IMG/VR virus record: IMGVR_UViG_3300004463_001172
Coordinates: 1-64,000 of that record
Origin: a virus
DNA: 64,000 nucleotides
Strand: one strand, 5' to 3'
Shown here: one piece after another, positions 1 through 64,000 of the stretch
Layout: each line of letters starts with the position of its first letter
How positions within the stretch are numbered: the stretch's first letter is position 1
Notes under the pieces: generated by a model
The model's database searches: none
What the model saw: only the letters and a program-made list of their open reading frames with translations
Told to the model about the DNA's origin: nothing
Translations under genes and position numbers: made by a program

Positions 1-570
1 ATGGCATATCAATCCCAGAAATACCGACTTACCGGCGTGGCACCCATGATCCTTCACAATGGGCAAACACGCGACCCACTCAACGTATTTTCCAAAGCCT
101 TGAAGAAGGTCTCCGGCAAGCGCAACAAGACCGACGCTGACTACGAAGAGATGGCAAAGATTGAATTTTTTGCGTCGGTCTATCTCTCTGATGGGAAAGT
201 CTGTCTGCCTGGAGAAAACCTGGAGCGTATGCTCCTTGATGCCGCTCGTAAGATGAAGCTTGGAAAACAGGTTCAGGCTGGTGTGTTTTGTCCTGGAGTT
301 GCATTTATCGAGTATGATGGTCCTCAGACGGTTGAGGATCTGTGGGAAGATGAGCGGTTTCGCTTTACACATGCTGTGAAAGTGAATGGTTCTGCGATCA
401 TGCGAACCCGTGCTCGGTTTGATCAGTGGTCTTTTGTGATGGAGGTCCGATATGACCCGGAGATGATTGACCTTGGGCAACTGCACCAGATTATGACCAT
501 TGCTGCTGATGCGATTGGGTGTGGGGAGTGGCGACCGAAGTTTGGGCGCTTCGAGGTTCAACCGCTGTAA
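1..570 (+). CDS. Conserved phage protein of unknown function
   Basis: A 189-residue soluble protein with ATG at the first base of the window, so its upstream signals are out of view and an earlier start cannot be excluded. Visible features are an N-terminal Met-His/Leu-His-Asn-Gly motif followed by Asp-Pro-Leu, a central Arg-Thr-Arg-x-x-Phe-x-x-Trp motif (about residues 136-143), and a C-terminal glycine-rich segment ending in Arg-Pro-Lys-Phe-Gly-Arg-Phe. The layout is familiar from uncharacterised phage proteins. The glycine-rich C-terminus is loosely reminiscent of RAMP/ferredoxin-like folds, which is inference only. It is convergent with the minus-strand genes, and its stop codon is followed after 3 nt by a pentamer-phased array. 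Confidence 0.85.
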   Translation: MAYQSQKYRLTGVAPMILHNGQTRDPLNVFSKALKKVSGKRNKTDADYEEMAKIEFFASVYLSDGKVCLPGENLERMLLDAARKMKLGKQVQAGVFCPGVAFIEYDGPQTVEDLWEDERFRFTHAVKVNGSAIMRTRARFDQWSFVMEVRYDPEMIDLGQLHQIMTIAADAIGCGEWRPKFGRFEVQPL

Positions 571-573
571 CAG

Positions 574-682
574 GGCTTGGCATGGCACGGATCGCCTGGG
601 CAGGGATCGGAGCGGCGCGGACTGGCTTAGCGGTGACCGGCACGGCCTGACTCGACGCGACAGGGATTGGCTTGGCATGGGT
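574..682 (+). repeat. Pentamer-phased GGCNN array, block A
   Basis: Starting 3 nt after the stop codon of the 1-570 gene, 22 successive 5-nt units stay in exact phase, most of the form GGCNN or GGANN (GGCTT GGCAT GGCAC, then GGATC and so on). Units vary in positions 3-5, so this is not a simple microsatellite. The array ends in GGCATGGGTTT, as does block B. No open reading frame explains the period. The sense strand is that of the upstream gene, so it would lie in its 3' untranslated RNA. Confidence 0.85.
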
Positions 683-717
683 TTTTCTTGCCGTCTTAAT
701 TGATTAATATTTAACAT

Positions 718-812
718 GGCGTGGCATGGATAAGAAGTGACTGGACCGGCAAGGCATCCAAGGGCATGGCAGTGAACGGCATTGCATGGCACGTCACGGA
801 ATGGCATGGGTT
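718..812 (+). repeat. Pentamer-phased GGCNN array, block B
   Basis: A second array of 19 pentamers in strict 5-nt register (GGCGT GGCAT GGATA and so on) is separated from block A by a 35-nt AT-rich spacer. It ends in the same GGCATGGGTTT string as block A. It finishes 2 nt before the stop codon of the convergent minus-strand gene at 815-958. Confidence 0.85.
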
Positions 813-814
813 TC

Positions 815-958
815 CTACCGTAAGAGAAGTAGCACTAGTGCAATAATCACGAGCAATCCAAGTAATCCACTGGGGCCATACCCATATTTATGTAGGCCCC
901 AGTGAGGGGCAGACCCAAACATGAGTAGTATTAAGATGATTAAGGCGACGAGTAACAT
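815..958 (-). CDS. Small hydrophobic membrane protein, DUF3309-like
   Basis: A 47-residue protein with two hydrophobic segments separated by a Trp/Tyr/Gly-rich linker (His-Trp-Gly...Tyr-Gly-Tyr-Gly-Pro-Ser-Gly). This matches my memory of the DUF3309 family of short membrane proteins. The ATG at 958 is chosen because AGGAG lies just upstream; longer in-frame starts lack such a site. It is the last gene of the minus-strand run and converges on the pentamer arrays. A holin-like role is possible but not shown. Confidence 0.75.
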   Translation of the reverse strand: MLLVALIILILLMFGSAPHWGLHKYGYGPSGLLGLLVIIALVLLLLR

Positions 959-966
959 CGTGTCTC

Positions 967-1140
967 CTACGCTATTGTCTCTCGTTTGGCGTCGACTTGC
1001 TCTTCTAGCGCTTGCTGAGACGCGCCCCGCAGCCCCTTCCAATTGATCTCTGCGCCTCGGCCTTCGCGAATGGCCTCAAGCACCCATGGCGCATTGGCTT
1101 GTACTAGCGCTAGTAATTGGATAATGAGTTGGATTTCCAC
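967..1140 (-). CDS. Small protein of unknown function
   Basis: A 57-residue product starting at GTG 1140 with GGAGGG 6 nt upstream, overlapping the 3' end of the lipoprotein gene by 31 bp. It has a mildly hydrophobic amphipathic N-terminus (Gln-Leu-Ile-Ile-Gln-Leu-Leu) and a charged C-terminus. The overlap suggests translational coupling. No family recognised. Confidence 0.6.
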   Translation of the reverse strand: MEIQLIIQLLALVQANAPWVLEAIREGRGAEINWKGLRGASQQALEEQVDAKRETIA

Positions 1141-1466
1141 GGTGGTCCCTCCACCTGCTCGGCAATGGTCATCAGGATACAGAGTTGGCGCTGCATGATG
1201 AGCGCCTGCGATAGGTCTGATTTCCCGGCTTCTGCTGCCGTCAGATAGGCATCCTGACTCTGCGCCCATCGCGCATAGGCCTTCCGTGCGATGTCCAAGT
1301 TTTCCGGCGGGAGTGTGCCCTGTTGCGCCGCGCCATAGATCGTGCGATAGAGGTGCTCGGCGGTCGTTTTACTCATCTGCGCATACTCCTGCCGCGCCTG
1401 CGGCCCTGAAGCCGCACAACCAATCACGAGGCCTACACTGAGGAGGATGAGTGCCATCCGTTTCAT
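1110..1466 (-). CDS. Putative lipoprotein
   Basis: A 118-residue protein with a lysine/arginine start, a hydrophobic stretch and a lipobox-like Val-Ile-Gly-Cys at about residues 14-17, which predicts lipid attachment at Cys17. The rest is helical and rich in Ala, Gln and Glu. Its place among small membrane genes at the end of the late operon would fit an outer-membrane spanin-like or envelope role. It is longer than typical o-spanins, so this is inference. Confidence 0.7.
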   Translation of the reverse strand: MKRMALILLSVGLVIGCAASGPQARQEYAQMSKTTAEHLYRTIYGAAQQGTLPPENLDIARKAYARWAQSQDAYLTAAEAGKSDLSQALIMQRQLCILMTIAEQVEGPPWKSNSLSNY

Positions 1467-1475
1467 AGAGAATCC

Positions 1476-1733
1476 CTAGTCCTCGCTGGCATCCAGTAAC
1501 GGGTTGGGTCCATGCTCCATGGGTGGCAAGGGCTGCGCCATCTGAGGAGCAGGATCACGGTCTGGGATCTGGCGGGGTTCGACCCGCGCATGTCCTTTAG
1601 CCTGGCCTTCGCGATAGGCGGCTTCTGTGCGCGACTCCTCGAAGATGGCTGCCCAGACCTCATCGCTGATGTCGAGGTACTCGACGCTCTCCCCGTACTT
1701 CGTCACCAGGTAGCAGCCATCGTCTGGACACAT
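1476..1733 (-). CDS. Hypothetical protein
   Basis: An 85-residue acidic protein. ATG 1733 is preferred because GGGAGAGG lies just upstream; a GTG at 1751 would add six residues without a better site. The C-terminal half is proline-rich with no hydrophobic segment. It ends 10 bp before the lipoprotein gene begins. No family recognised. Confidence 0.65.
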   Translation of the reverse strand: MCPDDGCYLVTKYGESVEYLDISDEVWAAIFEESRTEAAYREGQAKGHARVEPRQIPDRDPAPQMAQPLPPMEHGPNPLLDASED

Positions 1734-1747
1734 GGGGCCTCTCCCTT

Positions 1748-2479
1748 TCACTGAATTTTCATGATTAACACCACAATTCCACCTATCACCCCGACCGCAG
1801 AGATAATGCCGAACATCAGGGCAATCATGGCCCCCTGGCCGATGGTTCGCCCTTCGCCGCGATCCCCTCGGGTGCGCTCGCCAGTGATTTGTGGGAGCAA
1901 TTCCGCGCGCAGCGCCGCAATCGCGGCTTCCGACCGGAGGGCCACGGAATTAATGGCAGCTTCCAATCGGTCTTTCAAATCGGTGATTTTGCTATCTAAG
2001 GACTGACTGACCGTATGCCCCTGAAGCCCGAGCTGGTCGATTTGCTTGGCAAACGCCACCTCGGATTTTTCCACCGCTTCTTTGGCGGAACTGAGGGCCG
2101 CTGCCGTAGAGCGCATCTGCGCGGCGAGGGCGGTATCCAGGGCCGTTTTGGCGTCGTTGGACCCTTGCTCAAAGCGCTTATCGCGTTCGAGGAGCCGACC
2201 TTCCACGCTGTGAAACTTTTCCAGATACACCGCCGCCAGTGCCGCGAGCTTTTGATCGATCTCCGAGGGCAACCGCTCGGCTTGGCGTTGCAGCAGCTCC
2301 GTGGCTTTCTCCGTGCCATCCAGCTGCATGCTGATCTTGGCATCGAGTGCCTTGATCTGGCCCTCCAAGATTTCACGCAGGCCGGCAATTTCCCGCTGCA
2401 GCGACAGGGTGGTCAGCCGTGTCGGATCGGGCCGCGGGGTCCACTCCCCGTCGCGGTCTTCTGGCTGTTCCTCGCTCAT
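1748..2479 (-). CDS. Coiled-coil protein with C-terminal membrane anchor
   Basis: A 243-residue protein. Residues 20-190 are a long Ala/Glu/Lys/Gln-rich helical region with coiled-coil character, and the last 30 residues form a single hydrophobic membrane segment. The N-terminus contains an Asp-Pro-Thr-Arg-Leu-Thr-Thr motif that I have seen in similar anchored proteins near phage lysis genes. It overlaps the next gene upstream by 4 bp (ATGA). It may be a membrane-associated lysis or envelope factor; function unproven. Confidence 0.75.
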   Translation of the reverse strand: MSEEQPEDRDGEWTPRPDPTRLTTLSLQREIAGLREILEGQIKALDAKISMQLDGTEKATELLQRQAERLPSEIDQKLAALAAVYLEKFHSVEGRLLERDKRFEQGSNDAKTALDTALAAQMRSTAAALSSAKEAVEKSEVAFAKQIDQLGLQGHTVSQSLDSKITDLKDRLEAAINSVALRSEAAIAALRAELLPQITGERTRGDRGEGRTIGQGAMIALMFGIISAVGVIGGIVVLIMKIQ

Positions 2480-2823
2480 TCGGATGCGTCCTCATGGCCA
2501 GCGGTGATATGCTCACGGAAGATCCGCCAGCATTGCCAGCTACAGCCGAGGAGGCCCCAACCCCCGATATTGGTCAGCATAATGCGGGCGGGCACACTCA
2601 AGAGCACCTGGACCAGCAGGGAACTCTCGGCGGTGAGGCCACTGAGCACCAGGGCATTCCGCAGAAAGAGGATACCAATACTGACGTTCGTCAGCATGAG
2701 GCCGATCCAGGCCAGCCGCCAGTTGCGATACCGGCCGGCCGGCACGTACAACAGCCGGAGCGCAAAGAAGAGACTGCCGAGCATCCACAGGACTGGCCCC
2801 CAGGCCATGAGGATCCACATCAT
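2476..2823 (-). CDS. Multi-pass membrane protein
   Basis: About 115 residues with three to four hydrophobic segments separated by short Arg-rich loops. The ATG at 2823 overlaps the stop codon of the gene at 2820-3338 (ATGATG over TGA), which suggests translational coupling; a GTG at 2868 would extend it by 15 residues. It could be a holin-like protein, but no diagnostic motif is seen. Confidence 0.65.
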   Translation of the reverse strand: MMWILMAWGPVLWMLGSLFFALRLLYVPAGRYRNWRLAWIGLMLTNVSIGILFLRNALVLSGLTAESSLLVQVLLSVPARIMLTNIGGWGLLGCSWQCWRIFREHITAGHEDASE

Positions 2824-3338
2824 GGGTGCGTCCGTCCACAGAGGATTGCCCACCAGCGTCTCCACCACGGCTCGTCGACAACGGACGTGGTCTCCTGTTC
2901 GCGTTCCTGGCGTTGACGGCGCCGGACATGTCGACGGCCATCCAGCATGGCTAAATACAGCGTGGCCGCGAGGGCTTCAGAGAAGTCTTCGCGCCGCGAC
3001 CCGCGTTTGGCCCGTTCGTAAATGGCCCGAATGCCAGCCGTCAGTTCGACTAATTCGGCATCAGTGAGGCTGTCCGGATCCCGCCGATATTTCTCGATAT
3101 GGGCGTCGAGCCCCTCGGCATCGGTATCTTGATGAAACATGTCGGCCAGCCGCTTATCCATCACGGTCAGCAATGGATTGAGCCGGAGCTTGAGGAGTTC
3201 CACCTCATTCTTGAGCGCACTAAAGGCTTGCTGGCTGTCTTTCGTGCGGCCCTGCAGCCGCACCATTTCGGTGCGGATGGCGACGTAGAGGGCGACACTG
3301 ACGCCGAGCGGCGCGACATACCGGAGCCACTCATCCAT
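2820..3338 (-). CDS. Membrane-anchored protein with coiled coil
   Basis: A 172-residue protein with one hydrophobic segment at residues 6-22, a charged helical middle and an Arg-rich stretch followed by Trp-Trp-Arg-Arg-Trp-Trp near the C-terminus that could re-insert into membrane. GGAGGGG precedes the ATG. It overlaps its upstream neighbour by 8 bp. No family recognised. Confidence 0.65.
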   Translation of the reverse strand: MDEWLRYVAPLGVSVALYVAIRTEMVRLQGRTKDSQQAFSALKNEVELLKLRLNPLLTVMDKRLADMFHQDTDAEGLDAHIEKYRRDPDSLTDAELVELTAGIRAIYERAKRGSRREDFSEALAATLYLAMLDGRRHVRRRQRQEREQETTSVVDEPWWRRWWAILCGRTHP

Positions 3339-3762
3339 CCGTCCCCTCCAGCGGCTGTCCGGCTTGCGCCAGGCGGACTTCGAGACTCCACAGAGTCAAC
3401 AAGCGTGGGAAGGTGAGATCGGGGCGTTCATCACCGGCCAGTTGCAATTCGGTGCTGCGCTCGCGAATCAGGCGGTGTAACGTCTTGGCGTCCTCCAGGC
3501 TAATCACGTCGTCGGCCAGTTCTTGTAACAACCGGTCGAGATCATGATGCGTCGGCGCATGGAGCCGCCCGGCCAGACTATGTTCGATGACCCGCGAGAA
3601 TATGCGGATTTGATGTTCCAGTTGTTCGACTCGTGGGCCTATCTGCTGCTGTGCCTGGCGCGTGGGTGGACACCCACGCGCCAGGGTGAGGGTCATGGCC
3701 ACGGCACTCACCAGCAACGCGGCTAGTGCAATCAGTAGCCCAGGGATGTCCCACGGCATCAT
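3331..3762 (-). CDS. Membrane-anchored hypothetical protein
   Basis: A 143-residue protein with a single N-terminal hydrophobic segment (about residues 7-28) followed by a charged, leucine-rich helical domain. It is the first of a run of overlapping small membrane genes read toward position 815, which suggests one functional group. No family recognised. Confidence 0.65.
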   Translation of the reverse strand: MMPWDIPGLLIALAALLVSAVAMTLTLARGCPPTRQAQQQIGPRVEQLEHQIRIFSRVIEHSLAGRLHAPTHHDLDRLLQELADDVISLEDAKTLHRLIRERSTELQLAGDERPDLTFPRLLTLWSLEVRLAQAGQPLEGTDG

Positions 3763-3784
3763 GATCGTTTGATTCCCTCTACGC

Positions 3785-3837
3785 TTATTGCACCCTCTAC
3801 CTGCGTGTGCCCTTGTCGTGCCATGCGGCTTAATGCC
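3785..3837 (-). repeat. Possible decayed pentamer-phased array, block D
   Basis: On the minus strand, directly after the TAA of the 1047-residue gene, the sequence reads GGCAT TAAGC CGCAT GGCAC GACAA GGGCA in 5-nt register. Only some units keep the GG start. Position and orientation (just after a stop codon, on the sense strand) match block A. The match is weak and may be chance. Confidence 0.3.
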
Positions 3838-6800
3838 TTAGTATCCACCCGGCAGTGTGGCATCGACTACGCCTAACCTGTTGGCAAAGCCTACGCAGGA
3901 ATTGGCGGGTGTGTCATTCAGGCCGGCCACGATCGCGCCGCAACCCCGGAAATATCGCTGAAAACTGGTGCCAGAATAGCCGCTGGGTGGTGTGGTGACC
4001 CACAGTTTCGTGGTGGTCAAGACGCCGTTCTGATACGCGAATATAATCTCTGCGCCCGTGGTGAGCCCGGTCCAGACGGTCTTCGCGCCAATCGACGGAT
4101 TGGTGGTCACGACGTTGGTACAGTTGCCACACACGCCCCCCATGGCAGAGCTATAGTTGGTGCCATTACCGAAGATGCGCAAGCCATCTAAGCTCCAGAC
4201 ATCAGCGGTGATGCCGAGCGCCGTCCCAGGATTATTGACGAGGAGAATATCTTCGCCAAACCAACTAAAGAACGCCGAATCGGGCATCACCGAGGGTTTT
4301 TTGGTGTATAAGGCGGTTTTCCCTAAACCGGCCCCAATGATAGTACTCCGCCGCACCAGCGTATTTTCGTTGGCTGAATATTGCAGGCCCGCTGCCCCGC
4401 CGGGGGTGGTTGAGAGTCCTACCACGAGCATATGGTCGATGGTATTATCTAGCGGTCGAGAGCCTGGATCACTTTCATTGGTGGGATTCGCAGGGTGAAT
4501 ACTCATACCAATCAAGGTGTCATAGGCGATATTGCCTAACCAATGGTTATCGTGGCAATGTTTCCCGCTCGTGCGGGTATAGGAGGCACAGCTAAACCCG
4601 GTCGCATTGGTTGGATTCGCCCAGATATGATCCGCGATATTGTTTTCTACGATCCAATTCGCGGCGGGATAGAGCGCATAGGCGGTGTGGCCAACTCCAC
4701 TGGCGCAGTTATCTTCTTTTCCAGAGGAGCTACGATCATGGGCGTAATTCCGCCGCATGATCCCTCCGCTGTTGTATTTCACCACTGGATGGTCGCGTAA
4801 GCTGCCGTAAAACTCATTCTCTTCAATCAGCGCGTTGTCGCTATTATCCCGAATGGCCAACGGCGCACTGGTGCAATCAGAATCGCCCGGCACGGCGAGA
4901 AAAATATTGCGGCGCACCGTCGTATTTGGAGAGTATTTAATGTCTGTGTTGTATCCGGTGGTGCCAATGATATCATCATCGCCACTGAGCGATGTGCGGG
5001 CCCAGACAATGCCCTCAATTTTCCAGTTCGAGCAATTCCAGAGCTTCAGCGCGTTTTTCCCAACACCCGTTGCATTGACCCGTGCTGCCCGCTCGTTCTT
5101 GGCTTTAAGGACAACGGGCTGTGCGGCCGTGCCATTCGTATAGCCTGTCGTACAGTCGATGTTGGGTAAGCCGGTGGTGGCGTCGGTATAGACACCATCC
5201 GCGAGTTGCACCGTATAGCCTTTGAGCGCCTTCTTCAGCGTATAGGCAAAGGTCTTACAGGGGGTGCCTTCCGTTTGACAGTTATTGGCCGAGCCATCCG
5301 ATCCGCTGGGGCTCATATAGAGGGTTGTCCCCGCCGCAGGGGTACTGGTGGCCTGTGCAGCGGAGGCACTGTCGCCACTGAGCCCGGCTTGATCGATGCC
5401 CCGCATGCGCACGTTATAGGTGGTCGCTGGGGTGAGGCCACTCAAGCCGATGTTACACACGCCGCCGGTCGCGACCGTCACGCTGCTACAGGACACCCCA
5501 GACGCCCCGCAGACAAACGCCGCGCCCACGGTGCCTGTGCTATAGCCCGCTTGGCACTGACAGGGCGGTGAGCCGGTTTCGGTGCAGGTGGAGGAGGCCG
5601 AGAACCCACCCGTGGTGATGTTGGTAAAGCTCACGGTCCCCATGACTGGCGCAGTGGTATCGGCTGGGGTCGACATGATGGTGGAGGAAATCTTCGCAAT
5701 GCCAGCATTGGCGATGCTGAGGCTGGCACCTCGAAAATACTGATAGGTGGCTGAACTCCCAGTGACTTGCTCCTGAATCAGCCCGTTAAAGAGGATATAG
5801 GTATCGGGGACTAAGGTTTCTGTGGGCTCAATAAAGCCTTCAATGACCAGGTTATTGGCGCTGTAAATCGCCGTGCAGCGCCCGCTCCCAGCGAAGTCGT
5901 AGGCTTTATCCGACACGCCACTCGGATAATTGGCATCCCAGACAAACCCCCCATTATCACAACTGAATTTGTAGGTGCTGGCGTCGAGCACTTTATTCAA
6001 ATTTACGAAGCGGAACAACATCTCCACCCGATTGCCCACGAGCGAGCCATCATCGCCGGTGTTCGTGGTGGGCGCTAAACTGGCGAGCGTGACGCCGGTT
6101 TTAAAGTAAATCCGATTCGTACTATCCTTCCAGGCCATGCGCGTGACCCATATGCCCGTGGGTGGCACCGCGCTGGTGTTGCCCGTCATGGCGATAGCGT
6201 TGGCCTGAGTCCAATAGGCATCTGAGATGCCATCGGCATTGGGACTGTTGGCGCCAAACTCTTTGACGAGATAATCTTCGGTGATGCCCCCGCCGCCAGA
6301 GGGACACTGTGGGACGGCGGTGGATGAGGTGTGGAAGAACAAGCAATCGATGCGTAGCCCGGCTTTCGCGACCAAATGGAGTTGATCGCCGGTGGCGACG
6401 ACAAATGCCGTCTGCGGTGTGCCATTGAGCCCGTTTTTGGCATTCTCCAGCGTGCCAGCCCGCCCCAAGGGGAGCCAAGTCCAGCCACTGGTGGGCAGCC
6501 CCGAGTTGAGCGTGTTTAACTCGCGGTTATCGGGGGGATTTTTAAAGGGGGTCGTGCCAATCGTGGTCCACAGGCCGGCCGCGCTACTGGTGGGAATATC
6601 GACTAAGGCCCAGCCGTAGTAGGTGCCGGCGGTGAGCCCCGCTTGCGCGATCTCGCCAGCAAAGGGATTGCCGCCAATGGCAATGCGGACAAAGGCGGAG
6701 CCATTCGCCGTAGTGTCGGTGACTTGTTCCCACTCCCCACTCCTGAGCAGATTTTCGGCTTGGGCGGCAAAGCCTCCACCGGCGGCGGCAAAGGCGGGTC

Positions 6801-6981
6801 CGGCACCGCAGTTGATGCTCCCCACGGCATCAGTGGCATCGACTAAGGTGTTGAGATTGTTATCGGCGAGATCAGCGCAGACGACGGCGCCGGTGGGGCC
6901 TTCGGGTTGTGGGGTGCGGGCATCCGTGGTGAGGCTGAGCAGACTCAAGAGGAGTCCTAGGAGCAGATACCGATACGTCAT
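3838..6981 (-). CDS. Secreted multidomain beta-helix protein (carbohydrate-active or spike-like)
   Basis: A 1047-residue protein with a clear Sec-type signal sequence (Arg, then Leu-rich core, cleavage near Ala21). Residues about 230-440 look like a carbohydrate-binding beta-sandwich (inference). Residues about 445-550 form a fibronectin III-like module rich in Cys. Residues from about 555 begin Tyr-Met-Ser-Pro-Ser-Gly-Ser-Asp-Gly and continue as a right-handed parallel beta-helix with repeated Asn/Ile/Val rungs, as in pectate-lyase-like and phage depolymerase proteins. AGAGGAG precedes the ATG. It is the most distal of a block of exported proteins. Enzymatic activity is not shown by any catalytic motif I can assign. 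Confidence 0.8.
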   Translation of the reverse strand: MTYRYLLLGLLLSLLSLTTDARTPQPEGPTGAVVCADLADNNLNTLVDATDAVGSINCGAGPAFAAAGGGFAAQAENLLRSGEWEQVTDTTANGSAFVRIAIGGNPFAGEIAQAGLTAGTYYGWALVDIPTSSAAGLWTTIGTTPFKNPPDNRELNTLNSGLPTSGWTWLPLGRAGTLENAKNGLNGTPQTAFVVATGDQLHLVAKAGLRIDCLFFHTSSTAVPQCPSGGGGITEDYLVKEFGANSPNADGISDAYWTQANAIAMTGNTSAVPPTGIWVTRMAWKDSTNRIYFKTGVTLASLAPTTNTGDDGSLVGNRVEMLFRFVNLNKVLDASTYKFSCDNGGFVWDANYPSGVSDKAYDFAGSGRCTAIYSANNLVIEGFIEPTETLVPDTYILFNGLIQEQVTGSSATYQYFRGASLSIANAGIAKISSTIMSTPADTTAPVMGTVSFTNITTGGFSASSTCTETGSPPCQCQAGYSTGTVGAAFVCGASGVSCSSVTVATGGVCNIGLSGLTPATTYNVRMRGIDQAGLSGDSASAAQATSTPAAGTTLYMSPSGSDGSANNCQTEGTPCKTFAYTLKKALKGYTVQLADGVYTDATTGLPNIDCTTGYTNGTAAQPVVLKAKNERAARVNATGVGKNALKLWNCSNWKIEGIVWARTSLSGDDDIIGTTGYNTDIKYSPNTTVRRNIFLAVPGDSDCTSAPLAIRDNSDNALIEENEFYGSLRDHPVVKYNSGGIMRRNYAHDRSSSGKEDNCASGVGHTAYALYPAANWIVENNIADHIWANPTNATGFSCASYTRTSGKHCHDNHWLGNIAYDTLIGMSIHPANPTNESDPGSRPLDNTIDHMLVVGLSTTPGGAAGLQYSANENTLVRRSTIIGAGLGKTALYTKKPSVMPDSAFFSWFGEDILLVNNPGTALGITADVWSLDGLRIFGNGTNYSSAMGGVCGNCTNVVTTNPSIGAKTVWTGLTTGAEIIFAYQNGVLTTTKLWVTTPPSGYSGTSFQRYFRGCGAIVAGLNDTPANSCVGFANRLGVVDATLPGGY

Positions 6982-7012
6982 AATGACTCCTCTGCTGGCT
7001 CGGCCAGCGGGC

Positions 7013-7606
7013 TTACCAGCCCTGAGCAGTTTTCAGGGTCTGCGCGTCAGCCCAGAGTTGGGCCGTTTCATCGGACAGTGTGTCCAAGGCGATCTCACTA
7101 ATCGTGATGGTCGCCAAGGCGGCTCGCGCGGCCACACAATGGGCGCTATTGTTACTCTCGGGGCAGCGGGTCGCCGCTTGCCCATTCATCCGACTGGTGG
7201 AGGGTACCGAGCCGACGGCTAGCAGCCCTGCACTCGCCACTTCGTCAATACGCTGGACCAGATCGGCCCAACTATTCACCTGCCAGCACTCCGTTTGCAG
7301 CGTCGAGGTACTGGAGAACCACACCAAGTCCGTGCGGGTCGCCATCCCCGTACCATCGACCGCGACGGTGCCAGGACTGGTAATGCGCGTCCAGGCGGCT
7401 TGTCCAGCCGTACAACCGCTGGGAACCGGCCAGACGATGGCGCTGGCGGCTTCGGCAATGGTCACAACATCGTAGTCCGCCACGGCGGCTATGGCGCTCT
7501 CACTCACGCCTGAGACGCGCCCGCCTGTGGTGACATATTGAATCGAGGCGGCGGTGGCCGGCGTGAGGCTCACGAGTAGGAGCAGGAGACTCCACCCCCA
7601 GGACAT
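7013..7606 (-). CDS. Secreted protein of unknown function
   Basis: A 197-residue protein starting at ATG 7606, which overlaps the TAA of the preceding gene (TAATG) and has GGAGG upstream; an in-frame start at 7633 is less likely. A signal peptide is obvious (Leu-rich core, Ala-Thr-Ala cleavage region). The mature part has four cysteines that could form disulphides. Tightly coupled to the 361-residue secreted protein gene. Confidence 0.7.
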   Translation of the reverse strand: MSWGWSLLLLLVSLTPATAASIQYVTTGGRVSGVSESAIAAVADYDVVTIAEAASAIVWPVPSGCTAGQAAWTRITSPGTVAVDGTGMATRTDLVWFSSTSTLQTECWQVNSWADLVQRIDEVASAGLLAVGSVPSTSRMNGQAATRCPESNNSAHCVAARAALATITISEIALDTLSDETAQLWADAQTLKTAQGW

Positions 7607-8691
7607 TACGGCACCTCCATTTCCACAGCGCATTGATGGTCATGGGCGGCGGTCGCCGCGGTGATATTCAACTCAACACTGAATTTGACGCCTGCGGCAA
7701 TCGCTTGCGATTGGCCGGTGAGACTACAGGTGAGGGCTGAGGCCCCGGCAATTGGACAGGTGATCGGCGTGCTCACTGCATTGATGCGCACGGTATAGGT
7801 ATTCGTCACGCCGGCCCCTGGGGGGATATCGGTTTCACAATACAGCGCCGTCAGGGTGCCGGCCCGCCCCGCCTTGATCACCGTGCCATCGTTGATCGTC
7901 TCCGGGTTGGCCGTGCCGCAAGCGTTGGAGAGGACCGCACTGCGCAAATAGCGCAGGCCAGTCGTGGTGGTATTGATGCAGCCAAAATTAAAATTCAGGA
8001 CTTTTGCCCCACCGGCAATTAGATCTGTGCCATTACTGGTGAGGGTCGAGCGGATCGGCCCCAGCGGCACGCGCTCCCAGGTACTGGCCCCTCGGCGAAT
8101 CACATCGCCCCGCGCCTGGCTGGTGAAAAAGAGATTCGGTGTGACCGTGGCCACAGGCATGGTGCCCCCCACGGTCATACGCACGCCATCGCCGGTGGGG
8201 TAGGATTGGGTGCAATCTTGGCCCGCAATACAGGTGCGGGCATTGCCCTGCCCATCAGTGAGCTGGTCAAATTTCGCCACATAGGGCTCCACCAGAATAT
8301 TGCTCCCAACGCCCCCAGGGCAAAAGCCCGCGCGGTATTTCTCATTCGTTTGCGAGGTATCGATCCAGATATGGTTAGTGCCACGACACGCTCCTACGGG
8401 CGCGACGGTGGAAAACTCTTCGGGGTCGGGCATCAGATTGCCGATGAGCTTGTCCGTGCCGGGATCAATGACTTGCTCACCCGTAATGCAGGAGGTCCAC
8501 GAGCCCAGGGTGCCCCCAACCGAAATGCCCCAGTCAATTAGGTCGGGATTGGTGCTACAGTCGGGCTCGCCTTCGGCTTCCGTCCAAAATTTCGGCATCA
8601 ATGAGGCCCGCTCACGCTTCCAGCCACTGACGGCCCCGAAGCTGAGGCTGGGGAGGATGAGGATCAGGACGATTAACCATCGTGTGCGCAC
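7606..8691 (-). CDS. Secreted structural-type protein
   Basis: A 361-residue protein with a strong N-terminal signal sequence (Ile/Leu/Val-rich core, cleavage near Phe-Gly-Ala). The mature part is beta-rich with many Thr, Gly and Asn and about twelve cysteines, consistent with a disulphide-stabilised exported fibre-like protein. No catalytic motif seen. Part of the signal-peptide block between 3.8 and 18.2 kb. Confidence 0.7.
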   Translation of the reverse strand: MRTRWLIVLILILPSLSFGAVSGWKRERASLMPKFWTEAEGEPDCSTNPDLIDWGISVGGTLGSWTSCITGEQVIDPGTDKLIGNLMPDPEEFSTVAPVGACRGTNHIWIDTSQTNEKYRAGFCPGGVGSNILVEPYVAKFDQLTDGQGNARTCIAGQDCTQSYPTGDGVRMTVGGTMPVATVTPNLFFTSQARGDVIRRGASTWERVPLGPIRSTLTSNGTDLIAGGAKVLNFNFGCINTTTTGLRYLRSAVLSNACGTANPETINDGTVIKAGRAGTLTALYCETDIPPGAGVTNTYTVRINAVSTPITCPIAGASALTCSLTGQSQAIAAGVKFSVELNITAATAAHDHQCAVEMEVP

Positions 8692-8700
8692 AGCGTCTCC

Positions 8701-9111
8701 TTACGGCTGCGCCGGTTGTAGGGTTTCCCAGACCTGTGTTCCGGTGGGGGGACACGGCGAGCTCGGGGGCACCAACTCAAAGGCCATTTCAGCACTGGGG
8801 CTGCTCACCTGCCCTTTGGCATTTATTGACGTCATCATCACATAGTATTGTCCGGGAACGGTGAGCTTCATATCGACACACGGCACCGACGCTACACTCG
8901 CCAGGACAGTGGCTTGAGGAATTGTTGGATAGGTACCGGCCGTCTGGCTATAGAAAATCTGATAGCCAGCCAAATCCATCAGATGGCTGTTGGCAGGCGG
9001 CACCCACGAGAGCTTACAGGCTGCCGTGACTTTGGGGCCGACGGCCCAGGCCATCAGGGGTAGGCTGAGCCCGAGGAGGATGGAGATAAGGATTCGTGTC
9101 ATCTGTCGCAT
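8701..9111 (-). CDS. Secreted fibronectin III-like protein
   Basis: A 136-residue protein with signal peptide (cleavage near Ala-Trp-Ala). The mature domain carries the fibronectin III pattern: Leu-Ser-Trp at the B strand, Gly-Tyr-x-Ile-Phe-Tyr at the C strand, Tyr-Tyr-Val-Met-Met at the F strand, then Ser-Ser-Pro-Ser. A single-domain companion of the two-domain protein at 10093-10707, with the same topology. Likely a binding or adhesion module. Confidence 0.7.
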   Translation of the reverse strand: MRQMTRILISILLGLSLPLMAWAVGPKVTAACKLSWVPPANSHLMDLAGYQIFYSQTAGTYPTIPQATVLASVASVPCVDMKLTVPGQYYVMMTSINAKGQVSSPSAEMAFELVPPSSPCPPTGTQVWETLQPAQP

Positions 9112-9119
9112 ATCCGCTC

Positions 9120-9180
9120 CTATGGCACTTTCACTACGATGGGCGGTGCTGTGCCGATGTATAATTTCCCGCGAGATTCG
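9120..9180 (-). pseudogene. Orphan duplicate of a gene 3' end
   Basis: On the minus strand this stretch encodes ...Gly-Thr-Ala-Pro-Pro-Ile-Val-Val-Lys-Val-Pro-stop. It resembles the C-terminus of the gene at 10093-10707 (Gly-Ser-Ser-Pro-Ser-Val-Thr-Val-Lys-Val-Pro-stop). It has no start of its own and lies on the far side of the plus-strand endonuclease-type gene. It looks like the original gene end, left behind when the insertion supplied a new one. Confidence 0.6.
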
Positions 9181-9290
9181 GCTATACTGTTCTGCGCGGT
9201 CCTAGGGTGTCGACCCCGAAAACCTGGCCTCCCTGGGCCAGTTGGGCCGCACACATCTCCAGGGGTCTTCCAACCTTCAGGGAGGTTGTC

Positions 9291-10112
9291 ATGCCTATTT
9301 GGATTGATCTGACTGGCCAACGTTTTGGTCGATTGCGGGTTCTGTCTTATAATACTCATGGCCCACGGTACACTTGGCGGTGTCAGTGTGATTGTGGGTC
9401 TTACTGTATTGTCCATCGTGGCGATCTGCGTAGTGGGCATACTCAGAGCTGTGGATGTCTGCATATTGGTAGCCAATTGATTGACCTTACGGGCCAGGTT
9501 TTTGGTCGTTGGACTGTTCTTCGGTTTGACAAATCGGTTGCTGGTTCTCAGCGCGGCAGCACCAAAGCTTTGTGGGTGTGTCAGTGTATGTGCGGCACTG
9601 TCAGGTCTGTTGATGGTGCTGGTTTGCGGTCGGGCAAGTCGAAGAGTTGTGGATGCTATAGTCGTGAACTTACTCGTAGTCGTTCCAGCGGTTGCAAGAG
9701 TTTTCCAGAGTATATTGTATGGCAGGGCATGCGCAGTCGTTGTTTGAATCCGAATACCGCGAGCTATCATAATTATGGCGGTCGTGGAATTGTTATTGAT
9801 CCGCGATGGGATTCTTTCCAAACCTTCTACATGGATATGGGTCCACGGCCGAGCCCATCGCATACACTTGAACGTAAGAACAACGATCTTGGCTACGACG
9901 CGGAGAATTGTATTTGGGCACCAAGAAGTATTCAAACCCGTAACACCCGTCAAAATCATTGGATTACCTTTAATGGAATCACTTTATGCATTTCTGATTG
10001 GGATCGTCTATTGTGCTTTACACGAGGCACTATTTATAATCGGCTCTCTAGACATTGGTCTATTATTCGCGCTCTTTCTACCCCAATATCTACTAAGGTA
10101 CTTTTACGGTAA
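9291..10112 (+). CDS. Putative mobile endonuclease-type protein with two zinc-ribbon modules
   Basis: A 273-residue protein. Two tandem modules (about residues 4-60 and 64-125) follow the pattern Asp-Leu-Thr-Gly-Gln-x-Phe-Gly-Arg...Trp-x-Cys-x-Cys-x-Cys-Gly...Ser-Cys-Gly-Cys, a likely zinc ribbon for DNA binding. The C-terminal domain has Arg-Cys-x-Asn-Pro-Asn...Tyr-Gly-Gly-Arg-Gly-Ile...Asn-Cys-x-Trp-Ala, typical of free-standing selfish genes in phages. Nuclease activity is inferred. GGAGG precedes ATG 9291; an earlier ATG lacks a site. It is on the strand opposite to its neighbours, and its last 20 bp overlap the 3' end of the gene at 10093-10707. Confidence 0.8.
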   Translation: MPIWIDLTGQRFGRLRVLSYNTHGPRYTWRCQCDCGSYCIVHRGDLRSGHTQSCGCLHIGSQLIDLTGQVFGRWTVLRFDKSVAGSQRGSTKALWVCQCMCGTVRSVDGAGLRSGKSKSCGCYSRELTRSRSSGCKSFPEYIVWQGMRSRCLNPNTASYHNYGGRGIVIDPRWDSFQTFYMDMGPRPSPSHTLERKNNDLGYDAENCIWAPRSIQTRNTRQNHWITFNGITLCISDWDRLLCFTRGTIYNRLSRHWSIIRALSTPISTKVLLR

Positions 10113-10707
10113 CCGAAGGAGAACTTCCGATATTCCCCGCTGCATCCCGCGCCATGGCTTCCAAAATATATTTTTTATGCTTGCCTGCTGGGACTTTCCA
10201 GGGGCAGCTATAGGGTTTCTGGTTGCGCGTACACAGCACATTGGCGTTCTGTCCGTCCCCCCCCGTGACGGTGATCTCTACGGACACGACGCCTAAGTTG
10301 TCGGTGGCCTCCACCGCAATCGTGACCTGGCTCTTCGGAGTCATCGTGCTGTCATGGCTGGGGCTGGTGATGAGCACGATGGGCAGTTCGGTATCCACCA
10401 TCGGTGTCGGGGTCGTCAGGCTCGCTTCTGTGGCATACACGGACTCGCCCGCCTTGTTGAACGCGGTCGCGCTGAAATAGTAGGTGACGTCATAGGCAAA
10501 CCCCCCGAGCGTTACCTGGTTGATGTAGCCCACTTCCTGATGATTCGGGTAGTTGTGGGAGGTGGTGCCCCAATAGACGATATAGCCATCGACATTAGGC
10601 GGCGTGACGGCATGGGTCCAACTCACCGTAATATTCAGTGCCTGTGCGGAGCCGATGAGGGACATCAGGGTCAGAGCTATGACGACGAGTCGGCTAGCGA
10701 TGCACAT
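10093..10707 (-). CDS. Secreted protein with fibronectin III and Ig-like domains
   Basis: A 204-residue protein with a signal peptide (cleavage near Ala-Gln-Ala). Residues 25-105 form a fibronectin III-like domain (Val-Ser-Trp, Gly-Tyr-Ile-Val-Tyr-Trp). Residues 108-204 look like a bacterial Ig-like domain of the Pro-Ile-Val...Asp-Asn-Leu-Gly-Val...Ala-Arg-Asp-Ala-Ala-Gly-Asn type. Its 3' end overlaps the plus-strand endonuclease-type gene, and a diverged second copy of the 3' end survives at 9120. It overlaps the upstream 1293-residue gene by 14 bp. Confidence 0.75.
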   Translation of the reverse strand: MCIASRLVVIALTLMSLIGSAQALNITVSWTHAVTPPNVDGYIVYWGTTSHNYPNHQEVGYINQVTLGGFAYDVTYYFSATAFNKAGESVYATEASLTTPTPMVDTELPIVLITSPSHDSTMTPKSQVTIAVEATDNLGVVSVEITVTGGDGQNANVLCTRNQKPYSCPWKVPAGKHKKYILEAMARDAAGNIGSSPSVTVKVP

Positions 10708-13700
10708 ATTGGGGACCTCCCACGGTCATCACGGCTGGGATACAGGTCTCCAGTTCGGTGGTATCGCCGAACCGTTCACAGCAGGTAAAGGTCGTGCCAG
10801 GGGTGAGGCCTTCTCGCACCCGCAGGACGTGCAGATATTCGGCTTGACTGGCATCGGGAATCACGATGCTGGGCGCTGGGGTTCCGGCGCGTTTCGCATA
10901 GCCCAAGGCCCAGTTGGTCCCTCCTCGGGGTAAGTACGGTTGCAAGAGGGGCAGGCTACTACTGACAAAGGTATCGTCGCCGTAGCAAATATTGGCATCG
11001 GTACACGTGCGATCTTGGATATTGATAAATGGGCCACTCCCCTCCTGACACCATAAGTTGTGGGCGCTCGCCGGTACGGCGCCCCCAGAGTTGTTCCGTA
11101 AGCCGGTGTGTAAGCGGAAGGCACTGGGGGATGGCACGCGACAAGTGGCGTTGACATCACTTTTGGGTAACAACGTGGTTAGGGGCCGATCCGGAAACGC
11201 GCACTGGAATACTGCTTGGACGATTCCCGGCCCGACTGGTGTACCAGCGCCCGTGGCGAGGTACTGTGTGGTCGATTTGGCTCCTTCATTGTTGTTGAGG
11301 TCGACTGCACTGACCGCGATGCCATACATGGTCGCGGGCGTGAGCGGTGTGGCGAGATAAGTGGTGCCGGGTCCCACTTGTATCTCGCGCAGGGTGGTCG
11401 GCACCGTCGGCGAACTGATGGCATCAAGGTAAATCTTGTAGCTGCCATGATCGGTGTAGGGGATCGTGCCGCCGACATTGAACGCCGGAGCGGTCCACGA
11501 GAGAGTGATATCCGTGGCTGGATTGGCGCCAGCGCCCAGGGTTAATCCCGTCGGTGCGAGAGGTGCCAGCGTATCGGCCGCGCTCCAGGCGATATTGAGA
11601 GTGGGGGCGGTGCCCAAACCCGCATCGAAGCTATCGGCGGTGCGTGTGCCGCTGGGGCCATTGATGAGCAGCACGATATCTTTGCCGGGGGTCCAGTTCA
11701 CATCATTGACTAGGGGTTGTAAGAGGCTGGAGATATCTGGGCTCAAAGCGGCGGCATTCGCGGTGGCTTGGGTCCAGGTGCCTGGCGTCCAGGGCACGGA
11801 CTCGGGCCGGAGCGTCCGGTTACTCAAATCGTTGGTAGTGCCGGTAAAGGTGGCCGGGGTCAGACTACTTTGCGCCCGGATGGCCAGCACAGGTGCGGTG
11901 GTCGTGCTGTGCTGCAGGAGAAAATTATCGAAAATGGCTTGGCCGGGGGTGGGCGTACTCCCATAGGTGCCCGCTTCAATGCCCACCCGCACCGCCGTGA
12001 GGGCAAAGCCGGTGGCGGTGAGGCTATGCTGCTGCGTCCAATTTTGGCCATCGGGGGAGGTGTCGAAGACGATCAAATTACCTGTGGTGCGATGCCGAAT
12101 GCGCCACCAGCGATGCGTACTGTTACTGTAGGTCACATCAACGGTAGTAAACACGCCACCCACGATGGATTGAAATGAGAGAGTGCCGCCATCGGTGGCA
12201 ATGCGATAGTCGTCCGTATCGCTGAGCCCGATGGCGAGAATGGCATCGGCTGGACTACTCGTGATGTTTTGAACCAGTTCGACGAGCACCGCCCCATCCG
12301 TAAAATCCACTGTATTGAGGCTGCGATAGCCGTTGTAATGATTATTCGGCTGACTCGCCCGTGGGGTGATAGTCACCCGTCCCCCGGTTTCCACCACCGT
12401 CACAAGTGTATCTGTGGACGAAGAAATGATGCTATTCAGCGTCCATTTGGCGGCATCGAAGGTATTGTCATCGAAATTATCACTGAGCAGGGCTGCCCAG
12501 GTGTTCGGCGTTTGATTGGCGCGCCCGGTGAATTGCAGCTTAGTGGTATTACTGAGGGTCACCCCCTGGGGCACTTGCACATTGGCAAACCGCAGCCCCA
12601 CGAGGTTCAAGGCCGCTGGCCCCATGGCCCGATCAACGATGTCCAGGCCAGGGGTCGTCAGCGTCACCGCGCCGGTGGCCACATTCTGTGTCGCGTCATC
12701 ACTACTACTACTCACCGCGCCGACCCATGGGCTACTGATGGCGCTCGTGGTCGCGTATTGCACGGGTGTGGATGGCGTGGAGTAGTTCGGGACTTCGTCT
12801 TTCGCTTCGATCCGATAGCCATAGACTTGGCTGGCGGTGAGTCCGGTGTGGCTCGTGGTCGTGACGAGCCCCAGGTCTCCGCTGGGCAGCGCGGTGATGG
12901 GGGTACAGCCATTCCCGAGACAATAAGTGATCCGATAGCCGGCGAGGTCGGCATCTGCGGGTGGGGTCCAGGCCAGATCGATCCGACTGGAGGAAATAAC
13001 GGTTGGGGTCAGACCCGTCGGCGGCGCGGGTGGGGTGGTATCCCCTCCCGTCAAGGTATAGGGATCGACGATATTTTCTTGGTTCCCGAACATAAATAAG
13101 ACATTGGGGAAGATGCCCCAGGGCGGCCCACTGCAATTCCCCACCCCACACGCGGGCGGTGCGTTGGCGGCGCGCTGATACGACGTCGTGACCTCGGCAT
13201 TCTTGTAGAAAATGTTCGACATGGCCGAGACAAAATCTTCCGAATGGTTGCCTTCGCTGGGGGGCTGTTGCCAGTAAATGAGATGCGCGGCATCGAGTTG
13301 CGAGGAACTCGTCGTCCCATATTTTTGGATGGTGCCGTTGGCCATGCGGGCAAAGAGGAGCATCCCCGATAACAGCGAAATATTATTGCCATCGGTTCCC
13401 GCCGGCGCATAGCCGCCTGGCGAGGTAAAGGTATACAGGGAGGTATCCCCGGTACGGGCCAGCGCATCGGCCATCACCAGCCCTGAGCCTAATTGAAACG
13501 CGCCATGCCCCCAGGCGCTCCCACTCCCCGATGGGAGTCCAATGCCATCGGTTTTCCACCGATAGAGATCCGTCACCGCCCCATCGCTGAACATGGCAAA
13601 CCGGACTAACTCTTGTGCCATGGACTTACAATCCAACATGGTTTGCGCGTCGGATACGCCATTGATGCCGCGAATGGCGGCGGGCATCCCGAACATACAG

Positions 13701-14575
13701 GCGGTGACGATGCGATTCCCCCAGCGCTGGGTGAAGTCATATACCGGACTTCCCCCAAAGTAGACAATCCCCTGATTTGTGGTGTTTCCTGGACATACCG
13801 CCCCCCCCATGACCGATCCACTACAGGTACTGTAGTTGGGGGTTCCGCCGACCGCCGGGCGGGCATTAGCAAAGGCCCAGGCGGTGACGCTGCGATTCGA
13901 CCGCCCTACCACATACCGTGAGGCATTCTGGAACCAGGTTTCGATGTTGGTTTTCTCCGTGGGCGAGAACCCGGTATAGCCGCCGGCGATCAGATAGTCG
14001 TAGGCATATAAGAGGTGGCTCAACCACGAGATGATGACCATCAGATTGCCATCGAAGGCCCCGGTGATTTGATTACAGCCACTGGCCCCTGCCCACTTCG
14101 TACTATTGGCAAAATTGGTTCCGGGGAGGGTGATTTGATTGAGCAAGTCGGTGCGCACCGGTGTGGCATAACTGACATCGCCGAGGATCATGTAATGAAA
14201 CGCCGAGGCCATCATCTGGCGGCCATTGGTATAAAACATCCACCCCGGCGGGCCGTCGACATCCGGGAAGCAGGTGGAGCCGTAGGAGGCCGCCAGGGCA
14301 TCTGTCCATCCGGCCCAATAGCCATCAGTACTCGAGGAGGGATGCGCCGCGCTGCGGTAGGTATTCGCGGGATTCAGGATATCTGTGGTATACATCGTGG
14401 CATAACTGACGCCCCCGATGGTCGTACTACTTGTCCGACGGGCTCTCCAAATCGTCAGTTCCTCTTGCGTGACATGCAGCCCGAGTCTCGTAGCAGCGAG
14501 GCTTGGCCCCACGCCGCTGAGGAGGCCGAGCAGGAGGAACCCGAGTAGGCGTTGCACCGATCGCATAAGGCTCAC
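10694..14575 (-). CDS. Large secreted multidomain protein, possible polysaccharide lyase plus binding modules
   Basis: A 1293-residue protein with signal peptide (cleavage near Leu-Ala-Ala, about residue 28). Residues 30-510 are helix-rich with aromatic residues, resembling the alpha/alpha-toroid of alginate or heparin lyase-like enzymes (inference; catalytic residues not assigned). A fibronectin III module follows at about 520-610. A concanavalin-like beta-sandwich is at about 690-880 (Asp-Asn-Phe-Asp-Asp-Asn...Trp-x-x-Asn). Another fibronectin III module is at about 1020-1120, then a Cys-rich tail. It overlaps both neighbours by a few bases. Together with the beta-helix protein it suggests attack on or attachment to a polysaccharide. 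Confidence 0.75.
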   Translation of the reverse strand: MSLMRSVQRLLGFLLLGLLSGVGPSLAATRLGLHVTQEELTIWRARRTSSTTIGGVSYATMYTTDILNPANTYRSAAHPSSSTDGYWAGWTDALAASYGSTCFPDVDGPPGWMFYTNGRQMMASAFHYMILGDVSYATPVRTDLLNQITLPGTNFANSTKWAGASGCNQITGAFDGNLMVIISWLSHLLYAYDYLIAGGYTGFSPTEKTNIETWFQNASRYVVGRSNRSVTAWAFANARPAVGGTPNYSTCSGSVMGGAVCPGNTTNQGIVYFGGSPVYDFTQRWGNRIVTACMFGMPAAIRGINGVSDAQTMLDCKSMAQELVRFAMFSDGAVTDLYRWKTDGIGLPSGSGSAWGHGAFQLGSGLVMADALARTGDTSLYTFTSPGGYAPAGTDGNNISLLSGMLLFARMANGTIQKYGTTSSSQLDAAHLIYWQQPPSEGNHSEDFVSAMSNIFYKNAEVTTSYQRAANAPPACGVGNCSGPPWGIFPNVLFMFGNQENIVDPYTLTGGDTTPPAPPTGLTPTVISSSRIDLAWTPPADADLAGYRITYCLGNGCTPITALPSGDLGLVTTTSHTGLTASQVYGYRIEAKDEVPNYSTPSTPVQYATTSAISSPWVGAVSSSSDDATQNVATGAVTLTTPGLDIVDRAMGPAALNLVGLRFANVQVPQGVTLSNTTKLQFTGRANQTPNTWAALLSDNFDDNTFDAAKWTLNSIISSSTDTLVTVVETGGRVTITPRASQPNNHYNGYRSLNTVDFTDGAVLVELVQNITSSPADAILAIGLSDTDDYRIATDGGTLSFQSIVGGVFTTVDVTYSNSTHRWWRIRHRTTGNLIVFDTSPDGQNWTQQHSLTATGFALTAVRVGIEAGTYGSTPTPGQAIFDNFLLQHSTTTAPVLAIRAQSSLTPATFTGTTNDLSNRTLRPESVPWTPGTWTQATANAAALSPDISSLLQPLVNDVNWTPGKDIVLLINGPSGTRTADSFDAGLGTAPTLNIAWSAADTLAPLAPTGLTLGAGANPATDITLSWTAPAFNVGGTIPYTDHGSYKIYLDAISSPTVPTTLREIQVGPGTTYLATPLTPATMYGIAVSAVDLNNNEGAKSTTQYLATGAGTPVGPGIVQAVFQCAFPDRPLTTLLPKSDVNATCRVPSPSAFRLHTGLRNNSGGAVPASAHNLWCQEGSGPFINIQDRTCTDANICYGDDTFVSSSLPLLQPYLPRGGTNWALGYAKRAGTPAPSIVIPDASQAEYLHVLRVREGLTPGTTFTCCERFGDTTELETCIPAVMTVGGPQYVHR

Positions 14576-15261
14576 CTATACCGTGGGCGGTGGAGCAGAT
14601 GCGCCATGACTTCGGCTGGGCTGGCCGCATGGCTCAGCATCATGGCCTCATCGATCCGTCCGCTATAACTCGCGGCCCCCAGAAAACTGACACAAAAGCG
14701 CTGCCCCGTAGGCGCATTGAGCATCGGCCCTTGCGCCCCCGAGGCTTGCTCCACGGCATTGACGTAGATTTTCGAGGTATCGGTCGTGCTGTTGTACGTC
14801 CACACCACATGGTTCCAGGCGCTGAACGTAATGAGCCCCGTACTACTGGTGGGTAAATCATTGCCAAAGTAGCCAAGGGTGACTGAACCATTGGCATTGA
14901 TCCGAGCATGCACGCTGTTTTGCGTCGACCCGGCATTATGAATGCCCGCCACATCTTGCGCGGCGGCATTGCTGGTGGGAAAGATCCAGACCAGCACACT
15001 AAAGCTCGTATTCGCGATATTGACCGGCGTGGCAATATCCACGTAATCACTGCCTCCGCCTGGACAACTGAGGGCACTGGCCCCAAACTTAGCGGCTCCC
15101 CAAGTCGCCCCGGTAATCAGCGCGCCGGCATGAACGCCGGTCACATCGGCCGCTGTCGTCCCGGTGCCTTCATTGAAGCGCCATTGCGCGGAGAGCCCCG
15201 CGTGGGCGAGCAGTGGACTGAGCAGCAGGGCCAGCAAGAGGCATCGGTTAGGGTTGCGCAA
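14572..15261 (-). CDS. Secreted LamG/concanavalin-like domain protein
   Basis: About 229 residues. The TTG at 15261 is chosen because GGAG lies 6 nt upstream and the following residues form a proper signal peptide (Arg-Asn...Leu-rich core...Ala-His-Ala). An ATG at 15315 would place charged residues in front and has no ribosome site. The mature domain has the LamG pattern: Trp-Arg-Phe-Asn-Glu-Gly-Thr-Gly, Phe-Ser-Val-Leu-Val-Trp, Trp-Asn-His-Val-Val-Trp-Thr-Tyr, and the ending Gly-Arg-Ile-Asp-Glu. Probably binds carbohydrate. Overlaps both neighbours. Confidence 0.7.
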   Translation of the reverse strand: MRNPNRCLLLALLLSPLLAHAGLSAQWRFNEGTGTTAADVTGVHAGALITGATWGAAKFGASALSCPGGGSDYVDIATPVNIANTSFSVLVWIFPTSNAAAQDVAGIHNAGSTQNSVHARINANGSVTLGYFGNDLPTSSTGLITFSAWNHVVWTYNSTTDTSKIYVNAVEQASGAQGPMLNAPTGQRFCVSFLGAASYSGRIDEAMMLSHAASPAEVMAHLLHRPRYR

Positions 15262-18160
15262 TGGTGACTCCGAGGAGGCGGCTTGAAGCCGCCGTGGTAG
15301 TATAGTTGGCGCCATCGATCACGAGTCGCCAGAACAGCATCGTGCTGCCCGTCGTACAGGTGCCATTCGGGGTGACACTGGCCGTGCCGGTTTCGATCTC
15401 ATGTGCGGTCCACGTCAAACTAATGAGCGCTTGTGCCGCCGTGCCCCAGGTACTGTTGACCACATCACTACTGCTCCAGCGCCGATACATCGCTGAAAAA
15501 TCGGCATCATAGACCACGGCTTCCGAGACCGCGTGATAGACATGGATCGACATATTCAGCGTACTGGTGGGACAGCCGCCCACATCAGACATACGGATTT
15601 TGCCGTAGACGACTGAGCTACTGGCCGTATCCGCACAGGTGATTACGTCCGTGAGTGGCCCGCCATTGAGCTGAACCACGCCCGAGACGCAGTTCGTGCC
15701 ATCTGGGACTAAATTCACGGCATCGAGATACCGGCTGGACACGCCTCCTGGCCAGGGTTTAGCCGCATTGATCAGCAGCTTATCGGCGCTCGGTTCGGTA
15801 AAGACGCCGGTCGTATCGCCCGTGGTGGCGATTTCACTCAGGGCGACCGAGTCATTACCCGCATCATCGCCGAGGTCAAGGGTGAGGGCCGAGCCGCCTC
15901 CCGCACCGAATGGTCCCACGACGCCGGTATCGGTGCGGGCATACAGGCCATCGTTTTTGCAGTAGAGTTTGGCGCGGTCAGGATCGGTGGATGCTAGCGG
16001 ATCGGTGGTGCGGCATTTCAGGTCCCAGGTTTCCGGCTCCGCATAGGCGATGCGCATGGTTTCTTCGGCTGTGGGGGTGCCGAGTGAGAATTTCTTCCCT
16101 GGGGCGATTTCAAAGACGTGGTCGCAGAGTGTGCCATCGGACAAGCGACAGGTAAAAAACATATCCCCGCCGGATTCGAAGAGTTCAAATCGCGACCCCA
16201 GAATGGCATTGCCTGCGAGGATTAACGGCCTGGCCGCGTTCAATCCGGTAATGGTACCCGTCGCGGCATCCACGAGACTTTGGAGCGTCGGGGCCGGCGC
16301 ACTGGAGCGGAGATTGATGCCGATCTTCTGGAGCGGGCCTGGCGTGATTTCATTGGTATTCAGCGCAATGCTGCCATCATCGGACTGGAATTCCAGCGTG
16401 GCCCCATTGACCACCGCAATCGCATCGGCGGTATTGTTGCTGGAGGTAATTGTATCGCTAATCGTGGAGATCACGCCCCCGCCCGCCCCGGCAATGCTAA
16501 TGGTGTTCAAGGTGGTATAGATGGCGGAGAGCTTGACACTGCCTCCGCTAAATGCCGTCCCATTGGCGGTCACCACCACATCGGTCGCCACCCGGTAATT
16601 TTGGGGGGCGCCTTCGGGGAAATCGGGGATATCACTGACATAGCCTAACGTGCCTGGAATCGCGTTGCCCCAGCGTGTCGGATCATCAACCGTGCCCACA
16701 GAAAACGTCGTGGGGCCAGTGATCGCTAGGGTGACTTCCACGCGAATGCCCCAGACGAACGAGCCGGCTGGGATCAAGGCCGCAGCGGTTTGGGACGCGC
16801 CCACGAGATTCGATAGGGTGGCTGAGGGCGGGGCCCCTCCCGTGCCGGTGACATCGGCGGTGCACTCGATATTGCCAGCGGTATCCACTCCGACCATGTA
16901 CGGGGTCGCCGGATTGGCAGCGGCGCAATTCTTGGAATACAAGGTTCCCAGGGTACTCACCCCTGGTGTGGGGAGCCTGGCGGCGGGCACGGTGCCACTC
17001 AAGAGCTTATCAGCGTTGAGCGAGAGAATGAGCGTATCGGTGATGCAGGCGGCGGTGATGCTCACCGTATCGGCCCCGGCGGTGATACAAGTGCCTGCGC
17101 CCACATCCAGGGTGTTGCCGGTCTTGGTGAGGCCATTCCCCGCAATGATGCTGCCGCCGCCGGAAAATTGGGAAAAGGTGAGAGTCGTGGTGCCGATGGT
17201 GATGGGGTTGTTAGTGATGAGCACCCAACCACTATCCCCGAGTGTTGTGCCTTGCTCGATAAAGGTAAAGAGGCCAGCTGTCACCTCGGCGGCACTATCG
17301 CTATCCGTGCGCCGGGTGAGGACGAAGGGGTTGGACCCATCACCCACAGTGGTCAGAGTATAGATGCCATTGCGCGCCCCCGTGGGCTCATCTTTGACCA
17401 GGAGCGCTTGGTTGATGGTGAGGGTAATGCCATCGGTGAAGCCCGAGGTCAAGGCGCCATTCGCCGTGCCGGTAATTGTGGCCCCTACGCCTGCGGCACC
17501 GTTGCTGTACGTACTGGAGGGCAGTGCGACAGTGGTGGCAGCGACGACGGAGAGCTTGACGTCCAAGCCCTGGGAAATGGCATCGGCATAGGCTTTGGTG
17601 GCGTAAGTGGCACTGATATCATCGGGCTGTCCTGGGCTATGGGAGGCCGCATGCGCCAAGGTGGTGCGATTAGTCACTTGCGCCCAATCGAGTTGCGCGT
17701 CATCCCAGGTGGTGCCATTATCCCGAGCCCAGCCAATGGGCGCGTCCGTATAGAAGTAAATCCGGCCCGCAACTCCAGCGGCGGGGCGACTAGCATGATT
17801 GCCGCGCATGATGATGCCGGTACCAAGGAGTTGCGCGTTGGGCAGGGAAGCATGCGGCTGGGTGAGGACGTAAAAGGCACCGGAGGTGGCAGAGCCGATC
17901 TCACAGGTAGGGCCAGTGGTAGAGTTGATGGAGGTGACGAATTGTCCGGCCGGACACACCCCCGCGGCCCGGTTATCTAGGACAACCTGCCCATTTTGCT
18001 GGAGAATCGGCACATCGACGGTATCCCCGGCACTGAACAGCACACTATCGCCGGGAGCATAGGTTGCCGCTTGGGGGAGACTAGGCCAGATCAGCCCCAA
18101 GCTGAGCAAGAGCCAGAGCGCATAGATGCGTCGTGGATGTGTCCTCACTTGGCTCCTCAT
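15248..18160 (-). CDS. Tail-fibre-like protein with Sec signal peptide
   Basis: A 970-residue protein. After a signal sequence (cleavage near Gln-Ala-Ala, residue 32) come beta-rich fibre domains. Residues about 185-335 match a module common in phage tail fibres (Tyr-Ala-Asp-Ala...Gly-Leu-Asp-Val-Lys..., Val-Lys-Asp...Asn-Gly-Ile-Tyr, Arg-Arg-Thr-Asp-Ser-Asp). The remainder is Gly/Thr/Ser-rich with repeated short beta units. A signal peptide on a fibre is odd, since tails assemble in the cytoplasm. It overlaps both neighbours by 4-14 bp. Confidence 0.75.
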   Translation of the reverse strand: MRSQVRTHPRRIYALWLLLSLGLIWPSLPQAATYAPGDSVLFSAGDTVDVPILQQNGQVVLDNRAAGVCPAGQFVTSINSTTGPTCEIGSATSGAFYVLTQPHASLPNAQLLGTGIIMRGNHASRPAAGVAGRIYFYTDAPIGWARDNGTTWDDAQLDWAQVTNRTTLAHAASHSPGQPDDISATYATKAYADAISQGLDVKLSVVAATTVALPSSTYSNGAAGVGATITGTANGALTSGFTDGITLTINQALLVKDEPTGARNGIYTLTTVGDGSNPFVLTRRTDSDSAAEVTAGLFTFIEQGTTLGDSGWVLITNNPITIGTTTLTFSQFSGGGSIIAGNGLTKTGNTLDVGAGTCITAGADTVSITAACITDTLILSLNADKLLSGTVPAARLPTPGVSTLGTLYSKNCAAANPATPYMVGVDTAGNIECTADVTGTGGAPPSATLSNLVGASQTAAALIPAGSFVWGIRVEVTLAITGPTTFSVGTVDDPTRWGNAIPGTLGYVSDIPDFPEGAPQNYRVATDVVVTANGTAFSGGSVKLSAIYTTLNTISIAGAGGGVISTISDTITSSNNTADAIAVVNGATLEFQSDDGSIALNTNEITPGPLQKIGINLRSSAPAPTLQSLVDAATGTITGLNAARPLILAGNAILGSRFELFESGGDMFFTCRLSDGTLCDHVFEIAPGKKFSLGTPTAEETMRIAYAEPETWDLKCRTTDPLASTDPDRAKLYCKNDGLYARTDTGVVGPFGAGGGSALTLDLGDDAGNDSVALSEIATTGDTTGVFTEPSADKLLINAAKPWPGGVSSRYLDAVNLVPDGTNCVSGVVQLNGGPLTDVITCADTASSSVVYGKIRMSDVGGCPTSTLNMSIHVYHAVSEAVVYDADFSAMYRRWSSSDVVNSTWGTAAQALISLTWTAHEIETGTASVTPNGTCTTGSTMLFWRLVIDGANYTTTAASSRLLGVTIAQP

Positions 18161-18525
18161 GCGGGGCGCACGATCAGGATCAGCGATTGGCGATAATGCC
18201 CAGCCGCCGTGTCATAGAAATCCAGAAAGATTTTATAGCGATGTCCCACCACTCCAGCCTTCACGGTTAGTGTCCCAACAAAGCCACTGAGCGTGCCGGT
18301 AGTGCTGACAAGAATGGCTGCCGCACTATTGTCAGCCAGATCGATTGCACTCCCCACCACACGGCTGAGCGTGCGTCCTGGCGGCAATTGTCGCGTCCAG
18401 TCCACGCCGATCGGAAATTGCTCTACCGGGTCTTTGCCAATCGAGCCACAGGGCATTCCATCCTCCCGTGCTGGAAACACATAGCGTCGTGGTGGTGCGG
18501 CGAAGATGTGCCCGTTCGCCAGCAT
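18157..18525 (-). CDS. Hypothetical virion-associated protein
   Basis: A 122-residue protein without signal peptide. The C-terminal two thirds look like an Ig-like beta-sandwich (Gly-Ala...Val-Gly-His-Arg-Tyr-Lys-Ile-Phe-Leu-Asp-Phe-Tyr-Asp). Its start lies 14 bp from the end of its neighbour at 18540, and its end overlaps the fibre gene by 4 bp. Possibly a fibre-associated or chaperone protein; not recognised. Confidence 0.6.
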   Translation of the reverse strand: MLANGHIFAAPPRRYVFPAREDGMPCGSIGKDPVEQFPIGVDWTRQLPPGRTLSRVVGSAIDLADNSAAAILVSTTGTLSGFVGTLTVKAGVVGHRYKIFLDFYDTAAGHYRQSLILIVRPA

Positions 18526-18539
18526 GGCCGACTTCCTCG

Positions 18540-18941
18540 TTACGCGATGGCGTCTGTCACCCCGTCGATAGTCGTAATGGTGCCGACTTCCGGAGTCTCG
18601 ATACGGGTGCTGGCATCGGTCATGGTAATGAGCAGTTGGATATCGTAGGCATATGGTATTTGGGGAGTGAGTAAGATGGTATCCGCACTGATCAAGTTAA
18701 AAAACCCGGTGGCTACATTACCGACGGCTCCTGTGTTCGTGATATGCCCTTCATTTAGGTCTAAGGTTGTCGTGATTTCTTTCTGAAACTTCGCATCCAC
18801 ATCAGGATCTGCGGCATCTTCTTTGACGGTGAGCCAGGCTTTCGTGACCGACCCGTTGGCGGGCACATTAGTCACCTGCCAGGGCAGTTGACGAAAATCT
18901 CCTGCTACTAAGCTTTCTATGACCCCTGCATAATTGGGCAT
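18540..18941 (-). CDS. Hypothetical virion-associated protein
   Basis: A 133-residue beta-rich protein beginning Met-Pro-Asn-Tyr-Ala-Gly, with a central Lys-Ala-Trp-Leu-Thr-Val-Lys segment and a C-terminal Tyr-Asp-Ile-Gln-Leu motif. It starts just after a strong terminator, so it is probably the first gene of the 18.9 to 15 kb transcription unit. No family recognised. Confidence 0.6.
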   Translation of the reverse strand: MPNYAGVIESLVAGDFRQLPWQVTNVPANGSVTKAWLTVKEDAADPDVDAKFQKEITTTLDLNEGHITNTGAVGNVATGFFNLISADTILLTPQIPYAYDIQLLITMTDASTRIETPEVGTITTIDGVTDAIA

Positions 18942-18970
18942 CCGTGGTTTCCTTCCCTAGCCCCCAAAAG

Positions 18971-19007
18971 AAAAGAGCCCATCGCCGAGATCTCGATGGG
19001 CTCTTTT
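18971..19007 (-). terminator. Rho-independent terminator
   Basis: A perfect 14-bp stem (AAAAGAGCCCATCG paired with CGATGGGCTCTTTT) with a short loop, A-rich before and T-rich after on both strands, so it can act in both directions. On the minus strand it ends the unit that includes the repeat protein at 19098-19745. Confidence 0.85.
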
Positions 19008-19097
19008 CGATCCCTGAAACCGCCGTCGCGGCCAGGGTTTGGGGTGAAATCGTTAATTATGGTTAAGATATCAGGTTTTGGGGGCTCTCGCTTCCCT

Positions 19098-19745
19098 CTA
19101 ATCGAGTGGTTCTCGGGTGAGGACCATCGTATGCGTCGGTTCTTCCGCCAAGCCGAGACTCCGCATCGGCGTACTGGCCAGCGTGAGCATCAGCAATGCC
19201 GTGGTGGCGCGTGTCAGGGTATGCATGGGGGGGCTGACGAGCGCTAGGGTCTGGCTGGCTTCTACGATGGTTAGCAGATGGATGGACGAGCTGCCAAGCG
19301 TCAGGAGATGGAGCGGTTCCACCCTAACGTTCAGATCACGCGGCACCTCTAGCAGGCCTTCTGGATCTGTACCGACCCATCCCGTCTCGACCCAGTCGTT
19401 TTCCACCCATCCCATGGGGAGTTGCGCCCCACCCATCTGGATCACGATGGCGTCAACGACCTGCCCATCGAATACGAGCGCGTGCATGGGCGTACTTGCG
19501 AGCGTGAGACTGGTCATCGCTGTACTCGCCAGCGTATTGGTATGCATCGGTGTGGCGGCCACGCTGAGCACGCGCGGCGTTTCCCCGCAGATCAGGAGAT
19601 GCAGTGGGGAACTGGCGAGGGTCAAGAGATGCGGCGACTCAGTCGCCAGCGTGAAGGTTCTTGGGGGTTCGAGCGCTGGGGTAATCGGCAGTATGTGGGG
19701 TGAGCCGCCAAAATTCAAAAATGCCAGCCACGCCAATGCGCCCAT
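19098..19745 (-). CDS. Protein built of 10-residue repeats
   Basis: A 215-residue protein made largely of a decapeptide repeat of the form Thr-Leu-Ala-Ser-Thr-Pro-Met-His-x-Leu. About seven copies occur in the N-terminal half and seven in the C-terminal half. They are separated by a central insert at about residues 100-135 holding Gly-Trp-Val-Glu-Asn-Asp-Trp-Val-Glu-Thr-Gly-Trp-Val. The same Trp-Val-Glu-Ser-Asp-Trp-Val theme starts the tail-tip protein at 29854-30408. Ten-residue periodicity with alternating hydrophobics suggests a beta-solenoid or stacked beta strands (inference). Its ATG directly follows the stop codon of the 51-residue gene. Confidence 0.7.
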   Translation of the reverse strand: MGALAWLAFLNFGGSPHILPITPALEPPRTFTLATESPHLLTLASSPLHLLICGETPRVLSVAATPMHTNTLASTAMTSLTLASTPMHALVFDGQVVDAIVIQMGGAQLPMGWVENDWVETGWVGTDPEGLLEVPRDLNVRVEPLHLLTLGSSSIHLLTIVEASQTLALVSPPMHTLTRATTALLMLTLASTPMRSLGLAEEPTHTMVLTREPLD

Positions 19746-19901
19746 CTAGGTCAACCACCTCAGCACCTGATACGTCAGAGAGACGAGCCACCAGCAGCGG
19801 CCGATGCCCATCATCAAGATACTATTCCGGCTGGGATTCGGCCCGCCGACCACCGCCCCGACTTCCGACGCCCCATGCCCTAAATTTGTCGTCCAGACCA
19901 T
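19746..19901 (-). CDS. Small membrane-type protein
   Basis: A 51-residue reading frame with ATG 19901, AGGGG 5 nt upstream, and TAG immediately followed by the ATG of the repeat-protein gene. The C-terminal half (Met-Gly-Ile-Gly-Arg-Cys-Trp-Trp-Leu-Val-Ser-Leu) is hydrophobic with Trp and Arg, fitting a single membrane segment. The tight spacing supports it as real. Confidence 0.55.
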   Translation of the reverse strand: MVWTTNLGHGASEVGAVVGGPNPSRNSILMMGIGRCWWLVSLTYQVLRWLT

Positions 19902-19934
19902 AGCTTACCCCTGCACGCTGGCTCCATGGGTAAT

Positions 19935-20105
19935 CTACCCATTGGTGCTGGCTGGCACTTGGGCTCTGATCCGATTGAGTTCTAATCCGAGCCCACGATT
20001 CTCATCCGTCAAGGTCTTCACCTGCTGATTGAGGTCGATCACTTCCTGCATCAATTGGGTAGCCAGGTTCAACACGGCTTTGAGATCGTAATTGGTCAGT
20101 TGCAT
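19935..20105 (-). CDS. Small coiled-coil protein
   Basis: A 56-residue frame starting at ATG 20105 with AAGGAG 9 nt upstream. The sequence is leucine/valine heptad-like (Leu-Asn-Leu-Ala-Thr-Gln-Leu-Met-Gln-Glu-Val-Ile-Asp-Leu-Asn) and probably forms a short helix or coiled coil. It overlaps the 3' end of the gene at 20002-20280 in another frame. Confidence 0.6.
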   Translation of the reverse strand: MQLTNYDLKAVLNLATQLMQEVIDLNQQVKTLTDENRGLGLELNRIRAQVPASTNG

Positions 20106-20280
20106 GGTCTGTCGCTCCTTGGAGGTGCCGTAGTTCGCGAATCATCTGGCATAACAACGGCTCCAGGGTCATGTTGTGGAGTCCGAAGGCTTCCTGAATG
20201 TCGGGATCACAGTGCTCCAGAATCGCCCGTTTGACTTCCGCGAGGGCGAGCGCTTTATTCGGTTTGGCAACGATTTGCAT
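20002..20280 (-). CDS. Hypothetical protein
   Basis: A 92-residue protein whose ATG overlaps the stop of the gene at 20280-20513 (TAATG). The N-terminal 55 residues are helical (Ala-Leu-Ala-Leu-Ala-Glu-Val-Lys-Arg-Ala-Ile-Leu). The C-terminal 40 residues overlap the next gene and look disordered. No family recognised. Confidence 0.55.
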   Translation of the reverse strand: MQIVAKPNKALALAEVKRAILEHCDPDIQEAFGLHNMTLEPLLCQMIRELRHLQGATDHATDQLRSQSRVEPGYPIDAGSDRPQSAGEDLDG

Positions 20281-20513
20281 TAGTGGGACTCCAAAGCTTT
20301 TCGGAGCTGTTGGACATCTTGGAGAAACTGGATCAGCTGCGTCTGTGGGCCGGTCCAGGTCGCGATTCGGCGCATCAACCGTTGGATATCTCGAGTGAGT
20401 TGTATGTGTAGGATATTTCTGAGTGCGCCAGCGCCTGCGCCCTGCGCTACGCCTTGTAAATCTTCATCAAAGCAATCGATGTCGATTGTTGGATTGAACT
20501 GTATCTCAGGCAT
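20280..20513 (-). CDS. Hypothetical protein
   Basis: A 77-residue mostly helical protein starting at ATG 20513 with AAGGG upstream. The N-terminus holds Phe-Asn-Pro-Thr-Ile-Asp-Ile-Asp-Cys, the rest is Gln/Leu/Arg-rich. First of five tightly spaced small genes that end at the terminator near 19000. No family recognised. Confidence 0.6.
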   Translation of the reverse strand: MPEIQFNPTIDIDCFDEDLQGVAQGAGAGALRNILHIQLTRDIQRLMRRIATWTGPQTQLIQFLQDVQQLRKALESH

Positions 20514-20569
20514 TTCTTACCCTTACGTTCTACGTTATGCACCTTTTATGTATTTGTCACACTGATCTG

Positions 20570-22702
20570 TTAAACATTTTTAATTGCTTGAACTGTAAGA
20601 TAGACACTACTTACGCCTGCACTAAGTTGTGCCGTCCAATTCGTATTGATTGTTGTTTGTTTAAATGGTACAGGCCATGATTTAGAAATTCCCCCACCAT
20701 CTGACGCTAAATCTATACTCCACACGACTGAACCGCCTGTCGTATCGCGTAAATCTACGCGAACCTCTGTACTGCTCTCATTCGTGATTTCCAGTGAGGT
20801 TAAATCAAGAAAGTGACTGGCGACTTGGGCAAGAAGAGTCGTTTCCGACGTCGTGGTTAGGACAATGCGATTTTGAACCACTAAGTCTCGCGGCCCATGA
20901 GGTACGGTAATCAAGCGCCCTAGATCGTCGCACACGACATTGGCCCGGTCCGCATCGGCTACGGCCGCTTGCCAGGTTTGACGGGCCTGTGCCCCGAATT
21001 TCACCGGATTGCCTGAATCCACCGCGTCATGGGCGAGATCCCCGCCCGAGATAAAGGTTCCCGTGCCTGCATTTGCGGTAATCGTCCCATCGACGGTATG
21101 CGACCCGCCACCATCGAAGATTTCAACCTTGAGATAACCGTTGGCATCCACCAGTAAGGGTGCCCAATCGCCGGTAGTGCCAACCAAGGAGGTATCCGCA
21201 TCGCGCCTCACCGCCAAGGCTCCTACTGCGGTATCTGTAGCCCCCGCCACGGCATCAATGGCTTTCCCGAGGTTAGTGGCTGCCACGCCTGGGACAATGG
21301 CGGTGGTAATCGATCCCACCGAGGCTAACACTCCTGTCGAATCGTTTGCTAAGGTGACCCGCTGGGCCGTCGCTTGTGCGCCACCGCCGACGACGTTGAG
21401 GACGGTGTTGGACACGGGTTGCGTGACGGCTGATCCATCGACGGTTAACGCGTTGGCCGCCGTCACAGCAGCGGAGCGTTCAGCGGTGAGATCGCGTATC
21501 TGTATGTACAGGTTCCGGTTGGCCGACATGCGCAGCGCCCCGGCATCGCCCTCATCGACACTATCTGGGCCTGTATCGTCAAACTGGGCCCCGGCCATCA
21601 TGACTTTGCTGGTGCCTGGGGTAAACGCGGCATCATCGGCAATCACCGGGTCATCGATGAGCTGTAAGGCGGTGAGCGCCGCGCCATCCACTTGTGTAGC
21701 AAAGGTACCCGCGTTCGTCACCGCATGCGCTGCAACCGTGACGGTTCCCTGAATCCGGGTGACATCGACATCAAGGCCATTGGACCCATCACCCGTAATC
21801 AGTGTGCCCCCTGCCGCCAGATTGACCACCTGTGAGCCATTACGGAGCGACCAGAGCCGCACGACATCGGCATCACCACTGACATCACTGGGCGCCGCTG
21901 CGGAGGCATACGCCCCTTGGAGAACGGGATTCCCTGCGGCCACCGCGTCATGCGCCGCATCTCCGACCACTTCAATCGTGTTGGTGCTGGCTGGCAGGGA
22001 GCCGACTGTGACGGTACCACTGATCGGTTGCGTAACCCCTGACCCGTCAACGACGACGGTGCCGCTGGGAATGACCCATAAGGCTCCGGTACTGTTGGTG
22101 CGGGCGGGCACATAATCGCCATCGACGGGCGTTAAAGCGCTGAGCGCATCATCACGCACGGCTAAGAGCGCCACCCCAGTATCCGTTGCGCCTTGGGCGC
22201 TATCAATCGCCTTGCCGAGGTTCGTGGCTGCCACGCCAGGCACCACGCTGGTAGTAATGGAGCCGAGCGAGGTGAGCACCCCATCGACCGTGAGCGAGCC
22301 GCCATTATCATCGATACTAAGCACGCCGGTTGAGTCGGTCGCGATGGTCACTCGTAAGGCTGTCGCTTCCGCACCGCCACCCACTACGGCCAGCGTTGCG
22401 TTGTCCATGGTGAGTGACCCGCCATTGTCGTCGACCGAGAGCACCCCTGTTGAATCGGTGGCTAAGGTCACGCGCTGCGCGGTTGCTTCGGTTCCACTCC
22501 CCACGACATTCAATGGCGCTGGTACGGAGGCCACCGCCACATCAAGGTTGCCGCCGAGGTTATCCGAGCGCAGATCAACGGGGATGGGGTCGGTGGTGGA
22601 GACTAGATTGGCGGTGCCAAGGGCACCCCAGGCCAATTTGGAAATCTGGAAGTGCACGAGTGAGATTTCATCAGTAGCAAGAATCGCTCCACCTGTTCCA
22701 CT
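20570..22702 (-). CDS. Repeat-rich virion protein, exon 2 of an intron-split gene
   Basis: About 710 residues beginning Ser-Gly-Thr-Gly-Gly-Ala-Ile-Leu-Ala-Thr-Asp-Glu-Ile. Related phage virion proteins usually start with about ten residues such as Met-Ala-Asp-Asn-Val before a similar Gly-Ser-Gly-Thr...Ala-Thr-Asp-Glu motif, and those are missing here. The middle has degenerate repeats (Val-Gly-Gly-Gly-Ala-Glu-Ala-Thr-Ala-Leu-Arg-Val-Thr, then Ala-Thr-Asp-Ser-Thr-Gly-Val-Leu). The last 120 residues form a separate beta-rich domain. A GTG at 22705 could be a start, but it lacks a ribosome site and sits next to a group I intron end. I therefore read this as the second exon, joined to 24194-24211. 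Confidence 0.75.
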   Translation of the reverse strand, partial: SGTGGAILATDEISLVHFQISKLAWGALGTANLVSTTDPIPVDLRSDNLGGNLDVAVASVPAPLNVVGSGTEATAQRVTLATDSTGVLSVDDNGGSLTMDNATLAVVGGGAEATALRVTIATDSTGVLSIDDNGGSLTVDGVLTSLGSITTSVVPGVAATNLGKAIDSAQGATDTGVALLAVRDDALSALTPVDGDYVPARTNSTGALWVIPSGTVVVDGSGVTQPISGTVTVGSLPASTNTIEVVGDAAHDAVAAGNPVLQGAYASAAAPSDVSGDADVVRLWSLRNGSQVVNLAAGGTLITGDGSNGLDVDVTRIQGTVTVAAHAVTNAGTFATQVDGAALTALQLIDDPVIADDAAFTPGTSKVMMAGAQFDDTGPDSVDEGDAGALRMSANRNLYIQIRDLTAERSAAVTAANALTVDGSAVTQPVSNTVLNVVGGGAQATAQRVTLANDSTGVLASVGSITTAIVPGVAATNLGKAIDAVAGATDTAVGALAVRRDADTSLVGTTGDWAPLLVDANGYLKVEIFDGGGSHTVDGTITANAGTGTFISGGDLAHDAVDSGNPVKFGAQARQTWQAAVADADRANVVCDDLGRLITVPHGPRDLVVQNRIVLTTTSETTLLAQVASHFLDLTSLEITNESSTEVRVDLRDTTGGSVVWSIDLASDGGGISKSWPVPFKQTTINTNWTAQLSAGVSSVYLTVQAIKNV

Positions 22703-22996
22703 CACTCTGTTATCGCTCAGGCTCTTTATCCTGAGCTTCTCTACATCGCTGTAGAGGTCGGACTATTTCATCATCCTCTGTGTAGGATGCCGGGCGCTCG
22801 TGGGTGGGTTATTGGGTTGGCTCCTCACCACCTAGTCTCTAGACCGTCGTGAGTACGTGTCGCCATTCCTCACGCTTGGTACGGCGTTACCTCAAGGAGG
22901 CTTTCACCGTTTCACCCGGTTTGCGCTATGCCGTTACCAGCATAGGGAACTATGGTTAATTCAGCTCGATATTGTCGGCCAACTAATTATCCCTCC

Positions 22997-23025
22997 TTGC
23001 AATACTTGACATTATCTGCTATACT
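22997..23025 (+). promoter_or_regulatory. Sigma70-like promoter for the intron-borne gene
   Basis: TTGCAA (22997-23002), 17 nt, TATACT (23020-23025) on the plus strand, 25 nt before ATG 23051. A TTGACA also lies between them but is too close to the -10 box. It would drive the endonuclease-type gene independently of the minus-strand operon. Confidence 0.6.
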
Positions 23026-23050
23026 CCTTTTCACAGAAAGGAGCGCGGAT

Positions 23051-24193
23051 ATGGCAAGACTGGTTGATTTGAGTGGCCAACGATTCGGCCGCTTGCTGGT
23101 CCTGAAGCATGCGGAAAAACATGGAACAAAGTGGCGCTGGGAGTGCTTGTGTACCTGTGGACAACTGTCGTATGCATATACATCTGATTTGCTGTCTGGC
23201 AAACATACATCCTGTGGCTGTTATCATCGAGAGCGTGTAACAAAGCATGGCGCGTTGGTCAAACCGCGAGTGGAGATCGGTGCAAGATTTGGACGGTTGA
23301 CGGTCAGTAGCCGTCTTCTTGATCACCCTGACCGTCCATGGTACTGTCAGTGTGATTGCGGCCACATGGCCACTGTCGCTGCAGGGGATTTGCTGAATAG
23401 GCACGTGAAGAGTTGTGGATGTTTGCGGCGAGATATGGGTTCTGTCAAGCGGACTCGGCAGTTGCAAGGCCAACGTTTTGGCCGCTTGCTGGTCCTGAAG
23501 CGAGGGGAACCTATTTCTCGTGTGGCGACGTGGTTGTGTCAATGTGATTGTGGCAACGAAACGACCGTCCGCACGTATTGTTTGACGAGCGGTATGACGC
23601 AGAGTTGTGGGTGTCTGAGGCGTGATAACGTTTCGAAGCGTTCCTTGCATGAGTTGACTGGACAGACGTTTCACTATTTGACTGTCATCTGTCGAGGTCC
23701 AGATACAGGGACTGGTCGACATGTCCATGTTCAGTGGGTCTGTCAGTGCCGATGCAAAACGATTTGTATTATTGAAGCATCTAAACTGACGAGCGGTTGG
23801 ACCAAGAGTTGTGGGTGTATCCGTTCGGATATTTTGGTTCCGGAAGATCAGCGCCGTTTGTTGCGCTCGACACATAACTCGTGGAACAGCATGAAACAAC
23901 GGTGTACAAATCCCAATACCCCTGGATATCACTATTATGGCGGGCGTGGGATTACGTTCTATGAGCCGTGGCGCCAGTTTAAAGCTTTTCTTCATGATGT
24001 TGGCATTAAGCCATCTGATGGGCATAGCCTCGACCGCTATCCTAATCCGAACGGCAATTATGAACCAGGCAATGTTCGGTGGGCCACAAAACTTGAACAA
24101 GCCTTAAATCGTAAGATTCCTGATACGATTAGGTTTCCAGAACGTCATCTTTCAACTGGTCGTTTTATCACTGGGGAGCCTCACCACAGATAG
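23051..24193 (+). CDS. Putative mobile endonuclease-type protein with four zinc-ribbon modules
   Basis: A 380-residue protein and a larger relative of the protein at 9291-10112. Four tandem modules (about residues 4-62, 75-133, 138-196, 202-262) carry Gln-Arg-Phe-Gly-Arg-Leu...Trp-x-Cys-x-Cys-x-Cys-Gly...Ser-Cys-Gly-Cys-x-Arg. They are followed by the Arg-Cys-Thr-Asn-Pro-Asn...Tyr-Tyr-Gly-Gly-Arg-Gly-Ile...Trp-Ala-Thr C-terminal domain. AAAGGAG precedes ATG 23051. It is encoded antisense to the group I intron that contains it, and its TAG coincides with the proposed 5' splice site. A homing role is inferred from this position. Confidence 0.8.
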   Translation: MARLVDLSGQRFGRLLVLKHAEKHGTKWRWECLCTCGQLSYAYTSDLLSGKHTSCGCYHRERVTKHGALVKPRVEIGARFGRLTVSSRLLDHPDRPWYCQCDCGHMATVAAGDLLNRHVKSCGCLRRDMGSVKRTRQLQGQRFGRLLVLKRGEPISRVATWLCQCDCGNETTVRTYCLTSGMTQSCGCLRRDNVSKRSLHELTGQTFHYLTVICRGPDTGTGRHVHVQWVCQCRCKTICIIEASKLTSGWTKSCGCIRSDILVPEDQRRLLRSTHNSWNSMKQRCTNPNTPGYHYYGGRGITFYEPWRQFKAFLHDVGIKPSDGHSLDRYPNPNGNYEPGNVRWATKLEQALNRKIPDTIRFPERHLSTGRFITGEPHHR

Positions 24194-24211
24194 ACCCACA
24201 TCATCCTGCAT
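24194..24211 (-). CDS. Exon 1 (six codons) of the intron-split virion gene
   Basis: ATG CAG GAT GAT GTG GGT on the minus strand, 10 nt after the TAA of the preceding gene (normal operon spacing). Spliced to position 22702 it gives Met-Gln-Asp-Asp-Val-Gly-Ser-Gly-Thr-Gly-Gly-Ala-Ile-Leu-Ala-Thr-Asp-Glu. This has the layout of intact relatives starting Met-Ala-Asp-Asn-Val and followed by Gly-Ser-Gly-Thr...Ala-Thr-Asp-Glu. A perfect hairpin CTGGGG-CGATAA-CCCCAG (24215-24232) spans the upstream stop codon and could affect start access. Confidence 0.6.
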
Positions 24212-24221
24212 AACTCTGGGG

Positions 24222-26150
24222 TTATCGCCCCAGCCCTAGCAGCAACAAGCTATTGACTAATGGCCCCACGCCTCCACCCACCGCTGGCGCTTCGGGCACC
24301 TCGAATTCCAGCCAGGACACTTGCGCCCGTCGCGTGGCTTTGGGATGCACCGCGACCGTATAGGCGGTCCAATCGGACAGCGTACCGGTAACATCCCACA
24401 CCGAGGGGTCTTCGGTGGCCCCTGTAGCTTGGCGCCAAGCCCCACCGACCACGCAGTTCAGACCAACGGCCCCCGCGGTGAGGGAGGTAATAAACGCTTG
24501 CCCCAGGGTATAACTCGTCGGATAGGCGGTAATCCCCGTTTGCTCCCCCGCCATACCAAAGAGCGCGCCAAAGAGATAGGTTTTTGACCCACCCGTCGGT
24601 GTGACCGTGGTCGAGTTCGGTTCTGTGGCGCTCCCTGTGGCCACCGTTGAGAGCTGTGGTGGATTGACGGTAATATCCTCCGCCCCGGAGATTTGCCAAG
24701 CAATGGCGGCAAAGCGCCCACTGCCGGATGAGAGCGTGATGGTCGAGCCTTCGGCGCCCGTGACGGTATGATAGGCCAAGGCCATTTGATCATCCGCCGC
24801 GTCATCGCTGGCATCGAACAATTCCACCCAACTGGCATCAGGCCAGCCGATGGCCCCTGCCGACGCATTGCGAATCAACACGACCAGCAGGTTTCCTGCC
24901 ACGAGGCTCCCTGGCAGGTTCACCACGGGCGTGGTCGTCGCCGTCGAGCCACTAGTGGTGGCACTATTAACGATGGCCGGGTTGCTAGGAACCACCGGAC
25001 AATCGGCCACCAACCGCGTATAGAGGCTGCTATAGGCGGTAATGGCATCGGCTTCGGCACCTGAGAGCGTGTAACTGCCTGCGGTCCAGCCGGCGCCGAT
25101 ATCGGTGAGGGTCGCGGCCGTGGCAATCAACGTGCCCTGACTGCCCTCGTTGGTATAGCCTTCGCGCAGCTCGACGGTGAGGCTGATGGCGGCCCCGCCT
25201 GCGGTATCCTTGCCATAGCGCCAGCGTAGAGTATGGCCACTCGATGAGACCGGATCGGTGAGGCTCCCGAGCTGAGCGACATACACATCAAGGGTAGGGG
25301 TGAGTTGGGTGCGGATATAGTCGGCATCATCGGCGACCGTTTCATCGAGCTGATCGTAAATCGTGGTGGTGGTTCCATCGTCCTCTTCCCAATTATCCCG
25401 CGTCGTGTCGGCCATCGGCCGTGCCAGTTGGGGTGTCGTGATGATGGTGTCAAGGAAGGGGAGACTCCGCCAGCATGGAGAAAAGAGCCCGACCGGGGCA
25501 CTGGTGGGGCTCAAGGTGGTGCCGGTGAGGGTTACAGCGTTCCCGTTCCCACTGAGGTCTTGGATCGGGCTGTCATTCCAGAAGAGCCAATAGCCTTTGA
25601 GGGTACTGGAGCGGGGCAGGCGTCCCGTGACCGCCCAGCCGACAAATTCATTGTCGGTCGGGCGGCCTTGCAGGATCGCGATGCGGTCAATATCCCCGAT
25701 AAAGCTATTTTGATTCGTGGCGGAGAGCCAATTCCCAATCCGTCCCGCATCCGTGCTTGGCGCGGCGAGTGTGTTAGTATCGGCATTCGTCTCGGTGGCC
25801 AGCACCCCACTGCTATAGGTGTATTTCTTGAAGGTCGCGGCCGCGCCAGTAGAGCAGAAGAGGCACAATGCGGTCCACTCGTTCAAGGCCAGGGCTGTAG
25901 TTGAGGTGCCGTTGGAGTTGGCAATCCCTGTATGGGTGAGGTCGAGAATGCCATTGATATCACTCACGCCGATCCCATAGCCTCGTGCGGCGGTGCCGAC
26001 GACGAGAATCTGCTCATTATTCCCAGCACTGCGATACGTGGGCAGCCGGACCACGGCCATCAGACAGACATCGGTATTGAAATTCCACACCGCCGAGGCG
26101 GGAATAGTGAGGTAATCGACCGATGTATTACCAGGCCAGGCGCGTGCCAT
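24222..26150 (-). CDS. Virion protein with N-terminal concanavalin-like domain
   Basis: A 642-residue protein without signal peptide. Residues 1-215 form a LamG-like beta-sandwich (Phe-Asn-Thr-Asp-Val-Cys-Leu-Met-Ala-Val-Val, Glu-Trp-Thr-Ala-Leu-Cys-Leu, Gly-Asp-Ile-Asp-Arg-Ile-Ala-Ile). A second domain at about 250-400 and a C-terminal domain at about 405-620 are beta-rich and end in a Leu-rich tail. It is adjacent to other fibre genes, so probably a receptor-binding or tail-tip accessory protein. Confidence 0.75.
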   Translation of the reverse strand: MARAWPGNTSVDYLTIPASAVWNFNTDVCLMAVVRLPTYRSAGNNEQILVVGTAARGYGIGVSDINGILDLTHTGIANSNGTSTTALALNEWTALCLFCSTGAAATFKKYTYSSGVLATETNADTNTLAAPSTDAGRIGNWLSATNQNSFIGDIDRIAILQGRPTDNEFVGWAVTGRLPRSSTLKGYWLFWNDSPIQDLSGNGNAVTLTGTTLSPTSAPVGLFSPCWRSLPFLDTIITTPQLARPMADTTRDNWEEDDGTTTTIYDQLDETVADDADYIRTQLTPTLDVYVAQLGSLTDPVSSSGHTLRWRYGKDTAGGAAISLTVELREGYTNEGSQGTLIATAATLTDIGAGWTAGSYTLSGAEADAITAYSSLYTRLVADCPVVPSNPAIVNSATTSGSTATTTPVVNLPGSLVAGNLLVVLIRNASAGAIGWPDASWVELFDASDDAADDQMALAYHTVTGAEGSTITLSSGSGRFAAIAWQISGAEDITVNPPQLSTVATGSATEPNSTTVTPTGGSKTYLFGALFGMAGEQTGITAYPTSYTLGQAFITSLTAGAVGLNCVVGGAWRQATGATEDPSVWDVTGTLSDWTAYTVAVHPKATRRAQVSWLEFEVPEAPAVGGGVGPLVNSLLLLGLGR

Positions 26151-26435
26151 CTAGAGCAATCCTGTTTCCTGAAACGCCCAAATCATTAAGGCAATGGCTT
26201 TTTGCTGTGTCGTCGCCGTGGACTTGAATGGTTCCGGCAACCGGGCGAGGAAGTTTTGCTTGATCGTACTCCCAGCAGTGAGCGCGGCTGGCAGCGCATC
26301 CATGGTGTCGTCGATCGAGCCAATCGCCGCGGTGAAATCCGCGACGGTCATGGTGGCGGTAATATTGGCGCTGGTATACAGCCGCCGGGCGAGTTCCCGT
26401 GCGGCATTGGCGCGTTCTCCAGCGGTTTGTGACAT
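26151..26435 (-). CDS. Hypothetical phage protein
   Basis: A 94-residue mainly helical protein (Arg-Ala-Asn-Ala-Ala-Arg-Glu-Leu-Ala-Arg-Arg-Leu-Tyr at the start, Ala-Ile-Ala-Leu-Met-Ile-Trp-Ala near the end). The stop codon abuts the start of the LamG-domain gene. A small tail-region protein of unknown role. Confidence 0.65.
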   Translation of the reverse strand: MSQTAGERANAARELARRLYTSANITATMTVADFTAAIGSIDDTMDALPAALTAGSTIKQNFLARLPEPFKSTATTQQKAIALMIWAFQETGLL

Positions 26436-26445
26436 CAGGGGCTCC

Positions 26446-26967
26446 TTAGACGAAGAGAATACTCGGGATCCACGTACTCACCTGTGCGAGAGACCAGGAG
26501 GCGGTCTCAAAGGTAAGATCCATCACGATAATCTCCCCGGCCACCACCGTATCGGCATCCATCGTCCAGCGTGCCTCGACATATTGATCAGCGTCCCCCG
26601 TGCCCCAGGTCAGCGTGGCCCCCGAGCCCCCGGCCTGTCCGGCTTGACTGGTGGGGGTCACCGATTCGGCGAGAGGCGTGGCCGCTGAGGGACTTTCCCC
26701 AACCGCCACACTCACCCATTTCGGATTGACCCGTGCCACCCCAGCGGTCGCGTTGGCGAGGGCGAGGAGCCGGAAGGTGGCGGTGCCGGTTGGGAGGGTC
26801 GTGGGCATCTGAAAGCGTAAGCGCCAGATCGTATCCGCGCCCAAGCTCGCGGCCACCCCGAGACCTTCCTCATGCTTGCTATTGGCCCCGCCGCCCACAT
26901 AAATATTCGGAAAGGCATTGCTGGTGGTTGGATACGCGGAGTTCGGAAAGAAGGGACCGCCCGCCAT
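26446..26967 (-). CDS. Beta-rich virion protein
   Basis: A 173-residue protein with a jelly-roll-like composition (Thr-Ala-Thr-Phe-Arg-Leu-Leu-Ala-Leu-Ala, Ala-Arg-Trp-Thr-Met-Asp-Ala-Asp). It sits between the small helical protein gene and another hypothetical gene in the tail-fibre module. Probably a structural or fibre accessory protein; not recognised. Confidence 0.65.
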   Translation of the reverse strand: MAGGPFFPNSAYPTTSNAFPNIYVGGGANSKHEEGLGVAASLGADTIWRLRFQMPTTLPTGTATFRLLALANATAGVARVNPKWVSVAVGESPSAATPLAESVTPTSQAGQAGGSGATLTWGTGDADQYVEARWTMDADTVVAGEIIVMDLTFETASWSLAQVSTWIPSILFV

Positions 26968-26982
26968 ACTGACTCATCTCCT

Positions 26983-27402
26983 TTACGGTAAGGCGTCCAA
27001 CGCTAACGGCACATTGGCCGCCATCGCTTCATCGCGCACGGTGTTGTAAACCGTATCGTCGATATCGTCGCGGGTATGGGCGGTCACCACCAGTTCAGCC
27101 GCCAGCGCCCAATCGCCAGCGGTCACCCGCGGCACAAATAGGGGGTACTTCGCGGCAAAATCGTTGGCGGCCACATTGGTCATGGCGGCATCCAAGGCGG
27201 CGAGAAATCCCGCGATATCTGGCCCGGCGGGTGGGGTGTAGGGCTCCCAGTCGCCATCAGGATCAGGGAGATACCATTCCCCTTGCCGGAGATGGAAGCT
27301 TTCAGGCTCATCCCGCACCAGATCGCCGTCTTCATTGAGGTCCATGTGGCCCCAGCATTTCAGTACGTTGGTGGCTGGGTCACGAAAGCTGTGTTTCGCC
27401 AC
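26983..27402 (-). CDS. Hypothetical phage protein
   Basis: A 139-residue protein with an acidic, Trp/Tyr/Pro-rich first half (Asp-Pro-Asp-Gly-Asp-Trp-Glu-Pro-Tyr-Thr) and an Ala-rich helical second half. The helical half may have a chaperone-like or structural role. Its ATG overlaps the stop of the 287-residue gene. No family recognised. Confidence 0.6.
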   Translation of the reverse strand: MAKHSFRDPATNVLKCWGHMDLNEDGDLVRDEPESFHLRQGEWYLPDPDGDWEPYTPPAGPDIAGFLAALDAAMTNVAANDFAAKYPLFVPRVTAGDWALAAELVVTAHTRDDIDDTVYNTVRDEAMAANVPLALDALP

Positions 27403-28265
27403 TAGCTGTCTCCATTTACAAAGCTAAAGCCGAGGATACTAATAAAGGCTTGGCGTGCGGTGATAAACGCGGTGCCACTCACATCCACCCATTGATAGGC
27501 CATGAATTGGCCGGTATTGGGGTGCACCCCCAGGGTTGACCCCGTGCTCTGCTGGTTGGCTTGCGCGGTCAATGAGATTTCAGCTTGAACACCCGCGACT
27601 CCACTAAAGACGCGCAGGAGACTTTGCGCCGTGCCAGCCGCGTTGGTCAGGAGGGCCGCCGAGGTTTGCGTATACACCAATAAGCAATTGGGGGGGACGA
27701 AACTCCCAATACTAAAGCCGGTGGGCACCGTCGCCCCCCCACCCCCTACCGCTCCTTGCACCGTCCGGTAGATGACCGTATTCCCCCGCACGTCGTGCGC
27801 CACGAGCTGGCTGGAGGCATTCAGCCGAGCGGGCGCGGCCACCGCCCAATGGGTATAGGTGGCCGGCAGGGTGGGGCCGGTGGGGGGGGGATTCTGCGAG
27901 GCAATTGTCCGGAGCGGGAGCCCCCCGTTGGAGATGAAATAGGTGTAAATCCAGACGTTGGCGGGGAACACCGCCGCTTGATCGCGGCCATTGATGATGG
28001 GCCCGGCTAAGCTGAGATTGCAGGTGATCGGGGTAAATTGACTGGTGATGTGGGGTAAGATCAGCCCTGTACTACTCTGCAGTCGAATATGACTCGCCGA
28101 AATATCCAGTTGCGTGAGGGGATTCGCCGCATTGACCCCGCCGATGAGGCCCTGCACCCGGCTGATATTCGTCTGTGCCCGGAGATCGGTATCGTGGGTG
28201 CGATGATCGCCGTTATAAACCCCTTCGGTGAGGGTCAAGCCTTCGGGTCGGTCAACGTGTGGCAT
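27402..28265 (-). CDS. Virion or tail-fibre protein
   Basis: A 287-residue beta-rich protein. The N-terminus contains Tyr-Asn-Gly-Asp-His-Arg-Thr-His-Asp-Thr-Asp, followed by Gly, Ser, Thr and Asn-rich strands, typical of the N-terminal parts of tail-fibre proteins. It lies directly after the tail-hub-like gene. Assigned by context and composition only. Confidence 0.6.
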   Translation of the reverse strand: MPHVDRPEGLTLTEGVYNGDHRTHDTDLRAQTNISRVQGLIGGVNAANPLTQLDISASHIRLQSSTGLILPHITSQFTPITCNLSLAGPIINGRDQAAVFPANVWIYTYFISNGGLPLRTIASQNPPPTGPTLPATYTHWAVAAPARLNASSQLVAHDVRGNTVIYRTVQGAVGGGGATVPTGFSIGSFVPPNCLLVYTQTSAALLTNAAGTAQSLLRVFSGVAGVQAEISLTAQANQQSTGSTLGVHPNTGQFMAYQWVDVSGTAFITARQAFISILGFSFVNGDS

Positions 28266-28274
28266 CTCGCCTCG

Positions 28275-29816
28275 CTATGCCAGCTGGTGATAGCCTAACC
28301 GGAATTGTCCAATGACACTAGTGAGTAAGACTTTCCCGCCAAACGGTAATTGCCGGGGCTCTGTGAGAAAAAAGACTTCGCCCGTGTTGGTAATCGCCAA
28401 GCGCCATCGGGTCGACTGCCGCGAGACGAGAACCACGGGCGCGGTGGTGCCGGTGCCGGCTGGTTGGGTGAGGCTGACCACCCATACCCCTCCCGCAGTG
28501 GCCGGACGCACATAATAGACCGTGCTATTAGCACTGACCAGGCGAATCCAGCTCCACGTACTCGCATTCACCGCGTTGATGCCGGGGTTGAATGAGCTGA
28601 GGAGAAACGTGCTCTCCTCATCGACCGACAAGTACCACGTCGCACTACTGGCATCTTGCAGGAGCGCATAGGTTGCGGCCTCATAGTCCAACCCCGTGTC
28701 CAAGCATTCAAGGTCCGTTTGGTGCGCTTCGGTCTTGAAGTTCACATTCAGAACTTTCAGGAGTCGATTCTGCCAGCCTGTGCCGGTAGGCTCTGGTCCC
28801 CCACGCCAGGTCAAGGTAAGGTAATTCGAGGGCATGAGTGAGGGATAGCGCACGGTTTTCACGGGAAAGCGCACCATGGCTGGGAGCAAGGCATATCTAG
28901 CAAAGAAAAGGCTCTCCCACGCCTTGAGATGGACTTCGGTCCGAATGCCCGGTAATAGCATCTCTTTCGGTTGCTTGCCTCCATACAGGCTGATGGAGCG
29001 GTTATGCGTGGCCGAATCCGGGGCAGTAAAGTCTCCCCGCGACCAGCTGTATTGATAGCGGACGGTGAGGGCATTACAGAGATTACGTCGGTCTAAATCC
29101 CACTCGACCGAGAGCTCTGGGGCTTCCCCGACCAGATCGGTGCGCGCATCAAGTTGGGCCATAATACGCGAGGGATCGACCCGCAGGACCTCATCTAGAG
29201 CAATGGCCAATGTGCCGACGGAGGTGAGCAAATGATCGCCAAAGTAGTGGATCATTAGCTCCGTCAGCCATTCCTTGTAGGTCCGGTGCTCCCCGAACAC
29301 CCAATGAATCGTGTAGCCATGCCCTTCACAGCGTCGCCGCGATTCGTTCACCGTGGCGCGGTCGAAATCCCCCATCAGCCAATCGCCATAGGTTGTGAAC
29401 ACATACTCAACCGCCGTGATGGGATTGGTGATCAGTGCTCCGGTGCCATCGGCTAAGCCGAGCCCCCGCCAGGCCACCTGCCGGCCCCCAGGATCGGTGT
29501 TGAACGTGACCGTCGTAATTAGCCCCTTGCCCTCATAGTTATTGGCCAGGTCGATGGTGTAGACGATGGGGTTTTGCTTCACATCCTCGACATAGATTTC
29601 TGAGATCTGCGCGGCAGACCGCCCATTATTCAGGCAATATGTCCAGGTCGTCACATCGATCAGCACGGCGGGGAGCATCCCCCCAGCTTCGGGATCGGAG
29701 CTATTGACCGCAGCGGTGAGAAAATCCCCACAGACGACGGGCAAAATCGCCCCAGGATCGCCGGGGTGCAGATACTTGGCGGCCGTTTCAAGGAGGAGCG
29801 TATCGTTGAGCTTCAC
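28275..29816 (-). CDS. Tail hub / baseplate-like protein
   Basis: A 513-residue protein located after the tape measure and distal tail genes, where the hub is normally encoded. Features include Trp-Ala/Tyr-rich domains, Leu-Glu-Cys-Leu-Asp-Thr-Gly-Leu near residue 350, and a C-terminal beta domain of about 120 residues. This fits the gp27/gp44-like tail hub group by length and order; no enzymatic motif is seen. Confidence rests on synteny. Confidence 0.6.
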   Translation of the reverse strand: MKLNDTLLLETAAKYLHPGDPGAILPVVCGDFLTAAVNSSDPEAGGMLPAVLIDVTTWTYCLNNGRSAAQISEIYVEDVKQNPIVYTIDLANNYEGKGLITTVTFNTDPGGRQVAWRGLGLADGTGALITNPITAVEYVFTTYGDWLMGDFDRATVNESRRRCEGHGYTIHWVFGEHRTYKEWLTELMIHYFGDHLLTSVGTLAIALDEVLRVDPSRIMAQLDARTDLVGEAPELSVEWDLDRRNLCNALTVRYQYSWSRGDFTAPDSATHNRSISLYGGKQPKEMLLPGIRTEVHLKAWESLFFARYALLPAMVRFPVKTVRYPSLMPSNYLTLTWRGGPEPTGTGWQNRLLKVLNVNFKTEAHQTDLECLDTGLDYEAATYALLQDASSATWYLSVDEESTFLLSSFNPGINAVNASTWSWIRLVSANSTVYYVRPATAGGVWVVSLTQPAGTGTTAPVVLVSRQSTRWRLAITNTGEVFFLTEPRQLPFGGKVLLTSVIGQFRLGYHQLA

Positions 29817-29853
29817 TGATAATGGTTCCTATCGCAATTTTGTGATACGTTGA

Positions 29854-30408
29854 TCAGGGTTCTCCGTATTCGAGTGTCACCTGCGAGAGTCGAATCACCA
29901 CGCGCTCGACTTGCCCTTGCAGGAGCAGATGCGTATCCCCCCCGCCATAATGTAGCCAGCGCCCCGCTGGCATGGCTAGTAAGGGCTCGGTGACCACTAG
30001 CTGACTCCAGAAGCGCCGATCATGCCGTAAGGTCTCTGTGGCGCGTGGGCGTTCGGTGGTGCCGATAGAACCCACGAGATCGTTGCCCAAGGGTACGGTG
30101 GTTATAGCCACATCACTACTGGTTACCAGGCTATCGAAACGCCCCAGATCATCAGCCAGCACCGCATCGGGTGGGATTTTGTGCCCAAAGAGCCGTTGGC
30201 CCGACCAGGTTTTCAGAATGAAAATCGCCTCATCGCTATAGGGGCCAGGATTTTGGTGATAGATCAGTTCCAGCGCATGGGGATCGCCGTAACAGGTGGC
30301 CCCGCGGACTTCGCCGGGATTGGGCAGCACGATGGGCGTGCCGGTAACCGCCACATCACTTTCGACCCAACCTTCCTGCACCCAATCACTTTCCACCCAC
30401 CCGGCCAT
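29854..30408 (-). CDS. Tail-tip protein with Trp-Val repeats at its N-terminus
   Basis: A 184-residue protein that begins Met-Ala-Gly-Trp-Val-Glu-Ser-Asp-Trp-Val-Gln-Glu-Gly-Trp-Val-Glu-Ser-Asp, an internal repeat shared with the decapeptide-repeat protein at 19098-19745. The remainder is a beta-rich domain (Gly-Gly-Gly-Asp-Thr-His-Leu-Leu-Leu-Gln-Gly). Located between hub and distal tail genes. No family recognised. Confidence 0.65.
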   Translation of the reverse strand: MAGWVESDWVQEGWVESDVAVTGTPIVLPNPGEVRGATCYGDPHALELIYHQNPGPYSDEAIFILKTWSGQRLFGHKIPPDAVLADDLGRFDSLVTSSDVAITTVPLGNDLVGSIGTTERPRATETLRHDRRFWSQLVVTEPLLAMPAGRWLHYGGGDTHLLLQGQVERVVIRLSQVTLEYGEP

Positions 30409-30417
30409 AGCCGATTC

Positions 30418-30789
30418 CTAGCGCAAGGGGAACTCGACTAAGACGTCGCTCCCGTAGGAGCGCAGGGTCAAAATGTCGTAGATCGAGTTCAAGGTCGCAT
30501 TCGCGTCATTGCGTAGCTTGAGATTCGCGCCATGCACGACGGTGATGATCCGCGCCGGATCGGCGGGCCGAATGGACACCACTTCGCCCTCGGCCACACC
30601 ATTGATGCGCGTGAGATTGTCGGCTCCAATCCCATTGGTATCCACGATGTACCACCCAGCCCCATTGAGCGTGATGATCCCTGAGCTGATGATGACCGTT
30701 TGTGGTGTGCTTTTGAGCCAGTTAAAATTATTGTCTGCTTCCGCGGGTGTGAGCAGCCGTCCGACTTCAAAGCGTTTGATAATCCCCAT
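30418..30789 (-). CDS. Small tail protein
   Basis: A 123-residue protein with an N-terminal Leu-Thr-Pro-Ala-Glu-Ala-Asp-Asn-Asn-Phe motif, common at the start of phage fibre and tail-tip proteins, followed by a beta domain. It overlaps the 362-residue tail gene by one base. Likely a virion accessory protein. Confidence 0.65.
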   Translation of the reverse strand: MGIIKRFEVGRLLTPAEADNNFNWLKSTPQTVIISSGIITLNGAGWYIVDTNGIGADNLTRINGVAEGEVVSIRPADPARIITVVHGANLKLRNDANATLNSIYDILTLRSYGSDVLVEFPLR

Positions 30790-31877
30790 TAGCTGAGGCT
30801 CCGGGCCAGACCTGCAAAAGTCGCGTGCACGTCATATCGGTTAATGACCCGATGACTGGCGTCAAACTCGTTCACCCAATGATAGAGCCCAAACTTGGCC
30901 AGATCGGTATCATTGGTGATGAGGTAGCATGGCCGTAAATCCCCATTGGGCTGATCATTCAGGGTTTGCCAAGTGGTATGGAGTTTCTGGTAATCCCCGC
31001 CAGCGATGTCTTGAACGTGCGGGAAGATGACATCGAGTCCTTCACTAGTGGGACTACTCACACCTTGGCCGGCGGTGAGCCCCGCGAGATCGAGTGGATT
31101 ACTGAGTCGTACTTCGTTTGCTCCGAAGCCAATTTGGTATGCCTCGACGGTGATGCGAGGTCCGAGGTACCATTCACTCAGCCGGATATCGCCCTGCCCC
31201 ACGCCGATGGTAAGCCGCAGCCGCCAATACTGCGCGGCACTGGCGGCCGGAAAGATGACTTTTTTTCCCGCCTGCCAGGGGATTAGTTCGTTATGCATGA
31301 GCGACGCAAAGTTGCTGGCATTGCTCGATTGCAACCGGGTGACTGTCGTGGCTAGCAAGTTATGGTCATAGAGCACACACGCTTCTGGGGTCAGGGCACT
31401 GCCGAGATTGGCGATCAGATCGAAGGTACTGCCATCAGCCACAGTGGCACTGCGAAACTCGGTATTGCGGCTCCAGTCGACTAAGGCCGCCACACCCCAT
31501 TTGCGAATGGCGGGGAAGGTCCAGGTATCGCCCGCGACGACATAGGGCAGGCTCACACCGTTGGTGAAACGAATTTGGAGGCCATTATTCAACGTGACGA
31601 AGGTTCCAGGCACGGGTACCACATTTTCCGCATTCCAGCTGGCGCCCCCGCTATCACTCCAGCGGTAGGTGGAGCCAGTGAGCGTGCCGGTCCCATCGAC
31701 ATTCTGCATCTGCACCACATAGAAGGCATTGAGGATGCCGGTATAGGCCCCCTGGACGCTAAACACGACACTGCCGGCTTGGCTGGGCGTCACCCCGGCC
31801 GCACTGGCCGCGGCATAGGAGGTGGCTGAGAGCATGCTGGGCGTTAAGAAATTCTGGTAGAGGAGGCTCGCGCTCAT
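30789..31877 (-). CDS. Distal tail-like protein
   Basis: A 362-residue beta-rich protein placed directly after the tape measure gene (4-bp overlap), where distal tail proteins are encoded. It contains Leu-Pro-Tyr-Val-Val-Ala-Gly-Asp-Thr-Trp-Thr-Phe-Pro and Tyr-Trp-Arg-Leu-Arg-Leu-Thr-Ile, typical beta-sandwich strands. Assignment is by order, not by a recognised family. Confidence 0.6.
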   Translation of the reverse strand: MSASLLYQNFLTPSMLSATSYAAASAAGVTPSQAGSVVFSVQGAYTGILNAFYVVQMQNVDGTGTLTGSTYRWSDSGGASWNAENVVPVPGTFVTLNNGLQIRFTNGVSLPYVVAGDTWTFPAIRKWGVAALVDWSRNTEFRSATVADGSTFDLIANLGSALTPEACVLYDHNLLATTVTRLQSSNASNFASLMHNELIPWQAGKKVIFPAASAAQYWRLRLTIGVGQGDIRLSEWYLGPRITVEAYQIGFGANEVRLSNPLDLAGLTAGQGVSSPTSEGLDVIFPHVQDIAGGDYQKLHTTWQTLNDQPNGDLRPCYLITNDTDLAKFGLYHWVNEFDASHRVINRYDVHATFAGLARSLS

Positions 31878-34800
31878 CGCCGTCGCCCTAATTGCGTCGT
31901 CAGTTGCCGCTCAACATGCCGCGAGAGTTCATTGGCGAAGCTGCGGATATCGCGCTCATCCTTAATCACTGCATTGACGATGACATTCACTGTAATGGTG
32001 ATGGGCGCACCAGTCGGCTCCACTGTGCCGCCGCTCTGATACCCCCCACTGATGAGGGCTTTCGAGGCTTTGCGATTCATTACGAATGAGCCGGTGGGCA
32101 CGCGCAGGGGTACGCTATCGCCATCACCTGAGCCGCCTACCATGAAGCGCGGCCAGGTATCGTTGACCGTGGCGAGTGCGCCCAGTTGATGCCCTGACAA
32201 TGGCCCTTTGAATACCAGCTCTCCCGGCTCCGCCATGATGTGCGTCATGCCACCCATGGCAAAACGCTGCATTGGTACCAAATCCTGGGGCTGCATGGCG
32301 CGGAGCGGACCGCCCCATTGCAAGCCGGAGACGAGTCCACCGAGCTGTTCCTGTTGATCCGCGCCCCCGCCTGTACTAATGCTGGCCACGACATTCACCG
32401 GGAGCGGTAAGGGCTGGACACTGGTGGCTTGCACGGCTGGTGGGGGTTGCGCGGTTAGATTGACAAGTTCGAGATTGGAGAGATAGAGCGCTTGGATTTG
32501 GCTTTCGAGGGCCTGCAAGCTGCTGAGCGTGGCTTCCTGAATGGCTTTGATCTGCTCATTCAGAGTTGTCGTATCTTGCGCCTCGGTCAGTTGTTCATTT
32601 AGCGCATCCAAGAGCGCTTGCTCGGCTTCCAATTGCGCGAAGAACACGTCCATTTGCGCGGTGAAGCGGGCATTCTCCGCGTCTTCTTGGATTTGCAGCG
32701 CATCATATTGTGCCTGGAGCGCGTCATAGGCGACATCAAGCGTTTCTTGCTGGGCTGCCAGCGCTTCCAGTTGGGCGTCAATGCCTTCTTGCTGGAGGTC
32801 TAAGGCGTCTTGTTGCAGCGCCACGGCATCGCGTTGGGCATCAATGCCTTGTTGCTGCAAGTCGATCCCTGCACGTTGCGCATCAATGCCTTGCTGTTGG
32901 AGGTCGATGCTTTCGCGCTGGGCGTCAATGCCTTGTTGCTGCAGCTCCAGTGCTTCAATTTGGGCGTCAATGCCTTGTTGCTGCAGCTCCAGCGCTGCTA
33001 ATTGCGTGTCAATCCCTTGTTGCTGGAGGTCCAGCGCGGCTTCTTGTGTACTGAGGGAACTTTCCATCGCCGCGAGTTGCGCTTCCTCGGTACTGAGTTG
33101 GTTGGCCGTGAGTTGGAGCTGCTGATCGATCTGCTGTTGCAATTGGATCAGACCATCATTGCCTTCTTTCTGCAGGTCGAGTTGGTTGGTCGATTGCCCC
33201 AGGGCTACGAGTTCGTTGTTCAGTTCCACGAGCTGATTCAGCGTATCGATCTGTTGTTCGCCAGTTTGGCCAGACAATTGGGCTTGCAGCTCCGCGATTC
33301 GACTGCGCAGTGCCCCCGCCGCCACCGCTGGTGCTTGTCCACCTCGCACGAGCCCTTGGACTTGCTGGCTGAGTTGGGTCAAACTCTCGACGGATTGCTG
33401 TAGGCTCTGGACGGAGTCCTGCCGCGCGGCAATTTCATCACGGAGTCCCTGGAGTTCTTCGCGCTGTTGATTGAGCGCGTCTTGTTGCAGCCCAATCGCT
33501 TCGCGCTGTTGATTGAGCGCTTTTTGCTGGAGGTCAATGGCTTTCGTTTGTTGATCTAGGGCTTTCTGTTGGAGGTCAATCACTTTCGTCTGCTGATCCA
33601 GGGCGGTTTGTTGGAGGTCAATGGCTTTCGTCTGCTGATCGAGGGCTTTTTGCTGACCATCAATCGCTTTCGTTTGTTGGTCTAAGGCTTTTTGCTGCAG
33701 GTCGAGGAGTTTCTGCTGATCGTCCACCGCATCACGCGCGGCATCAATGCGTGCTTGCTCCACATCGAGTACTGCTTTCTGCGCATCGAGCAGATCGCGT
33801 TGGGCTTGAATGGCGTCTAGGGCTGCTTCATGGGCTTCTTCGGCGGCGTCTTGCACCTCGGCATAGGCGTCGAGCACGTCTTGCTGCGCATCCACCGCGG
33901 CCTGCGCTGTTTCAATGAATTGGGCATGCTGCTCTTGCAGCAATTGGATTTGCAGCGCCGCATTGGCGATGATGTCCTGCCGCATCACTTCAAAGAGCGG
34001 AATGACCAGCGTCAAGCTATCGCTCAGCCGCAGGATTTCCTCAGCGGTCTCGTCCATGTGCTCTTTCACATCAGCTAACTTATCGGCGGTCGGGGTTAAC
34101 GTCGCGGTGAGGCTATCGATATCCTTCACTAGCGCACTCAGCACCGGGGCCAACTGTTGCGCGGCAATGACGATGCCGGCCAATTCCGGGGTCAAGGCCG
34201 CGACTTCTTGGGGGATGGCGGCCGCGAGTACAATCCCCTTGAAAAAGTTCTCCTGTGGACCGGTGAGGGCTGCTTTGAGGCTATTGGTCAAATCATTGGC
34301 GAAGTTTTGCATAAAGGCGGTGACACGGGTCTTGACCGGACTGAGATTGCGCTCGACATCATCATTGGCGACTTTTTCTAACTCGGCAATCGCCACGTTG
34401 AAGGTTTTGAGCACGTTGACCATGCCTTGGGAGGCTGCGGGGAGGAGCCGAATCTGTGTGTCGAGATCGGCCGTGGTGAGCTGCTGAAAGGCTTCGTTCA
34501 ATGGCGCTAAGAAACTAGAGCCGATTTGAATGGGAATAAAAGCTAGTTGCTCTTTAATGTCCTCCTCTAACCTCTTCGCATTGGCGCTATTCAGCGTGAG
34601 CGCGCCCGCGATGCCTTCTTCCAACGCTTGTTGTGTCGAGCCGAGGAGCGCTTCTGGATCAATAGCGACTTCGTTGATGGCCTTCAGCATGGCGTCAATC
34701 ATCTGATCGACGCCTGTACTGAGTGCATCCGCGGTTTTTGTCGCGACATCATCCCCGAGTTTTTCAGATTCTACGGTCGAGGCTGAACTCGTCCCCTGCC

Positions 34801-37800
34801 GAACCAATTGGCCGCTCTCGACGCCGATGCTGGAGCCCTGGAGTTGCCCGACGACCAGGCGTGGTCCCCCAGGTTTGATAAACTGGTCGAGAATCATGCC
34901 AATGGCCGCCAAGACGGCCGCGGCAATCAAGCCATAGCCGGTAAACCCCGTGGTCGTGGCGGTCCCAATGGCGGCTGCCATGAGTCCTGATGCGGACGCG
35001 GCGGCGAACGCTCCAGCCGCGGATGATGCGGCGTAGGCGGCCTGCGCGGCGCTGTTATTCGCATTGAGCGCGCCATAGATACCGCCCCCGACGGCAGCTA
35101 AGCCACCAGCCACACCCAAAGTAGAGAAGGCTGGACTCGCGGCTGAGCCTGTTGGAATGCCGACGTCGAATGAGAGGGCGGCGGCATCTACGGAGCTTTG
35201 CAATCCTTCGACGCCATAGAGGAGACTCGTCATGGTGTTATCGAGGGAACTGATGGTCGAGCTGAAGCCTCGCAGGAGTGAGGAACTATCGCCATAGAGG
35301 TTATACGCTTGCTTGCCTAAGCTTAAGAGAGTCGAGAGGTCGAAGCCCCCCCCAGCGGCTCCACCTCCCGCTCCTCCGGCCGCCCCCCCTGCGGCCGTGC
35401 CAAAGGCTCCTAAGAATTGTGTGGCCACGGAGATGATAATCGGCCGCAGCACCGCATAGGCGATCATGTCGGCAATGGTTTTGAAGAAAAATTGCTTGAG
35501 GCTGGTGAGCAGGTCTTTGATGCCGGTGATCTGCCCATCGAAGAGATTAAAAAGAAAATCCCCAGCCACATCGGTAGCACGTTCGACAAAGTGCCGTAGC
35601 CCTTCGCTTTCTTCGTTGAGGAGCTGCTGGCGCTCGGTTTGCTGCCGAATCTCTAAGGCTTGTTTGTCTGCGGCAAATCGGTTATCGACCTCTTGGAGTC
35701 GTGTGTATTTCAGTTCTTCATCCGTGACATTCTGCTCGATATCTTTTCTTCGTGCCTCTGCCAGACTTTCCATGCGGCGTATTTGGTTTTCAAAGTCTTT
35801 CTCTTGCAGGGCTTTGAAGCGATTCAAGCCTTCCTGCTTTGTGATGACTTCCCCTTCGACCTGCGCTTGAATCAGGCCCTTTTCTGCATCAATGACTTGC
35901 TGACGTCCCTCTAGCGTCGATTGCAGCGCTTTGACGGCTTGTTCTTCGAGTTTGAGGCGTTTGGCTTGTTCGGCCTCTTGGACTTTTGTACGCTGTGCTT
36001 CCAGCGCTGTTTGTTTTTGGTACAGATCGGTATCGAGTGCTAACTGTTTGGTGTTGGTGCTGGCTTGAGACTCTAAGAGTTGGGCTTGGATCACCGCCCG
36101 TTGGGCCGCAGCTTGCTCCGCAGAAATCAGTCCCGCTTGGACTTGCCGATCAAGACTCGCTTTCTCGGCATTGAGTTCCGCTTCTCGGAGTTTTTGGATT
36201 TGTGGGAGTGCGGCCTGTTGGGCTTCCACGCGCTTTTGCTCAGTCTCTACGGCAATCTCGGCTCGGCGAATCCCCGCCCGTTCATCAATCTGCTGTATCG
36301 CCGCCGCATTCCCTTCCGCGGCGCTGACATGCTGATTTCGCTGCTGTTCGAGCGCGTGGAGTTCCGCTGCTTCGGCATTACTAATCTGCTGCAAGCGCTG
36401 CTGGAGCGCGGATTCTGCCTGTTGGAGCCGTTGTTGCGCCCCTGCTTGTTCGAGTTGCGCGCGGGCTTGTTCAGTTTGTGTGGTAATGCCCAGAGTTTCG
36501 CTTTGCGCTTTGCGTAGCGCTTGGGCCATATTCTTGGCCACGATTTGGGCGCGTTTCTCGGCATCCTCGAGGAGTTTCCCTTGGGCATCGACAAACCCAA
36601 ACTCTTTCAGTTGTTGGGCGCGGCTCACCCCGGCAATCGGTTCGGTTAACACTCGCAGCGCCATACGATATTGCTCGACTTTCCCCTGGAGCTTGGTTAC
36701 GTCAAATGACGACTCAGCTTGGTTAAATTGGGCAATAAAGAGTTTGAGTTCGTTGAGGGAAATCGCGGCAAAATCCTGGATCGGCGCTAAGTCTCCGGCG
36801 ATTTCTCCGACCCCGACGTTGACCTTTGCTTGGGCGGCCTTCTGGACTGAGAGGATGTCTGCGCCCGTGACTGTGCCTTTGAGCCCTTCAAAAATATTGC
36901 TGGGGTTGATGGATTTCAGGGCATTCCAAGCTTTGGTGAGGAGTCCGACCTGCGCTTCCTGCTTGGCCAGTTCTGCGGTGAAATCTTGCGTGCGTTTCAC
37001 ATTATCTTGAAAGGTTTGTCCGGTCTGGTCGGAGGCTTGCCGGAGTTCGGGGAAGCGTTGTTGCAATTCGCGCATGGCCGCTGCTAAAAAACTTGTCTCG
37101 CCGACGGTGCGGTTCGTTTTGGCGGCGACCTCAGTAAAGGCTTTTCCGAGGTCGGCTGTGGTACCTTGTAAGGTGGTAAAGAGCCGCTGCAGCGGGGACA
37201 TCTCTTTGAAGGCTTGGCGCTGGGCTTCGGTACTGCGATCCACGGCGCTGGTATACGCCACATAGCCCCCGACCAGTGTTGCGAGCGCGAGTATAATGAT
37301 CCCAATCGGTCCTGTCGCTAACTTGACGAGTGTTGCACCTAATGCAATGCCCTGTGCATTGATGAGCCCCACCGCCACCGCGCCAGCGCTCGCAATCGCT
37401 GAGAGGGTGACAATCGCGGCGCCCATCGCCACGACGGTACTGATGGCACTTTGCATCGCAGGCGATAAGGCATTCACAGCGATGAGGAGTTCGGTCACCG
37501 CCGAGACGCCCGCGCGAAGCCCTGGTAAAAAGGCGCGACCGAGGGCATTGGCTGCTTCCTCTTGGAAGCGCGCCATGGATAGGAGTTGTTTCCCCGCGTC
37601 ACCCATCGCTGCCGTATAGACCCCAGCGATTCGTGCACCTTGTGTGAGCGTTTGGGTCAGTGCCACTTGCTGTTTTTCAGCGAGCGTGAGGCTCTCTACA
37701 GTTCGGCCTGTTTGCTGCGCAAAACTCCGATAGGCCTGTTCAAGGTTGACTGTCAGCCCATAGGTCCGGAAGATCTCTGGTTGGAGGGTGAGCACGGCAT

Positions 37801-38758
37801 GGAGCAAGCCTTGGAGGGCTTCCGAGCTGTTTTGTCCACTAATCGCCGCGGCATCTTGGGCCACGCGGGCGAGCTGCGTGGCTTTCGTGAGATCGAGGTT
37901 GTTTTGGATAAACCGGGTAATGACGGTACTGGCTTCTTGGGTGGTAATCCCCAGGGCTTTGACTTGGGCCACATACTTTTGTGATTCTTGCGTTGAGATG
38001 CCAGCGGTACGGGCCACTTGTCCCAGGACTGTTCCTAAGACTTCGGTCCGGGCTGCGGTCAGCGTAACTTCTTGAATAAAATTGACGAGCCCCCCGGTCA
38101 CGCGAAACGCCACAAAAAACGCGCTCACCGCAGCGGTCATTTCGCCAAATCCTGCGGTGATGACTTTTTTACTCGTTTCGGCTTCGGCGCGGAACTGCCG
38201 CTCGGCCTCGCCAATGGCGACGAGCGCTTGCTGATATTGCACCCCGGCCTTGTAGGCTTGCTGGAGGGATTGCACGGACTCGGCGCCCGCGCCCGTCAGA
38301 CTGGCGCCGCCGAGATTGGACCCTGACCGTTGTGAGGCCACTTTTTTAGCGGATGCCTCTATAGAGGCTAAGGATTGCGCGTAACTGGTATTGGCGCGAA
38401 TCGCCTCCTGAAGGCTCGCGATGGACTCTCGCTCTGCCCCCGTCATGGCGTTTACTCCCACCACGACTTTTTGGCTCGCACCCTGAACCGTCCCAAGCGT
38501 TTGCGTATATGCGGTGTTCGCTTGCCCAGCTTGCAGCCATACCGTATTGAGTGTTCCCTGGGCTGTCACGGCTTTGATGGTCTGGTCAGCCAGCTGTTGT
38601 AACCCTCGAATCAGTGTCGTATTGCCCGTACTCGTTTTCGCTTGCAGTGCGGTCATGTCGGCTGAGATCTTCGCAAATGCCTGTACTAAGGCTTCCGGAA
38701 TGCGCTTGATCTCATCCAAGCGGTTCACACTGATATTGACCGAGAGTTCAATGGCCAA
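31874..38758 (-). CDS. Tail tape measure protein
   Basis: A 2294-residue protein, the largest in the window. Residues 1-360 are helical with Gln-Ala-Ala-Ala-Ile-Ser-Gly-Gln. Residues about 400-500 hold hydrophobic membrane-type segments typical of tape measures, and another Gly/Ala-rich hydrophobic stretch lies around 1130-1300. Between about 1670 and 2010 come long heptad and 14-residue repeats (Gln-Gln-Lys-Ala-Leu-Asp-Gln-Gln-Thr-Lys-Ala-Ile-Asp-Leu; Leu-Gln-Gln-Gly-Ile-Asp-Ala-Gln). The length would set a tail of very roughly 300 nm at about 0.15 nm per residue (family rule). It is followed by tail-tip genes and preceded by chaperones. Confidence 0.9.
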   Translation of the reverse strand: MAIELSVNISVNRLDEIKRIPEALVQAFAKISADMTALQAKTSTGNTTLIRGLQQLADQTIKAVTAQGTLNTVWLQAGQANTAYTQTLGTVQGASQKVVVGVNAMTGAERESIASLQEAIRANTSYAQSLASIEASAKKVASQRSGSNLGGASLTGAGAESVQSLQQAYKAGVQYQQALVAIGEAERQFRAEAETSKKVITAGFGEMTAAVSAFFVAFRVTGGLVNFIQEVTLTAARTEVLGTVLGQVARTAGISTQESQKYVAQVKALGITTQEASTVITRFIQNNLDLTKATQLARVAQDAAAISGQNSSEALQGLLHAVLTLQPEIFRTYGLTVNLEQAYRSFAQQTGRTVESLTLAEKQQVALTQTLTQGARIAGVYTAAMGDAGKQLLSMARFQEEAANALGRAFLPGLRAGVSAVTELLIAVNALSPAMQSAISTVVAMGAAIVTLSAIASAGAVAVGLINAQGIALGATLVKLATGPIGIIILALATLVGGYVAYTSAVDRSTEAQRQAFKEMSPLQRLFTTLQGTTADLGKAFTEVAAKTNRTVGETSFLAAAMRELQQRFPELRQASDQTGQTFQDNVKRTQDFTAELAKQEAQVGLLTKAWNALKSINPSNIFEGLKGTVTGADILSVQKAAQAKVNVGVGEIAGDLAPIQDFAAISLNELKLFIAQFNQAESSFDVTKLQGKVEQYRMALRVLTEPIAGVSRAQQLKEFGFVDAQGKLLEDAEKRAQIVAKNMAQALRKAQSETLGITTQTEQARAQLEQAGAQQRLQQAESALQQRLQQISNAEAAELHALEQQRNQHVSAAEGNAAAIQQIDERAGIRRAEIAVETEQKRVEAQQAALPQIQKLREAELNAEKASLDRQVQAGLISAEQAAAQRAVIQAQLLESQASTNTKQLALDTDLYQKQTALEAQRTKVQEAEQAKRLKLEEQAVKALQSTLEGRQQVIDAEKGLIQAQVEGEVITKQEGLNRFKALQEKDFENQIRRMESLAEARRKDIEQNVTDEELKYTRLQEVDNRFAADKQALEIRQQTERQQLLNEESEGLRHFVERATDVAGDFLFNLFDGQITGIKDLLTSLKQFFFKTIADMIAYAVLRPIIISVATQFLGAFGTAAGGAAGGAGGGAAGGGFDLSTLLSLGKQAYNLYGDSSSLLRGFSSTISSLDNTMTSLLYGVEGLQSSVDAAALSFDVGIPTGSAASPAFSTLGVAGGLAAVGGGIYGALNANNSAAQAAYAASSAAGAFAAASASGLMAAAIGTATTTGFTGYGLIAAAVLAAIGMILDQFIKPGGPRLVVGQLQGSSIGVESGQLVRQGTSSASTVESEKLGDDVATKTADALSTGVDQMIDAMLKAINEVAIDPEALLGSTQQALEEGIAGALTLNSANAKRLEEDIKEQLAFIPIQIGSSFLAPLNEAFQQLTTADLDTQIRLLPAASQGMVNVLKTFNVAIAELEKVANDDVERNLSPVKTRVTAFMQNFANDLTNSLKAALTGPQENFFKGIVLAAAIPQEVAALTPELAGIVIAAQQLAPVLSALVKDIDSLTATLTPTADKLADVKEHMDETAEEILRLSDSLTLVIPLFEVMRQDIIANAALQIQLLQEQHAQFIETAQAAVDAQQDVLDAYAEVQDAAEEAHEAALDAIQAQRDLLDAQKAVLDVEQARIDAARDAVDDQQKLLDLQQKALDQQTKAIDGQQKALDQQTKAIDLQQTALDQQTKVIDLQQKALDQQTKAIDLQQKALNQQREAIGLQQDALNQQREELQGLRDEIAARQDSVQSLQQSVESLTQLSQQVQGLVRGGQAPAVAAGALRSRIAELQAQLSGQTGEQQIDTLNQLVELNNELVALGQSTNQLDLQKEGNDGLIQLQQQIDQQLQLTANQLSTEEAQLAAMESSLSTQEAALDLQQQGIDTQLAALELQQQGIDAQIEALELQQQGIDAQRESIDLQQQGIDAQRAGIDLQQQGIDAQRDAVALQQDALDLQQEGIDAQLEALAAQQETLDVAYDALQAQYDALQIQEDAENARFTAQMDVFFAQLEAEQALLDALNEQLTEAQDTTTLNEQIKAIQEATLSSLQALESQIQALYLSNLELVNLTAQPPPAVQATSVQPLPLPVNVVASISTGGGADQQEQLGGLVSGLQWGGPLRAMQPQDLVPMQRFAMGGMTHIMAEPGELVFKGPLSGHQLGALATVNDTWPRFMVGGSGDGDSVPLRVPTGSFVMNRKASKALISGGYQSGGTVEPTGAPITITVNVIVNAVIKDERDIRSFANELSRHVERQLTTQLGRRR
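32757..33050 (-). repeat. 42-bp tandem repeats in the tape measure gene, array 1
   Basis: A 14-residue unit (Leu-Gln-Gln-Gly-Ile-Asp-Ala-Gln and variants) recurs with a 42-bp period; the TCAA of successive units falls at 32841, 32883, 32925, 32967 and 33009 on the plus strand. Units are similar but not identical, so this is coding sequence under selection with past slippage, not a CRISPR or satellite. Confidence 0.85.
33463..33712 (-). repeat. 42-bp tandem repeats in the tape measure gene, array 2
   Basis: A second array, with units encoding Gln-Gln-Lys-Ala-Leu-Asp-Gln-Gln-Thr-Lys-Ala-Ile-Asp, also with period 42 bp. It is separated from array 1 by about 400 bp of non-repeated coiled-coil sequence. 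Unit number may change by recombination and alter tail length. Confidence 0.85.
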
Positions 38759-38764
38759 GAGGTC

Positions 38765-39106
38765 TTATCCCTCTGACAGGCTCGGGTTTTTCACGACCTT
38801 TAACTTTTCCGGCTGGAGTGAGTCCTTATGCTCTCGCTCAAGCTTGGCCCATTGGCCGATGCGCTCATAGATCGCCCGTTGCTTCCAGCGATCAGTGACG
38901 CCAACTAAGCGTAAGAGAAACCCCCAATCAATGGGGTGATCTGGGATGGGGTGCAAGGATGCGAGATGCATCACTTCTCGCGCCAGCATGGACACCTCAC
39001 CGCTCTGTTGTAAGAGGAGATTAGGACAGGCCTCACAGGGGAAGTTGAACACGTCTGGGTGCTGCGCGGCCTCGGCCCGGCAATTCTCACAATTCAGCCA
39101 CGGCAT
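38765..39106 (-). CDS. Tail assembly chaperone-like protein with zinc-knuckle start
   Basis: A 113-residue protein starting at ATG 39106 inside the end of the preceding gene, in the +1 (equivalently -2) frame. It begins Met-Pro-Trp-Leu-Asn-Cys-Glu-Asn-Cys and has Cys-Glu-Ala-Cys about 20 residues later, a likely zinc knuckle. Then come Asp-Trp-Gly-Phe-Leu and Asp-Arg-Trp-Lys-Gln-Arg-Ala-Ile-Tyr. The position just before the tape measure fits the second chaperone (G-T type). It may be made by independent start or by frameshift from the upstream frame, which stays open to 39199. Confidence 0.65.
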   Translation of the reverse strand: MPWLNCENCRAEAAQHPDVFNFPCEACPNLLLQQSGEVSMLAREVMHLASLHPIPDHPIDWGFLLRLVGVTDRWKQRAIYERIGQWAKLEREHKDSLQPEKLKVVKNPSLSEG

Positions 39107-39539
39107 GTCGAGCCGTCGTTTCACCCACGCCTCGAAAGCTCTCTTGCTCCTGAATCTGCCGCTGCGCCTCGTCATTGGCCAGATCGATCGCCATATCAAC
39201 GATCCAATTCGCCCGCTTCCCTGAGAGGCCAGCCAGTTTCAGCTTGTTTTCCAGGTTGCATGGCACCGGTTGCCCATTGGCCGTCACTCCTTCCCATGCT
39301 TCGAGGAGATAGTCATAGAGCAGTTCCCGGTGCCGCTCCTCGTCAGCTTTCTCGACTTCTTGCCCCGCGCGATCTCGCACCTTCCGTGTCGTGAGCTTCG
39401 TAAAATGGCGGATTTTGTCGGGGGTCAGCGGTTTGATGCAATACTTTTCCCCCTCCCCCCAGGGATATTCAATCCATGTCCCTTCCTCGGTACGTCCCAG
39501 ATCGAATGGCATATAACCTCCATATCTATTGGATACCAA
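39087..39539 (-). CDS. Tail assembly chaperone-like protein
   Basis: A 150-residue protein between the tail tube and tape measure genes, where the first tail chaperone (gpG-like) sits. It is charged and helical, with a Trp-rich N-terminal beta segment (Tyr-Pro-Trp-Gly-Glu-Gly-Glu). The 3' end overlaps the next gene by 20 bp in a different frame. A start at Met10 (Met-Pro-Phe-Asp-Leu-Gly-Arg) is possible. Confidence 0.65.
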   Translation of the reverse strand: MVSNRYGGYMPFDLGRTEEGTWIEYPWGEGEKYCIKPLTPDKIRHFTKLTTRKVRDRAGQEVEKADEERHRELLYDYLLEAWEGVTANGQPVPCNLENKLKLAGLSGKRANWIVDMAIDLANDEAQRQIQEQESFRGVGETTARHAVAEL

Positions 39540-39542
39540 TAA

Positions 39543-40604
39543 CTAAAATGGACTCGTAGCTATATTATTTACGAGCCGAATGGCATATCCGCCACCCCCG
39601 ACAAACGCTGGGAAGCCTGTTGGTACAGATGAGGTACTTTTCCCAGTAATCGTCGTTTCCACAGGAATGGCCGCTGGCCCGGCAATGGCCGCTGAAGCAG
39701 TTTGCACAAACGCATTTGGAAAGTAGACGTCTAGCCTATACCGCTGACTGGTACCGGGAATCGTCGGCCCGATGGCCCGGAGCCACATTTTCAGCGCCAC
39801 ATTGTTCTGAGCAGATTCGAAGAAGAAGTTCCCTGGAGTGCCGGCGGGCGCGGTCGCATAGCGAGGAAACGTCAAACGCATGGTCGCTTGTGGCGCCCCG
39901 TCGATGATGGGCTCAATCATCTGATCTGAATTATTCATCACCCAATGCTGGGATAACGGACGGTCTGAGGTGAGTTCGGCAGACGATGGTTGATACGAAT
40001 CCGCGATAAACGAGGGGGCTCCCGTCCCTCTCGCTTGGATCGCCATTTTCATTTCGCGCCACAGCACATGCAGTCCTTCCGTGCGGAAGGTGGCCGCCGT
40101 AAGGCTCGTATTCCGTTGACCGGTGGTTTTTGAATCCGTTCCAAACCCACGGGTTTGAATTTCCGTCGGGCGTCCCGCTTGCATCGTGACGGTATACCCC
40201 GAGAGTTTGGCGCTGGGAATTTCGTGGATGCTGACGCCTTTATTCACGGCGAGGGTGGCCATGACGCCGGTAATGTCGGCAGTATAGGTGTATTTATGGG
40301 CGTAGACGCCGGTGGCAATCGCAGAGACTTGCGCAGCGCCTAAGACTTGTGCGAGGACGTATTCAAAGCCGAGATAGCGGAGGTAAGCACGGAAGGCGAC
40401 ATTGACCATGCGATTGCCGTAGATGGGATTTCCCGGCCATGAGCGAGAAACGGAAGCATCATCGATAAATTCTGGGATGGCGACGCCGAAATCCTCAGAG
40501 AGATACTCGATTCCGGCGAGCGGTTTGTTACAAAGAGTCGCAACCCCCCACTGGGTTGCCCGAGCCAACGCCATCTTGGAACCAATACCTGCACCTCTTG
40601 CCAT
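39543..40604 (-). CDS. Major tail tube protein
   Basis: A 353-residue protein two genes upstream of the tape measure, with a beta-sandwich composition and a Met-Ala-Arg-Gly-Ala-Gly-Ile-Gly-Ser-Lys-Met start. The C-terminus holds Tyr-Arg-Leu-Asp-Val-Tyr-Phe-Pro-Asn-Ala-Phe, then a Gly-rich end. GGGAG lies 8 nt before the ATG. Length and position match tail tube proteins of long-tailed phages with extra surface domains. Confidence 0.75.
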   Translation of the reverse strand: MARGAGIGSKMALARATQWGVATLCNKPLAGIEYLSEDFGVAIPEFIDDASVSRSWPGNPIYGNRMVNVAFRAYLRYLGFEYVLAQVLGAAQVSAIATGVYAHKYTYTADITGVMATLAVNKGVSIHEIPSAKLSGYTVTMQAGRPTEIQTRGFGTDSKTTGQRNTSLTAATFRTEGLHVLWREMKMAIQARGTGAPSFIADSYQPSSAELTSDRPLSQHWVMNNSDQMIEPIIDGAPQATMRLTFPRYATAPAGTPGNFFFESAQNNVALKMWLRAIGPTIPGTSQRYRLDVYFPNAFVQTASAAIAGPAAIPVETTITGKSTSSVPTGFPAFVGGGGYAIRLVNNIATSPF

Positions 40605-40674
40605 AGCGTGACTCCCTTATTGACGCGTCCCGAAGCATACTTCCTACTGACACGTTGCTATGGTGAACGGCCGG

Positions 40675-40703
40675 TTGACATTCCTCGCATTGTTGTCTAC
40701 AAT
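40675..40703 (+). promoter_or_regulatory. Consensus sigma70-like promoter for a leaderless gene
   Basis: TTGACA (40675-40680), exactly 17 nt, TACAAT (40698-40703) on the plus strand. The ATG of the next gene lies only 6 nt after the -10 box, so transcription should start at or within the start codon. A leaderless mRNA is predicted. Confidence 0.75.
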
Positions 40704-40709
40704 AGCGAT

Positions 40710-40892
40710 ATGTCAGCGATACAAAAGCCCTCCAAGAAACTCACGAGTTTCCGATTCAATCCAGATGCTGATGCGTTGTTGGACGCCTTAGCGCAGGATA
40801 TGAACTTACCGCGAGTGTACGTCGTGGAGTTACTCATTAAAGATCGGGCGAAGCGCCGAGGATTATGTCTTCCACCAAAGGAATCACCGTAA
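40710..40892 (+). CDS. Small ribbon-helix-helix-like protein
   Basis: A 60-residue protein: Leu-Thr-Ser-Phe-Arg-Phe followed by two helices (Asp-Ala-Leu-Leu-Asp-Ala-Leu-Ala; Tyr-Val-Val-Glu-Leu-Leu-Ile-Lys-Asp-Arg-Ala), the pattern of short RHH DNA-binding proteins. It has a near-perfect promoter but no leader, and overlaps the HNH gene by one base (TAATG). Probably an autoregulator or partner of the mobile endonuclease. Confidence 0.7.
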   Translation: MSAIQKPSKKLTSFRFNPDADALLDALAQDMNLPRVYVVELLIKDRAKRRGLCLPPKESP

Positions 40893-41641
40893 TGTCGATT
40901 ATGCGGTTGCCTGTGGAACAGCGATTTTGGTCTAAAGTGAATAAAGAAACCTGTGTCGGTGATGCTTGTGGGTGCCATCAAGGTATCGATCACTGTTGGC
41001 CATGGACCGCTGGTCTGGCTCAAAACGGTTATGGGAAGTTCAAAGTCTGGGTTGACGATCATTGGACTCATGAACTTGCCCATCGAACTTCTTATCGCTT
41101 GACGCATGGGTCTATTCCTGAAGGTCTTTGGGTCTGTCATGCTTGTGATTACAAACCATGCTGTCGTCCATTACATCTTTGGCCTGGCACGGTCGCTGAT
41201 AATACCCGCGATGCCTACAACAAGGGCCGTCTTGATATGGAGGCATTATGGGCTCGTGGCTGTACTCCAGAAGTCTGGGCTCAAATCTCTGGAGAGAAAC
41301 ATTACAACGCGAAGTTGACTGAACCGCAGGTCAGAGAAATTATTGCTCTGACAGGCACTATGAGATGTCGTGATATTGCTGACCGGTATTCTGTCAGCGC
41401 TGCAACTGTGTGCTATATCCAAACCGGAAAGAAATGGAAGCATCTTACTGGCCTCGACCCATTAAATCCTCGAAGAAATCGAGGTACTCCTAAAAAACTC
41501 ACCACCGCTCAGGCGCTCGAAATCATCAAGCTTAAAGGTGTTATGACCTGTAAAGCTGTTGGTGTACGATATGGTGTCAGCCCTTCGACTGTTGCAAATA
41601 TTCAAACTGGAAAAGATTGGAAACATCTCCACGCATCCTAA
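40892..41641 (+). CDS. HNH-type mobile endonuclease with helix-turn-helix repeats
   Basis: A 249-residue protein. Residues 5-125 contain Phe-Trp-Ser-Lys-Val, Cys-Trp-Pro-Trp, Gly-Tyr-Gly-Lys-Phe, Ala-His-Arg-Thr-Ser-Tyr, Val-Cys-His-x-Cys-Asp and Cys-Cys-Arg-Pro-x-His-Leu, the HNH_3-like signature. Two C-terminal repeats (Val-Arg-Glu-Ile-Ile-Ala-Leu...Ile-Ala-x-Arg-Tyr-x-Val-Ser...Val-x-x-Ile-Gln-Thr-Gly-Lys-x-Trp-Lys) are helix-turn-helix DNA-binding units. It is opposite to its neighbours, and its TAA overlaps the TAG of the convergent tail gene at 41638. Confidence 0.85.
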   Translation: MSIMRLPVEQRFWSKVNKETCVGDACGCHQGIDHCWPWTAGLAQNGYGKFKVWVDDHWTHELAHRTSYRLTHGSIPEGLWVCHACDYKPCCRPLHLWPGTVADNTRDAYNKGRLDMEALWARGCTPEVWAQISGEKHYNAKLTEPQVREIIALTGTMRCRDIADRYSVSAATVCYIQTGKKWKHLTGLDPLNPRRNRGTPKKLTTAQALEIIKLKGVMTCKAVGVRYGVSPSTVANIQTGKDWKHLHAS

Positions 41642-42165
41642 TCCGCCAGCCCCTCTGGCGTCTCCTGCACTCCTAAATTCAGTTGGCACCAATGGACGAG
41701 CTTGGAATGAAGGTTCCGATGCTCGATGTTTTCGACTTGTATCCCCCCGCGTGCCCCGAGCAGTTCTGATGTCGCGGCGAGTGCTCCCATATACGGTGCT
41801 GTGCTTTCTACGATGCTGTCGATCCCGAGCCCCCACATGGTACGACTCCGGAAACGGTTGGCCACGCGCTCAACTAACGCCTGAAATGTGCGCTCCGTGG
41901 CATCTGAATCCATCAGTCCATAAGCGCCATAAATGGCAATGGTATGCGTCCGCCAGACCTGTCCTGTGGTCAGCCAGCGCTCTTCCGTATTGAGCCGGGT
42001 GATTTGCCAGAGATTGACGACATTCCCCGACACCCCCAGCGTTTCAAAGTTGGCGTCACTGATCGCCCACCGTAGGTAGTTATGGACCTGCCCAATCCCC
42101 GTGACCCCGCGCACAGCCGTGGCGACTGCGCTGATAATCATCTGGAGCCGTGTCTCAGACGCCAT
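41638..42165 (-). CDS. Tail terminator/completion-like protein
   Basis: A 175-residue protein starting at ATG 42165 with AGGAA upstream; an upstream ATG at 42195 has no site. Located just before the tail tube gene, where tail terminators sit. It contains Gln-Val-His-Asn-Tyr-Leu-Arg-Trp, Thr-Ile-Ala-Ile-Tyr-Gly-Ala-Tyr and Thr-Phe-Gln-Ala-Leu-Val-Glu-Arg, consistent with the alpha/beta fold of such proteins. Its stop overlaps the HNH gene stop. Confidence 0.65.
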   Translation of the reverse strand: MASETRLQMIISAVATAVRGVTGIGQVHNYLRWAISDANFETLGVSGNVVNLWQITRLNTEERWLTTGQVWRTHTIAIYGAYGLMDSDATERTFQALVERVANRFRSRTMWGLGIDSIVESTAPYMGALAATSELLGARGGIQVENIEHRNLHSKLVHWCQLNLGVQETPEGLAD

Positions 42166-42424
42166 GTAACGTTCCTGGCAGCGGTGGATGATCAAACTGG
42201 TTCAACATATCCATCCCACGAAGCCACGCTTTATCGATCGTACCTTGGCAGTCTCGTTGAATGGCTTGAGAATCGGTATCTAACGACACCGCATCGGCAT
42301 TGATGTCATTAATAAACTTCTGGTTGGCTAAACAATTGAGCAAGTGTTCAAAAAACTCTCGCGGCACGGCGATAAGGCCTTCAATTGTTCCGGTCCCAAA
42401 CTCACTATTGTTCAATGGCTCCAT
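42155..42424 (-). CDS. Hypothetical neck-region protein
   Basis: About 89 residues from ATG 42424 (GAGAGGCGTC in front), or 96 from 42445. Acidic and helical, with Phe-Phe-Glu-His-Leu-Leu-Asn-Cys-Leu-Ala. Lies between the gp10-like and tail terminator genes. No family recognised. Confidence 0.6.
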   Translation of the reverse strand: MEPLNNSEFGTGTIEGLIAVPREFFEHLLNCLANQKFINDINADAVSLDTDSQAIQRDCQGTIDKAWLRGMDMLNQFDHPPLPGTLHGV

Positions 42425-42434
42425 GACGCCTCTC

Positions 42435-42926
42435 TCACCGATCACTCAACGTTTGCTCGACACGTCGCACCGCCGCTTCAATGAAGCGTGGTCCGACGCG
42501 CTCGGCCATTTCGAGCCCCCGGGTAAACATAAAATGCCCATAGCCGCCGCGTTTACTAATGGCTCGTGCTACTAAGAAGGCGATGCGCATCATGGCCTTT
42601 CCACTGACGCCGAACGTGCGATGCACCCATGATTCAATCGGTGCGCGGGGTGGCCAGTGTGGACGGCTGCCATACTCGACCGGCTCCGCATAGGCGAGCG
42701 GTGAGCCGAGAAGTCCAGTAATCTTCGGCCATTGATCCACGACGCGGCCATACACGCTTGCCCGGAGAATGCCTTGATCCACCGGCGTATACTTCACCAC
42801 CTCGGCTTCGGCCGCCGCCATGGTCAATTCCATTCCAGCAATTAGCGCGGGTTTCAGCTCTTCATCGAAGTGGTACAGCAGCCGCTCGGTCTGCCGATCG
42901 ATCTGAATCGTCACGCTTTGCGTCAT
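42435..42926 (-). CDS. HK97 gp10-like minor tail/neck protein
   Basis: A 163-residue protein starting at ATG 42926. The motif Tyr-Thr-Pro-Val-Asp-Gln-Gly-Ile-Leu-Arg-Ala-Ser followed by Tyr-Ala-x-x-Val-Glu-Tyr-Gly-Ser-Arg-Pro-His-Trp-Pro-Pro is the hallmark of HK97 gp10-like tail/neck proteins. The C-terminus has Ile-Glu-Ala-Ala-Val-Arg-Arg. The ATG overlaps the TGA of the 26-residue frame upstream. Confidence 0.8.
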   Translation of the reverse strand: MTQSVTIQIDRQTERLLYHFDEELKPALIAGMELTMAAAEAEVVKYTPVDQGILRASVYGRVVDQWPKITGLLGSPLAYAEPVEYGSRPHWPPRAPIESWVHRTFGVSGKAMMRIAFLVARAISKRGGYGHFMFTRGLEMAERVGPRFIEAAVRRVEQTLSDR

Positions 42927-43022
42927 GCCGTCGCCCCAATAGGAATCTCTGCCAGCAGGCGCTCTAACTCGGTCTGCGGGAGTGGCAGAATCTGAGTTGC
43001 CATAGGCAGGTCTGGTGACCAT
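42923..43022 (-). repeat. Diverged duplicate of the glycosyltransferase 3' end
   Basis: Minus-strand codons read ...Ser-Pro-Asp-Leu-Pro-Met-Ala-Thr-Gln-Ile-Leu-Pro-Leu-Pro-Gln-Thr-Glu-Leu-Glu-Arg..., nearly the same as the C-terminus of the protein at 43190-44491. The DNA identity is about three quarters by eye. The internal Met could start a 26-residue peptide ending at TGA 42923. It is more likely the original gene end, separated from its gene by a 165-bp insertion. Confidence 0.7.
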
Positions 43023-43025
43023 TCC

Positions 43026-43189
43026 TGGACGTTCCTACTCGAAATGTTGTATACTACGTCGTACCTCGAAAAGGGGCTGTGCCCGGTATCAAGAGCATGA
43101 GACATGTGGTGCGGGCACGACCGGAGCTGCCCAGAGCGGATCAACACCGCCATGTATGGCTATCGGCTCAGCGTTAAACGAAGGCGTCG
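43026..43189 (+). other. Insertion between duplicated ends; remnant of a plus-strand element
   Basis: The segment separates the two copies of the glycosyltransferase 3' end. On the plus strand it holds TATACT (43036-43041), with TGGACG 18 nt upstream as a weak -35, and a 23-codon frame from an ATG near 43098. It resembles the layout at 9.1-10.1 kb, where an endonuclease-type gene lies between duplicated ends. It may be a deleted mobile gene. No coding function assigned. Confidence 0.35.
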
Positions 43190-44491
43190 CTACACGCCAA
43201 CCTTTTCGGGGTATCCTCCTATAGAAATCTCTGCTAATAGGCGTTCAAGTTCTGCCTGTGGTAACGGCAGGATCTGTGTTGCCATGGGCAAGTCTGGCGA
43301 CAATTCCTGCACACTACCGCTTGCCTGATCATCAGGGCCATTGACTTCGGCCTGCTGTCGCATCTCCGCCACTTGCGCTTCGAGTACCCGACAGGCCGTT
43401 TCAATCTCCGGTGAGGGTCGCCACTGATAAGCCCGTTGCGCATGCACAAAGGCTTTCTCGGGCATCCCTAGCCGGTCATAGAGTAGGGTTAAGCGCCAAT
43501 GCGGCCAGTAGGTATAGATCGGGCCTTGCAGAAAGAGGCTCGAGACCGGCGGCGGCATCTCCCCGGCGATACTGTACCAATGCAGCGCTTCCCCGAGACG
43601 GCCATCGGCTAAGGCACAATCGCCCAGGTGGGCATAGGCTTCGGCCCGCTGCCATTGGCCGGGCTCGCGTAAGGCTTGCCAGACATACTCTTGCGCGTGT
43701 GGAATATCGCCCGCGAGGCACCGGAGGAGCGAGAGATGAATCAAGGCTTGATAGCGCTCCTCTGGCCAGGTCGAGCGTTCAAGGTAGGCGAGATAGGCGG
43801 CTTCGGCGCCGGCGAAATCACCGCTGTCCTGTAATGTATTTCCCTTATAAAACAATGGTCTAGCGTCATTTATGTTGGCATCAGCGGCAGCGGTTAAATT
43901 GGGGATATTCATATCGATCCGCTGTTGCTCACGGAAGGCTCTTTTACGGGGCTTCTGTCGATGATGGACGATGAGTGTATGTACCAGGAGTTGCTTGTCG
44001 GCTGGACATTGCAGGACGTTATGGGAAGCTCCTTCATAACGAATCTTCGGGTCATTCTTGATGAGAAACGCGCGAGGATAAAACATCGCGGGAATCCCAA
44101 ATTCGCACTCGTCCAAATAGACGACACTGTTCACGAGCGCGAACGGTTCATGGGGCTGATCTAGCCAACTTTGGACGATACTTCGGCTTCGAACGTCGAG
44201 AACGTCGTCTCCATCAAGGCTGATAGCCCAGGTCGCATCAGGGAAATGGTCGAGTGCAATGTCTAAAACCGTGTTCCGAGCGAAGGCAAACGAGTTTTCC
44301 CACTGAAAGTAGAAGTAGTAACCGGGTTGGTCTTTGAGGAAATCTCTCACAAGAGTTTCGGTGTTATCCGTGGTGGCGAGGTCAAAGCCAATGCAGTAAT
44401 AGTCAAATAACCCCCACACGCTCGTTAGCGCACGGATAATATTTTCCGATTCGTCGCGTAAGATCATACAGAGCGTTGATTTTACTGGCAT
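43190..44491 (-). CDS. Glycosyltransferase family 2-like protein with TPR-type C-terminus
   Basis: A 433-residue protein starting at ATG 44491 with GAGGA upstream. Residues 1-190 resemble GT-A folds: Leu-Cys-Met-Ile-Leu-Arg-Asp-Glu-Ser-Glu, Ser-Leu-Asp-Gly-Asp-Asp as a DxD-like metal site, and Ala-Trp/Phe-rich core. Residues 220-400 are helical with TPR-type spacing (Leu-Phe-Tyr-Lys-Gly-Asn-Thr-Leu-Gln-Asp-Ser-Gly-Asp; Tyr-Ala-His-Leu-Gly-Asp-Cys). The last 35 residues are duplicated at 42923-43022. Probably transfers sugar to a virion or surface target. Confidence 0.75.
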   Translation of the reverse strand: MPVKSTLCMILRDESENIIRALTSVWGLFDYYCIGFDLATTDNTETLVRDFLKDQPGYYFYFQWENSFAFARNTVLDIALDHFPDATWAISLDGDDVLDVRSRSIVQSWLDQPHEPFALVNSVVYLDECEFGIPAMFYPRAFLIKNDPKIRYEGASHNVLQCPADKQLLVHTLIVHHRQKPRKRAFREQQRIDMNIPNLTAAADANINDARPLFYKGNTLQDSGDFAGAEAAYLAYLERSTWPEERYQALIHLSLLRCLAGDIPHAQEYVWQALREPGQWQRAEAYAHLGDCALADGRLGEALHWYSIAGEMPPPVSSLFLQGPIYTYWPHWRLTLLYDRLGMPEKAFVHAQRAYQWRPSPEIETACRVLEAQVAEMRQQAEVNGPDDQASGSVQELSPDLPMATQILPLPQAELERLLAEISIGGYPEKVGV

Positions 44492-44527
44492 TATTTCCTC
44501 TATTAATCGTTCCCGTCTAAGCCCAAA

Positions 44528-44569
44528 AAGAAAGCGCCGTTCCCCTTGTACAAGGAAGGGCGCTTTCTT
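44528..44569 (-). terminator. Bidirectional Rho-independent terminator
   Basis: An 11-bp stem AAGAAAGCGCC/GGCGCTTTCTT with an inner palindrome CCTTGTACAAGG. On the minus strand the stem is followed by TTTCTTTTT. A second hairpin CGAGCAG...CTGCTCG lies at 44582-44605. Together they isolate the glycosyltransferase gene from the plus-strand gene at 44651. Confidence 0.75.
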
Positions 44570-44650
44570 ATGGCTTTCACCCGAGCAGCTCATGACTTCT
44601 GCTCGTTGGGCGCGTCAAATGTCTTACGTCGTTAACTAGGAGAAAGCATC

Positions 44651-45064
44651 ATGTACATACCGAGTGGCGTAGCGATTGAAGATAAGATTGTTGCTCATCT
44701 CTCCTCATTTCGTCAGGAGGTTCAGCTACTCTTCCCCTACGATCTAAGCATTCGTTGTTGTGACCGGATGATTCCGACGAATCATATGTGTGATGAGCGT
44801 TTCCGGTCGATTGAATTAATCGGCCCCCATCAGGTCGCGTATGCCTGGCACGTAATCCCCTATCCACGCCGACCTCGTATCCTCGCTATCCAGTTTTCTA
44901 CGGCGCTGATTGTACATACCGAACTATGGATCACATTAGCGGACCCACGACTCCTCTCCCAGACCCGTGACCTGTTACATCGTCTCCAAGAGATGCTCCA
45001 CATCACAGATGGTAATGATTATGCTCTCCAGTGTCTCTTTCCTGATCCTGCGCTCAACGTGTAA
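44651..45064 (+). CDS. Hypothetical plus-strand protein
   Basis: A 137-residue protein with AGGAG about 9 nt before the ATG. It is an alpha/beta type sequence with Ala-Trp-His-Val-Ile-Pro-Tyr-Pro-Arg and Phe-Ser-Thr-Ala-Leu-Ile-Val, and a helical C-terminal part. It is not related to the endonuclease-type genes as far as I can see. Flanked by terminators and by a convergent minus-strand gene 14 bp away. Function unknown. Confidence 0.7.
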   Translation: MYIPSGVAIEDKIVAHLSSFRQEVQLLFPYDLSIRCCDRMIPTNHMCDERFRSIELIGPHQVAYAWHVIPYPRRPRILAIQFSTALIVHTELWITLADPRLLSQTRDLLHRLQEMLHITDGNDYALQCLFPDPALNV

Positions 45065-45078
45065 ATAACTTTAAGACC

Positions 45079-45315
45079 CTAACACCACATGTCTTCAGGG
45101 GCTGGCGCTTCATGCGCTTCAAAACTCACCCCGACAACAAATTCTTGTGTAGTGCGGTTCCAGGCCGTGGTATGCACGTGCCACCGCGTCTGCTGACAGA
45201 CAATCCGTGCGCCCGGCATATAGGTCTCGTAGAGGGCTAAGCGCTCTTCTGCCGCAAACTCTTGGGTTTCAATCGTGTGACCATTGTCGCGGTTGCGGAT
45301 TGTGAGGTGTGCCAT
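45079..45315 (-). CDS. Hypothetical protein next to radical SAM gene
   Basis: A 78-residue protein with Thr-Ile-Arg-Asn-Arg-Asp-Asn-Gly-His-Thr-Ile-Glu-Thr and Trp-His-Val-His-Thr-Thr-Ala-Trp-Asn. It begins 10 bp after the radical SAM gene ends, so probably co-transcribed. It could be a substrate or accessory peptide, but there is no clear precursor motif. Confidence 0.6.
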   Translation of the reverse strand: MAHLTIRNRDNGHTIETQEFAAEERLALYETYMPGARIVCQQTRWHVHTTAWNRTTQEFVVGVSFEAHEAPAPEDMWC

Positions 45316-45325
45316 CGCATCCTAC

Positions 45326-46435
45326 TTAGACAAAGTTCACGTGGGCCGGCGCCGGGTGAATAGCGTCAACAATCGCCCGATTCTTTTGATTGAACTGGCA
45401 GACCTGACAACTCGTGGCCTTGAAGTCGCCATAGGCGGCGTGTTTTTGCTCGGAATGAAACCAGTCGATGAAGCGCTGGTGCGTAAGGTCGCCGACTTCG
45501 CCATGCTTGGTATAGGCGGTTGAGCAGCACCTATAAATTCGTAAATCTCCACCGATATACATATTGAATTGCTGATACCCGCAGAACTCGTAATCGGGGG
45601 CATGTTGCTGGAGGTCGCGAATCCGGTCGCCAAACATATTCACGAGACGAAAGGTATCATCCTGCAGTGTCATGGCCTTCTCAATCGCTTCGCCAATCAC
45701 GGCAATCATCTCGCCATAGTACGCATCTCCCGCCTGGCTAAACATGGCCGAGAGCCGCACATTATGCGCGCCAGCGTCCTTCATCTGCCGTACTCCGTCG
45801 CACAACTCAGCCCAGTTTTCCAGCGTAATCACGTACCCACAGCCCAGGAGACAGGGACTGTGCGCCAAGTCAATTTGGGTTCGGATCGCCATCACATGGC
45901 GCAAGGCCGTGCTAAAGTATCGTGGGTTGACCTGGCGGATGGCGGCATAGGTCTCGGGGCTTCCCGCATCAATCGAGACGCGAATCCACGCCATTGCGGC
46001 ATAGACCGATTCCCAACCTGGTCGTAAGACCACCCCATTGGTCACAAGCGCTGTTTCCATCCCTAACCGCTGTGCGTTGGTAAAGAGGTGTAAGTGGTCC
46101 GGATGGACGGTCGGCTCCCCACCACCCGTAAATTGGATCGCCTTGACACCCAGTGTGGCGCAATCCTGAAGAATTTCGAGGGCCTTAACCGTCGGAATCA
46201 TCCGGTTCGGATTGACATTGAGCTGGCCATGTTCATAGACGCCAAACTGTTCCGAGGATAGGCCATCTGGACGCCTGTACGCACAGAAACGGCAGCTTTG
46301 CTGGCAAAAATCGCTCAAAATTATTTGACATTGCGTCGGAATGATTTGTTGTCCTTGACGTAATTCAGCAATCTTCTCTATATGCCATAACGCTTTCTCG
46401 CTTGAATAGGCTTGATCGGATCGAGAAATACTCAT
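45326..46435 (-). CDS. Radical SAM protein, SPASM-like
   Basis: A 369-residue protein. The radical SAM motif Cys-x-x-x-Cys-x-x-Cys is at about residues 44-51 (Cys-Gln-Gln-Ser-Cys-Arg-Phe-Cys). It is followed by Gly-Gly-Gly-Glu-Pro-Thr, the SAM-binding GGE motif, and Val-Ser-Ile-Asp-Ala-Gly. The C-terminal part has a Cys-rich auxiliary region (Cys-Gly-Tyr, Cys-Cys-Ser, Cys-Gln-Val-Cys) suggesting an extra Fe-S cluster. Such enzymes modify peptides or sugars; the target is not visible. It lies in the glycan-type block. Confidence 0.85.
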   Translation of the reverse strand: MSISRSDQAYSSEKALWHIEKIAELRQGQQIIPTQCQIILSDFCQQSCRFCAYRRPDGLSSEQFGVYEHGQLNVNPNRMIPTVKALEILQDCATLGVKAIQFTGGGEPTVHPDHLHLFTNAQRLGMETALVTNGVVLRPGWESVYAAMAWIRVSIDAGSPETYAAIRQVNPRYFSTALRHVMAIRTQIDLAHSPCLLGCGYVITLENWAELCDGVRQMKDAGAHNVRLSAMFSQAGDAYYGEMIAVIGEAIEKAMTLQDDTFRLVNMFGDRIRDLQQHAPDYEFCGYQQFNMYIGGDLRIYRCCSTAYTKHGEVGDLTHQRFIDWFHSEQKHAAYGDFKATSCQVCQFNQKNRAIVDAIHPAPAHVNFV

Positions 46436-46448
46436 CTATCCCTCAAAG

Positions 46449-46516
46449 AGGCTAGTCAAGCGGAGCGGTGCTTAGCTGAGTCAAGCCAAGTCGAGCAAAG
46501 CCCAGCATAGCAAAGG
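46449..46516 (-). repeat. Pentamer-phased array, block C
   Basis: On the plus strand, 14 units of AGNNN run in exact 5-nt register; on the minus strand this reads as GCTNN or ACTNN units (GCTTT GCTAT GCTGG). It lies between the methyltransferase and radical SAM genes, just past the hairpin at 46522-46560. The unit differs from blocks A and B (GGCNN), but the period and strictness are the same. Confidence 0.8.
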
Positions 46517-46521
46517 ATATT

Positions 46522-46560
46522 ACGTATAGGCTGGCAATCGGTATTTGCTAGCCTATACGT
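46522..46560 (-). terminator. Long hairpin next to the pentamer array
   Basis: A 16-bp stem (ACGTATAGGCTGGCAA with TTGCTAGCCTATACGT, one G-T mismatch) and a 7-nt loop. No long T-run follows on either strand, so it may be a weak terminator or an RNA processing/stability structure. It begins 1 bp after the methyltransferase stop codon and is followed on the minus strand by the pentamer array. Confidence 0.6.
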
Positions 46561-46561
46561 T

Positions 46562-47143
46562 TCATGTCCTAGTCCAAATAGCATAAAAAGCACCAAACGG
46601 CTCTACCTTTCGCCCATGGTCATCGGTATCATGATATTTTTCACAGCAAAGACATACCCACTTATCACCATTAAAATCATTTGGCTCCCAGCCACTTAGA
46701 TGATTTTGCCAGTGACCTCCGCCCATACCCCACGCATCTGGACGACCATCATAATTCTGTTCATGAAACCCTAATGGTGTAAACACACAAATTTGTTGTC
46801 GTGCCAGGCGTTCGGCTTCACGGAGTAACCGTCGACCCTCGGGTTTCTCTAAATGCTCAATCACATCACCTGCCACGACCGTATCCACCGACTGATCGGG
46901 AAAGATCCGCATCACCTGATCCCATGTTCCATGTAACAACACATGATGTGGGACATCGGGGCAGGCCTCGCGCAGCCGAGCAATATACGGCGCATACGGC
47001 TCAATGCCGATATGGAGTTGACAGCGCACCAGCTGCTGGGGGCGAATGCCAATGCCCACATCAAGCACTACTGGCGCTGGCCGCAACTGCGCTTGCGCCG
47101 CATCTACCAATGCATCTGCCGAATACCAGGTTATGGCCGACAT
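46562..47143 (-). CDS. SAM-dependent methyltransferase
   Basis: A 193-residue class I methyltransferase. Motif I is Val-Leu-Asp-Val-Gly-Ile-Gly (residues 26-32), followed by Ile-Gly-Ile-Glu-Pro (motif II acidic residue) and Val-Ala-Gly-Asp-Val-Ile-Glu-His-Leu (motif IV). The C-terminus has Trp-Val-Cys-Leu-Cys-Cys-Glu-Lys-Tyr. Similar enzymes methylate sugars or lipids in glycan clusters. AGAAAGG precedes the ATG. It overlaps the next methyltransferase-like gene by 13 bp. Confidence 0.8.
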   Translation of the reverse strand: MSAITWYSADALVDAAQAQLRPAPVVLDVGIGIRPQQLVRCQLHIGIEPYAPYIARLREACPDVPHHVLLHGTWDQVMRIFPDQSVDTVVAGDVIEHLEKPEGRRLLREAERLARQQICVFTPLGFHEQNYDGRPDAWGMGGGHWQNHLSGWEPNDFNGDKWVCLCCEKYHDTDDHGRKVEPFGAFYAIWTRT

Positions 47144-47730
47144 CTACCTTTCTCTAGATCCACCAGGCACACATGCATCGGGCGGTCCTGCCGTGCGCCG
47201 AGGCGTGAGGTGAGCCCGGTTAGCAACGGCTCTTTGCGTTCACAGGTGGCCCCGAGCCAATCTTCTAAGACCGGAATACTGACCGATGGCCCATACAGCC
47301 GCTCGACATCACACGTGATCATCAGTCGGCCGCCCGGTTCGACTTGCGCCCACAGATGGTTCAACACGGTCGGATGCCATGCGGGTGGAATCTCTTCCAG
47401 GTAACTAATGGCGAGTACCATCGCAAAGGCTTGGTGAAAGGGCTGACGGATGTCATGCTGACGAAAGTTGGGCATCACTGAAAAGGTTGGCGTGGCCTGA
47501 CTATCGCTATGCAGCACTTGCGGTACGAGAGCTTCGATGGCCTCAGCAAAGGGGCGCTGAAAGGCTTCAAAGCCACACCCGGTATTATGGAGGCTGTGAG
47601 GCTTCACCGCTTCAATGACCGCGAGTGCGTAGGGCCACTCATAGGCCCGTGACCAATCCTGCCACTGTGGGTCAAAGAGGTCATCTGAGCGAAGTAATCG
47701 AAAGGCGTGAATCATGGCATCAGTCGGCAT
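47131..47730 (-). CDS. Methyltransferase-like protein
   Basis: A 199-residue protein with a degenerate SAM-binding start (Leu-His-Asn-Thr-Gly-Cys-Gly-Phe) and a motif-IV-like Val-Leu-Ala-Ile-Ser-Tyr-Leu-Glu-Glu-Ile, followed by Leu-x-Pro-Gly-Gly-Arg-Leu-Met-Ile-Thr. Probably class I methyltransferase fold, activity less certain than its neighbour. Its ATG overlaps the stop of the GT2 gene (TAATG). Confidence 0.65.
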   Translation of the reverse strand: MPTDAMIHAFRLLRSDDLFDPQWQDWSRAYEWPYALAVIEAVKPHSLHNTGCGFEAFQRPFAEAIEALVPQVLHSDSQATPTFSVMPNFRQHDIRQPFHQAFAMVLAISYLEEIPPAWHPTVLNHLWAQVEPGGRLMITCDVERLYGPSVSIPVLEDWLGATCERKEPLLTGLTSRLGARQDRPMHVCLVDLEKGRCRP

Positions 47731-48551
47731 TAATCTTCATAGCTCCCCAGCGGTAATTGGCCCCAGCTCTGGTGGTTGCGTACTACATCTTCCGGACGGC
47801 CGTCATAGGTCGCCCCCGCATGGGGCCATGTGCCCGATTTCGTCCAGAGTGGACAGGGACATCCGCGATAACACAGCGGATCGTGTTGGTCGTGGTATTG
47901 ATGGGCTCCCCAGATATCAGGCGCATTGATGGCATAGACACCTTGGGTCTGTAATCTGACCCACGCATCCTCGTCCTCTGGCCAGGGCTCCGTGTAGCTT
48001 TCATCATATCCGCCAATCTCTAGCAGGCGCTGTTTGTGAATCGCAGCGAGCATCGGCACATGCCAGTAGCTGGAATGATGAAAGGGCGAGACAAATAACT
48101 CCTCAATCCGCGAAAAATCCTGCGTCCAGGGAATATGATCCAGGAGCGCTTCCGTCATTGGTGAATGCACCCGGTAGCAATTGGCGAAGATATACGCCTG
48201 CACGTCTGCATCCGCGAGATAACTGGCAAACAGTTCCAAGGCATTCGGCGCGGCCATGACATCAGCCCCCTGAAAGACGAGGATTTCCGCCTGGGCTCGC
48301 TGAATCCCCACGTTCCAGGCTAATGCTGGGTTGCAGTAATAGGGTCGATGGAGATAGATATAGCGCAGCGGGAAGGCATCTGACTTTCGGGCCTCATCCA
48401 CCACACGCTTGGTGTCATCGGTCGAGCCGTCATCGATCACGATGGCCTCAAAACGGCTGTGTGCGTAGGTCTGCACGCTCAGTGACAAGAGATTCCGTCG
48501 TAGGTGCGCCGCCCGATTAAAGCTTGGAATAATGACGGAAAAGTCCGGCAT
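47730..48551 (-). CDS. Family 2 glycosyltransferase
   Basis: A 273-residue protein with classic GT2 motifs: Phe-Ser-Val-Ile-Ile-Pro-Ser-Phe-Asn-Arg (start), Ile-Asp-Asp-Gly-Ser-Thr-Asp-Asp-Thr, a Gln-Gly-Ala-Asp (DxD-position) motif and a Glu-Asp-Glu-Asp-Ala-Trp motif for the acceptor site. No membrane segment, so cytoplasmic. Overlaps neighbours on both sides by one base. Likely adds a sugar in the glycan pathway of this block. Confidence 0.85.
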   Translation of the reverse strand: MPDFSVIIPSFNRAAHLRRNLLSLSVQTYAHSRFEAIVIDDGSTDDTKRVVDEARKSDAFPLRYIYLHRPYYCNPALAWNVGIQRAQAEILVFQGADVMAAPNALELFASYLADADVQAYIFANCYRVHSPMTEALLDHIPWTQDFSRIEELFVSPFHHSSYWHVPMLAAIHKQRLLEIGGYDESYTEPWPEDEDAWVRLQTQGVYAINAPDIWGAHQYHDQHDPLCYRGCPCPLWTKSGTWPHAGATYDGRPEDVVRNHQSWGQLPLGSYED

Positions 48552-48988
48552 TACGTTGCGTCCTCCCCCTCTGCTTCCGTCGGTGGCTCCGGGATCGGCA
48601 GGGTCATCGGGTCTGCACTATACTGCGCCTGGCGGGAGCGAAAGAGATTACCGACGACGTTTAATTCATCGGTTACTTGATCGGCCTGGGCTTTAACTTG
48701 CTCTCGGTTCGTCTCAAGCCATTCCTGGATTTCCTGCTGCACCAGCTCCGACGGTTCCACCAGCATCTCTGGGTAGCCATCGGCTTCCAGCGCGTCATAG
48801 GCTTGCACCATCGTATCCATTAGGGCTAAGCGCGTGCGATGGCGGCCGATCTGCGCATTCACTGTGGCCTTGGCCTCATCGCTGATATTCATGGTTAAGA
48901 GGCGTTGCAAGCCATTGAGCTGGGCCAGCATCTGCGCCCGGTCCTGCTCGACGTGCTCATAATTACGTGGGTGGCGCTCCTGCTCCAT
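48551..48988 (-). CDS. Hypothetical helical protein in the glycosyltransferase block
   Basis: A 145-residue acidic protein, almost wholly helical with coiled-coil character (Met-Leu-Ala-Gln-Leu-Asn-Gly-Leu-Gln-Arg-Leu-Leu). The Pro/Glu-rich C-terminus ends at the GT2 start. GGGAGGAG precedes the ATG. It looks more like a virion or scaffold protein than an enzyme. Confidence 0.6.
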   Translation of the reverse strand: MEQERHPRNYEHVEQDRAQMLAQLNGLQRLLTMNISDEAKATVNAQIGRHRTRLALMDTMVQAYDALEADGYPEMLVEPSELVQQEIQEWLETNREQVKAQADQVTDELNVVGNLFRSRQAQYSADPMTLPIPEPPTEAEGEDAT

Positions 48989-49005
48989 CGTGCACTCCTC
49001 CCGGG

Positions 49006-49326
49006 CTAGGTTCGTCGAATGGTGACTAAGGCGCGTTCGCCGATAATGCGTGCCGTATCCTCGCCATACGCGGCTTTGATCCGGCTCAACTCGGCAATCA
49101 CCATGTTGAGCGCTGCGGCCACATCAGCATCCCGGTCAGGGGGTTCTGGCGCGGCTGGGGCGTCTGGTGTCTCAACCGGCCAATCGAGAGTATCTGTGCT
49201 GAGCGTGGCATCAGGCATGGGTTCCCCATGGCCTACGGCGTGAATCGTGGCGAGGTCTGGTGTCACGCCTTCTGACACCTCTGGTTCATCGCCTTTACTG
49301 CGGTCGCGTGATCCGGGGTCTCTCAT
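49006..49326 (-). CDS. Hypothetical acidic protein
   Basis: A 106-residue protein starting at ATG 49326 (GGAGGTGAATTC in front), overlapping the end of the B12-radical SAM gene by 4 bp. The first 70 residues are acidic and Pro-rich, probably disordered. The last 35 are helical with Gly-Glu-Arg-Ala-Leu-Val-Thr-Ile. No family recognised. Confidence 0.6.
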   Translation of the reverse strand: MRDPGSRDRSKGDEPEVSEGVTPDLATIHAVGHGEPMPDATLSTDTLDWPVETPDAPAAPEPPDRDADVAAALNMVIAELSRIKAAYGEDTARIIGERALVTIRRT

Positions 49327-50654
49327 GAATTCACCTCCGTTAAGGTGTTTGGACATTGTACCGATGGCTGCTTTGTGGCATAAAACGCTTCAATCCAGGC
49401 GAGGAGTTCATCGCGGAGGACCAACGTCTCATCGGTCCACCACGGCAACCTCTGATCGCCGCCTTTCCCTTGTACTCCGTTATGGTACAACTGCTCGTAG
49501 TGCGGTACCCAGCCGAGGTCAATAGCACGCTGGTAGATGGGCGTGCCTGGCAGTGGGATGAGGGTAGAAATCTGTGCGGAATCGGGCTGGGCGTCTTCAA
49601 TCCAGCGCCTCGTGGCTTCCATACTCTGCCGATCATCCCCTTCCATGCCAAAGATGAGATAGGCTTTCACGGCAATGCCCACGTCATGGCAGGCCTGCAC
49701 CGCTTTGGTATTCAGCTCAACCGTATTTTTGCTAATGGCGTCGAGGATCCGCTGGTCTCCGCTTTCAAACCCGAACGAAATGCAATCAATTCCCGCCCGT
49801 TTCATCTCAGGTAACAGATCATAGTGCAACACATTCGCTCGCATGTTGACTCGGAAATGATATGACTCTTTAGCCAACACACGGCAAAACTCTTCCACCC
49901 ACGACCGCTTCAAACCCCAGAGATCATCAACCGCGACAAACCGTTTCAATCCATAGGTACATTCCAGGTCTTGTAGTTCTTCAACCACCAAGCGTACAGA
50001 CCGCACGCGAAGCTTCCGGGCCGCGTCCCCCAATGTCCTGACGCAATATGCGCAATTGAACGGACAGCCTCTTGAGCATAACAGTGTGCTACTGAAGCCG
50101 TTTCCAACTGTCAAATTACTGCAATAACTACTGAGATCCACTAAATCTCTGGCCGGCAGCGGTAACACATCAAGGTTCTGCGGTGCCGACGCATGGAACA
50201 CCCCAGGCGACCCGCCTTCCTGAATCCAGCGCGGGAGCACATGATCGGCTTCCCCGACAAACACGGCGTCAAAGCCATCCTGCAGGCATTCATGCGGTAG
50301 TGCACTGGCATGGGGCCCACCAATAATGATTCTCCAATGTGGATTCTTCCATTTAAGAGCTGTCTGAACGTTGATAGCACTGGAATATTGGGCCGAGGTA
50401 CAGGTCAAACCAAATACTGTATTATCTGGCTGCTCTTCAATCCATGCTGGCAACCTGAGATAGCCTTGTCGGACAAAAGCGTCTGGCATGACCCCGAACT
50501 GTCGTGCGAGAAAGTCATCCCCTGTCATATCCCAGAATGCCACATCTCCACCAGAGGCCCGGACTTCCGCCGCGAGCATGAGTAGCCCTAATGGCGGTGC
50601 TCCCTTATCTGAGACCAAGAACGGCGAACATGGGTTAATAAAAATGATGCGCAA
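49323..50654 (-). CDS. B12-binding-domain radical SAM enzyme
   Basis: A 443-residue protein. Residues 1-150 form a cobalamin-binding Rossmann-type domain (Phe-Ile-Asn-Pro-Cys, Ile-Ile-Gly-Gly-Pro-His-Ala, Asp-Ala-Val-Phe-Val-Gly-Glu). Residues 190-400 hold the radical SAM motif Cys-Ser-Arg-Gly-Cys-Pro-Phe-Asn-Cys-Ala-Tyr-Cys, then Asp-Asp-Leu-Trp and Ser-Phe-Gly-Phe-Glu-Ser-Gly. This is the anaerobic B12-dependent radical SAM class that often methylates unactivated carbons. Located between glycosyltransferases. Confidence 0.88.
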   Translation of the reverse strand: MRIIFINPCSPFLVSDKGAPPLGLLMLAAEVRASGGDVAFWDMTGDDFLARQFGVMPDAFVRQGYLRLPAWIEEQPDNTVFGLTCTSAQYSSAINVQTALKWKNPHWRIIIGGPHASALPHECLQDGFDAVFVGEADHVLPRWIQEGGSPGVFHASAPQNLDVLPLPARDLVDLSSYCSNLTVGNGFSSTLLCSRGCPFNCAYCVRTLGDAARKLRVRSVRLVVEELQDLECTYGLKRFVAVDDLWGLKRSWVEEFCRVLAKESYHFRVNMRANVLHYDLLPEMKRAGIDCISFGFESGDQRILDAISKNTVELNTKAVQACHDVGIAVKAYLIFGMEGDDRQSMEATRRWIEDAQPDSAQISTLIPLPGTPIYQRAIDLGWVPHYEQLYHNGVQGKGGDQRLPWWTDETLVLRDELLAWIEAFYATKQPSVQCPNTLTEVNS

Positions 50655-50674
50655 TGCTTCTTATCCTCGTTTAG

Positions 50675-51589
50675 TCATGCCAGCGCCTTCGCCACGACGT
50701 CGAGGAACGTGGCACATTGGGTTTGGTACTGGTACTGTTGATGCACCAGTCGATACCCTGTATCCGCGAAGTCCTGATATGCATCTGCCGCCAGTCCCAG
50801 AATCGTTTCCATCTGTGTGGCCAAGGCTTCCGGTGTCTCCCCATACGCGACCCCTCGCCCGATGGGGAAGAGTTCCGGCATGCTAATCGGTTCACTCACC
50901 ACCGGCACGCCACACCCCAAGGCTTCGTACAAGCGGGTCTCGGTATTTGGGCTGCTGGAATAGTGGCAATTGAGCACCACCCGACAGCGGTTGAGGTACT
51001 GCACGAGCGCCGCCCCATAACACCGATCAGCAATCGCATCGGGCCAGGCCCACCGAAACCCGCGTGGCAGGCAGGCGAGTGTATCTTGAATCCACTGAAT
51101 CCGCCGCGCGCTGGCATAGCCATACACACCGATATCGATCTCCTTCTCGACCGCGAGTCGCCGATGAACGGTGGCATCGACCCCACTACTCGGACACCAG
51201 GCCACCCGGCGCGCGCCTAATGCTGTCACCGTGGACAGACAGCAGGAGCAATGGTGCACAACGAGATCAAACGCTGCGGCATTGCGGCTTAGCGCATTGG
51301 CTTTGGCGAGCACCACTTCATCCATTGTTGGCCACTCCGGCGACATGACCTCGGCGTGCCAACAAATCGTGGGGGCTCCCGTGGTCTTGCGGAGGTGCTG
51401 AATCGCCACACGGCTCAAGCCATACCCTTGTGATATGACATTCAGGTCTGCCGGTGGCAGTCCAGTGAGGTCTTCATCACGCATATTGGCAAAGGTGACC
51501 TGATGCCCCAAGGTCTCGAAGCCCCGGTGCATCATGGACTCACAGCCCCACGCAAGATTTGCTGCTTTGCCAATCAGGTTGATCTTCAT
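50675..51589 (-). CDS. Family 4 (GT-B type) glycosyltransferase
   Basis: A 304-residue protein. The C-terminal donor-binding half has Thr-Glu-Thr-Arg-Leu-Tyr-Glu-Ala-Leu-Gly-Cys-Gly-Val-Pro-Val-Val-Ser-Glu, the conserved E-x7-E nucleotide-sugar motif of GT4-like enzymes. It is shorter than typical GT4 proteins and has a compact N-terminal domain. Probably cytoplasmic. It overlaps the 3' end of the small gene at 51586 by 4 bp. Confidence 0.8.
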   Translation of the reverse strand: MKINLIGKAANLAWGCESMMHRGFETLGHQVTFANMRDEDLTGLPPADLNVISQGYGLSRVAIQHLRKTTGAPTICWHAEVMSPEWPTMDEVVLAKANALSRNAAAFDLVVHHCSCCLSTVTALGARRVAWCPSSGVDATVHRRLAVEKEIDIGVYGYASARRIQWIQDTLACLPRGFRWAWPDAIADRCYGAALVQYLNRCRVVLNCHYSSSPNTETRLYEALGCGVPVVSEPISMPELFPIGRGVAYGETPEALATQMETILGLAADAYQDFADTGYRLVHQQYQYQTQCATFLDVVAKALA

Positions 51590-51777
51590 TTCACTCTCTG
51601 TGCCCGTTTGAGCGCAGGCGTTCGCTGGAGTGCTTCAGCCAAATATTCTGCAACAGGATAAAGATCATCTGAATGCAGCAGATAAATTATCTCTGTGTCT
51701 TCATACGCGGGACGTTTATACGCCGGTAAGCAGAGCTTGAGCCATTCATAGAGTGAGTTCACTAAGTCTCTATCCAA
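51586..51777 (-). CDS. Small protein between glycosyltransferases
   Basis: About 63 residues from a TTG at 51777, with GGAGAGGA upstream; another TTG two codons earlier is possible. Contains Tyr-Lys-Arg-Pro-Ala-Tyr-Glu-Asp-Thr-Glu-Ile-Ile-Tyr-Leu-Leu-His-Ser-Asp-Asp, alpha/beta pattern. It overlaps the stop of the upstream glycosyltransferase. Supported by coupling only. Confidence 0.5.
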   Translation of the reverse strand: MDRDLVNSLYEWLKLCLPAYKRPAYEDTEIIYLLHSDDLYPVAEYLAEALQRTPALKRAQRVK

Positions 51778-52876
51778 GTCCAATCCTCTCCAACCCTGTT
51801 GCGAGCCGCTGGGTAAAGCCCTGCCAGTGGAAGTGCGAGGTGGCTCGTCTGAGCGCCTGCAGGGCTTTCTCATGCACGATGTCATCACACGTGGCCTGGG
51901 CTTCTTGCATGGTCTTCCAAAGGATTTCCGGCCGAATGATCGCTTGCTGGTAACAACTGCCATCCGGGTGTGGCTTGGAACCCTCTGGGTCAATCATCCA
52001 CCCGCAGGACGAATCCACCCACTCATTCATCGGTGCAGCATTGAGGGTGATCACGGGTCGGCCATTGACGAGCGCCTCAATAAGGCTCAACCCTAAACCT
52101 TCCATTTTACTCGGCTGTACCACGACACGCCCTAATCCATAGACCCCTCGCGGCGGTGGATAATCCCCTGATTCCCAGACGATATGTGGTGGGAGGGGCT
52201 GCTCCCAGCCAATGATCTTCACCGCCACCTCTTGGGGGAGTTGGCAATGGATCAACACTTCAGGCGGATTCCCCTCCAGCGGTTGACAGGCCAGCGCCGC
52301 GAGCAGCGTATCCAACCCTTTCCTGGCGTCGATGCCAATCCACCCTTGCGAACTGACAAAATCAAACCGCCGGTCCAGGGTCAGCGTTGAGGCCTCGACC
52401 AAGTGCTCATCCGGCACGCCCCAGCCGATATAGTGTGTCTGGGCCTCCTTCCCCCACTCTTGTAAGAGGGTGTACGCTCGTGCCGTGACACAGAGGAGCA
52501 GGTCATTAAAGCGTAGATAGGGCTTCTGGGGGAAGCTCAGGTAATTATCGATTTGTTGAACCGTTTTGATCCCAGCCTTTTGCAACGTCATAGGGAGCTC
52601 GGCTTGCAGCTCTTCGACAAACACCACCGCCTCAAGTCGGTGAAAACTGGCCCATTGCAAGAGCGCCAACGGTGGAATGACCGCATCGGGATAGTCCGTG
52701 CGGTTCGGCCAGTCCCATTCCCCAGTGGTTTCCCGCATGGGCTGCCCGTAAATCATCCCCTGCCGCACAAACATGAAACACTCGTGATGGAGGTCGACAC
52801 AGGCCCGACGTAGTGTCTGGGTAACATAGGGAACCCCACGCGCAAATGAGGTCGTGACAAATCCAAGCCTCGCCAT
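51770..52876 (-). CDS. Family 4 (GT-B type) glycosyltransferase
   Basis: A 368-residue protein with a glycosyltransferase C-terminal domain: Phe-Val-Ser-Ser-Gln-Gly-Trp-Ile-Gly-Ile-Asp-Ala-Arg-Lys-Gly, then Val-Val-Val-Gln-Pro-Ser-Lys-Met-Glu-Gly-Leu-Gly-Leu-Ser-Leu-Ile-Glu-Ala-Leu, the E-x7-E motif. No membrane segment. The ATG and its GGAGG site lie inside a 27-bp direct repeat also found at 53183-53209, so its initiation region was duplicated. Confidence 0.85.
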   Translation of the reverse strand: MARLGFVTTSFARGVPYVTQTLRRACVDLHHECFMFVRQGMIYGQPMRETTGEWDWPNRTDYPDAVIPPLALLQWASFHRLEAVVFVEELQAELPMTLQKAGIKTVQQIDNYLSFPQKPYLRFNDLLLCVTARAYTLLQEWGKEAQTHYIGWGVPDEHLVEASTLTLDRRFDFVSSQGWIGIDARKGLDTLLAALACQPLEGNPPEVLIHCQLPQEVAVKIIGWEQPLPPHIVWESGDYPPPRGVYGLGRVVVQPSKMEGLGLSLIEALVNGRPVITLNAAPMNEWVDSSCGWMIDPEGSKPHPDGSCYQQAIIRPEILWKTMQEAQATCDDIVHEKALQALRRATSHFHWQGFTQRLATGLERIGLG

Positions 52877-52897
52877 TTACCAGCGCCTCCGGGTCCA
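52871..52897 (+). repeat. 27-bp perfect direct repeat, copy 1
   Basis: Identical to 53183-53209; the two copies are 312 bp apart, exactly 104 codons. The repeat holds the last codons Trp-Thr-Arg-Arg-Arg-Trp, the TAA, a GGAGG site and the ATG of the next gene. The unit between the copies is a 103-residue gene. Confidence 0.9.
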
Positions 52898-53188
52898 GGG
52901 GTGTGTTTCTTTGAGTCTGTGTATCTCTGCGAGCGCTCGAAAGGGGCAGATATCTGATACCGTATCAGCTGCGATCTGGGCTCCTATGGTATGGACATGC
53001 TGTACTGGCTGTTCATATGTCACTGTATTTCTATTGAAATCATAAGTGGCCGTAATCGGTGGCGGCTCAAGACAGAGATCAAACCCATGTGCAATGTAGA
53101 TCTCTTCATAACAGAGATATTGATCGATGCTATACGGGTGGCCGTAGGGTCGGAGTGAGAGTGTCGCAGATTTCATCACGGGCGCCAT
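52877..53188 (-). CDS. Hypothetical protein in a direct-repeat-bounded cassette
   Basis: A 103-residue protein starting at ATG 53188 directly after the TAA of the connector gene. It contains Tyr-Ser-Ile-Asp-Gln-Tyr-Leu-Cys-Tyr-Glu-Glu-Ile-Tyr-Ile-Ala and ends in His-Pro-Trp-Thr-Arg-Arg-Arg-Trp, the same end as the connector protein before it. The whole gene is one 312-bp unit between perfect 27-bp repeats. Possibly a moron inserted into the virion operon. Confidence 0.6.
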   Translation of the reverse strand: MAPVMKSATLSLRPYGHPYSIDQYLCYEEIYIAHGFDLCLEPPPITATYDFNRNTVTYEQPVQHVHTIGAQIAADTVSDICPFRALAEIHRLKETHPWTRRRW

Positions 53189-53209
53189 TTACCAGCGCCT
53201 CCGGGTCCA
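53183..53209 (+). repeat. 27-bp perfect direct repeat, copy 2
   Basis: Second copy, at the junction of the connector gene (stop) and the 103-residue gene (start). It contains the connector's last codons, TAA, GGAGG and ATG. Confidence 0.9.
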
Positions 53210-53905
53210 TGGATGTAAAAGAAAGCGTTCACCCCACTGATAGGTTTGGCTCGGCACATCGGCGAACACGCCCGCCGCGATCACATCAGCGCCTTGGTCT
53301 TCAGGGCCTAACCCGATCATGAGTCGGTAGCGGCTCCGGTATTCCTTCGCCAGTTCTCGATAGTCGCGCGCTTTACTGGGGGCACTCTGCGAGTCAATGC
53401 TAATCATCGGGTCGCCAGATTGGGTGAAGTAGCCGGCCAGCGCGAGACAGGCATAGGACGCGCCCAGCGTAGCCACGGCCCGATAGATGGGATCTGCAAT
53501 CGTGCCTGTCGTTTCACTAACGACATGTGGTACAGTCCATTCCAGGTTCAGCCGTTGGCTCGTGGCAATGCTGCCGCCTAAGTAGCGAATCTGATAGGTG
53601 GTACTGCTGGTCGGACTACTGATCAGGAGCCAGTCTTCGGCCTCTAAGTAGTGCGGGATGTCTGCTCCGACCGGGTATTCGATCTGGCGCACGCTGGAGA
53701 ACTCATCCACCCAGCCGGTCGGTGTCCCCAGGACGGCGGTGCCACTCCCGGCTAAGGACCGTCGCCGGGTGAGGGGAAACAATCGGCTATGCTCCGCGAC
53801 GGCATTCTGGATGGCTTCTTGACGGGCCTCAATGGTCAGCTTCTGTGCGCTATCCTGAATTAAGGCCGCGAGCACGACTTCATAATCACTGAGGACCTTG
53901 GCCAT
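53189..53905 (-). CDS. Head-tail connector/adaptor-like protein
   Basis: A 238-residue protein. The helical N-terminus (Glu-Val-Val-Leu-Ala-Ala-Leu-Ile-Gln-Asp, Ala-Glu-His-Ser-Arg-Leu-Phe-Pro) precedes a beta middle with Tyr-Gln-Ile-Arg-Tyr-Leu-Gly-Gly, and helices follow (Ala-Arg-Asp-Tyr-Arg-Glu-Leu-Ala-Lys-Glu-Tyr). This matches head-completion/adaptor proteins by layout and position after the capsid and decoration genes. The end is duplicated at 52877. Confidence 0.65.
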   Translation of the reverse strand: MAKVLSDYEVVLAALIQDSAQKLTIEARQEAIQNAVAEHSRLFPLTRRRSLAGSGTAVLGTPTGWVDEFSSVRQIEYPVGADIPHYLEAEDWLLISSPTSSTTYQIRYLGGSIATSQRLNLEWTVPHVVSETTGTIADPIYRAVATLGASYACLALAGYFTQSGDPMISIDSQSAPSKARDYRELAKEYRSRYRLMIGLGPEDQGADVIAAGVFADVPSQTYQWGERFLLHPWTRRRW

Positions 53906-54261
53906 CAGTAACTACCCTTCCCAACAAAATAGGCGGAAAAATTCAGGTTCGGACTACTCCCAGCCAAGGTATAATTTAGGCGCCCCCATTTACCAAAAGG
54001 GGGTAACGTCAAGACGGCGAGCCCGGTTGCCGTGAGCGCCGCCATGCTTTTGAGGGTCAGGAACGCCCCGCCCGTGCCATAGGTGGCATTGGGGGACCAT
54101 TGCCAGCGCGGCGTCACGGATGCCCCCGTGCCAGATTTGCCCCGCACATAGATCCAGAGTTGTGCTTGGATGTACTCACCCACCGCGATATTCGCGCTGT
54201 TGCCAGAACTCGTGCGCGTGGCTTGACTCAACAGTGGAATACTATCGGCGCGTGAGGACAT
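53905..54261 (-). CDS. Hypothetical virion protein
   Basis: A 118-residue beta-rich protein (Ala-Gln-Leu-Trp-Ile-Tyr-Val-Arg-Gly-Lys; Phe-Leu-Thr-Leu-Lys-Ser-Met). It lies between the decoration-like genes and the connector gene; the overlap of 20 bp with the next gene is in a different frame. Possibly a head or neck accessory protein. Confidence 0.6.
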   Translation of the reverse strand: MSSRADSIPLLSQATRTSSGNSANIAVGEYIQAQLWIYVRGKSGTGASVTPRWQWSPNATYGTGGAFLTLKSMAALTATGLAVLTLPPFGKWGRLNYTLAGSSPNLNFSAYFVGKGSY

Positions 54262-54652
54262 CCCCAGGGTTCTCCGGTCCTACGATATAGGATTTACCCA
54301 CCCATTCCATCCCAAAGGAAAGGCTCCCCTGAATGCGATAGGATACGCGCAGGAACGCCCCGAGATGACTGACGGGGATGCGATAAAATCCGATGTCGGT
54401 CAATGGCACTCCGACGACATGCTCGGCCCACCGCTGCACATCAGGGCTCACTTCCACGATGGGCCAGAGACAGGCGCCCTCGGGCCCGACCCCGTAGACA
54501 TCGAGAAACACGAGTCCTTCCGCCCAGGTGGTGACGTTGCGAGGGCTCGTGCAGCCATCCACTTGGCGCCACGCGAGATCGAGGAGGGTCACTCGTTCAC
54601 AGTGACCCTCCAGTCTCGGAGAGTGTCTGCGCAGCCGCCCCGGCCGATACAT
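54242..54652 (-). CDS. Hypothetical virion protein
   Basis: A 136-residue beta-rich protein whose ATG lies directly after the stop of the preceding gene; a GTG at Val21 is an alternative start. It contains Val-Phe-Leu-Asp-Val-Tyr-Gly-Val-Gly and Phe-Tyr-Arg-Ile-Pro-Val-Ser-His, strands of a jelly-roll-like domain. It may be a decoration or neck protein; not recognised. Confidence 0.6.
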   Translation of the reverse strand: MYRPGRLRRHSPRLEGHCERVTLLDLAWRQVDGCTSPRNVTTWAEGLVFLDVYGVGPEGACLWPIVEVSPDVQRWAEHVVGVPLTDIGFYRIPVSHLGAFLRVSYRIQGSLSFGMEWVGKSYIVGPENPGDVLTRR

Positions 54653-54655
54653 GCG

Positions 54656-55096
54656 CTAGAGCGTCCAGCCGTGCTGATACATGGCGGCGAACGTCAACCC
54701 AGCGGGGAGACCCGTGGCGAGCCCTGCCGCACTCGTCATCACCCCCACGGTCCACCATGCATTAGCCGGCGCCGTCATGACGCCTGACAGCGTGTAGGCT
54801 TTGGCCTTAGTCGCCCCCGCAGGACAGGTCGCGGCCCCTTTGACGCTGCCATTGACCCAGACGCGCAGGCGCGGGGCATTGAGGGCGCCACCGGCTGTCG
54901 CGGCGTAATGCCGCAGCTGCAAGAGCCGCGATGGCTTCGCCACAAAGAATTTAAGAGCGCGCTCGGTCGCCGTTTGTGCGGCCAGCACCCCAGGTAAAGC
55001 GTTATAGACTTGAAACACATGCGAGGGGGCCCCGGTCGCCCCGGCGGCCATCCCAGGATACCCCGCTACGATTGGCCCAGAGAGATGTGTTGCCAT
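54656..55096 (-). CDS. Decoration-like virion protein A
   Basis: A 146-residue beta-rich protein with Pro-Arg-Leu-Arg-Val-Trp-Val-Asn-Gly-Ser-Val-Lys-Gly-Ala and a C-terminal Met-Tyr-Gln-His-Gly-Trp. It is clearly paralogous to the next gene (Arg-Leu-Arg-Val-Trp-Val-Asn...; Tyr-His-His-Gly-Phe). Two such genes beside the major capsid gene suggest capsid decoration proteins, by position only. Confidence 0.6.
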   Translation of the reverse strand: MATHLSGPIVAGYPGMAAGATGAPSHVFQVYNALPGVLAAQTATERALKFFVAKPSRLLQLRHYAATAGGALNAPRLRVWVNGSVKGAATCPAGATKAKAYTLSGVMTAPANAWWTVGVMTSAAGLATGLPAGLTFAAMYQHGWTL

Positions 55097-55110
55097 CGCG
55101 CCTCCTCCCC

Positions 55111-55494
55111 CTAAGCCTTAAAGCCATGATGATACCGATATTGAAAACGAATCCCCGCCCCTGCGGTGCCAGGGGCTGACGCCACCGACAGCCCTAGCAC
55201 GGAGTTAGCCGGGCCAGTAATGGCAAAGCGATTACCGACGCTGACCGCCCCACCCGCCCCAGGGGTCATGGTAATTTGCCCGGTGCCTTTGCGCACATCG
55301 TTCACCCAGACGCGCAGGCGTGCGGTCTGACCGGCTGGATACGTGGTCGCGCCATAGACCGCCACGCCTACGAGCGTAAAGGGCTTAAACATCAAGATCC
55401 GGGTCGTCGGTTGCTGCACCGTACTGGCCGCCGCCATCGTGGCTAGCGTGCCCCAGGTATCGGCGGTGCGAATCCCTGCAATGTCTTCAAACAT
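55111..55494 (-). CDS. Decoration-like virion protein B
   Basis: A 127-residue paralogue of the preceding entry, sharing the Ala-Arg-Leu-Arg-Val-Trp-Val-Asn core and a Tyr-Arg-Tyr-His-His-Gly-Phe end, but with a different N-terminus. On the genome it is the first virion gene after the plus-strand insertion that follows the capsid gene. Likely a surface protein of the head. Confidence 0.6.
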   Translation of the reverse strand: MFEDIAGIRTADTWGTLATMAAASTVQQPTTRILMFKPFTLVGVAVYGATTYPAGQTARLRVWVNDVRKGTGQITMTPGAGGAVSVGNRFAITGPANSVLGLSVASAPGTAGAGIRFQYRYHHGFKA

Positions 55495-55559
55495 CGAGTC
55501 TCCTTTTCACGCCGGTTCTTTGTCCTGTCTGCCCGTAGCGTGAAGGATTGTGACTTGCC

Positions 55560-55588
55560 TTGACATTAGCAAATCTTTTAGGTATACT
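55560..55588 (+). promoter_or_regulatory. Consensus sigma70-like promoter
   Basis: TTGACA (55560-55565), 17 nt, TATACT (55583-55588) on the plus strand, 43 nt before ATG 55632. It drives the three-gene plus-strand cassette 55632-57427 independently of the minus-strand virion operon. Confidence 0.8.
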
Positions 55589-55631
55589 TATAACATCAAC
55601 TACTAAACTCACCATTCTGAGAGGGGTCATG

Positions 55632-55886
55632 ATGGAAACGAACTTCGACGTCACACGTGATGCCCGCCTACATCAGGCGGCTGATGCCCTGCTCAGTGCC
55701 GCTATGGCGTACTGGCAGGAATACCGACGGGTCACCGGTGGTGCCGCCGTCATTTGGGTATCCGATACGGATGGACGCTTGGTCATTCTCACCCGCGGGG
55801 AATACCGTGAAACGCTCTTCCGCAACATCGACGCACTCAAGCAGGACACCCAATTCCTCAAACCCTTTGAGGAGCCTACGTCATAA
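55632..55886 (+). CDS. Small hypothetical protein of the mobile cassette
   Basis: An 84-residue protein from ATG 55632 (GAGAGGGG upstream; ATG 55629 is an alternative start). Helical N-terminus, then Val-Ile-Trp-Val-Ser-Asp-Thr-Asp-Gly-Arg-Leu-Val-Ile-Leu-Thr-Arg-Gly. It overlaps the next gene by one base (TAATG), so it is the first gene of an operon ending in the HNH gene. Role unknown; perhaps a regulator. Confidence 0.65.
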   Translation: METNFDVTRDARLHQAADALLSAAMAYWQEYRRVTGGAAVIWVSDTDGRLVILTRGEYRETLFRNIDALKQDTQFLKPFEEPTS

Positions 55887-56380
55887 TGGCAGCCAACTGG
55901 AGCGATGACACGAATCAGAAACGGAGTAAAGCCCTCAAAGGCCGTAAGCAGACGCCGAAGCATATTATGGCCCGTGTAGCAGCTCGGAAGGCCAAAGGTC
56001 CATGGTTTCCGAAGAAGATGAGTCCTCCATCGAGTGCCGATACCCCACCACGCACGGTGTGTGATATAGGATTTTATCGAGGACATCCCACGATCACGTT
56101 TAAAGAAGAGCAAGAATCTGAAGAGTACCCAGTGAAATGGCGTTACGCTGATACGTTGGAGCAGACGCCCCAAGATGGCGAGGGGATCGAGCGGCCCTGT
56201 ATTGCCTGTCATCGCCGGGCAGCAATTGATGGTCCTGATCCATGTCTGGGATGGATTCCAGAGGTGACCTTTGCCTGTTGTGGGCATGGGAATGTAAGCC
56301 AAGCGTATGTCGTGTTTGACGCCGGTCATTGCCTCAGAGGACCAGAGGCAGTCGCTTTCTTTGAAACGCTGCACGAATAA
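55886..56380 (+). CDS. NUMOD3-type motif fused to a Cys/His-rich domain
   Basis: A 164-residue protein. The first 40 residues have the NUMOD3 helix pattern (Ser-Lys-Ala-Leu-Lys-Gly-Arg-Lys-Gln-Thr-Pro-Lys-His) seen in mobile endonucleases. The C-terminal 60 residues contain Cys-x-x-Cys-His, Asp-Pro-Cys-Leu-Gly-Trp and Ala-Cys-Cys-Gly-His-Gly followed by a Tyr-Val-Val-Phe strand, a small Cys-rich module I have seen as stand-alone phage proteins. No nuclease motif is present. It lies directly before the HNH gene. Confidence 0.65.
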   Translation: MAANWSDDTNQKRSKALKGRKQTPKHIMARVAARKAKGPWFPKKMSPPSSADTPPRTVCDIGFYRGHPTITFKEEQESEEYPVKWRYADTLEQTPQDGEGIERPCIACHRRAAIDGPDPCLGWIPEVTFACCGHGNVSQAYVVFDAGHCLRGPEAVAFFETLHE

Positions 56381-56389
56381 GGGAGCCCC

Positions 56390-57427
56390 ATGGCCAAACG
56401 AGTCTTTACCGACGAATGGCGTCGCAAGATTAGCGAGGCGGCGAAGGCCAGAGCGCAGACGCCCGAAGGGAAAGCCTTGCTGAGCCGGATGAGCAAGGGC
56501 AAGAGTCCCTTGGCTGAGACACGGCAGAAGATTAGTGACGCTGGGAAGGGTCGTGTGCAATCGGAGGAAACCAAGGCCAAGCGTGTGGCGTCGAGACAGG
56601 GGTATTCGCATTCGGAGGAGACCAAGCGTAAGATTAGTACGGCGAATAGTGGCAAAGTTCGAACCGACGAAACGCGGCAGAAGTTGAGTGCTGCGGGTAA
56701 GGGACGTCCGCATACGCTGGAGCATATTGCCGCTCAGGTCAACGCCAGAAAAACCAATGGTCCGTGGTTTAAAATCGATGACATCGGTGAGCGTATTAGT
56801 CATGGCAAGAAAGCTGCATTTGATGCTTTGAGCGAACCAGCAAAAGAGATGATCCGCGCCCATGCGAGAACTATCGGTAAAGCTCGACAAGTCTGGTCTG
56901 ATATCAACTGCGAGGTTTGTCATGCTGTTGTGCCTGGGCATTTGAAGCGCTTGCGCTTTTGCTCTGATGAGTGTAAAGCCCTCGGCTTGTCGGGTGCTGG
57001 TGCGCCGAATTGGCAAGGTGGGAAGACGGACGAAAGTACGAAACAACGCCATAGCTTTGAAGCAGGTATGTGGCGTTACCTCGTCTTGCACCGAGACGAG
57101 CTGCAATGTCAAATATGTGGGACTCGTGAAAATTTGCATGCACACCATATCAAATCGTGGAGTCAGTATCCCGATCTTCGCTTTGATCTAGAAAACGGGA
57201 TAACCCTCTGCATCGACTGTCATGAAACCACGCATGGCCGAAGCCTCAATGGTAAAAATACAGGCACGTATCAAGTACAATGTCAGTGTGCCTGGTGTGA
57301 TACGGTGTTCCCTCGTGAAAAGAACCGCGTCCGGGACTTGAACTATTGTGACCGGGTCTGCTCTGCACAACATATGCGTGTGAAAGCCCTACTTAAGCAT
57401 TATGGGAGGGCCAAGGCACTCGCTTGA
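56390..57427 (+). CDS. NUMOD3-HNH mobile endonuclease
   Basis: A 345-residue protein. Residues 1-115 hold several NUMOD3-type repeats (Arg-Lys-Ile-Ser-x-Ala-x-x-Gly-Arg/Lys). A Cys-rich finger follows at about 170-200. The HNH motif comes next: Cys-Gln-Ile-Cys-Gly...Leu-His-Ala-His-His-Ile-Lys-Ser-Trp...Leu-Glu-Asn-Gly-Ile-Thr-Leu-Cys-x-x-Cys-His, and a last zinc finger completes it. It is inserted between the capsid and decoration genes, opposite strand, with its end 18 bp from the convergent capsid gene stop. It is probably a homing endonuclease that targets this locus in relatives. Confidence 0.85.
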   Translation: MAKRVFTDEWRRKISEAAKARAQTPEGKALLSRMSKGKSPLAETRQKISDAGKGRVQSEETKAKRVASRQGYSHSEETKRKISTANSGKVRTDETRQKLSAAGKGRPHTLEHIAAQVNARKTNGPWFKIDDIGERISHGKKAAFDALSEPAKEMIRAHARTIGKARQVWSDINCEVCHAVVPGHLKRLRFCSDECKALGLSGAGAPNWQGGKTDESTKQRHSFEAGMWRYLVLHRDELQCQICGTRENLHAHHIKSWSQYPDLRFDLENGITLCIDCHETTHGRSLNGKNTGTYQVQCQCAWCDTVFPREKNRVRDLNYCDRVCSAQHMRVKALLKHYGRAKALA

Positions 57428-57445
57428 CCCACCCATATTATTAGA

Positions 57446-59314
57446 CTATATAGTGAGAGAAGAAGCAGAAGTTGATGCAACAAATCCACGATAGTCTAAT
57501 ATTGATAAACCCCATATGTGCCGTATTTTATACGTTATTTTATCTGCGTCCATCATTGCAGATCCACTGACGTTCTCTTGATCGCTCACAAAGATTTCCG
57601 GGTCTTCGTTACCTCTGAAGAATCCGACTTCAAACGTGGGCACGTCCCGAGGGTCAGCAATGAGGTACCATCGGTTTCCGTTCGTCCAATAGGGGATTTG
57701 GACCGGTACCATGCCGAACCGTTGAAACAGGTTGGCATCGTTATCTGTGGTAAATGGCTCTCCCCGTGTGGTTTCAGTAAGCTTCCCTGCCGCTCTCCAG
57801 AGCTGCCGAGGATGAATCAGGAAGCGTGGGGTTAAGCCTAAGAGTTCCACGCTATTGCCATAGGCGGTTTGTCCACCCAAGAGCTGAATCGCGGCGTCGA
57901 GACCATCCGCATTCAGCGGGTTATTGACCGCCAAGTTCGCATGTCCTGTGGTAAATACAGAGGTCGTATCTCCGTCAAACGCCAGGGCAATATTCTGATC
58001 CAACATATCGAAGAACCCACGGAATAAGGTTTGTGCTGCCGCACGGCCTAGACGCTGAGGAATCCGACGAATGACTTGGATGTCGTCGTTCGCCATGGCT
58101 TCCATGGTGATGGTCTCTAGCCCACCACGTTTGACCAGCCGATAGGTGGACTCCTCATCATCAGGCGTCGGCAGTGGTGTGTAGCTGATCCCTTCAGGCA
58201 CGACGGGTAGTACCCCATAGCCCCCGAAGCGGAGCCGGCGTTGCAGCCGGAAATCATTGATGGTACTAATTTCCGAGGTGAGCTGGCGCCATAGCTGCAA
58301 TTCAGGAATGCGATACTCGGCGAGGACACGCCTGGTAATACTGTCCCCCATCATCTGCGCCCAGGTCGTGGTCGAGATCGCTTCTGTTAAGCGGCCATCC
58401 GCCTGTGCTCCATAGCGGCCATGAGAATCGTACTTGCCGCCTTCAATGGGCACCTGCATTTCGCGCATGACTCGTAGCGGATCCCACCGCTTGCCCATCA
58501 TGCGCTCATAGGCTTCTTGGAGCGACCGGAAGCGCTTGACCGCACTTCCATCCTTACCCTTTTGATCTTCACCTGCCCAGAAGCCGTCAAAGGCAGTACA
58601 GAGCTTATCGAACTCGCTCTCGATGATCTTTGCCCGCAGCCGCTCTTGCCCGGGGAGGTAGACTTCCCCATCGCCATTGGTGCCGAGGGGGCCAATCACG
58701 TCCCAGTAATCGTTGATCGCTTCTTCCAAGGCGGCTTCGCTAAAGACCTGCCCCTTGAATTGTTTCTCTAGCTTTTGCTGCGCCTTGGGAGGCAAGCCCG
58801 AGTCCATCAGCTTTTCCTTCAGCATGACGGTACACTCCGCGAGCTTGACCCGATGCTCCCAGCGCTCTTCAATCGCTTCAATGGCGGTTTGGCGGGTTTT
58901 ATTGGTTTGGGAAAGCTGTAAGTCTGCCACGGCTTCCGCCTCATCTTGTGTGGCACAATTGGCAATCAAGTTGCCTTCCTGCAAGACAATCCAGCGATCC
59001 TGGCGGGGTTTCACTTCGATACCGGCTTGCAAGCGGCTGAGATTCGGCGCGACGTCGTCTTCGCTGCGCTTGGCGGGTAGGGTTTCAGGCTTGGCCGATT
59101 CCTTGAGAGACTTCTCGGCTTCGGCAATGGCATCTTCGAGTTTGTCGAGATCAAAGGCTACGTCTTTGAAGGCCTTTTTGAGGGCTCGTTGGGTATCGAG
59201 CGGCAGGCTACTTTCGCGGAGCCGTTCGCTCATCAGCATCTGAGCGCGGAGCGCGTCTTGCTCGGTTTTCATCTGCTGCAACAGCTCTAAGACATTGGTA
59301 TCCGTTCCTGGCAT
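57446..59314 (-). CDS. Major capsid protein with N-terminal scaffold-like domain
   Basis: A 622-residue protein. Residues 1-270 are helical and charged (delta/scaffold-like). Residues from about 290 carry HK97-type features: Asp-Ile-Gln-Val-Ile-Arg-Arg-Ile, Leu-Gly-Leu-Thr-Pro-Arg-Phe-Leu-Ile-His-Pro and Ala-Gly-Lys-Leu-Thr-Glu-Thr. The Phe-Glu-Val-Gly-Phe-Phe-Arg-Gly-Asn-Glu-Asp-Pro-Glu-Ile-Phe-Val near the C-terminus is typical of Mu/HK97-like capsid proteins. It follows the protease gene by about 230 bp. It should be processed at the scaffold boundary. Confidence 0.85.
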   Translation of the reverse strand: MPGTDTNVLELLQQMKTEQDALRAQMLMSERLRESSLPLDTQRALKKAFKDVAFDLDKLEDAIAEAEKSLKESAKPETLPAKRSEDDVAPNLSRLQAGIEVKPRQDRWIVLQEGNLIANCATQDEAEAVADLQLSQTNKTRQTAIEAIEERWEHRVKLAECTVMLKEKLMDSGLPPKAQQKLEKQFKGQVFSEAALEEAINDYWDVIGPLGTNGDGEVYLPGQERLRAKIIESEFDKLCTAFDGFWAGEDQKGKDGSAVKRFRSLQEAYERMMGKRWDPLRVMREMQVPIEGGKYDSHGRYGAQADGRLTEAISTTTWAQMMGDSITRRVLAEYRIPELQLWRQLTSEISTINDFRLQRRLRFGGYGVLPVVPEGISYTPLPTPDDEESTYRLVKRGGLETITMEAMANDDIQVIRRIPQRLGRAAAQTLFRGFFDMLDQNIALAFDGDTTSVFTTGHANLAVNNPLNADGLDAAIQLLGGQTAYGNSVELLGLTPRFLIHPRQLWRAAGKLTETTRGEPFTTDNDANLFQRFGMVPVQIPYWTNGNRWYLIADPRDVPTFEVGFFRGNEDPEIFVSDQENVSGSAMMDADKITYKIRHIWGLSILDYRGFVASTSASSLTI

Positions 59315-59543
59315 GTACGGCGATCCTCATGCATCGAGGACTGGTCAGCGACTGACAATGTGGCGCTCCGCTGACGAGCGCAGGGTAAAGAAAGGGGAGG
59401 GGCCTCTCCCTCTTCCCTAGTCACTACTTATGGATGTCTTCTCTTCCATTCTATGCCGTCCATGCTATAATCTTAGATAGCCAATGAGATGAGCTGCGGC
59501 ATGATGGCACAAACTGAGACATCTCATGATGAGACCTTACAAG

Positions 59544-61046
59544 CTAAGACCTGTTACCTTCTGGGATCACCGCGAGAATCCTGCTGGAGACGGCTCGTTT
59601 CTCCGCTGTGGTACCTGGAAGGTCATCGAGTGCTTCCTTGATCGTCATCTCAACTGTCATCCGCCGTAAATCTCTTCGTAGCCCTTCAATGAGTGCCATC
59701 TGTGTTTGCTCAGCTTCCCGCTCACGTTCAGCCTGGGCAATCGCTACACTTGCGACGATTCGTAGGAACTGTCCACCAGCTGCGGCGTGGGTTACGAGAT
59801 CGACACTATTGACCTGACGAATGGCATCGACATGCAAGACTTGCTTTCCACCCGATTCTGTATGATGGGCGTCCCCAGATGAATCAATACTCAGCCCGTA
59901 AGGGAAGACGTACCCTTTCTCCGCTAGGTAGCGTAAATTGTTGCGAAGCCAATCGGCGGAAGGTAAGAGCCGTAATGTCCCCACGAGTCGAGAGCCCTCA
60001 ATCATTGGTTGGGTGAGCACACCAATCAGGTCACGGCTATAACCTTTTGGATTGACACGATACTCTTCATCACTCAGATGATCAAAGACCGGCTTTCCCT
60101 TTAAAGTCCGGTCATACGCATAACAGCGTGCTCCTTCAAACAATGGCGCCGCTTTCCGCAGCACATCGAGTGAATACAGCCGATCATTCTTCGATATGCC
60201 TGCTTCGATAATCGCCACTTTCCACTCGCGGCCATCTGCACCAGACTCTTGCAGAATCGTCATCGTTTCATGGAGCGCTAACGGTTCGCCGTCGATATAG
60301 GATTCTGTAATACTGACCGTCTCGGCTGGCTCTCCATGATACCCTTGCAACATTTGCTGTTGCGGGTCATTTGCTTGGGCTTCTTCAGCTTGTTTCTGCT
60401 GTTCGGCCTGAATCTCTTTGGGTGACTGCCCGCGTAACCGCTTCAGAATATCTAAGACCGTATCAAACTCTTGATAATCCGAATCTTTATGGCGTTGTCC
60501 GGCCTCTTGAAGCGCATCCTCGACCTTTATGGCTTCGATCGCTTCTTGTATCGTATCGTACCGTACCGATTCCTCCATCTCCTGTGCCGCACCAATCTTT
60601 GGCACCAAGCGATTAATCAGGCTCGTCAAGGCATCACGCTCGCCCGAGGTCATTTCTAATTCCCGGCGTCCCAGGAGGTTCAGTGCTGAGTAAATGGCTT
60701 CCTTGTAGCACTCTTCATGGTGCTGCCTGACAGGTTCAGGCATGTCATACTGTTCGGTGAGCGGAACAGGATCTACCGCTGTCAGTGCCGCGACTGTTGC
60801 ATCCACCCATGCTTGCGCCGCCGCATCTAAGATCACATCTGGCTCGGACTCTTTGATCCGGTGCCACTTTCCCTCTTTGTCTTGTTCGTAGAGCTTCTTC
60901 ACGGCGGCGAATGCCACCGCAAATTGTCGAGACTCATCATCATACGACTTCGCCGCACTGTTAAAGGCCGCCATAAAAATACGCTTAGCATGCGCTGGCA
61001 TATCCTTTGTGCTGGCAGGAAGCTCTTTGACGCTTTTATAAGGCAT
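59544..61046 (-). CDS. ChaB-domain fused to head maturation protease
   Basis: A 500-residue protein. Residues 1-60 are a ChaB-like domain (Tyr-Lys-Ser-Val-Lys-Glu-Leu-Pro...Ala-His-Ala-Lys-Arg-Ile-Phe-x-x-Ala-Phe-Asn-Ser-Ala). Residues 100-240 are helical, as in scaffold segments. Residues 260-460 contain Val-Phe-Asp-His-Leu-Ser, Val-Gly-Thr-Leu-Arg-Leu-Leu-Pro, Pro-Tyr-Gly-Leu-Ser-Ile-Asp-Ser-Ser-Gly and Val-Asn-Ser-Val-Asp-Leu-Val-Thr, the layout of phage capsid maturation serine proteases (His and Ser probable catalytic residues). GTGGAGG precedes the ATG. Confidence 0.8.
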   Translation of the reverse strand: MPYKSVKELPASTKDMPAHAKRIFMAAFNSAAKSYDDESRQFAVAFAAVKKLYEQDKEGKWHRIKESEPDVILDAAAQAWVDATVAALTAVDPVPLTEQYDMPEPVRQHHEECYKEAIYSALNLLGRRELEMTSGERDALTSLINRLVPKIGAAQEMEESVRYDTIQEAIEAIKVEDALQEAGQRHKDSDYQEFDTVLDILKRLRGQSPKEIQAEQQKQAEEAQANDPQQQMLQGYHGEPAETVSITESYIDGEPLALHETMTILQESGADGREWKVAIIEAGISKNDRLYSLDVLRKAAPLFEGARCYAYDRTLKGKPVFDHLSDEEYRVNPKGYSRDLIGVLTQPMIEGSRLVGTLRLLPSADWLRNNLRYLAEKGYVFPYGLSIDSSGDAHHTESGGKQVLHVDAIRQVNSVDLVTHAAAGGQFLRIVASVAIAQAEREREAEQTQMALIEGLRRDLRRMTVEMTIKEALDDLPGTTAEKRAVSSRILAVIPEGNRS

Positions 61047-61049
61047 ACG

Positions 61050-61178
61050 CTATGCCTCCACTTCTTCTTTCTCATCGTCGTCGGGCTTCTCGGCGGGTGT
61101 TTGCTCGGTATGCTCGACGTGATGCTCTTCATGATGCGTTTCGTGGGTTTCTTCCTGGGGATATTCGTGCTCAGGCAT
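61050..61178 (-). CDS. Small His/Glu-rich acidic protein
   Basis: A 42-residue frame with a strong site (AAGGAGG 6 nt before ATG 61178), ending 3 nt before the protease gene. Nine histidines and many glutamates are mixed in (His-Glu-Thr-His-His-Glu-Glu-His-His-Val-Glu-His), followed by an Asp/Glu/Lys tail. Metal binding or disorder is plausible. I know of no family. Confidence 0.65.
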   Translation of the reverse strand: MPEHEYPQEETHETHHEEHHVEHTEQTPAEKPDDDEKEEVEA

Positions 61179-61204
61179 GAGCGGCCTCCTTACAGGCTAG
61201 ACAT

Positions 61205-61250
61205 AAAAAAAGGGGCGATGCGTCCTGATAACTCAGGAAAACATCGCCCC
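61205..61250 (-). terminator. Rho-independent terminator before the capsid module
   Basis: On the minus strand: GGGGCGATG, a loop with inner hairpin TCCTGA-GTTA-TCAGGA, CATCGCCCC, then TTTTTTT. It ends transcription from the upstream genes (DUF2292-like and beyond), so the capsid module must have its own promoter further on. Confidence 0.85.
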
Positions 61251-61275
61251 TCGGTTCTTCCGTTAGGCGTGAAAG

Positions 61276-61455
61276 CTAATCGAATTTAATCGTTTGGGTC
61301 ACTTCCTCGACAAATGCCGGCAGTCCATCCCGAACCACCAGCCGCTGAATCGTGCCGAACCGGAGCTGCCGCACTAGTGCTAAGAGCTTCTGCTCCGCGG
61401 GATGCAGCCCCAAGACTTGCAATTCTAGCGGAATCTCGATTGGACACGGCTTCAG
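61276..61455 (-). CDS. DUF2292-like small protein with CTG start
   Basis: A 59-residue protein whose C-terminal 40 residues (Leu-Leu-Ala-Leu-Val-Arg-Gln-Leu-Arg-Phe-Gly-Thr-Ile-Gln-Arg-Leu-Val-Val-Arg-Asp-Gly) fit the DUF2292 pattern as I know it. An in-frame TAA upstream leaves no ATG, GTG or early TTG; the only start next to AAAGGGG is CTG 61455. CTG initiation is rare, so a sequencing difference or a later start is possible. Confidence 0.6.
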   Translation of the reverse strand: MKPCPIEIPLELQVLGLHPAEQKLLALVRQLRFGTIQRLVVRDGLPAFVEEVTQTIKFD

Positions 61456-61520
61456 TGGATATCCCCTTTAGTAAAGAGGTATAACCGTTAATTTGTCAAG
61501 GAGTATTTTCAACAATACTC

Positions 61521-62426
61521 TTATGCTGCCTGAGAATGATCGATCTCGTCCTCTAAGGGAATCGGCAACCCTGATACGACAGGGAACCGTTCTGCGTTCG
61601 AAGCCGGCCAGCGTATCTGCCTCACATTTTCACCACAGAAATACGCATTCCACCCTTTGATCACCAACGCCCAGAGATATTTGGGCGGTAATTTTGCTGT
61701 AGCATTTGCATTATCTTGCAACCGTTCCCGCAGCGCATAAATGGCATTACCTTTTTGGAGATTTTCACCTGAGATCAGAAACTCGAAAAACTCATCTGCA
61801 AGTTCGGCATCGGCACGCTTAAACAAGTAATACAGAAAGGCTGCATGCGACGGTTGCAGAAGATGTTTTTTGGAGACAGCATACCCAATTCGAATACTCT
61901 CGTGGATGCTAGGATTCCCCCGTAAGCACTCAAATAACTGCGGGATACTCCCTCGCTGAAAGATATCTGGCCATGTGCCTTGCTTAAATGCCCATAAGAG
62001 CTTTGTCGCCGCTCCAGTTGGGCTTGCGTTATTATATCCCTGGATTGCAATTGCGTCGGCGAATGTCCGACTCTTCCCTGAATCAGCAATCAACCGAGCT
62101 TCAGATGGATAGCCACGCCCGACGAGCATTTCTACTTCAATACCAGGCTGCAACTTATCCGCTTCAGAGACAGCATTAAGGCGATGGAATCCATCAATCA
62201 ACTCTTCCTTCCCAGCGTCATCGAATGAGAACTTAATGATCGATTCATAGGGTACCCACGGCCCCTCCACCATCATTTCCGCTAGGCGTCTAACCCGTGC
62301 TTTCTCTAAATATCGATTCTTTCCTCCAGAGGTTAGATACTTTTGTGCAGTGGCTGCATTGATACGCTCTAGCTGTAGGTTTTGCAGGTTTTGTAACGCT
62401 TCTTGCGCATCGATTACTTTAGGCAT
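61521..62426 (-). CDS. ParB/DGQHR-like domain protein
   Basis: A 301-residue protein starting at ATG 62426 (GAGGGTAAAGAT). The N-terminal region has Leu-Ile-Asp-Gly-Phe-His-Arg-Leu-Asn-Ala, close to the Asp-Gly-Gln-His-Arg motif of ParB-like nucleotide-binding domains, followed by Arg-Leu-Ile-Ala-Asp-Ser-Gly-Lys-Ser-Arg-Thr. The remaining 170 residues are helical. Such proteins act in DNA modification or partitioning; here the role is unknown. Confidence 0.7.
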   Translation of the reverse strand: MPKVIDAQEALQNLQNLQLERINAATAQKYLTSGGKNRYLEKARVRRLAEMMVEGPWVPYESIIKFSFDDAGKEELIDGFHRLNAVSEADKLQPGIEVEMLVGRGYPSEARLIADSGKSRTFADAIAIQGYNNASPTGAATKLLWAFKQGTWPDIFQRGSIPQLFECLRGNPSIHESIRIGYAVSKKHLLQPSHAAFLYYLFKRADAELADEFFEFLISGENLQKGNAIYALRERLQDNANATAKLPPKYLWALVIKGWNAYFCGENVRQIRWPASNAERFPVVSGLPIPLEDEIDHSQAA

Positions 62427-62461
62427 ATCTTTACCCTCACGCAACGAGTTTAACCCTTGAG

Positions 62462-62500
62462 CCCACTGAATGTGCTAGCATTCAATGGGCTCTCTTATTT
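62462..62500. terminator. Hairpin at the end of the recombinase-like gene
   Basis: GAGCCCACTGAATG pairs with CATTCAATGGGCTC (one mismatch) around a 6-nt loop, overlapping the stop codon of the gene at 62475. On the plus strand it is followed by TCTTATTTTA. A weak bidirectional terminator. Confidence 0.55.
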
Positions 62501-63065
62501 TAGGGACTTCCTCTTCTAGGCTCATTAAGAACCCAAGGGTTGTTTCAAGTCTTGTATGCCCCATTTCCCTCTGTAATAGACGGAGTACTCTCAGCATAAA
62601 TTTGAGGTCCATGCCCTCCTTTCTCGCCAGCCGAATGGCTCGCGTTTTCAGTAGAGACATTGGCACCACGCGCCCAGATAACCCAGAAGCCTTCGCTGCA
62701 CTTGATACAATCTGCCATATCTGAGTTCGGCTTATAGGTGCCGAAAACCGGCCTTTACGGCTACCCGCCATAAACGTCTTTGGGCCAAACCCTGCACCAA
62801 CCCGTTTCCGTAACTCCGTAATCCATGTATGTGTTACAAGTATTCCATCCGGTGATAGTGTGACAAAAGGCTGCATGAGCCCATCAGTATTTATGACGTC
62901 TCCAACCTGAATTTTGGCTACCTCGCTATTCCGATATCCCAATTCCAGCATCACATGAATAATCCATTGATCTCGCCGCCAATATTCAGAAGACTTTACG
63001 CTTGAGAGAACTGACTTAACCTCTAGACGTGTAAGGCTTTTAGCTGGACCAGGAAGGTTCTTCAT
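62475..63065 (-). CDS. Tyrosine-recombinase-like protein lacking the catalytic tyrosine
   Basis: A 196-residue protein from ATG 63065 with AGGAGG about 11 nt upstream. It has the recombinase catalytic-core pattern: Gly-Tyr-Arg-Asn-Ser-Glu-Val (first Arg) and Met-Gly-His-Thr-Arg-Leu-Glu-Thr-Thr-Leu-Gly-Phe. The usual His-x-x-Arg box reads Ser-Leu-Leu-Lys-Thr-Arg, and the position of the active Tyr is Phe; no other Tyr follows. It lacks an N-terminal arm-binding domain. It is probably a regulatory or decayed recombinase. Confidence 0.75.
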   Translation of the reverse strand: MKNLPGPAKSLTRLEVKSVLSSVKSSEYWRRDQWIIHVMLELGYRNSEVAKIQVGDVINTDGLMQPFVTLSPDGILVTHTWITELRKRVGAGFGPKTFMAGSRKGRFSAPISRTQIWQIVSSAAKASGLSGRVVPMSLLKTRAIRLARKEGMDLKFMLRVLRLLQREMGHTRLETTLGFLMSLEEEVPKIREPIEC

Positions 63066-63173
63066 GACATTTAGTTTCCTCCTATGTGTGATATAGGGCA
63101 ACTAGTTATATTCACAGCAAACCAGTAGAATAACCGTAATCTCATGCGCGTTGTACCGCACACTCACTGGCCT

Positions 63174-63488
63174 TTATCGCCCCTCACGTCGATAAGCCTG
63201 CTCTCGCCGCCACGCGGCTTCCATTTGCCGAAAGAGGGGTTGCGATACTAAGACATAGTCACCGACGGGCGTCCCAATGACACTGCTGGCATCCATCACC
63301 TCGACAAAGATCGGCCAGCCGAATTGCTGCGGGGGGTCCAAGAGGACTTGCGTGCGCTCGCTCGCGGCGGCCACGACCGTCAGGCGCCGCAGCCATAAGG
63401 GCTCCCCATCCAACTGAATGCTTGTGCGGGTTCCATAATTGCCAATCTGGATCCGGATGCATCCCTCAGCCATTATTCCCTCGGTCAT
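63174..63488 (-). CDS. Hypothetical protein
   Basis: A 104-residue beta-rich protein (Ile-Arg-Ile-Gln-Ile-Gly-Asn-Tyr-Gly; Phe-Val-Glu-Val-Met-Asp). Its ATG overlaps the TGA of the preceding gene (ATGA). No family recognised. Confidence 0.6.
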   Translation of the reverse strand: MTEGIMAEGCIRIQIGNYGTRTSIQLDGEPLWLRRLTVVAAASERTQVLLDPPQQFGWPIFVEVMDASSVIGTPVGDYVLVSQPLFRQMEAAWRREQAYRREGR

Positions 63489-63769
63489 GACGTAAAGAGT
63501 GTGTCGAGATCACCTTCCCCCAACCGGCTCAGATCTGGATTATATGCCACCAACCGGTTCCATTCGGGTCCTGGGCGTACAGCATCGGCTTTCATCAGGA
63601 GCCGTAAGTCTTCCTTCGCGTCTGGTCCCAATGGCGGTCCTATCGGGCGTACCTCCTCCCAGCGTGGCCCTACCTGAAGGATGCCTACCGCCAGGCAGTA
63701 ATGAAGGAGGAGCATCCCCTGATATGGAATATGGGGTATCGGCGTCTTCCACGTCGGATTCATCGCCAC
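63485..63769 (-). CDS. Hypothetical protein
   Basis: A 94-residue protein with Trp-Lys-Thr-Pro-Ile-Pro-His-Ile-Pro-Tyr at the start and an acidic C-terminal half (Asp-Leu-Asp-Thr-Leu-Phe). Coupled to the next gene by a 4-bp overlap. No family recognised. Confidence 0.6.
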   Translation of the reverse strand: MAMNPTWKTPIPHIPYQGMLLLHYCLAVGILQVGPRWEEVRPIGPPLGPDAKEDLRLLMKADAVRPGPEWNRLVAYNPDLSRLGEGDLDTLFTS

Positions 63770-63799
63770 TCCTCTGCATAGTGCATAGAGCCTAGCCCT

Positions 63800-63982
63800 T
63801 CACATGCATCTCGCGTCAGGCGTCTTGGTGAGCGTGCAGGCCTTCTGGAGCTGATTCACGATCCGCAACAGGAACGTCACATCTTCCGCATAACATTGTG
63901 GCCAATTGCCATCGTCCGCTAACGCTCGTGCCTGAATCGCTAAGGCCTTTATCTCAGTTAAGCGCTGTACTTTATCCTTCAA
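63800..63982 (-). CDS. Small helical hypothetical protein
   Basis: A 60-residue helical protein (Leu-Thr-Glu-Ile-Lys-Ala-Leu-Ala-Ile-Gln-Ala-Arg-Ala-Leu-Ala). It is the last gene before the window end; the upstream context is missing. No family recognised. Confidence 0.5.
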   Translation of the reverse strand: MKDKVQRLTEIKALAIQARALADDGNWPQCYAEDVTFLLRIVNQLQKACTLTKTPDARCM

Positions 63983-64000
63983 ACGGCCTATGACTAATGG

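Follow-up and report, generated by a model that had tools for sequence, protein, structure and literature searches.

Eight consecutive genes with predicted Sec signal peptides follow the tail module of an uncultured long-tailed phage

In the genome of an uncultured long-tailed phage, eight consecutive genes that follow the tail module each begin with a predicted Sec signal peptide. Analysis of the sequence confirms that this run is real, and its products look genuinely exported, with both export and cleavage predicted. The preferred reading, held at a probability of about one half, is that the phage exports a distal tail and adhesin set through Sec, that these proteins mature in the periplasm, and that the fibre-type members join virions at lysis. 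What appears undescribed is the combination of parts, each of a known kind, and the fact that it recurs in unrelated uncultured phages.

The window, the whole stretch of DNA analysed, comprises bases 1-64,000 of a 109,136-base IMG/VR phage record (109-kb). Gene calling over all pieces of this record gives 146 genes, the late genes lying mostly on the minus strand. The features that frame the block, and the block itself, are as follows.

57446-61046: capsid and protease genes, a landmark
31874-38758, minus strand: tape measure protein, 2294 aa, without cysteine (phrog_2335, 8e-10), the context of a long-tailed phage
18157-31877, minus strand: about 15 cysteine-poor tail genes without signal peptides, upstream of the block
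3838-18160, minus strand: the eight-gene signal-peptide block, all eight open reading frames being present where the original prediction placed them
15248-18160, minus strand: gene 15248, 970 aa; signal peptide at 18068-18160, predicted cleavage after SLPQA
14572-15315, minus strand: gene 14572, 247 aa, LamG (concanavalin A-like) lectin-type (PF13385, 2e-16); signal peptide with an extended n-region at 15199-15315
10694-14575, minus strand: gene 10694, 1293 aa, two fn3 domains; signal peptide at 14495-14575
10093-10707, minus strand: gene 10093, 204 aa, fn3 (4e-7) and Ig-like Big_7 (5e-12); signal peptide at 10639-10707
8701-9111, minus strand: gene 8701, small, 136 aa, fn3-like by eye; signal peptide at 9043-9111
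7606-8691, minus strand: gene 7606, 361 aa, cysteine-rich, GTG start; signal peptide at about 8626-8691
7013-7606, minus strand: gene 7013, about 197 aa, no known domain; signal peptide at 7550-7606
3838-6981, minus strand: gene 3838, 1047 aa; signal peptide at 6919-6981
1110-3762, minus strand: putative lysis genes, a role assigned from position and topology
1110-1466, minus strand: lipoprotein within the putative lysis genes
1748-3762, minus strand: short membrane proteins within the putative lysis genes

The block follows the tape measure and tail module and precedes the putative lysis genes. Several of its members hold host-type domains, as would be expected if the window were partly bacterial, with a host operon for secreted proteins captured in the phage contig or mis-assembled with it. 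This origin is very improbable: the block runs collinearly with the late strand, shares the strand of its flanks and is similar to them in G+C, lies between tail and putative lysis genes, and contains a tail-fibre domain. Relatives of the capsid gene are only distant (32-35%) and occur in genomes of Alpha-, Beta- and Gammaproteobacteria.

Several further features accompany these genes. A 301-aa open reading frame on the plus strand (9207-10112) interrupts the minus-strand block; it carries a duplicated 'LIDLTGQ-FGR' motif and by eye resembles an HNH/AP2 mobile nuclease, and a Pfam search gave no match. The open reading frames beside the capsid gene (55560-57427, plus strand) resemble additional homing-nuclease insertions. 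A cluster of glycosyltransferase-like genes (phrog_13126, phrog_841 and phrog_2170), together with a radical-SAM-like open reading frame, lies among the structural genes at 43190-53905. At 62475-63101 on the minus strand, a short tyrosine-integrase match (PF00589) rises above the cut-off only with its in-frame neighbours, and the phage may be temperate.

Signal peptides were scored across the whole 109-kb record with a home-made heuristic based on n-region charge, hydrophobic core and the -3/-1 site. The Sec/SPase I criteria are a positive n-region, a hydrophobic core of 7-15 or more residues, and small residues at -3 and -1 in the c-region. All eight block genes pass, as the original prediction had claimed. 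Their N-termini combine a net-positive n-region with an uncharged hydrophobic core of 10-18 residues, usually with Pro, Gly or Ser near the c-region, and the eight predicted cleavage sites are LPQA/A, AHA/G, SLA/A, AQA/L, AWA/V, AVS/G, ATA/A and TDA/R. The architecture is largely restricted to the block; of the other 138 genes, a single lipoprotein (1110-1466) passes, together with about four weak hits at first starts. Among whole-protein shuffles 3% pass, and the baseline, taken from genes no shorter than 150 aa surrounding 79 other tail-fibre loci, is 20/603 (3.3%). The scorer is positive on M13 pIII, pVIII and pIV and on lambda Lom and Bor, and negative on every lambda and P22 tail gene; it also flags the Rz membrane anchor of lambda and P22, which belongs to a class known to give false positives.

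Signal peptides can also arise as artefacts, by chance or where the true starts lie downstream of the annotated ones. The longest open reading frame of gene 7013 does begin too early, its most likely start being 7606 instead of 7633, and a search for a Shine-Dalgarno site at start 15315 (gene 14572) found no clear one. Strong Shine-Dalgarno sites nevertheless stand upstream of the starts at 6981, 8691, 9111 and 10707 and of the internal Met at 7606 in gene 7013, and the starts at 18160 and 14575 overlap the stop codon of the upstream gene, so that seven of the eight signal-peptide starts are backed by a Shine-Dalgarno site or by stop-coupling. If the 13 flagged genes among 146 were placed at random, all eight would fall in the block with a probability of 3e-10, and independent phages show the same pattern. 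Chance and wrong starts are rejected for these seven genes on start support, scan and placement probability, and as an account of the block they are scarcely credible.

The domains of the block are mostly of adhesin type. In gene 15248, residues 187-372 form a central tail-fibre domain (phrog_30390, 5e-34; phrog_8745, 6e-30), and tblastn matches are to fibres of cyanophage, Pelagibacter-phage and Methylophilales-phage. The LamG match of gene 14572 to phage structural proteins is weak, and in the searches run none of the other six block genes gave a match to tail fibres. The LamG, fn3 and Ig-like (Big_7) domains expected from the original prediction lie above the cut-off; the expected beta-helix appears only as a weak right-handed beta-helix match below it (gene 3838, residues 636-785, PF13229, 3e-4), and an alpha/alpha-toroid was not confirmed. 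Gene 8701 matches no Pfam family above the cut-off. Outside its fn3 domains, gene 10694 was searched for a lyase family or fold, and neither a family nor a PDB match was found. AlphaFold models built without an alignment for the N-terminal region of gene 10694 and for gene 7606 reach a pLDDT of 32-33, too low to show a fold.

A bacterial connection is visible in gene 10694. Residues ~28-512 are homologous to a predicted bacterial lipoprotein (26% identity, 487 columns, E 4e-34), and the N-terminal 485 residues of the mature protein align over their whole length, at 26-29% identity, with a 549-aa protein that bears a lipoprotein signal and is encoded on a gammaproteobacterial chromosome. This family is found once among 274 genomes of one class and was not found among 399 genomes of a phylum sample. 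Relatives of genes 10694, 3838 and 10093 were not found in the viral contigs searched, nor were relatives of these genes or of gene 14572 found among annotated phages. Collection-wide searches with genes 15248, 14572, 10694, 10093 and 3838 detected phage relatives for gene 15248 only. Neither Pfam nor NCBIfam places a peptidoglycan-hydrolase domain, the mark of an exported endolysin, in the block.

These features bear on a different fate for the set, namely that it is exported in infection or lysogeny and that its members work extracellularly, as lectins or as enzymes acting on polysaccharides, never becoming part of a virion. Proposed roles include, for example, clearing or binding of surface polysaccharide, aid to release, or a block to re-adsorption. 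LamG, fn3 and Ig domains are characteristic of proteins that bacteria export, gene 10694 has its lipoprotein relative, most members are without detected phage relatives, and lambda lom is an exported moron able to adjoin tail-fibre genes. Set against this are the occurrence of eight genes in succession, one with a true tail-fibre domain, and the lack of any identified enzyme family with a known substrate among the block proteins. Free secretion may hold for some of the eight; as an account of the whole set it is rather unlikely, and the comparative evidence below also weighs against it.

The mature block proteins are rich in cysteine, as the original prediction had noticed, with 79 Cys in 4250 residues (1.86%) compared with 0.35% in the tail genes next to the block (Fisher p 4e-15). 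The mature parts of genes 3838 and 7606 contain 24 and 12 Cys, respectively, the latter with no known domain, and the count is even in seven of the eight mature proteins. The enrichment and the even counts fit oxidative folding outside the cytoplasm. Cysteine enrichment was rejected as a feature common to signal-peptide tail sets, because two other such phages do not show it.

The N-termini could also stay unprocessed, serving as an inner-membrane tether during assembly or being packed into the tail, and so remain in a virion assembled in the cytoplasm. Classical tailed-phage assembly is indeed cytoplasmic, and Rz-type membrane anchors also pass the heuristic. The block genes nonetheless keep A-x-A-type sites in 8/8 cases, as do 6/6 members of a hub-position family in other phages (below), the cores are short like those of signal peptides, the n-regions are positive, and the block is enriched in cysteines. 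Retention of the signals in the virion is accordingly considered improbable.

The fibre domain of gene 15248 is shared with Caudoviricetes tail fibres and tailspikes (phrog_8745, phrog_30390) at 32-54% identity, and both lie in the same place, where the tail module ends. They differ at the N-terminus: among 51 distinct complete homologs in other viral contigs none carries a signal peptide, whereas here eight neighbouring genes have one. The signal peptide is therefore not simply how fibres of this type are built. A scan around 80 fibre-domain loci reveals one further signal-peptide block, in L013, and the trait is thus not general to the family. A relative from another sample, L011, holds a tandem duplicate of a 358-aa tail-fibre gene (9638-10714 and 11678-12754). 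In the related phages L024, L026, L035, L037, L040, L043 and L048, a small signal-peptide protein of ~161-173 aa lies on the minus strand, opposite to and downstream of the tail-fibre genes.

In L013, a 44-kb phage, signal peptides are found on a 798-aa S74-type tailspike (phrog_4636, 2e-51), on a Phage_depo_C-like protein (a weak match, 1e-4, below the cut-off), on a fibre-like protein and on a glycine-rich protein; its copy of the 15248-type fibre domain is without one. A search starting from this tailspike reaches a further set of phages that includes L120. In this 49-kb record, about eleven signal-peptide genes are interleaved with structural genes at 3294-14998, the densest set seen, one of them encoding a 305-aa tail-collar fibre (phrog_9116, 2e-23). 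The adaptor-size gene and Cys-free, probably internal, proteins of L120 have no signal peptide. Signal peptides on tail parts therefore recur, as read from sequence, in unrelated uncultured phages. The original prediction had called for the same block to be sought in other phages; no second genome with it was found in the collections searched, and the counterparts are the signal-peptide tail parts of L013 and L120.

Directly after the adaptor-size gene of L120 stands a signal-peptide protein of ~817 aa, single-copy in the record. One member of its family matches phrog_511 (3e-8) and the others do not; there is no Pfam match, and one distant tblastn match is annotated 'phage stabilization protein'. 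These weak matches and the gene order suggest a hub/nozzle or stabilization protein. In following an adaptor-size gene, and in its weak matches, the family (L104/L111/L119) resembles the P22 gp10-like hub, from which it differs in its conserved signal peptide; the homology is weak and concerns phages other than that of the window. All six distinct complete members keep a basic start, a hydrophobic core and a small residue-x-Ala end, although mean pairwise identity is 27% in the signal-peptide region and 57% in the mature part. The n-region, core and A-x-A plan is kept despite divergence of the sequence, indicating that the signal, and not the sequence, is under selection. The large fibre encoded after the ~817-aa gene contains modules 50-64% identical to modules of tail proteins without signal peptides in other phages. 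No relatives of the ~817-aa family were found in the bacterial genomes searched for the host.

These signal-peptide tail parts are the strongest comparative evidence, and they point towards virion parts: the virion-part reading is favoured because signal peptides occur elsewhere on an S74 tailspike, a collar fibre and a single-copy hub-position protein, the last of which could not be given up to free secretion. The original prediction of a secreted, carbohydrate-type set stands as far as an exported-looking group of adhesin, fibre and carbohydrate type is concerned; the free secreted role, and the superinfection block and biofilm change proposed with it, are not supported as stated.

In the preferred reading, export followed by assembly, the block would supply a long-tailed phage with its distal adhesins and enzymes. 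Its products would be synthesised late in infection, each with its Sec signal peptide, and exported through the host Sec translocon. Signal peptidase I would remove the signal peptide, and the mature protein would then fold, either in the periplasm or on the cell surface, probably forming disulfides in this phage. Lysis opens the inner membrane, and at that point particles already assembled in the cytoplasm would acquire at least the fibre-type members on their tails; those with LamG, those with fn3/Ig and the one related to a lipoprotein may stay free or surface-bound. Counting against this sequence of events, no tailed phage is known, to our knowledge, that finishes its tail anywhere but in the cytoplasm.

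Known systems supply partial likenesses. M13 pIII and pVIII are virion proteins with cleaved Sec signal peptides, and filamentous virions assemble in the membrane and are extruded. They set a precedent for Sec substrates in a virion, though not one from a tailed phage; the phage described here is tailed, with a tape measure and Mu-type/ClpP-linked capsid genes. The lysogenic-conversion morons lambda Lom and Bor are, like the block, encoded by signal-peptide genes, and lom adjoins tail-fibre genes; they are single short outer-membrane proteins or lipoproteins, whereas the block comprises eight mostly large adhesin-type proteins including a tail fibre. Lys44 of Oenococcus phage fOg44 is a Sec-exported endolysin with a bona fide signal peptide that lies outside the membrane before lysis; waiting there until the holin fires, it is a precedent for a pre-positioned exported phage protein (PMC6116005). 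It differs in being a single lysis enzyme without an assembly step, where the block encodes adhesins and fibres.

The arrangement of eight neighbouring signal-peptide genes is unusual, and the oddness of exporting a fibre-like set, remarked upon beforehand, holds up. No report of Sec signal peptides on tailed-phage tail modules was found in the open-access literature searched; subscription journals and preprints lay mostly outside this coverage, which makes it weak evidence of absence.

In conclusion, it is tentatively proposed that several uncultured tailed-phage lineages build their particles in two compartments. Heads, together with the tail tube in long-tailed phages, would be made in the cytoplasm, and distal parts, even the hub of short-tailed phages, would be exported by Sec, undergo processing and folding in the periplasm, and be joined at lysis. 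Tailed-phage assembly is taken as wholly cytoplasmic, and Sec export of distal parts, if true, would change the picture of late assembly and of the use of disulfides. It would likewise alter how superinfection is controlled and lysis is timed in such phages, and a signal peptide in a phage genome would become a pointer to an undescribed route of assembly or secretion.
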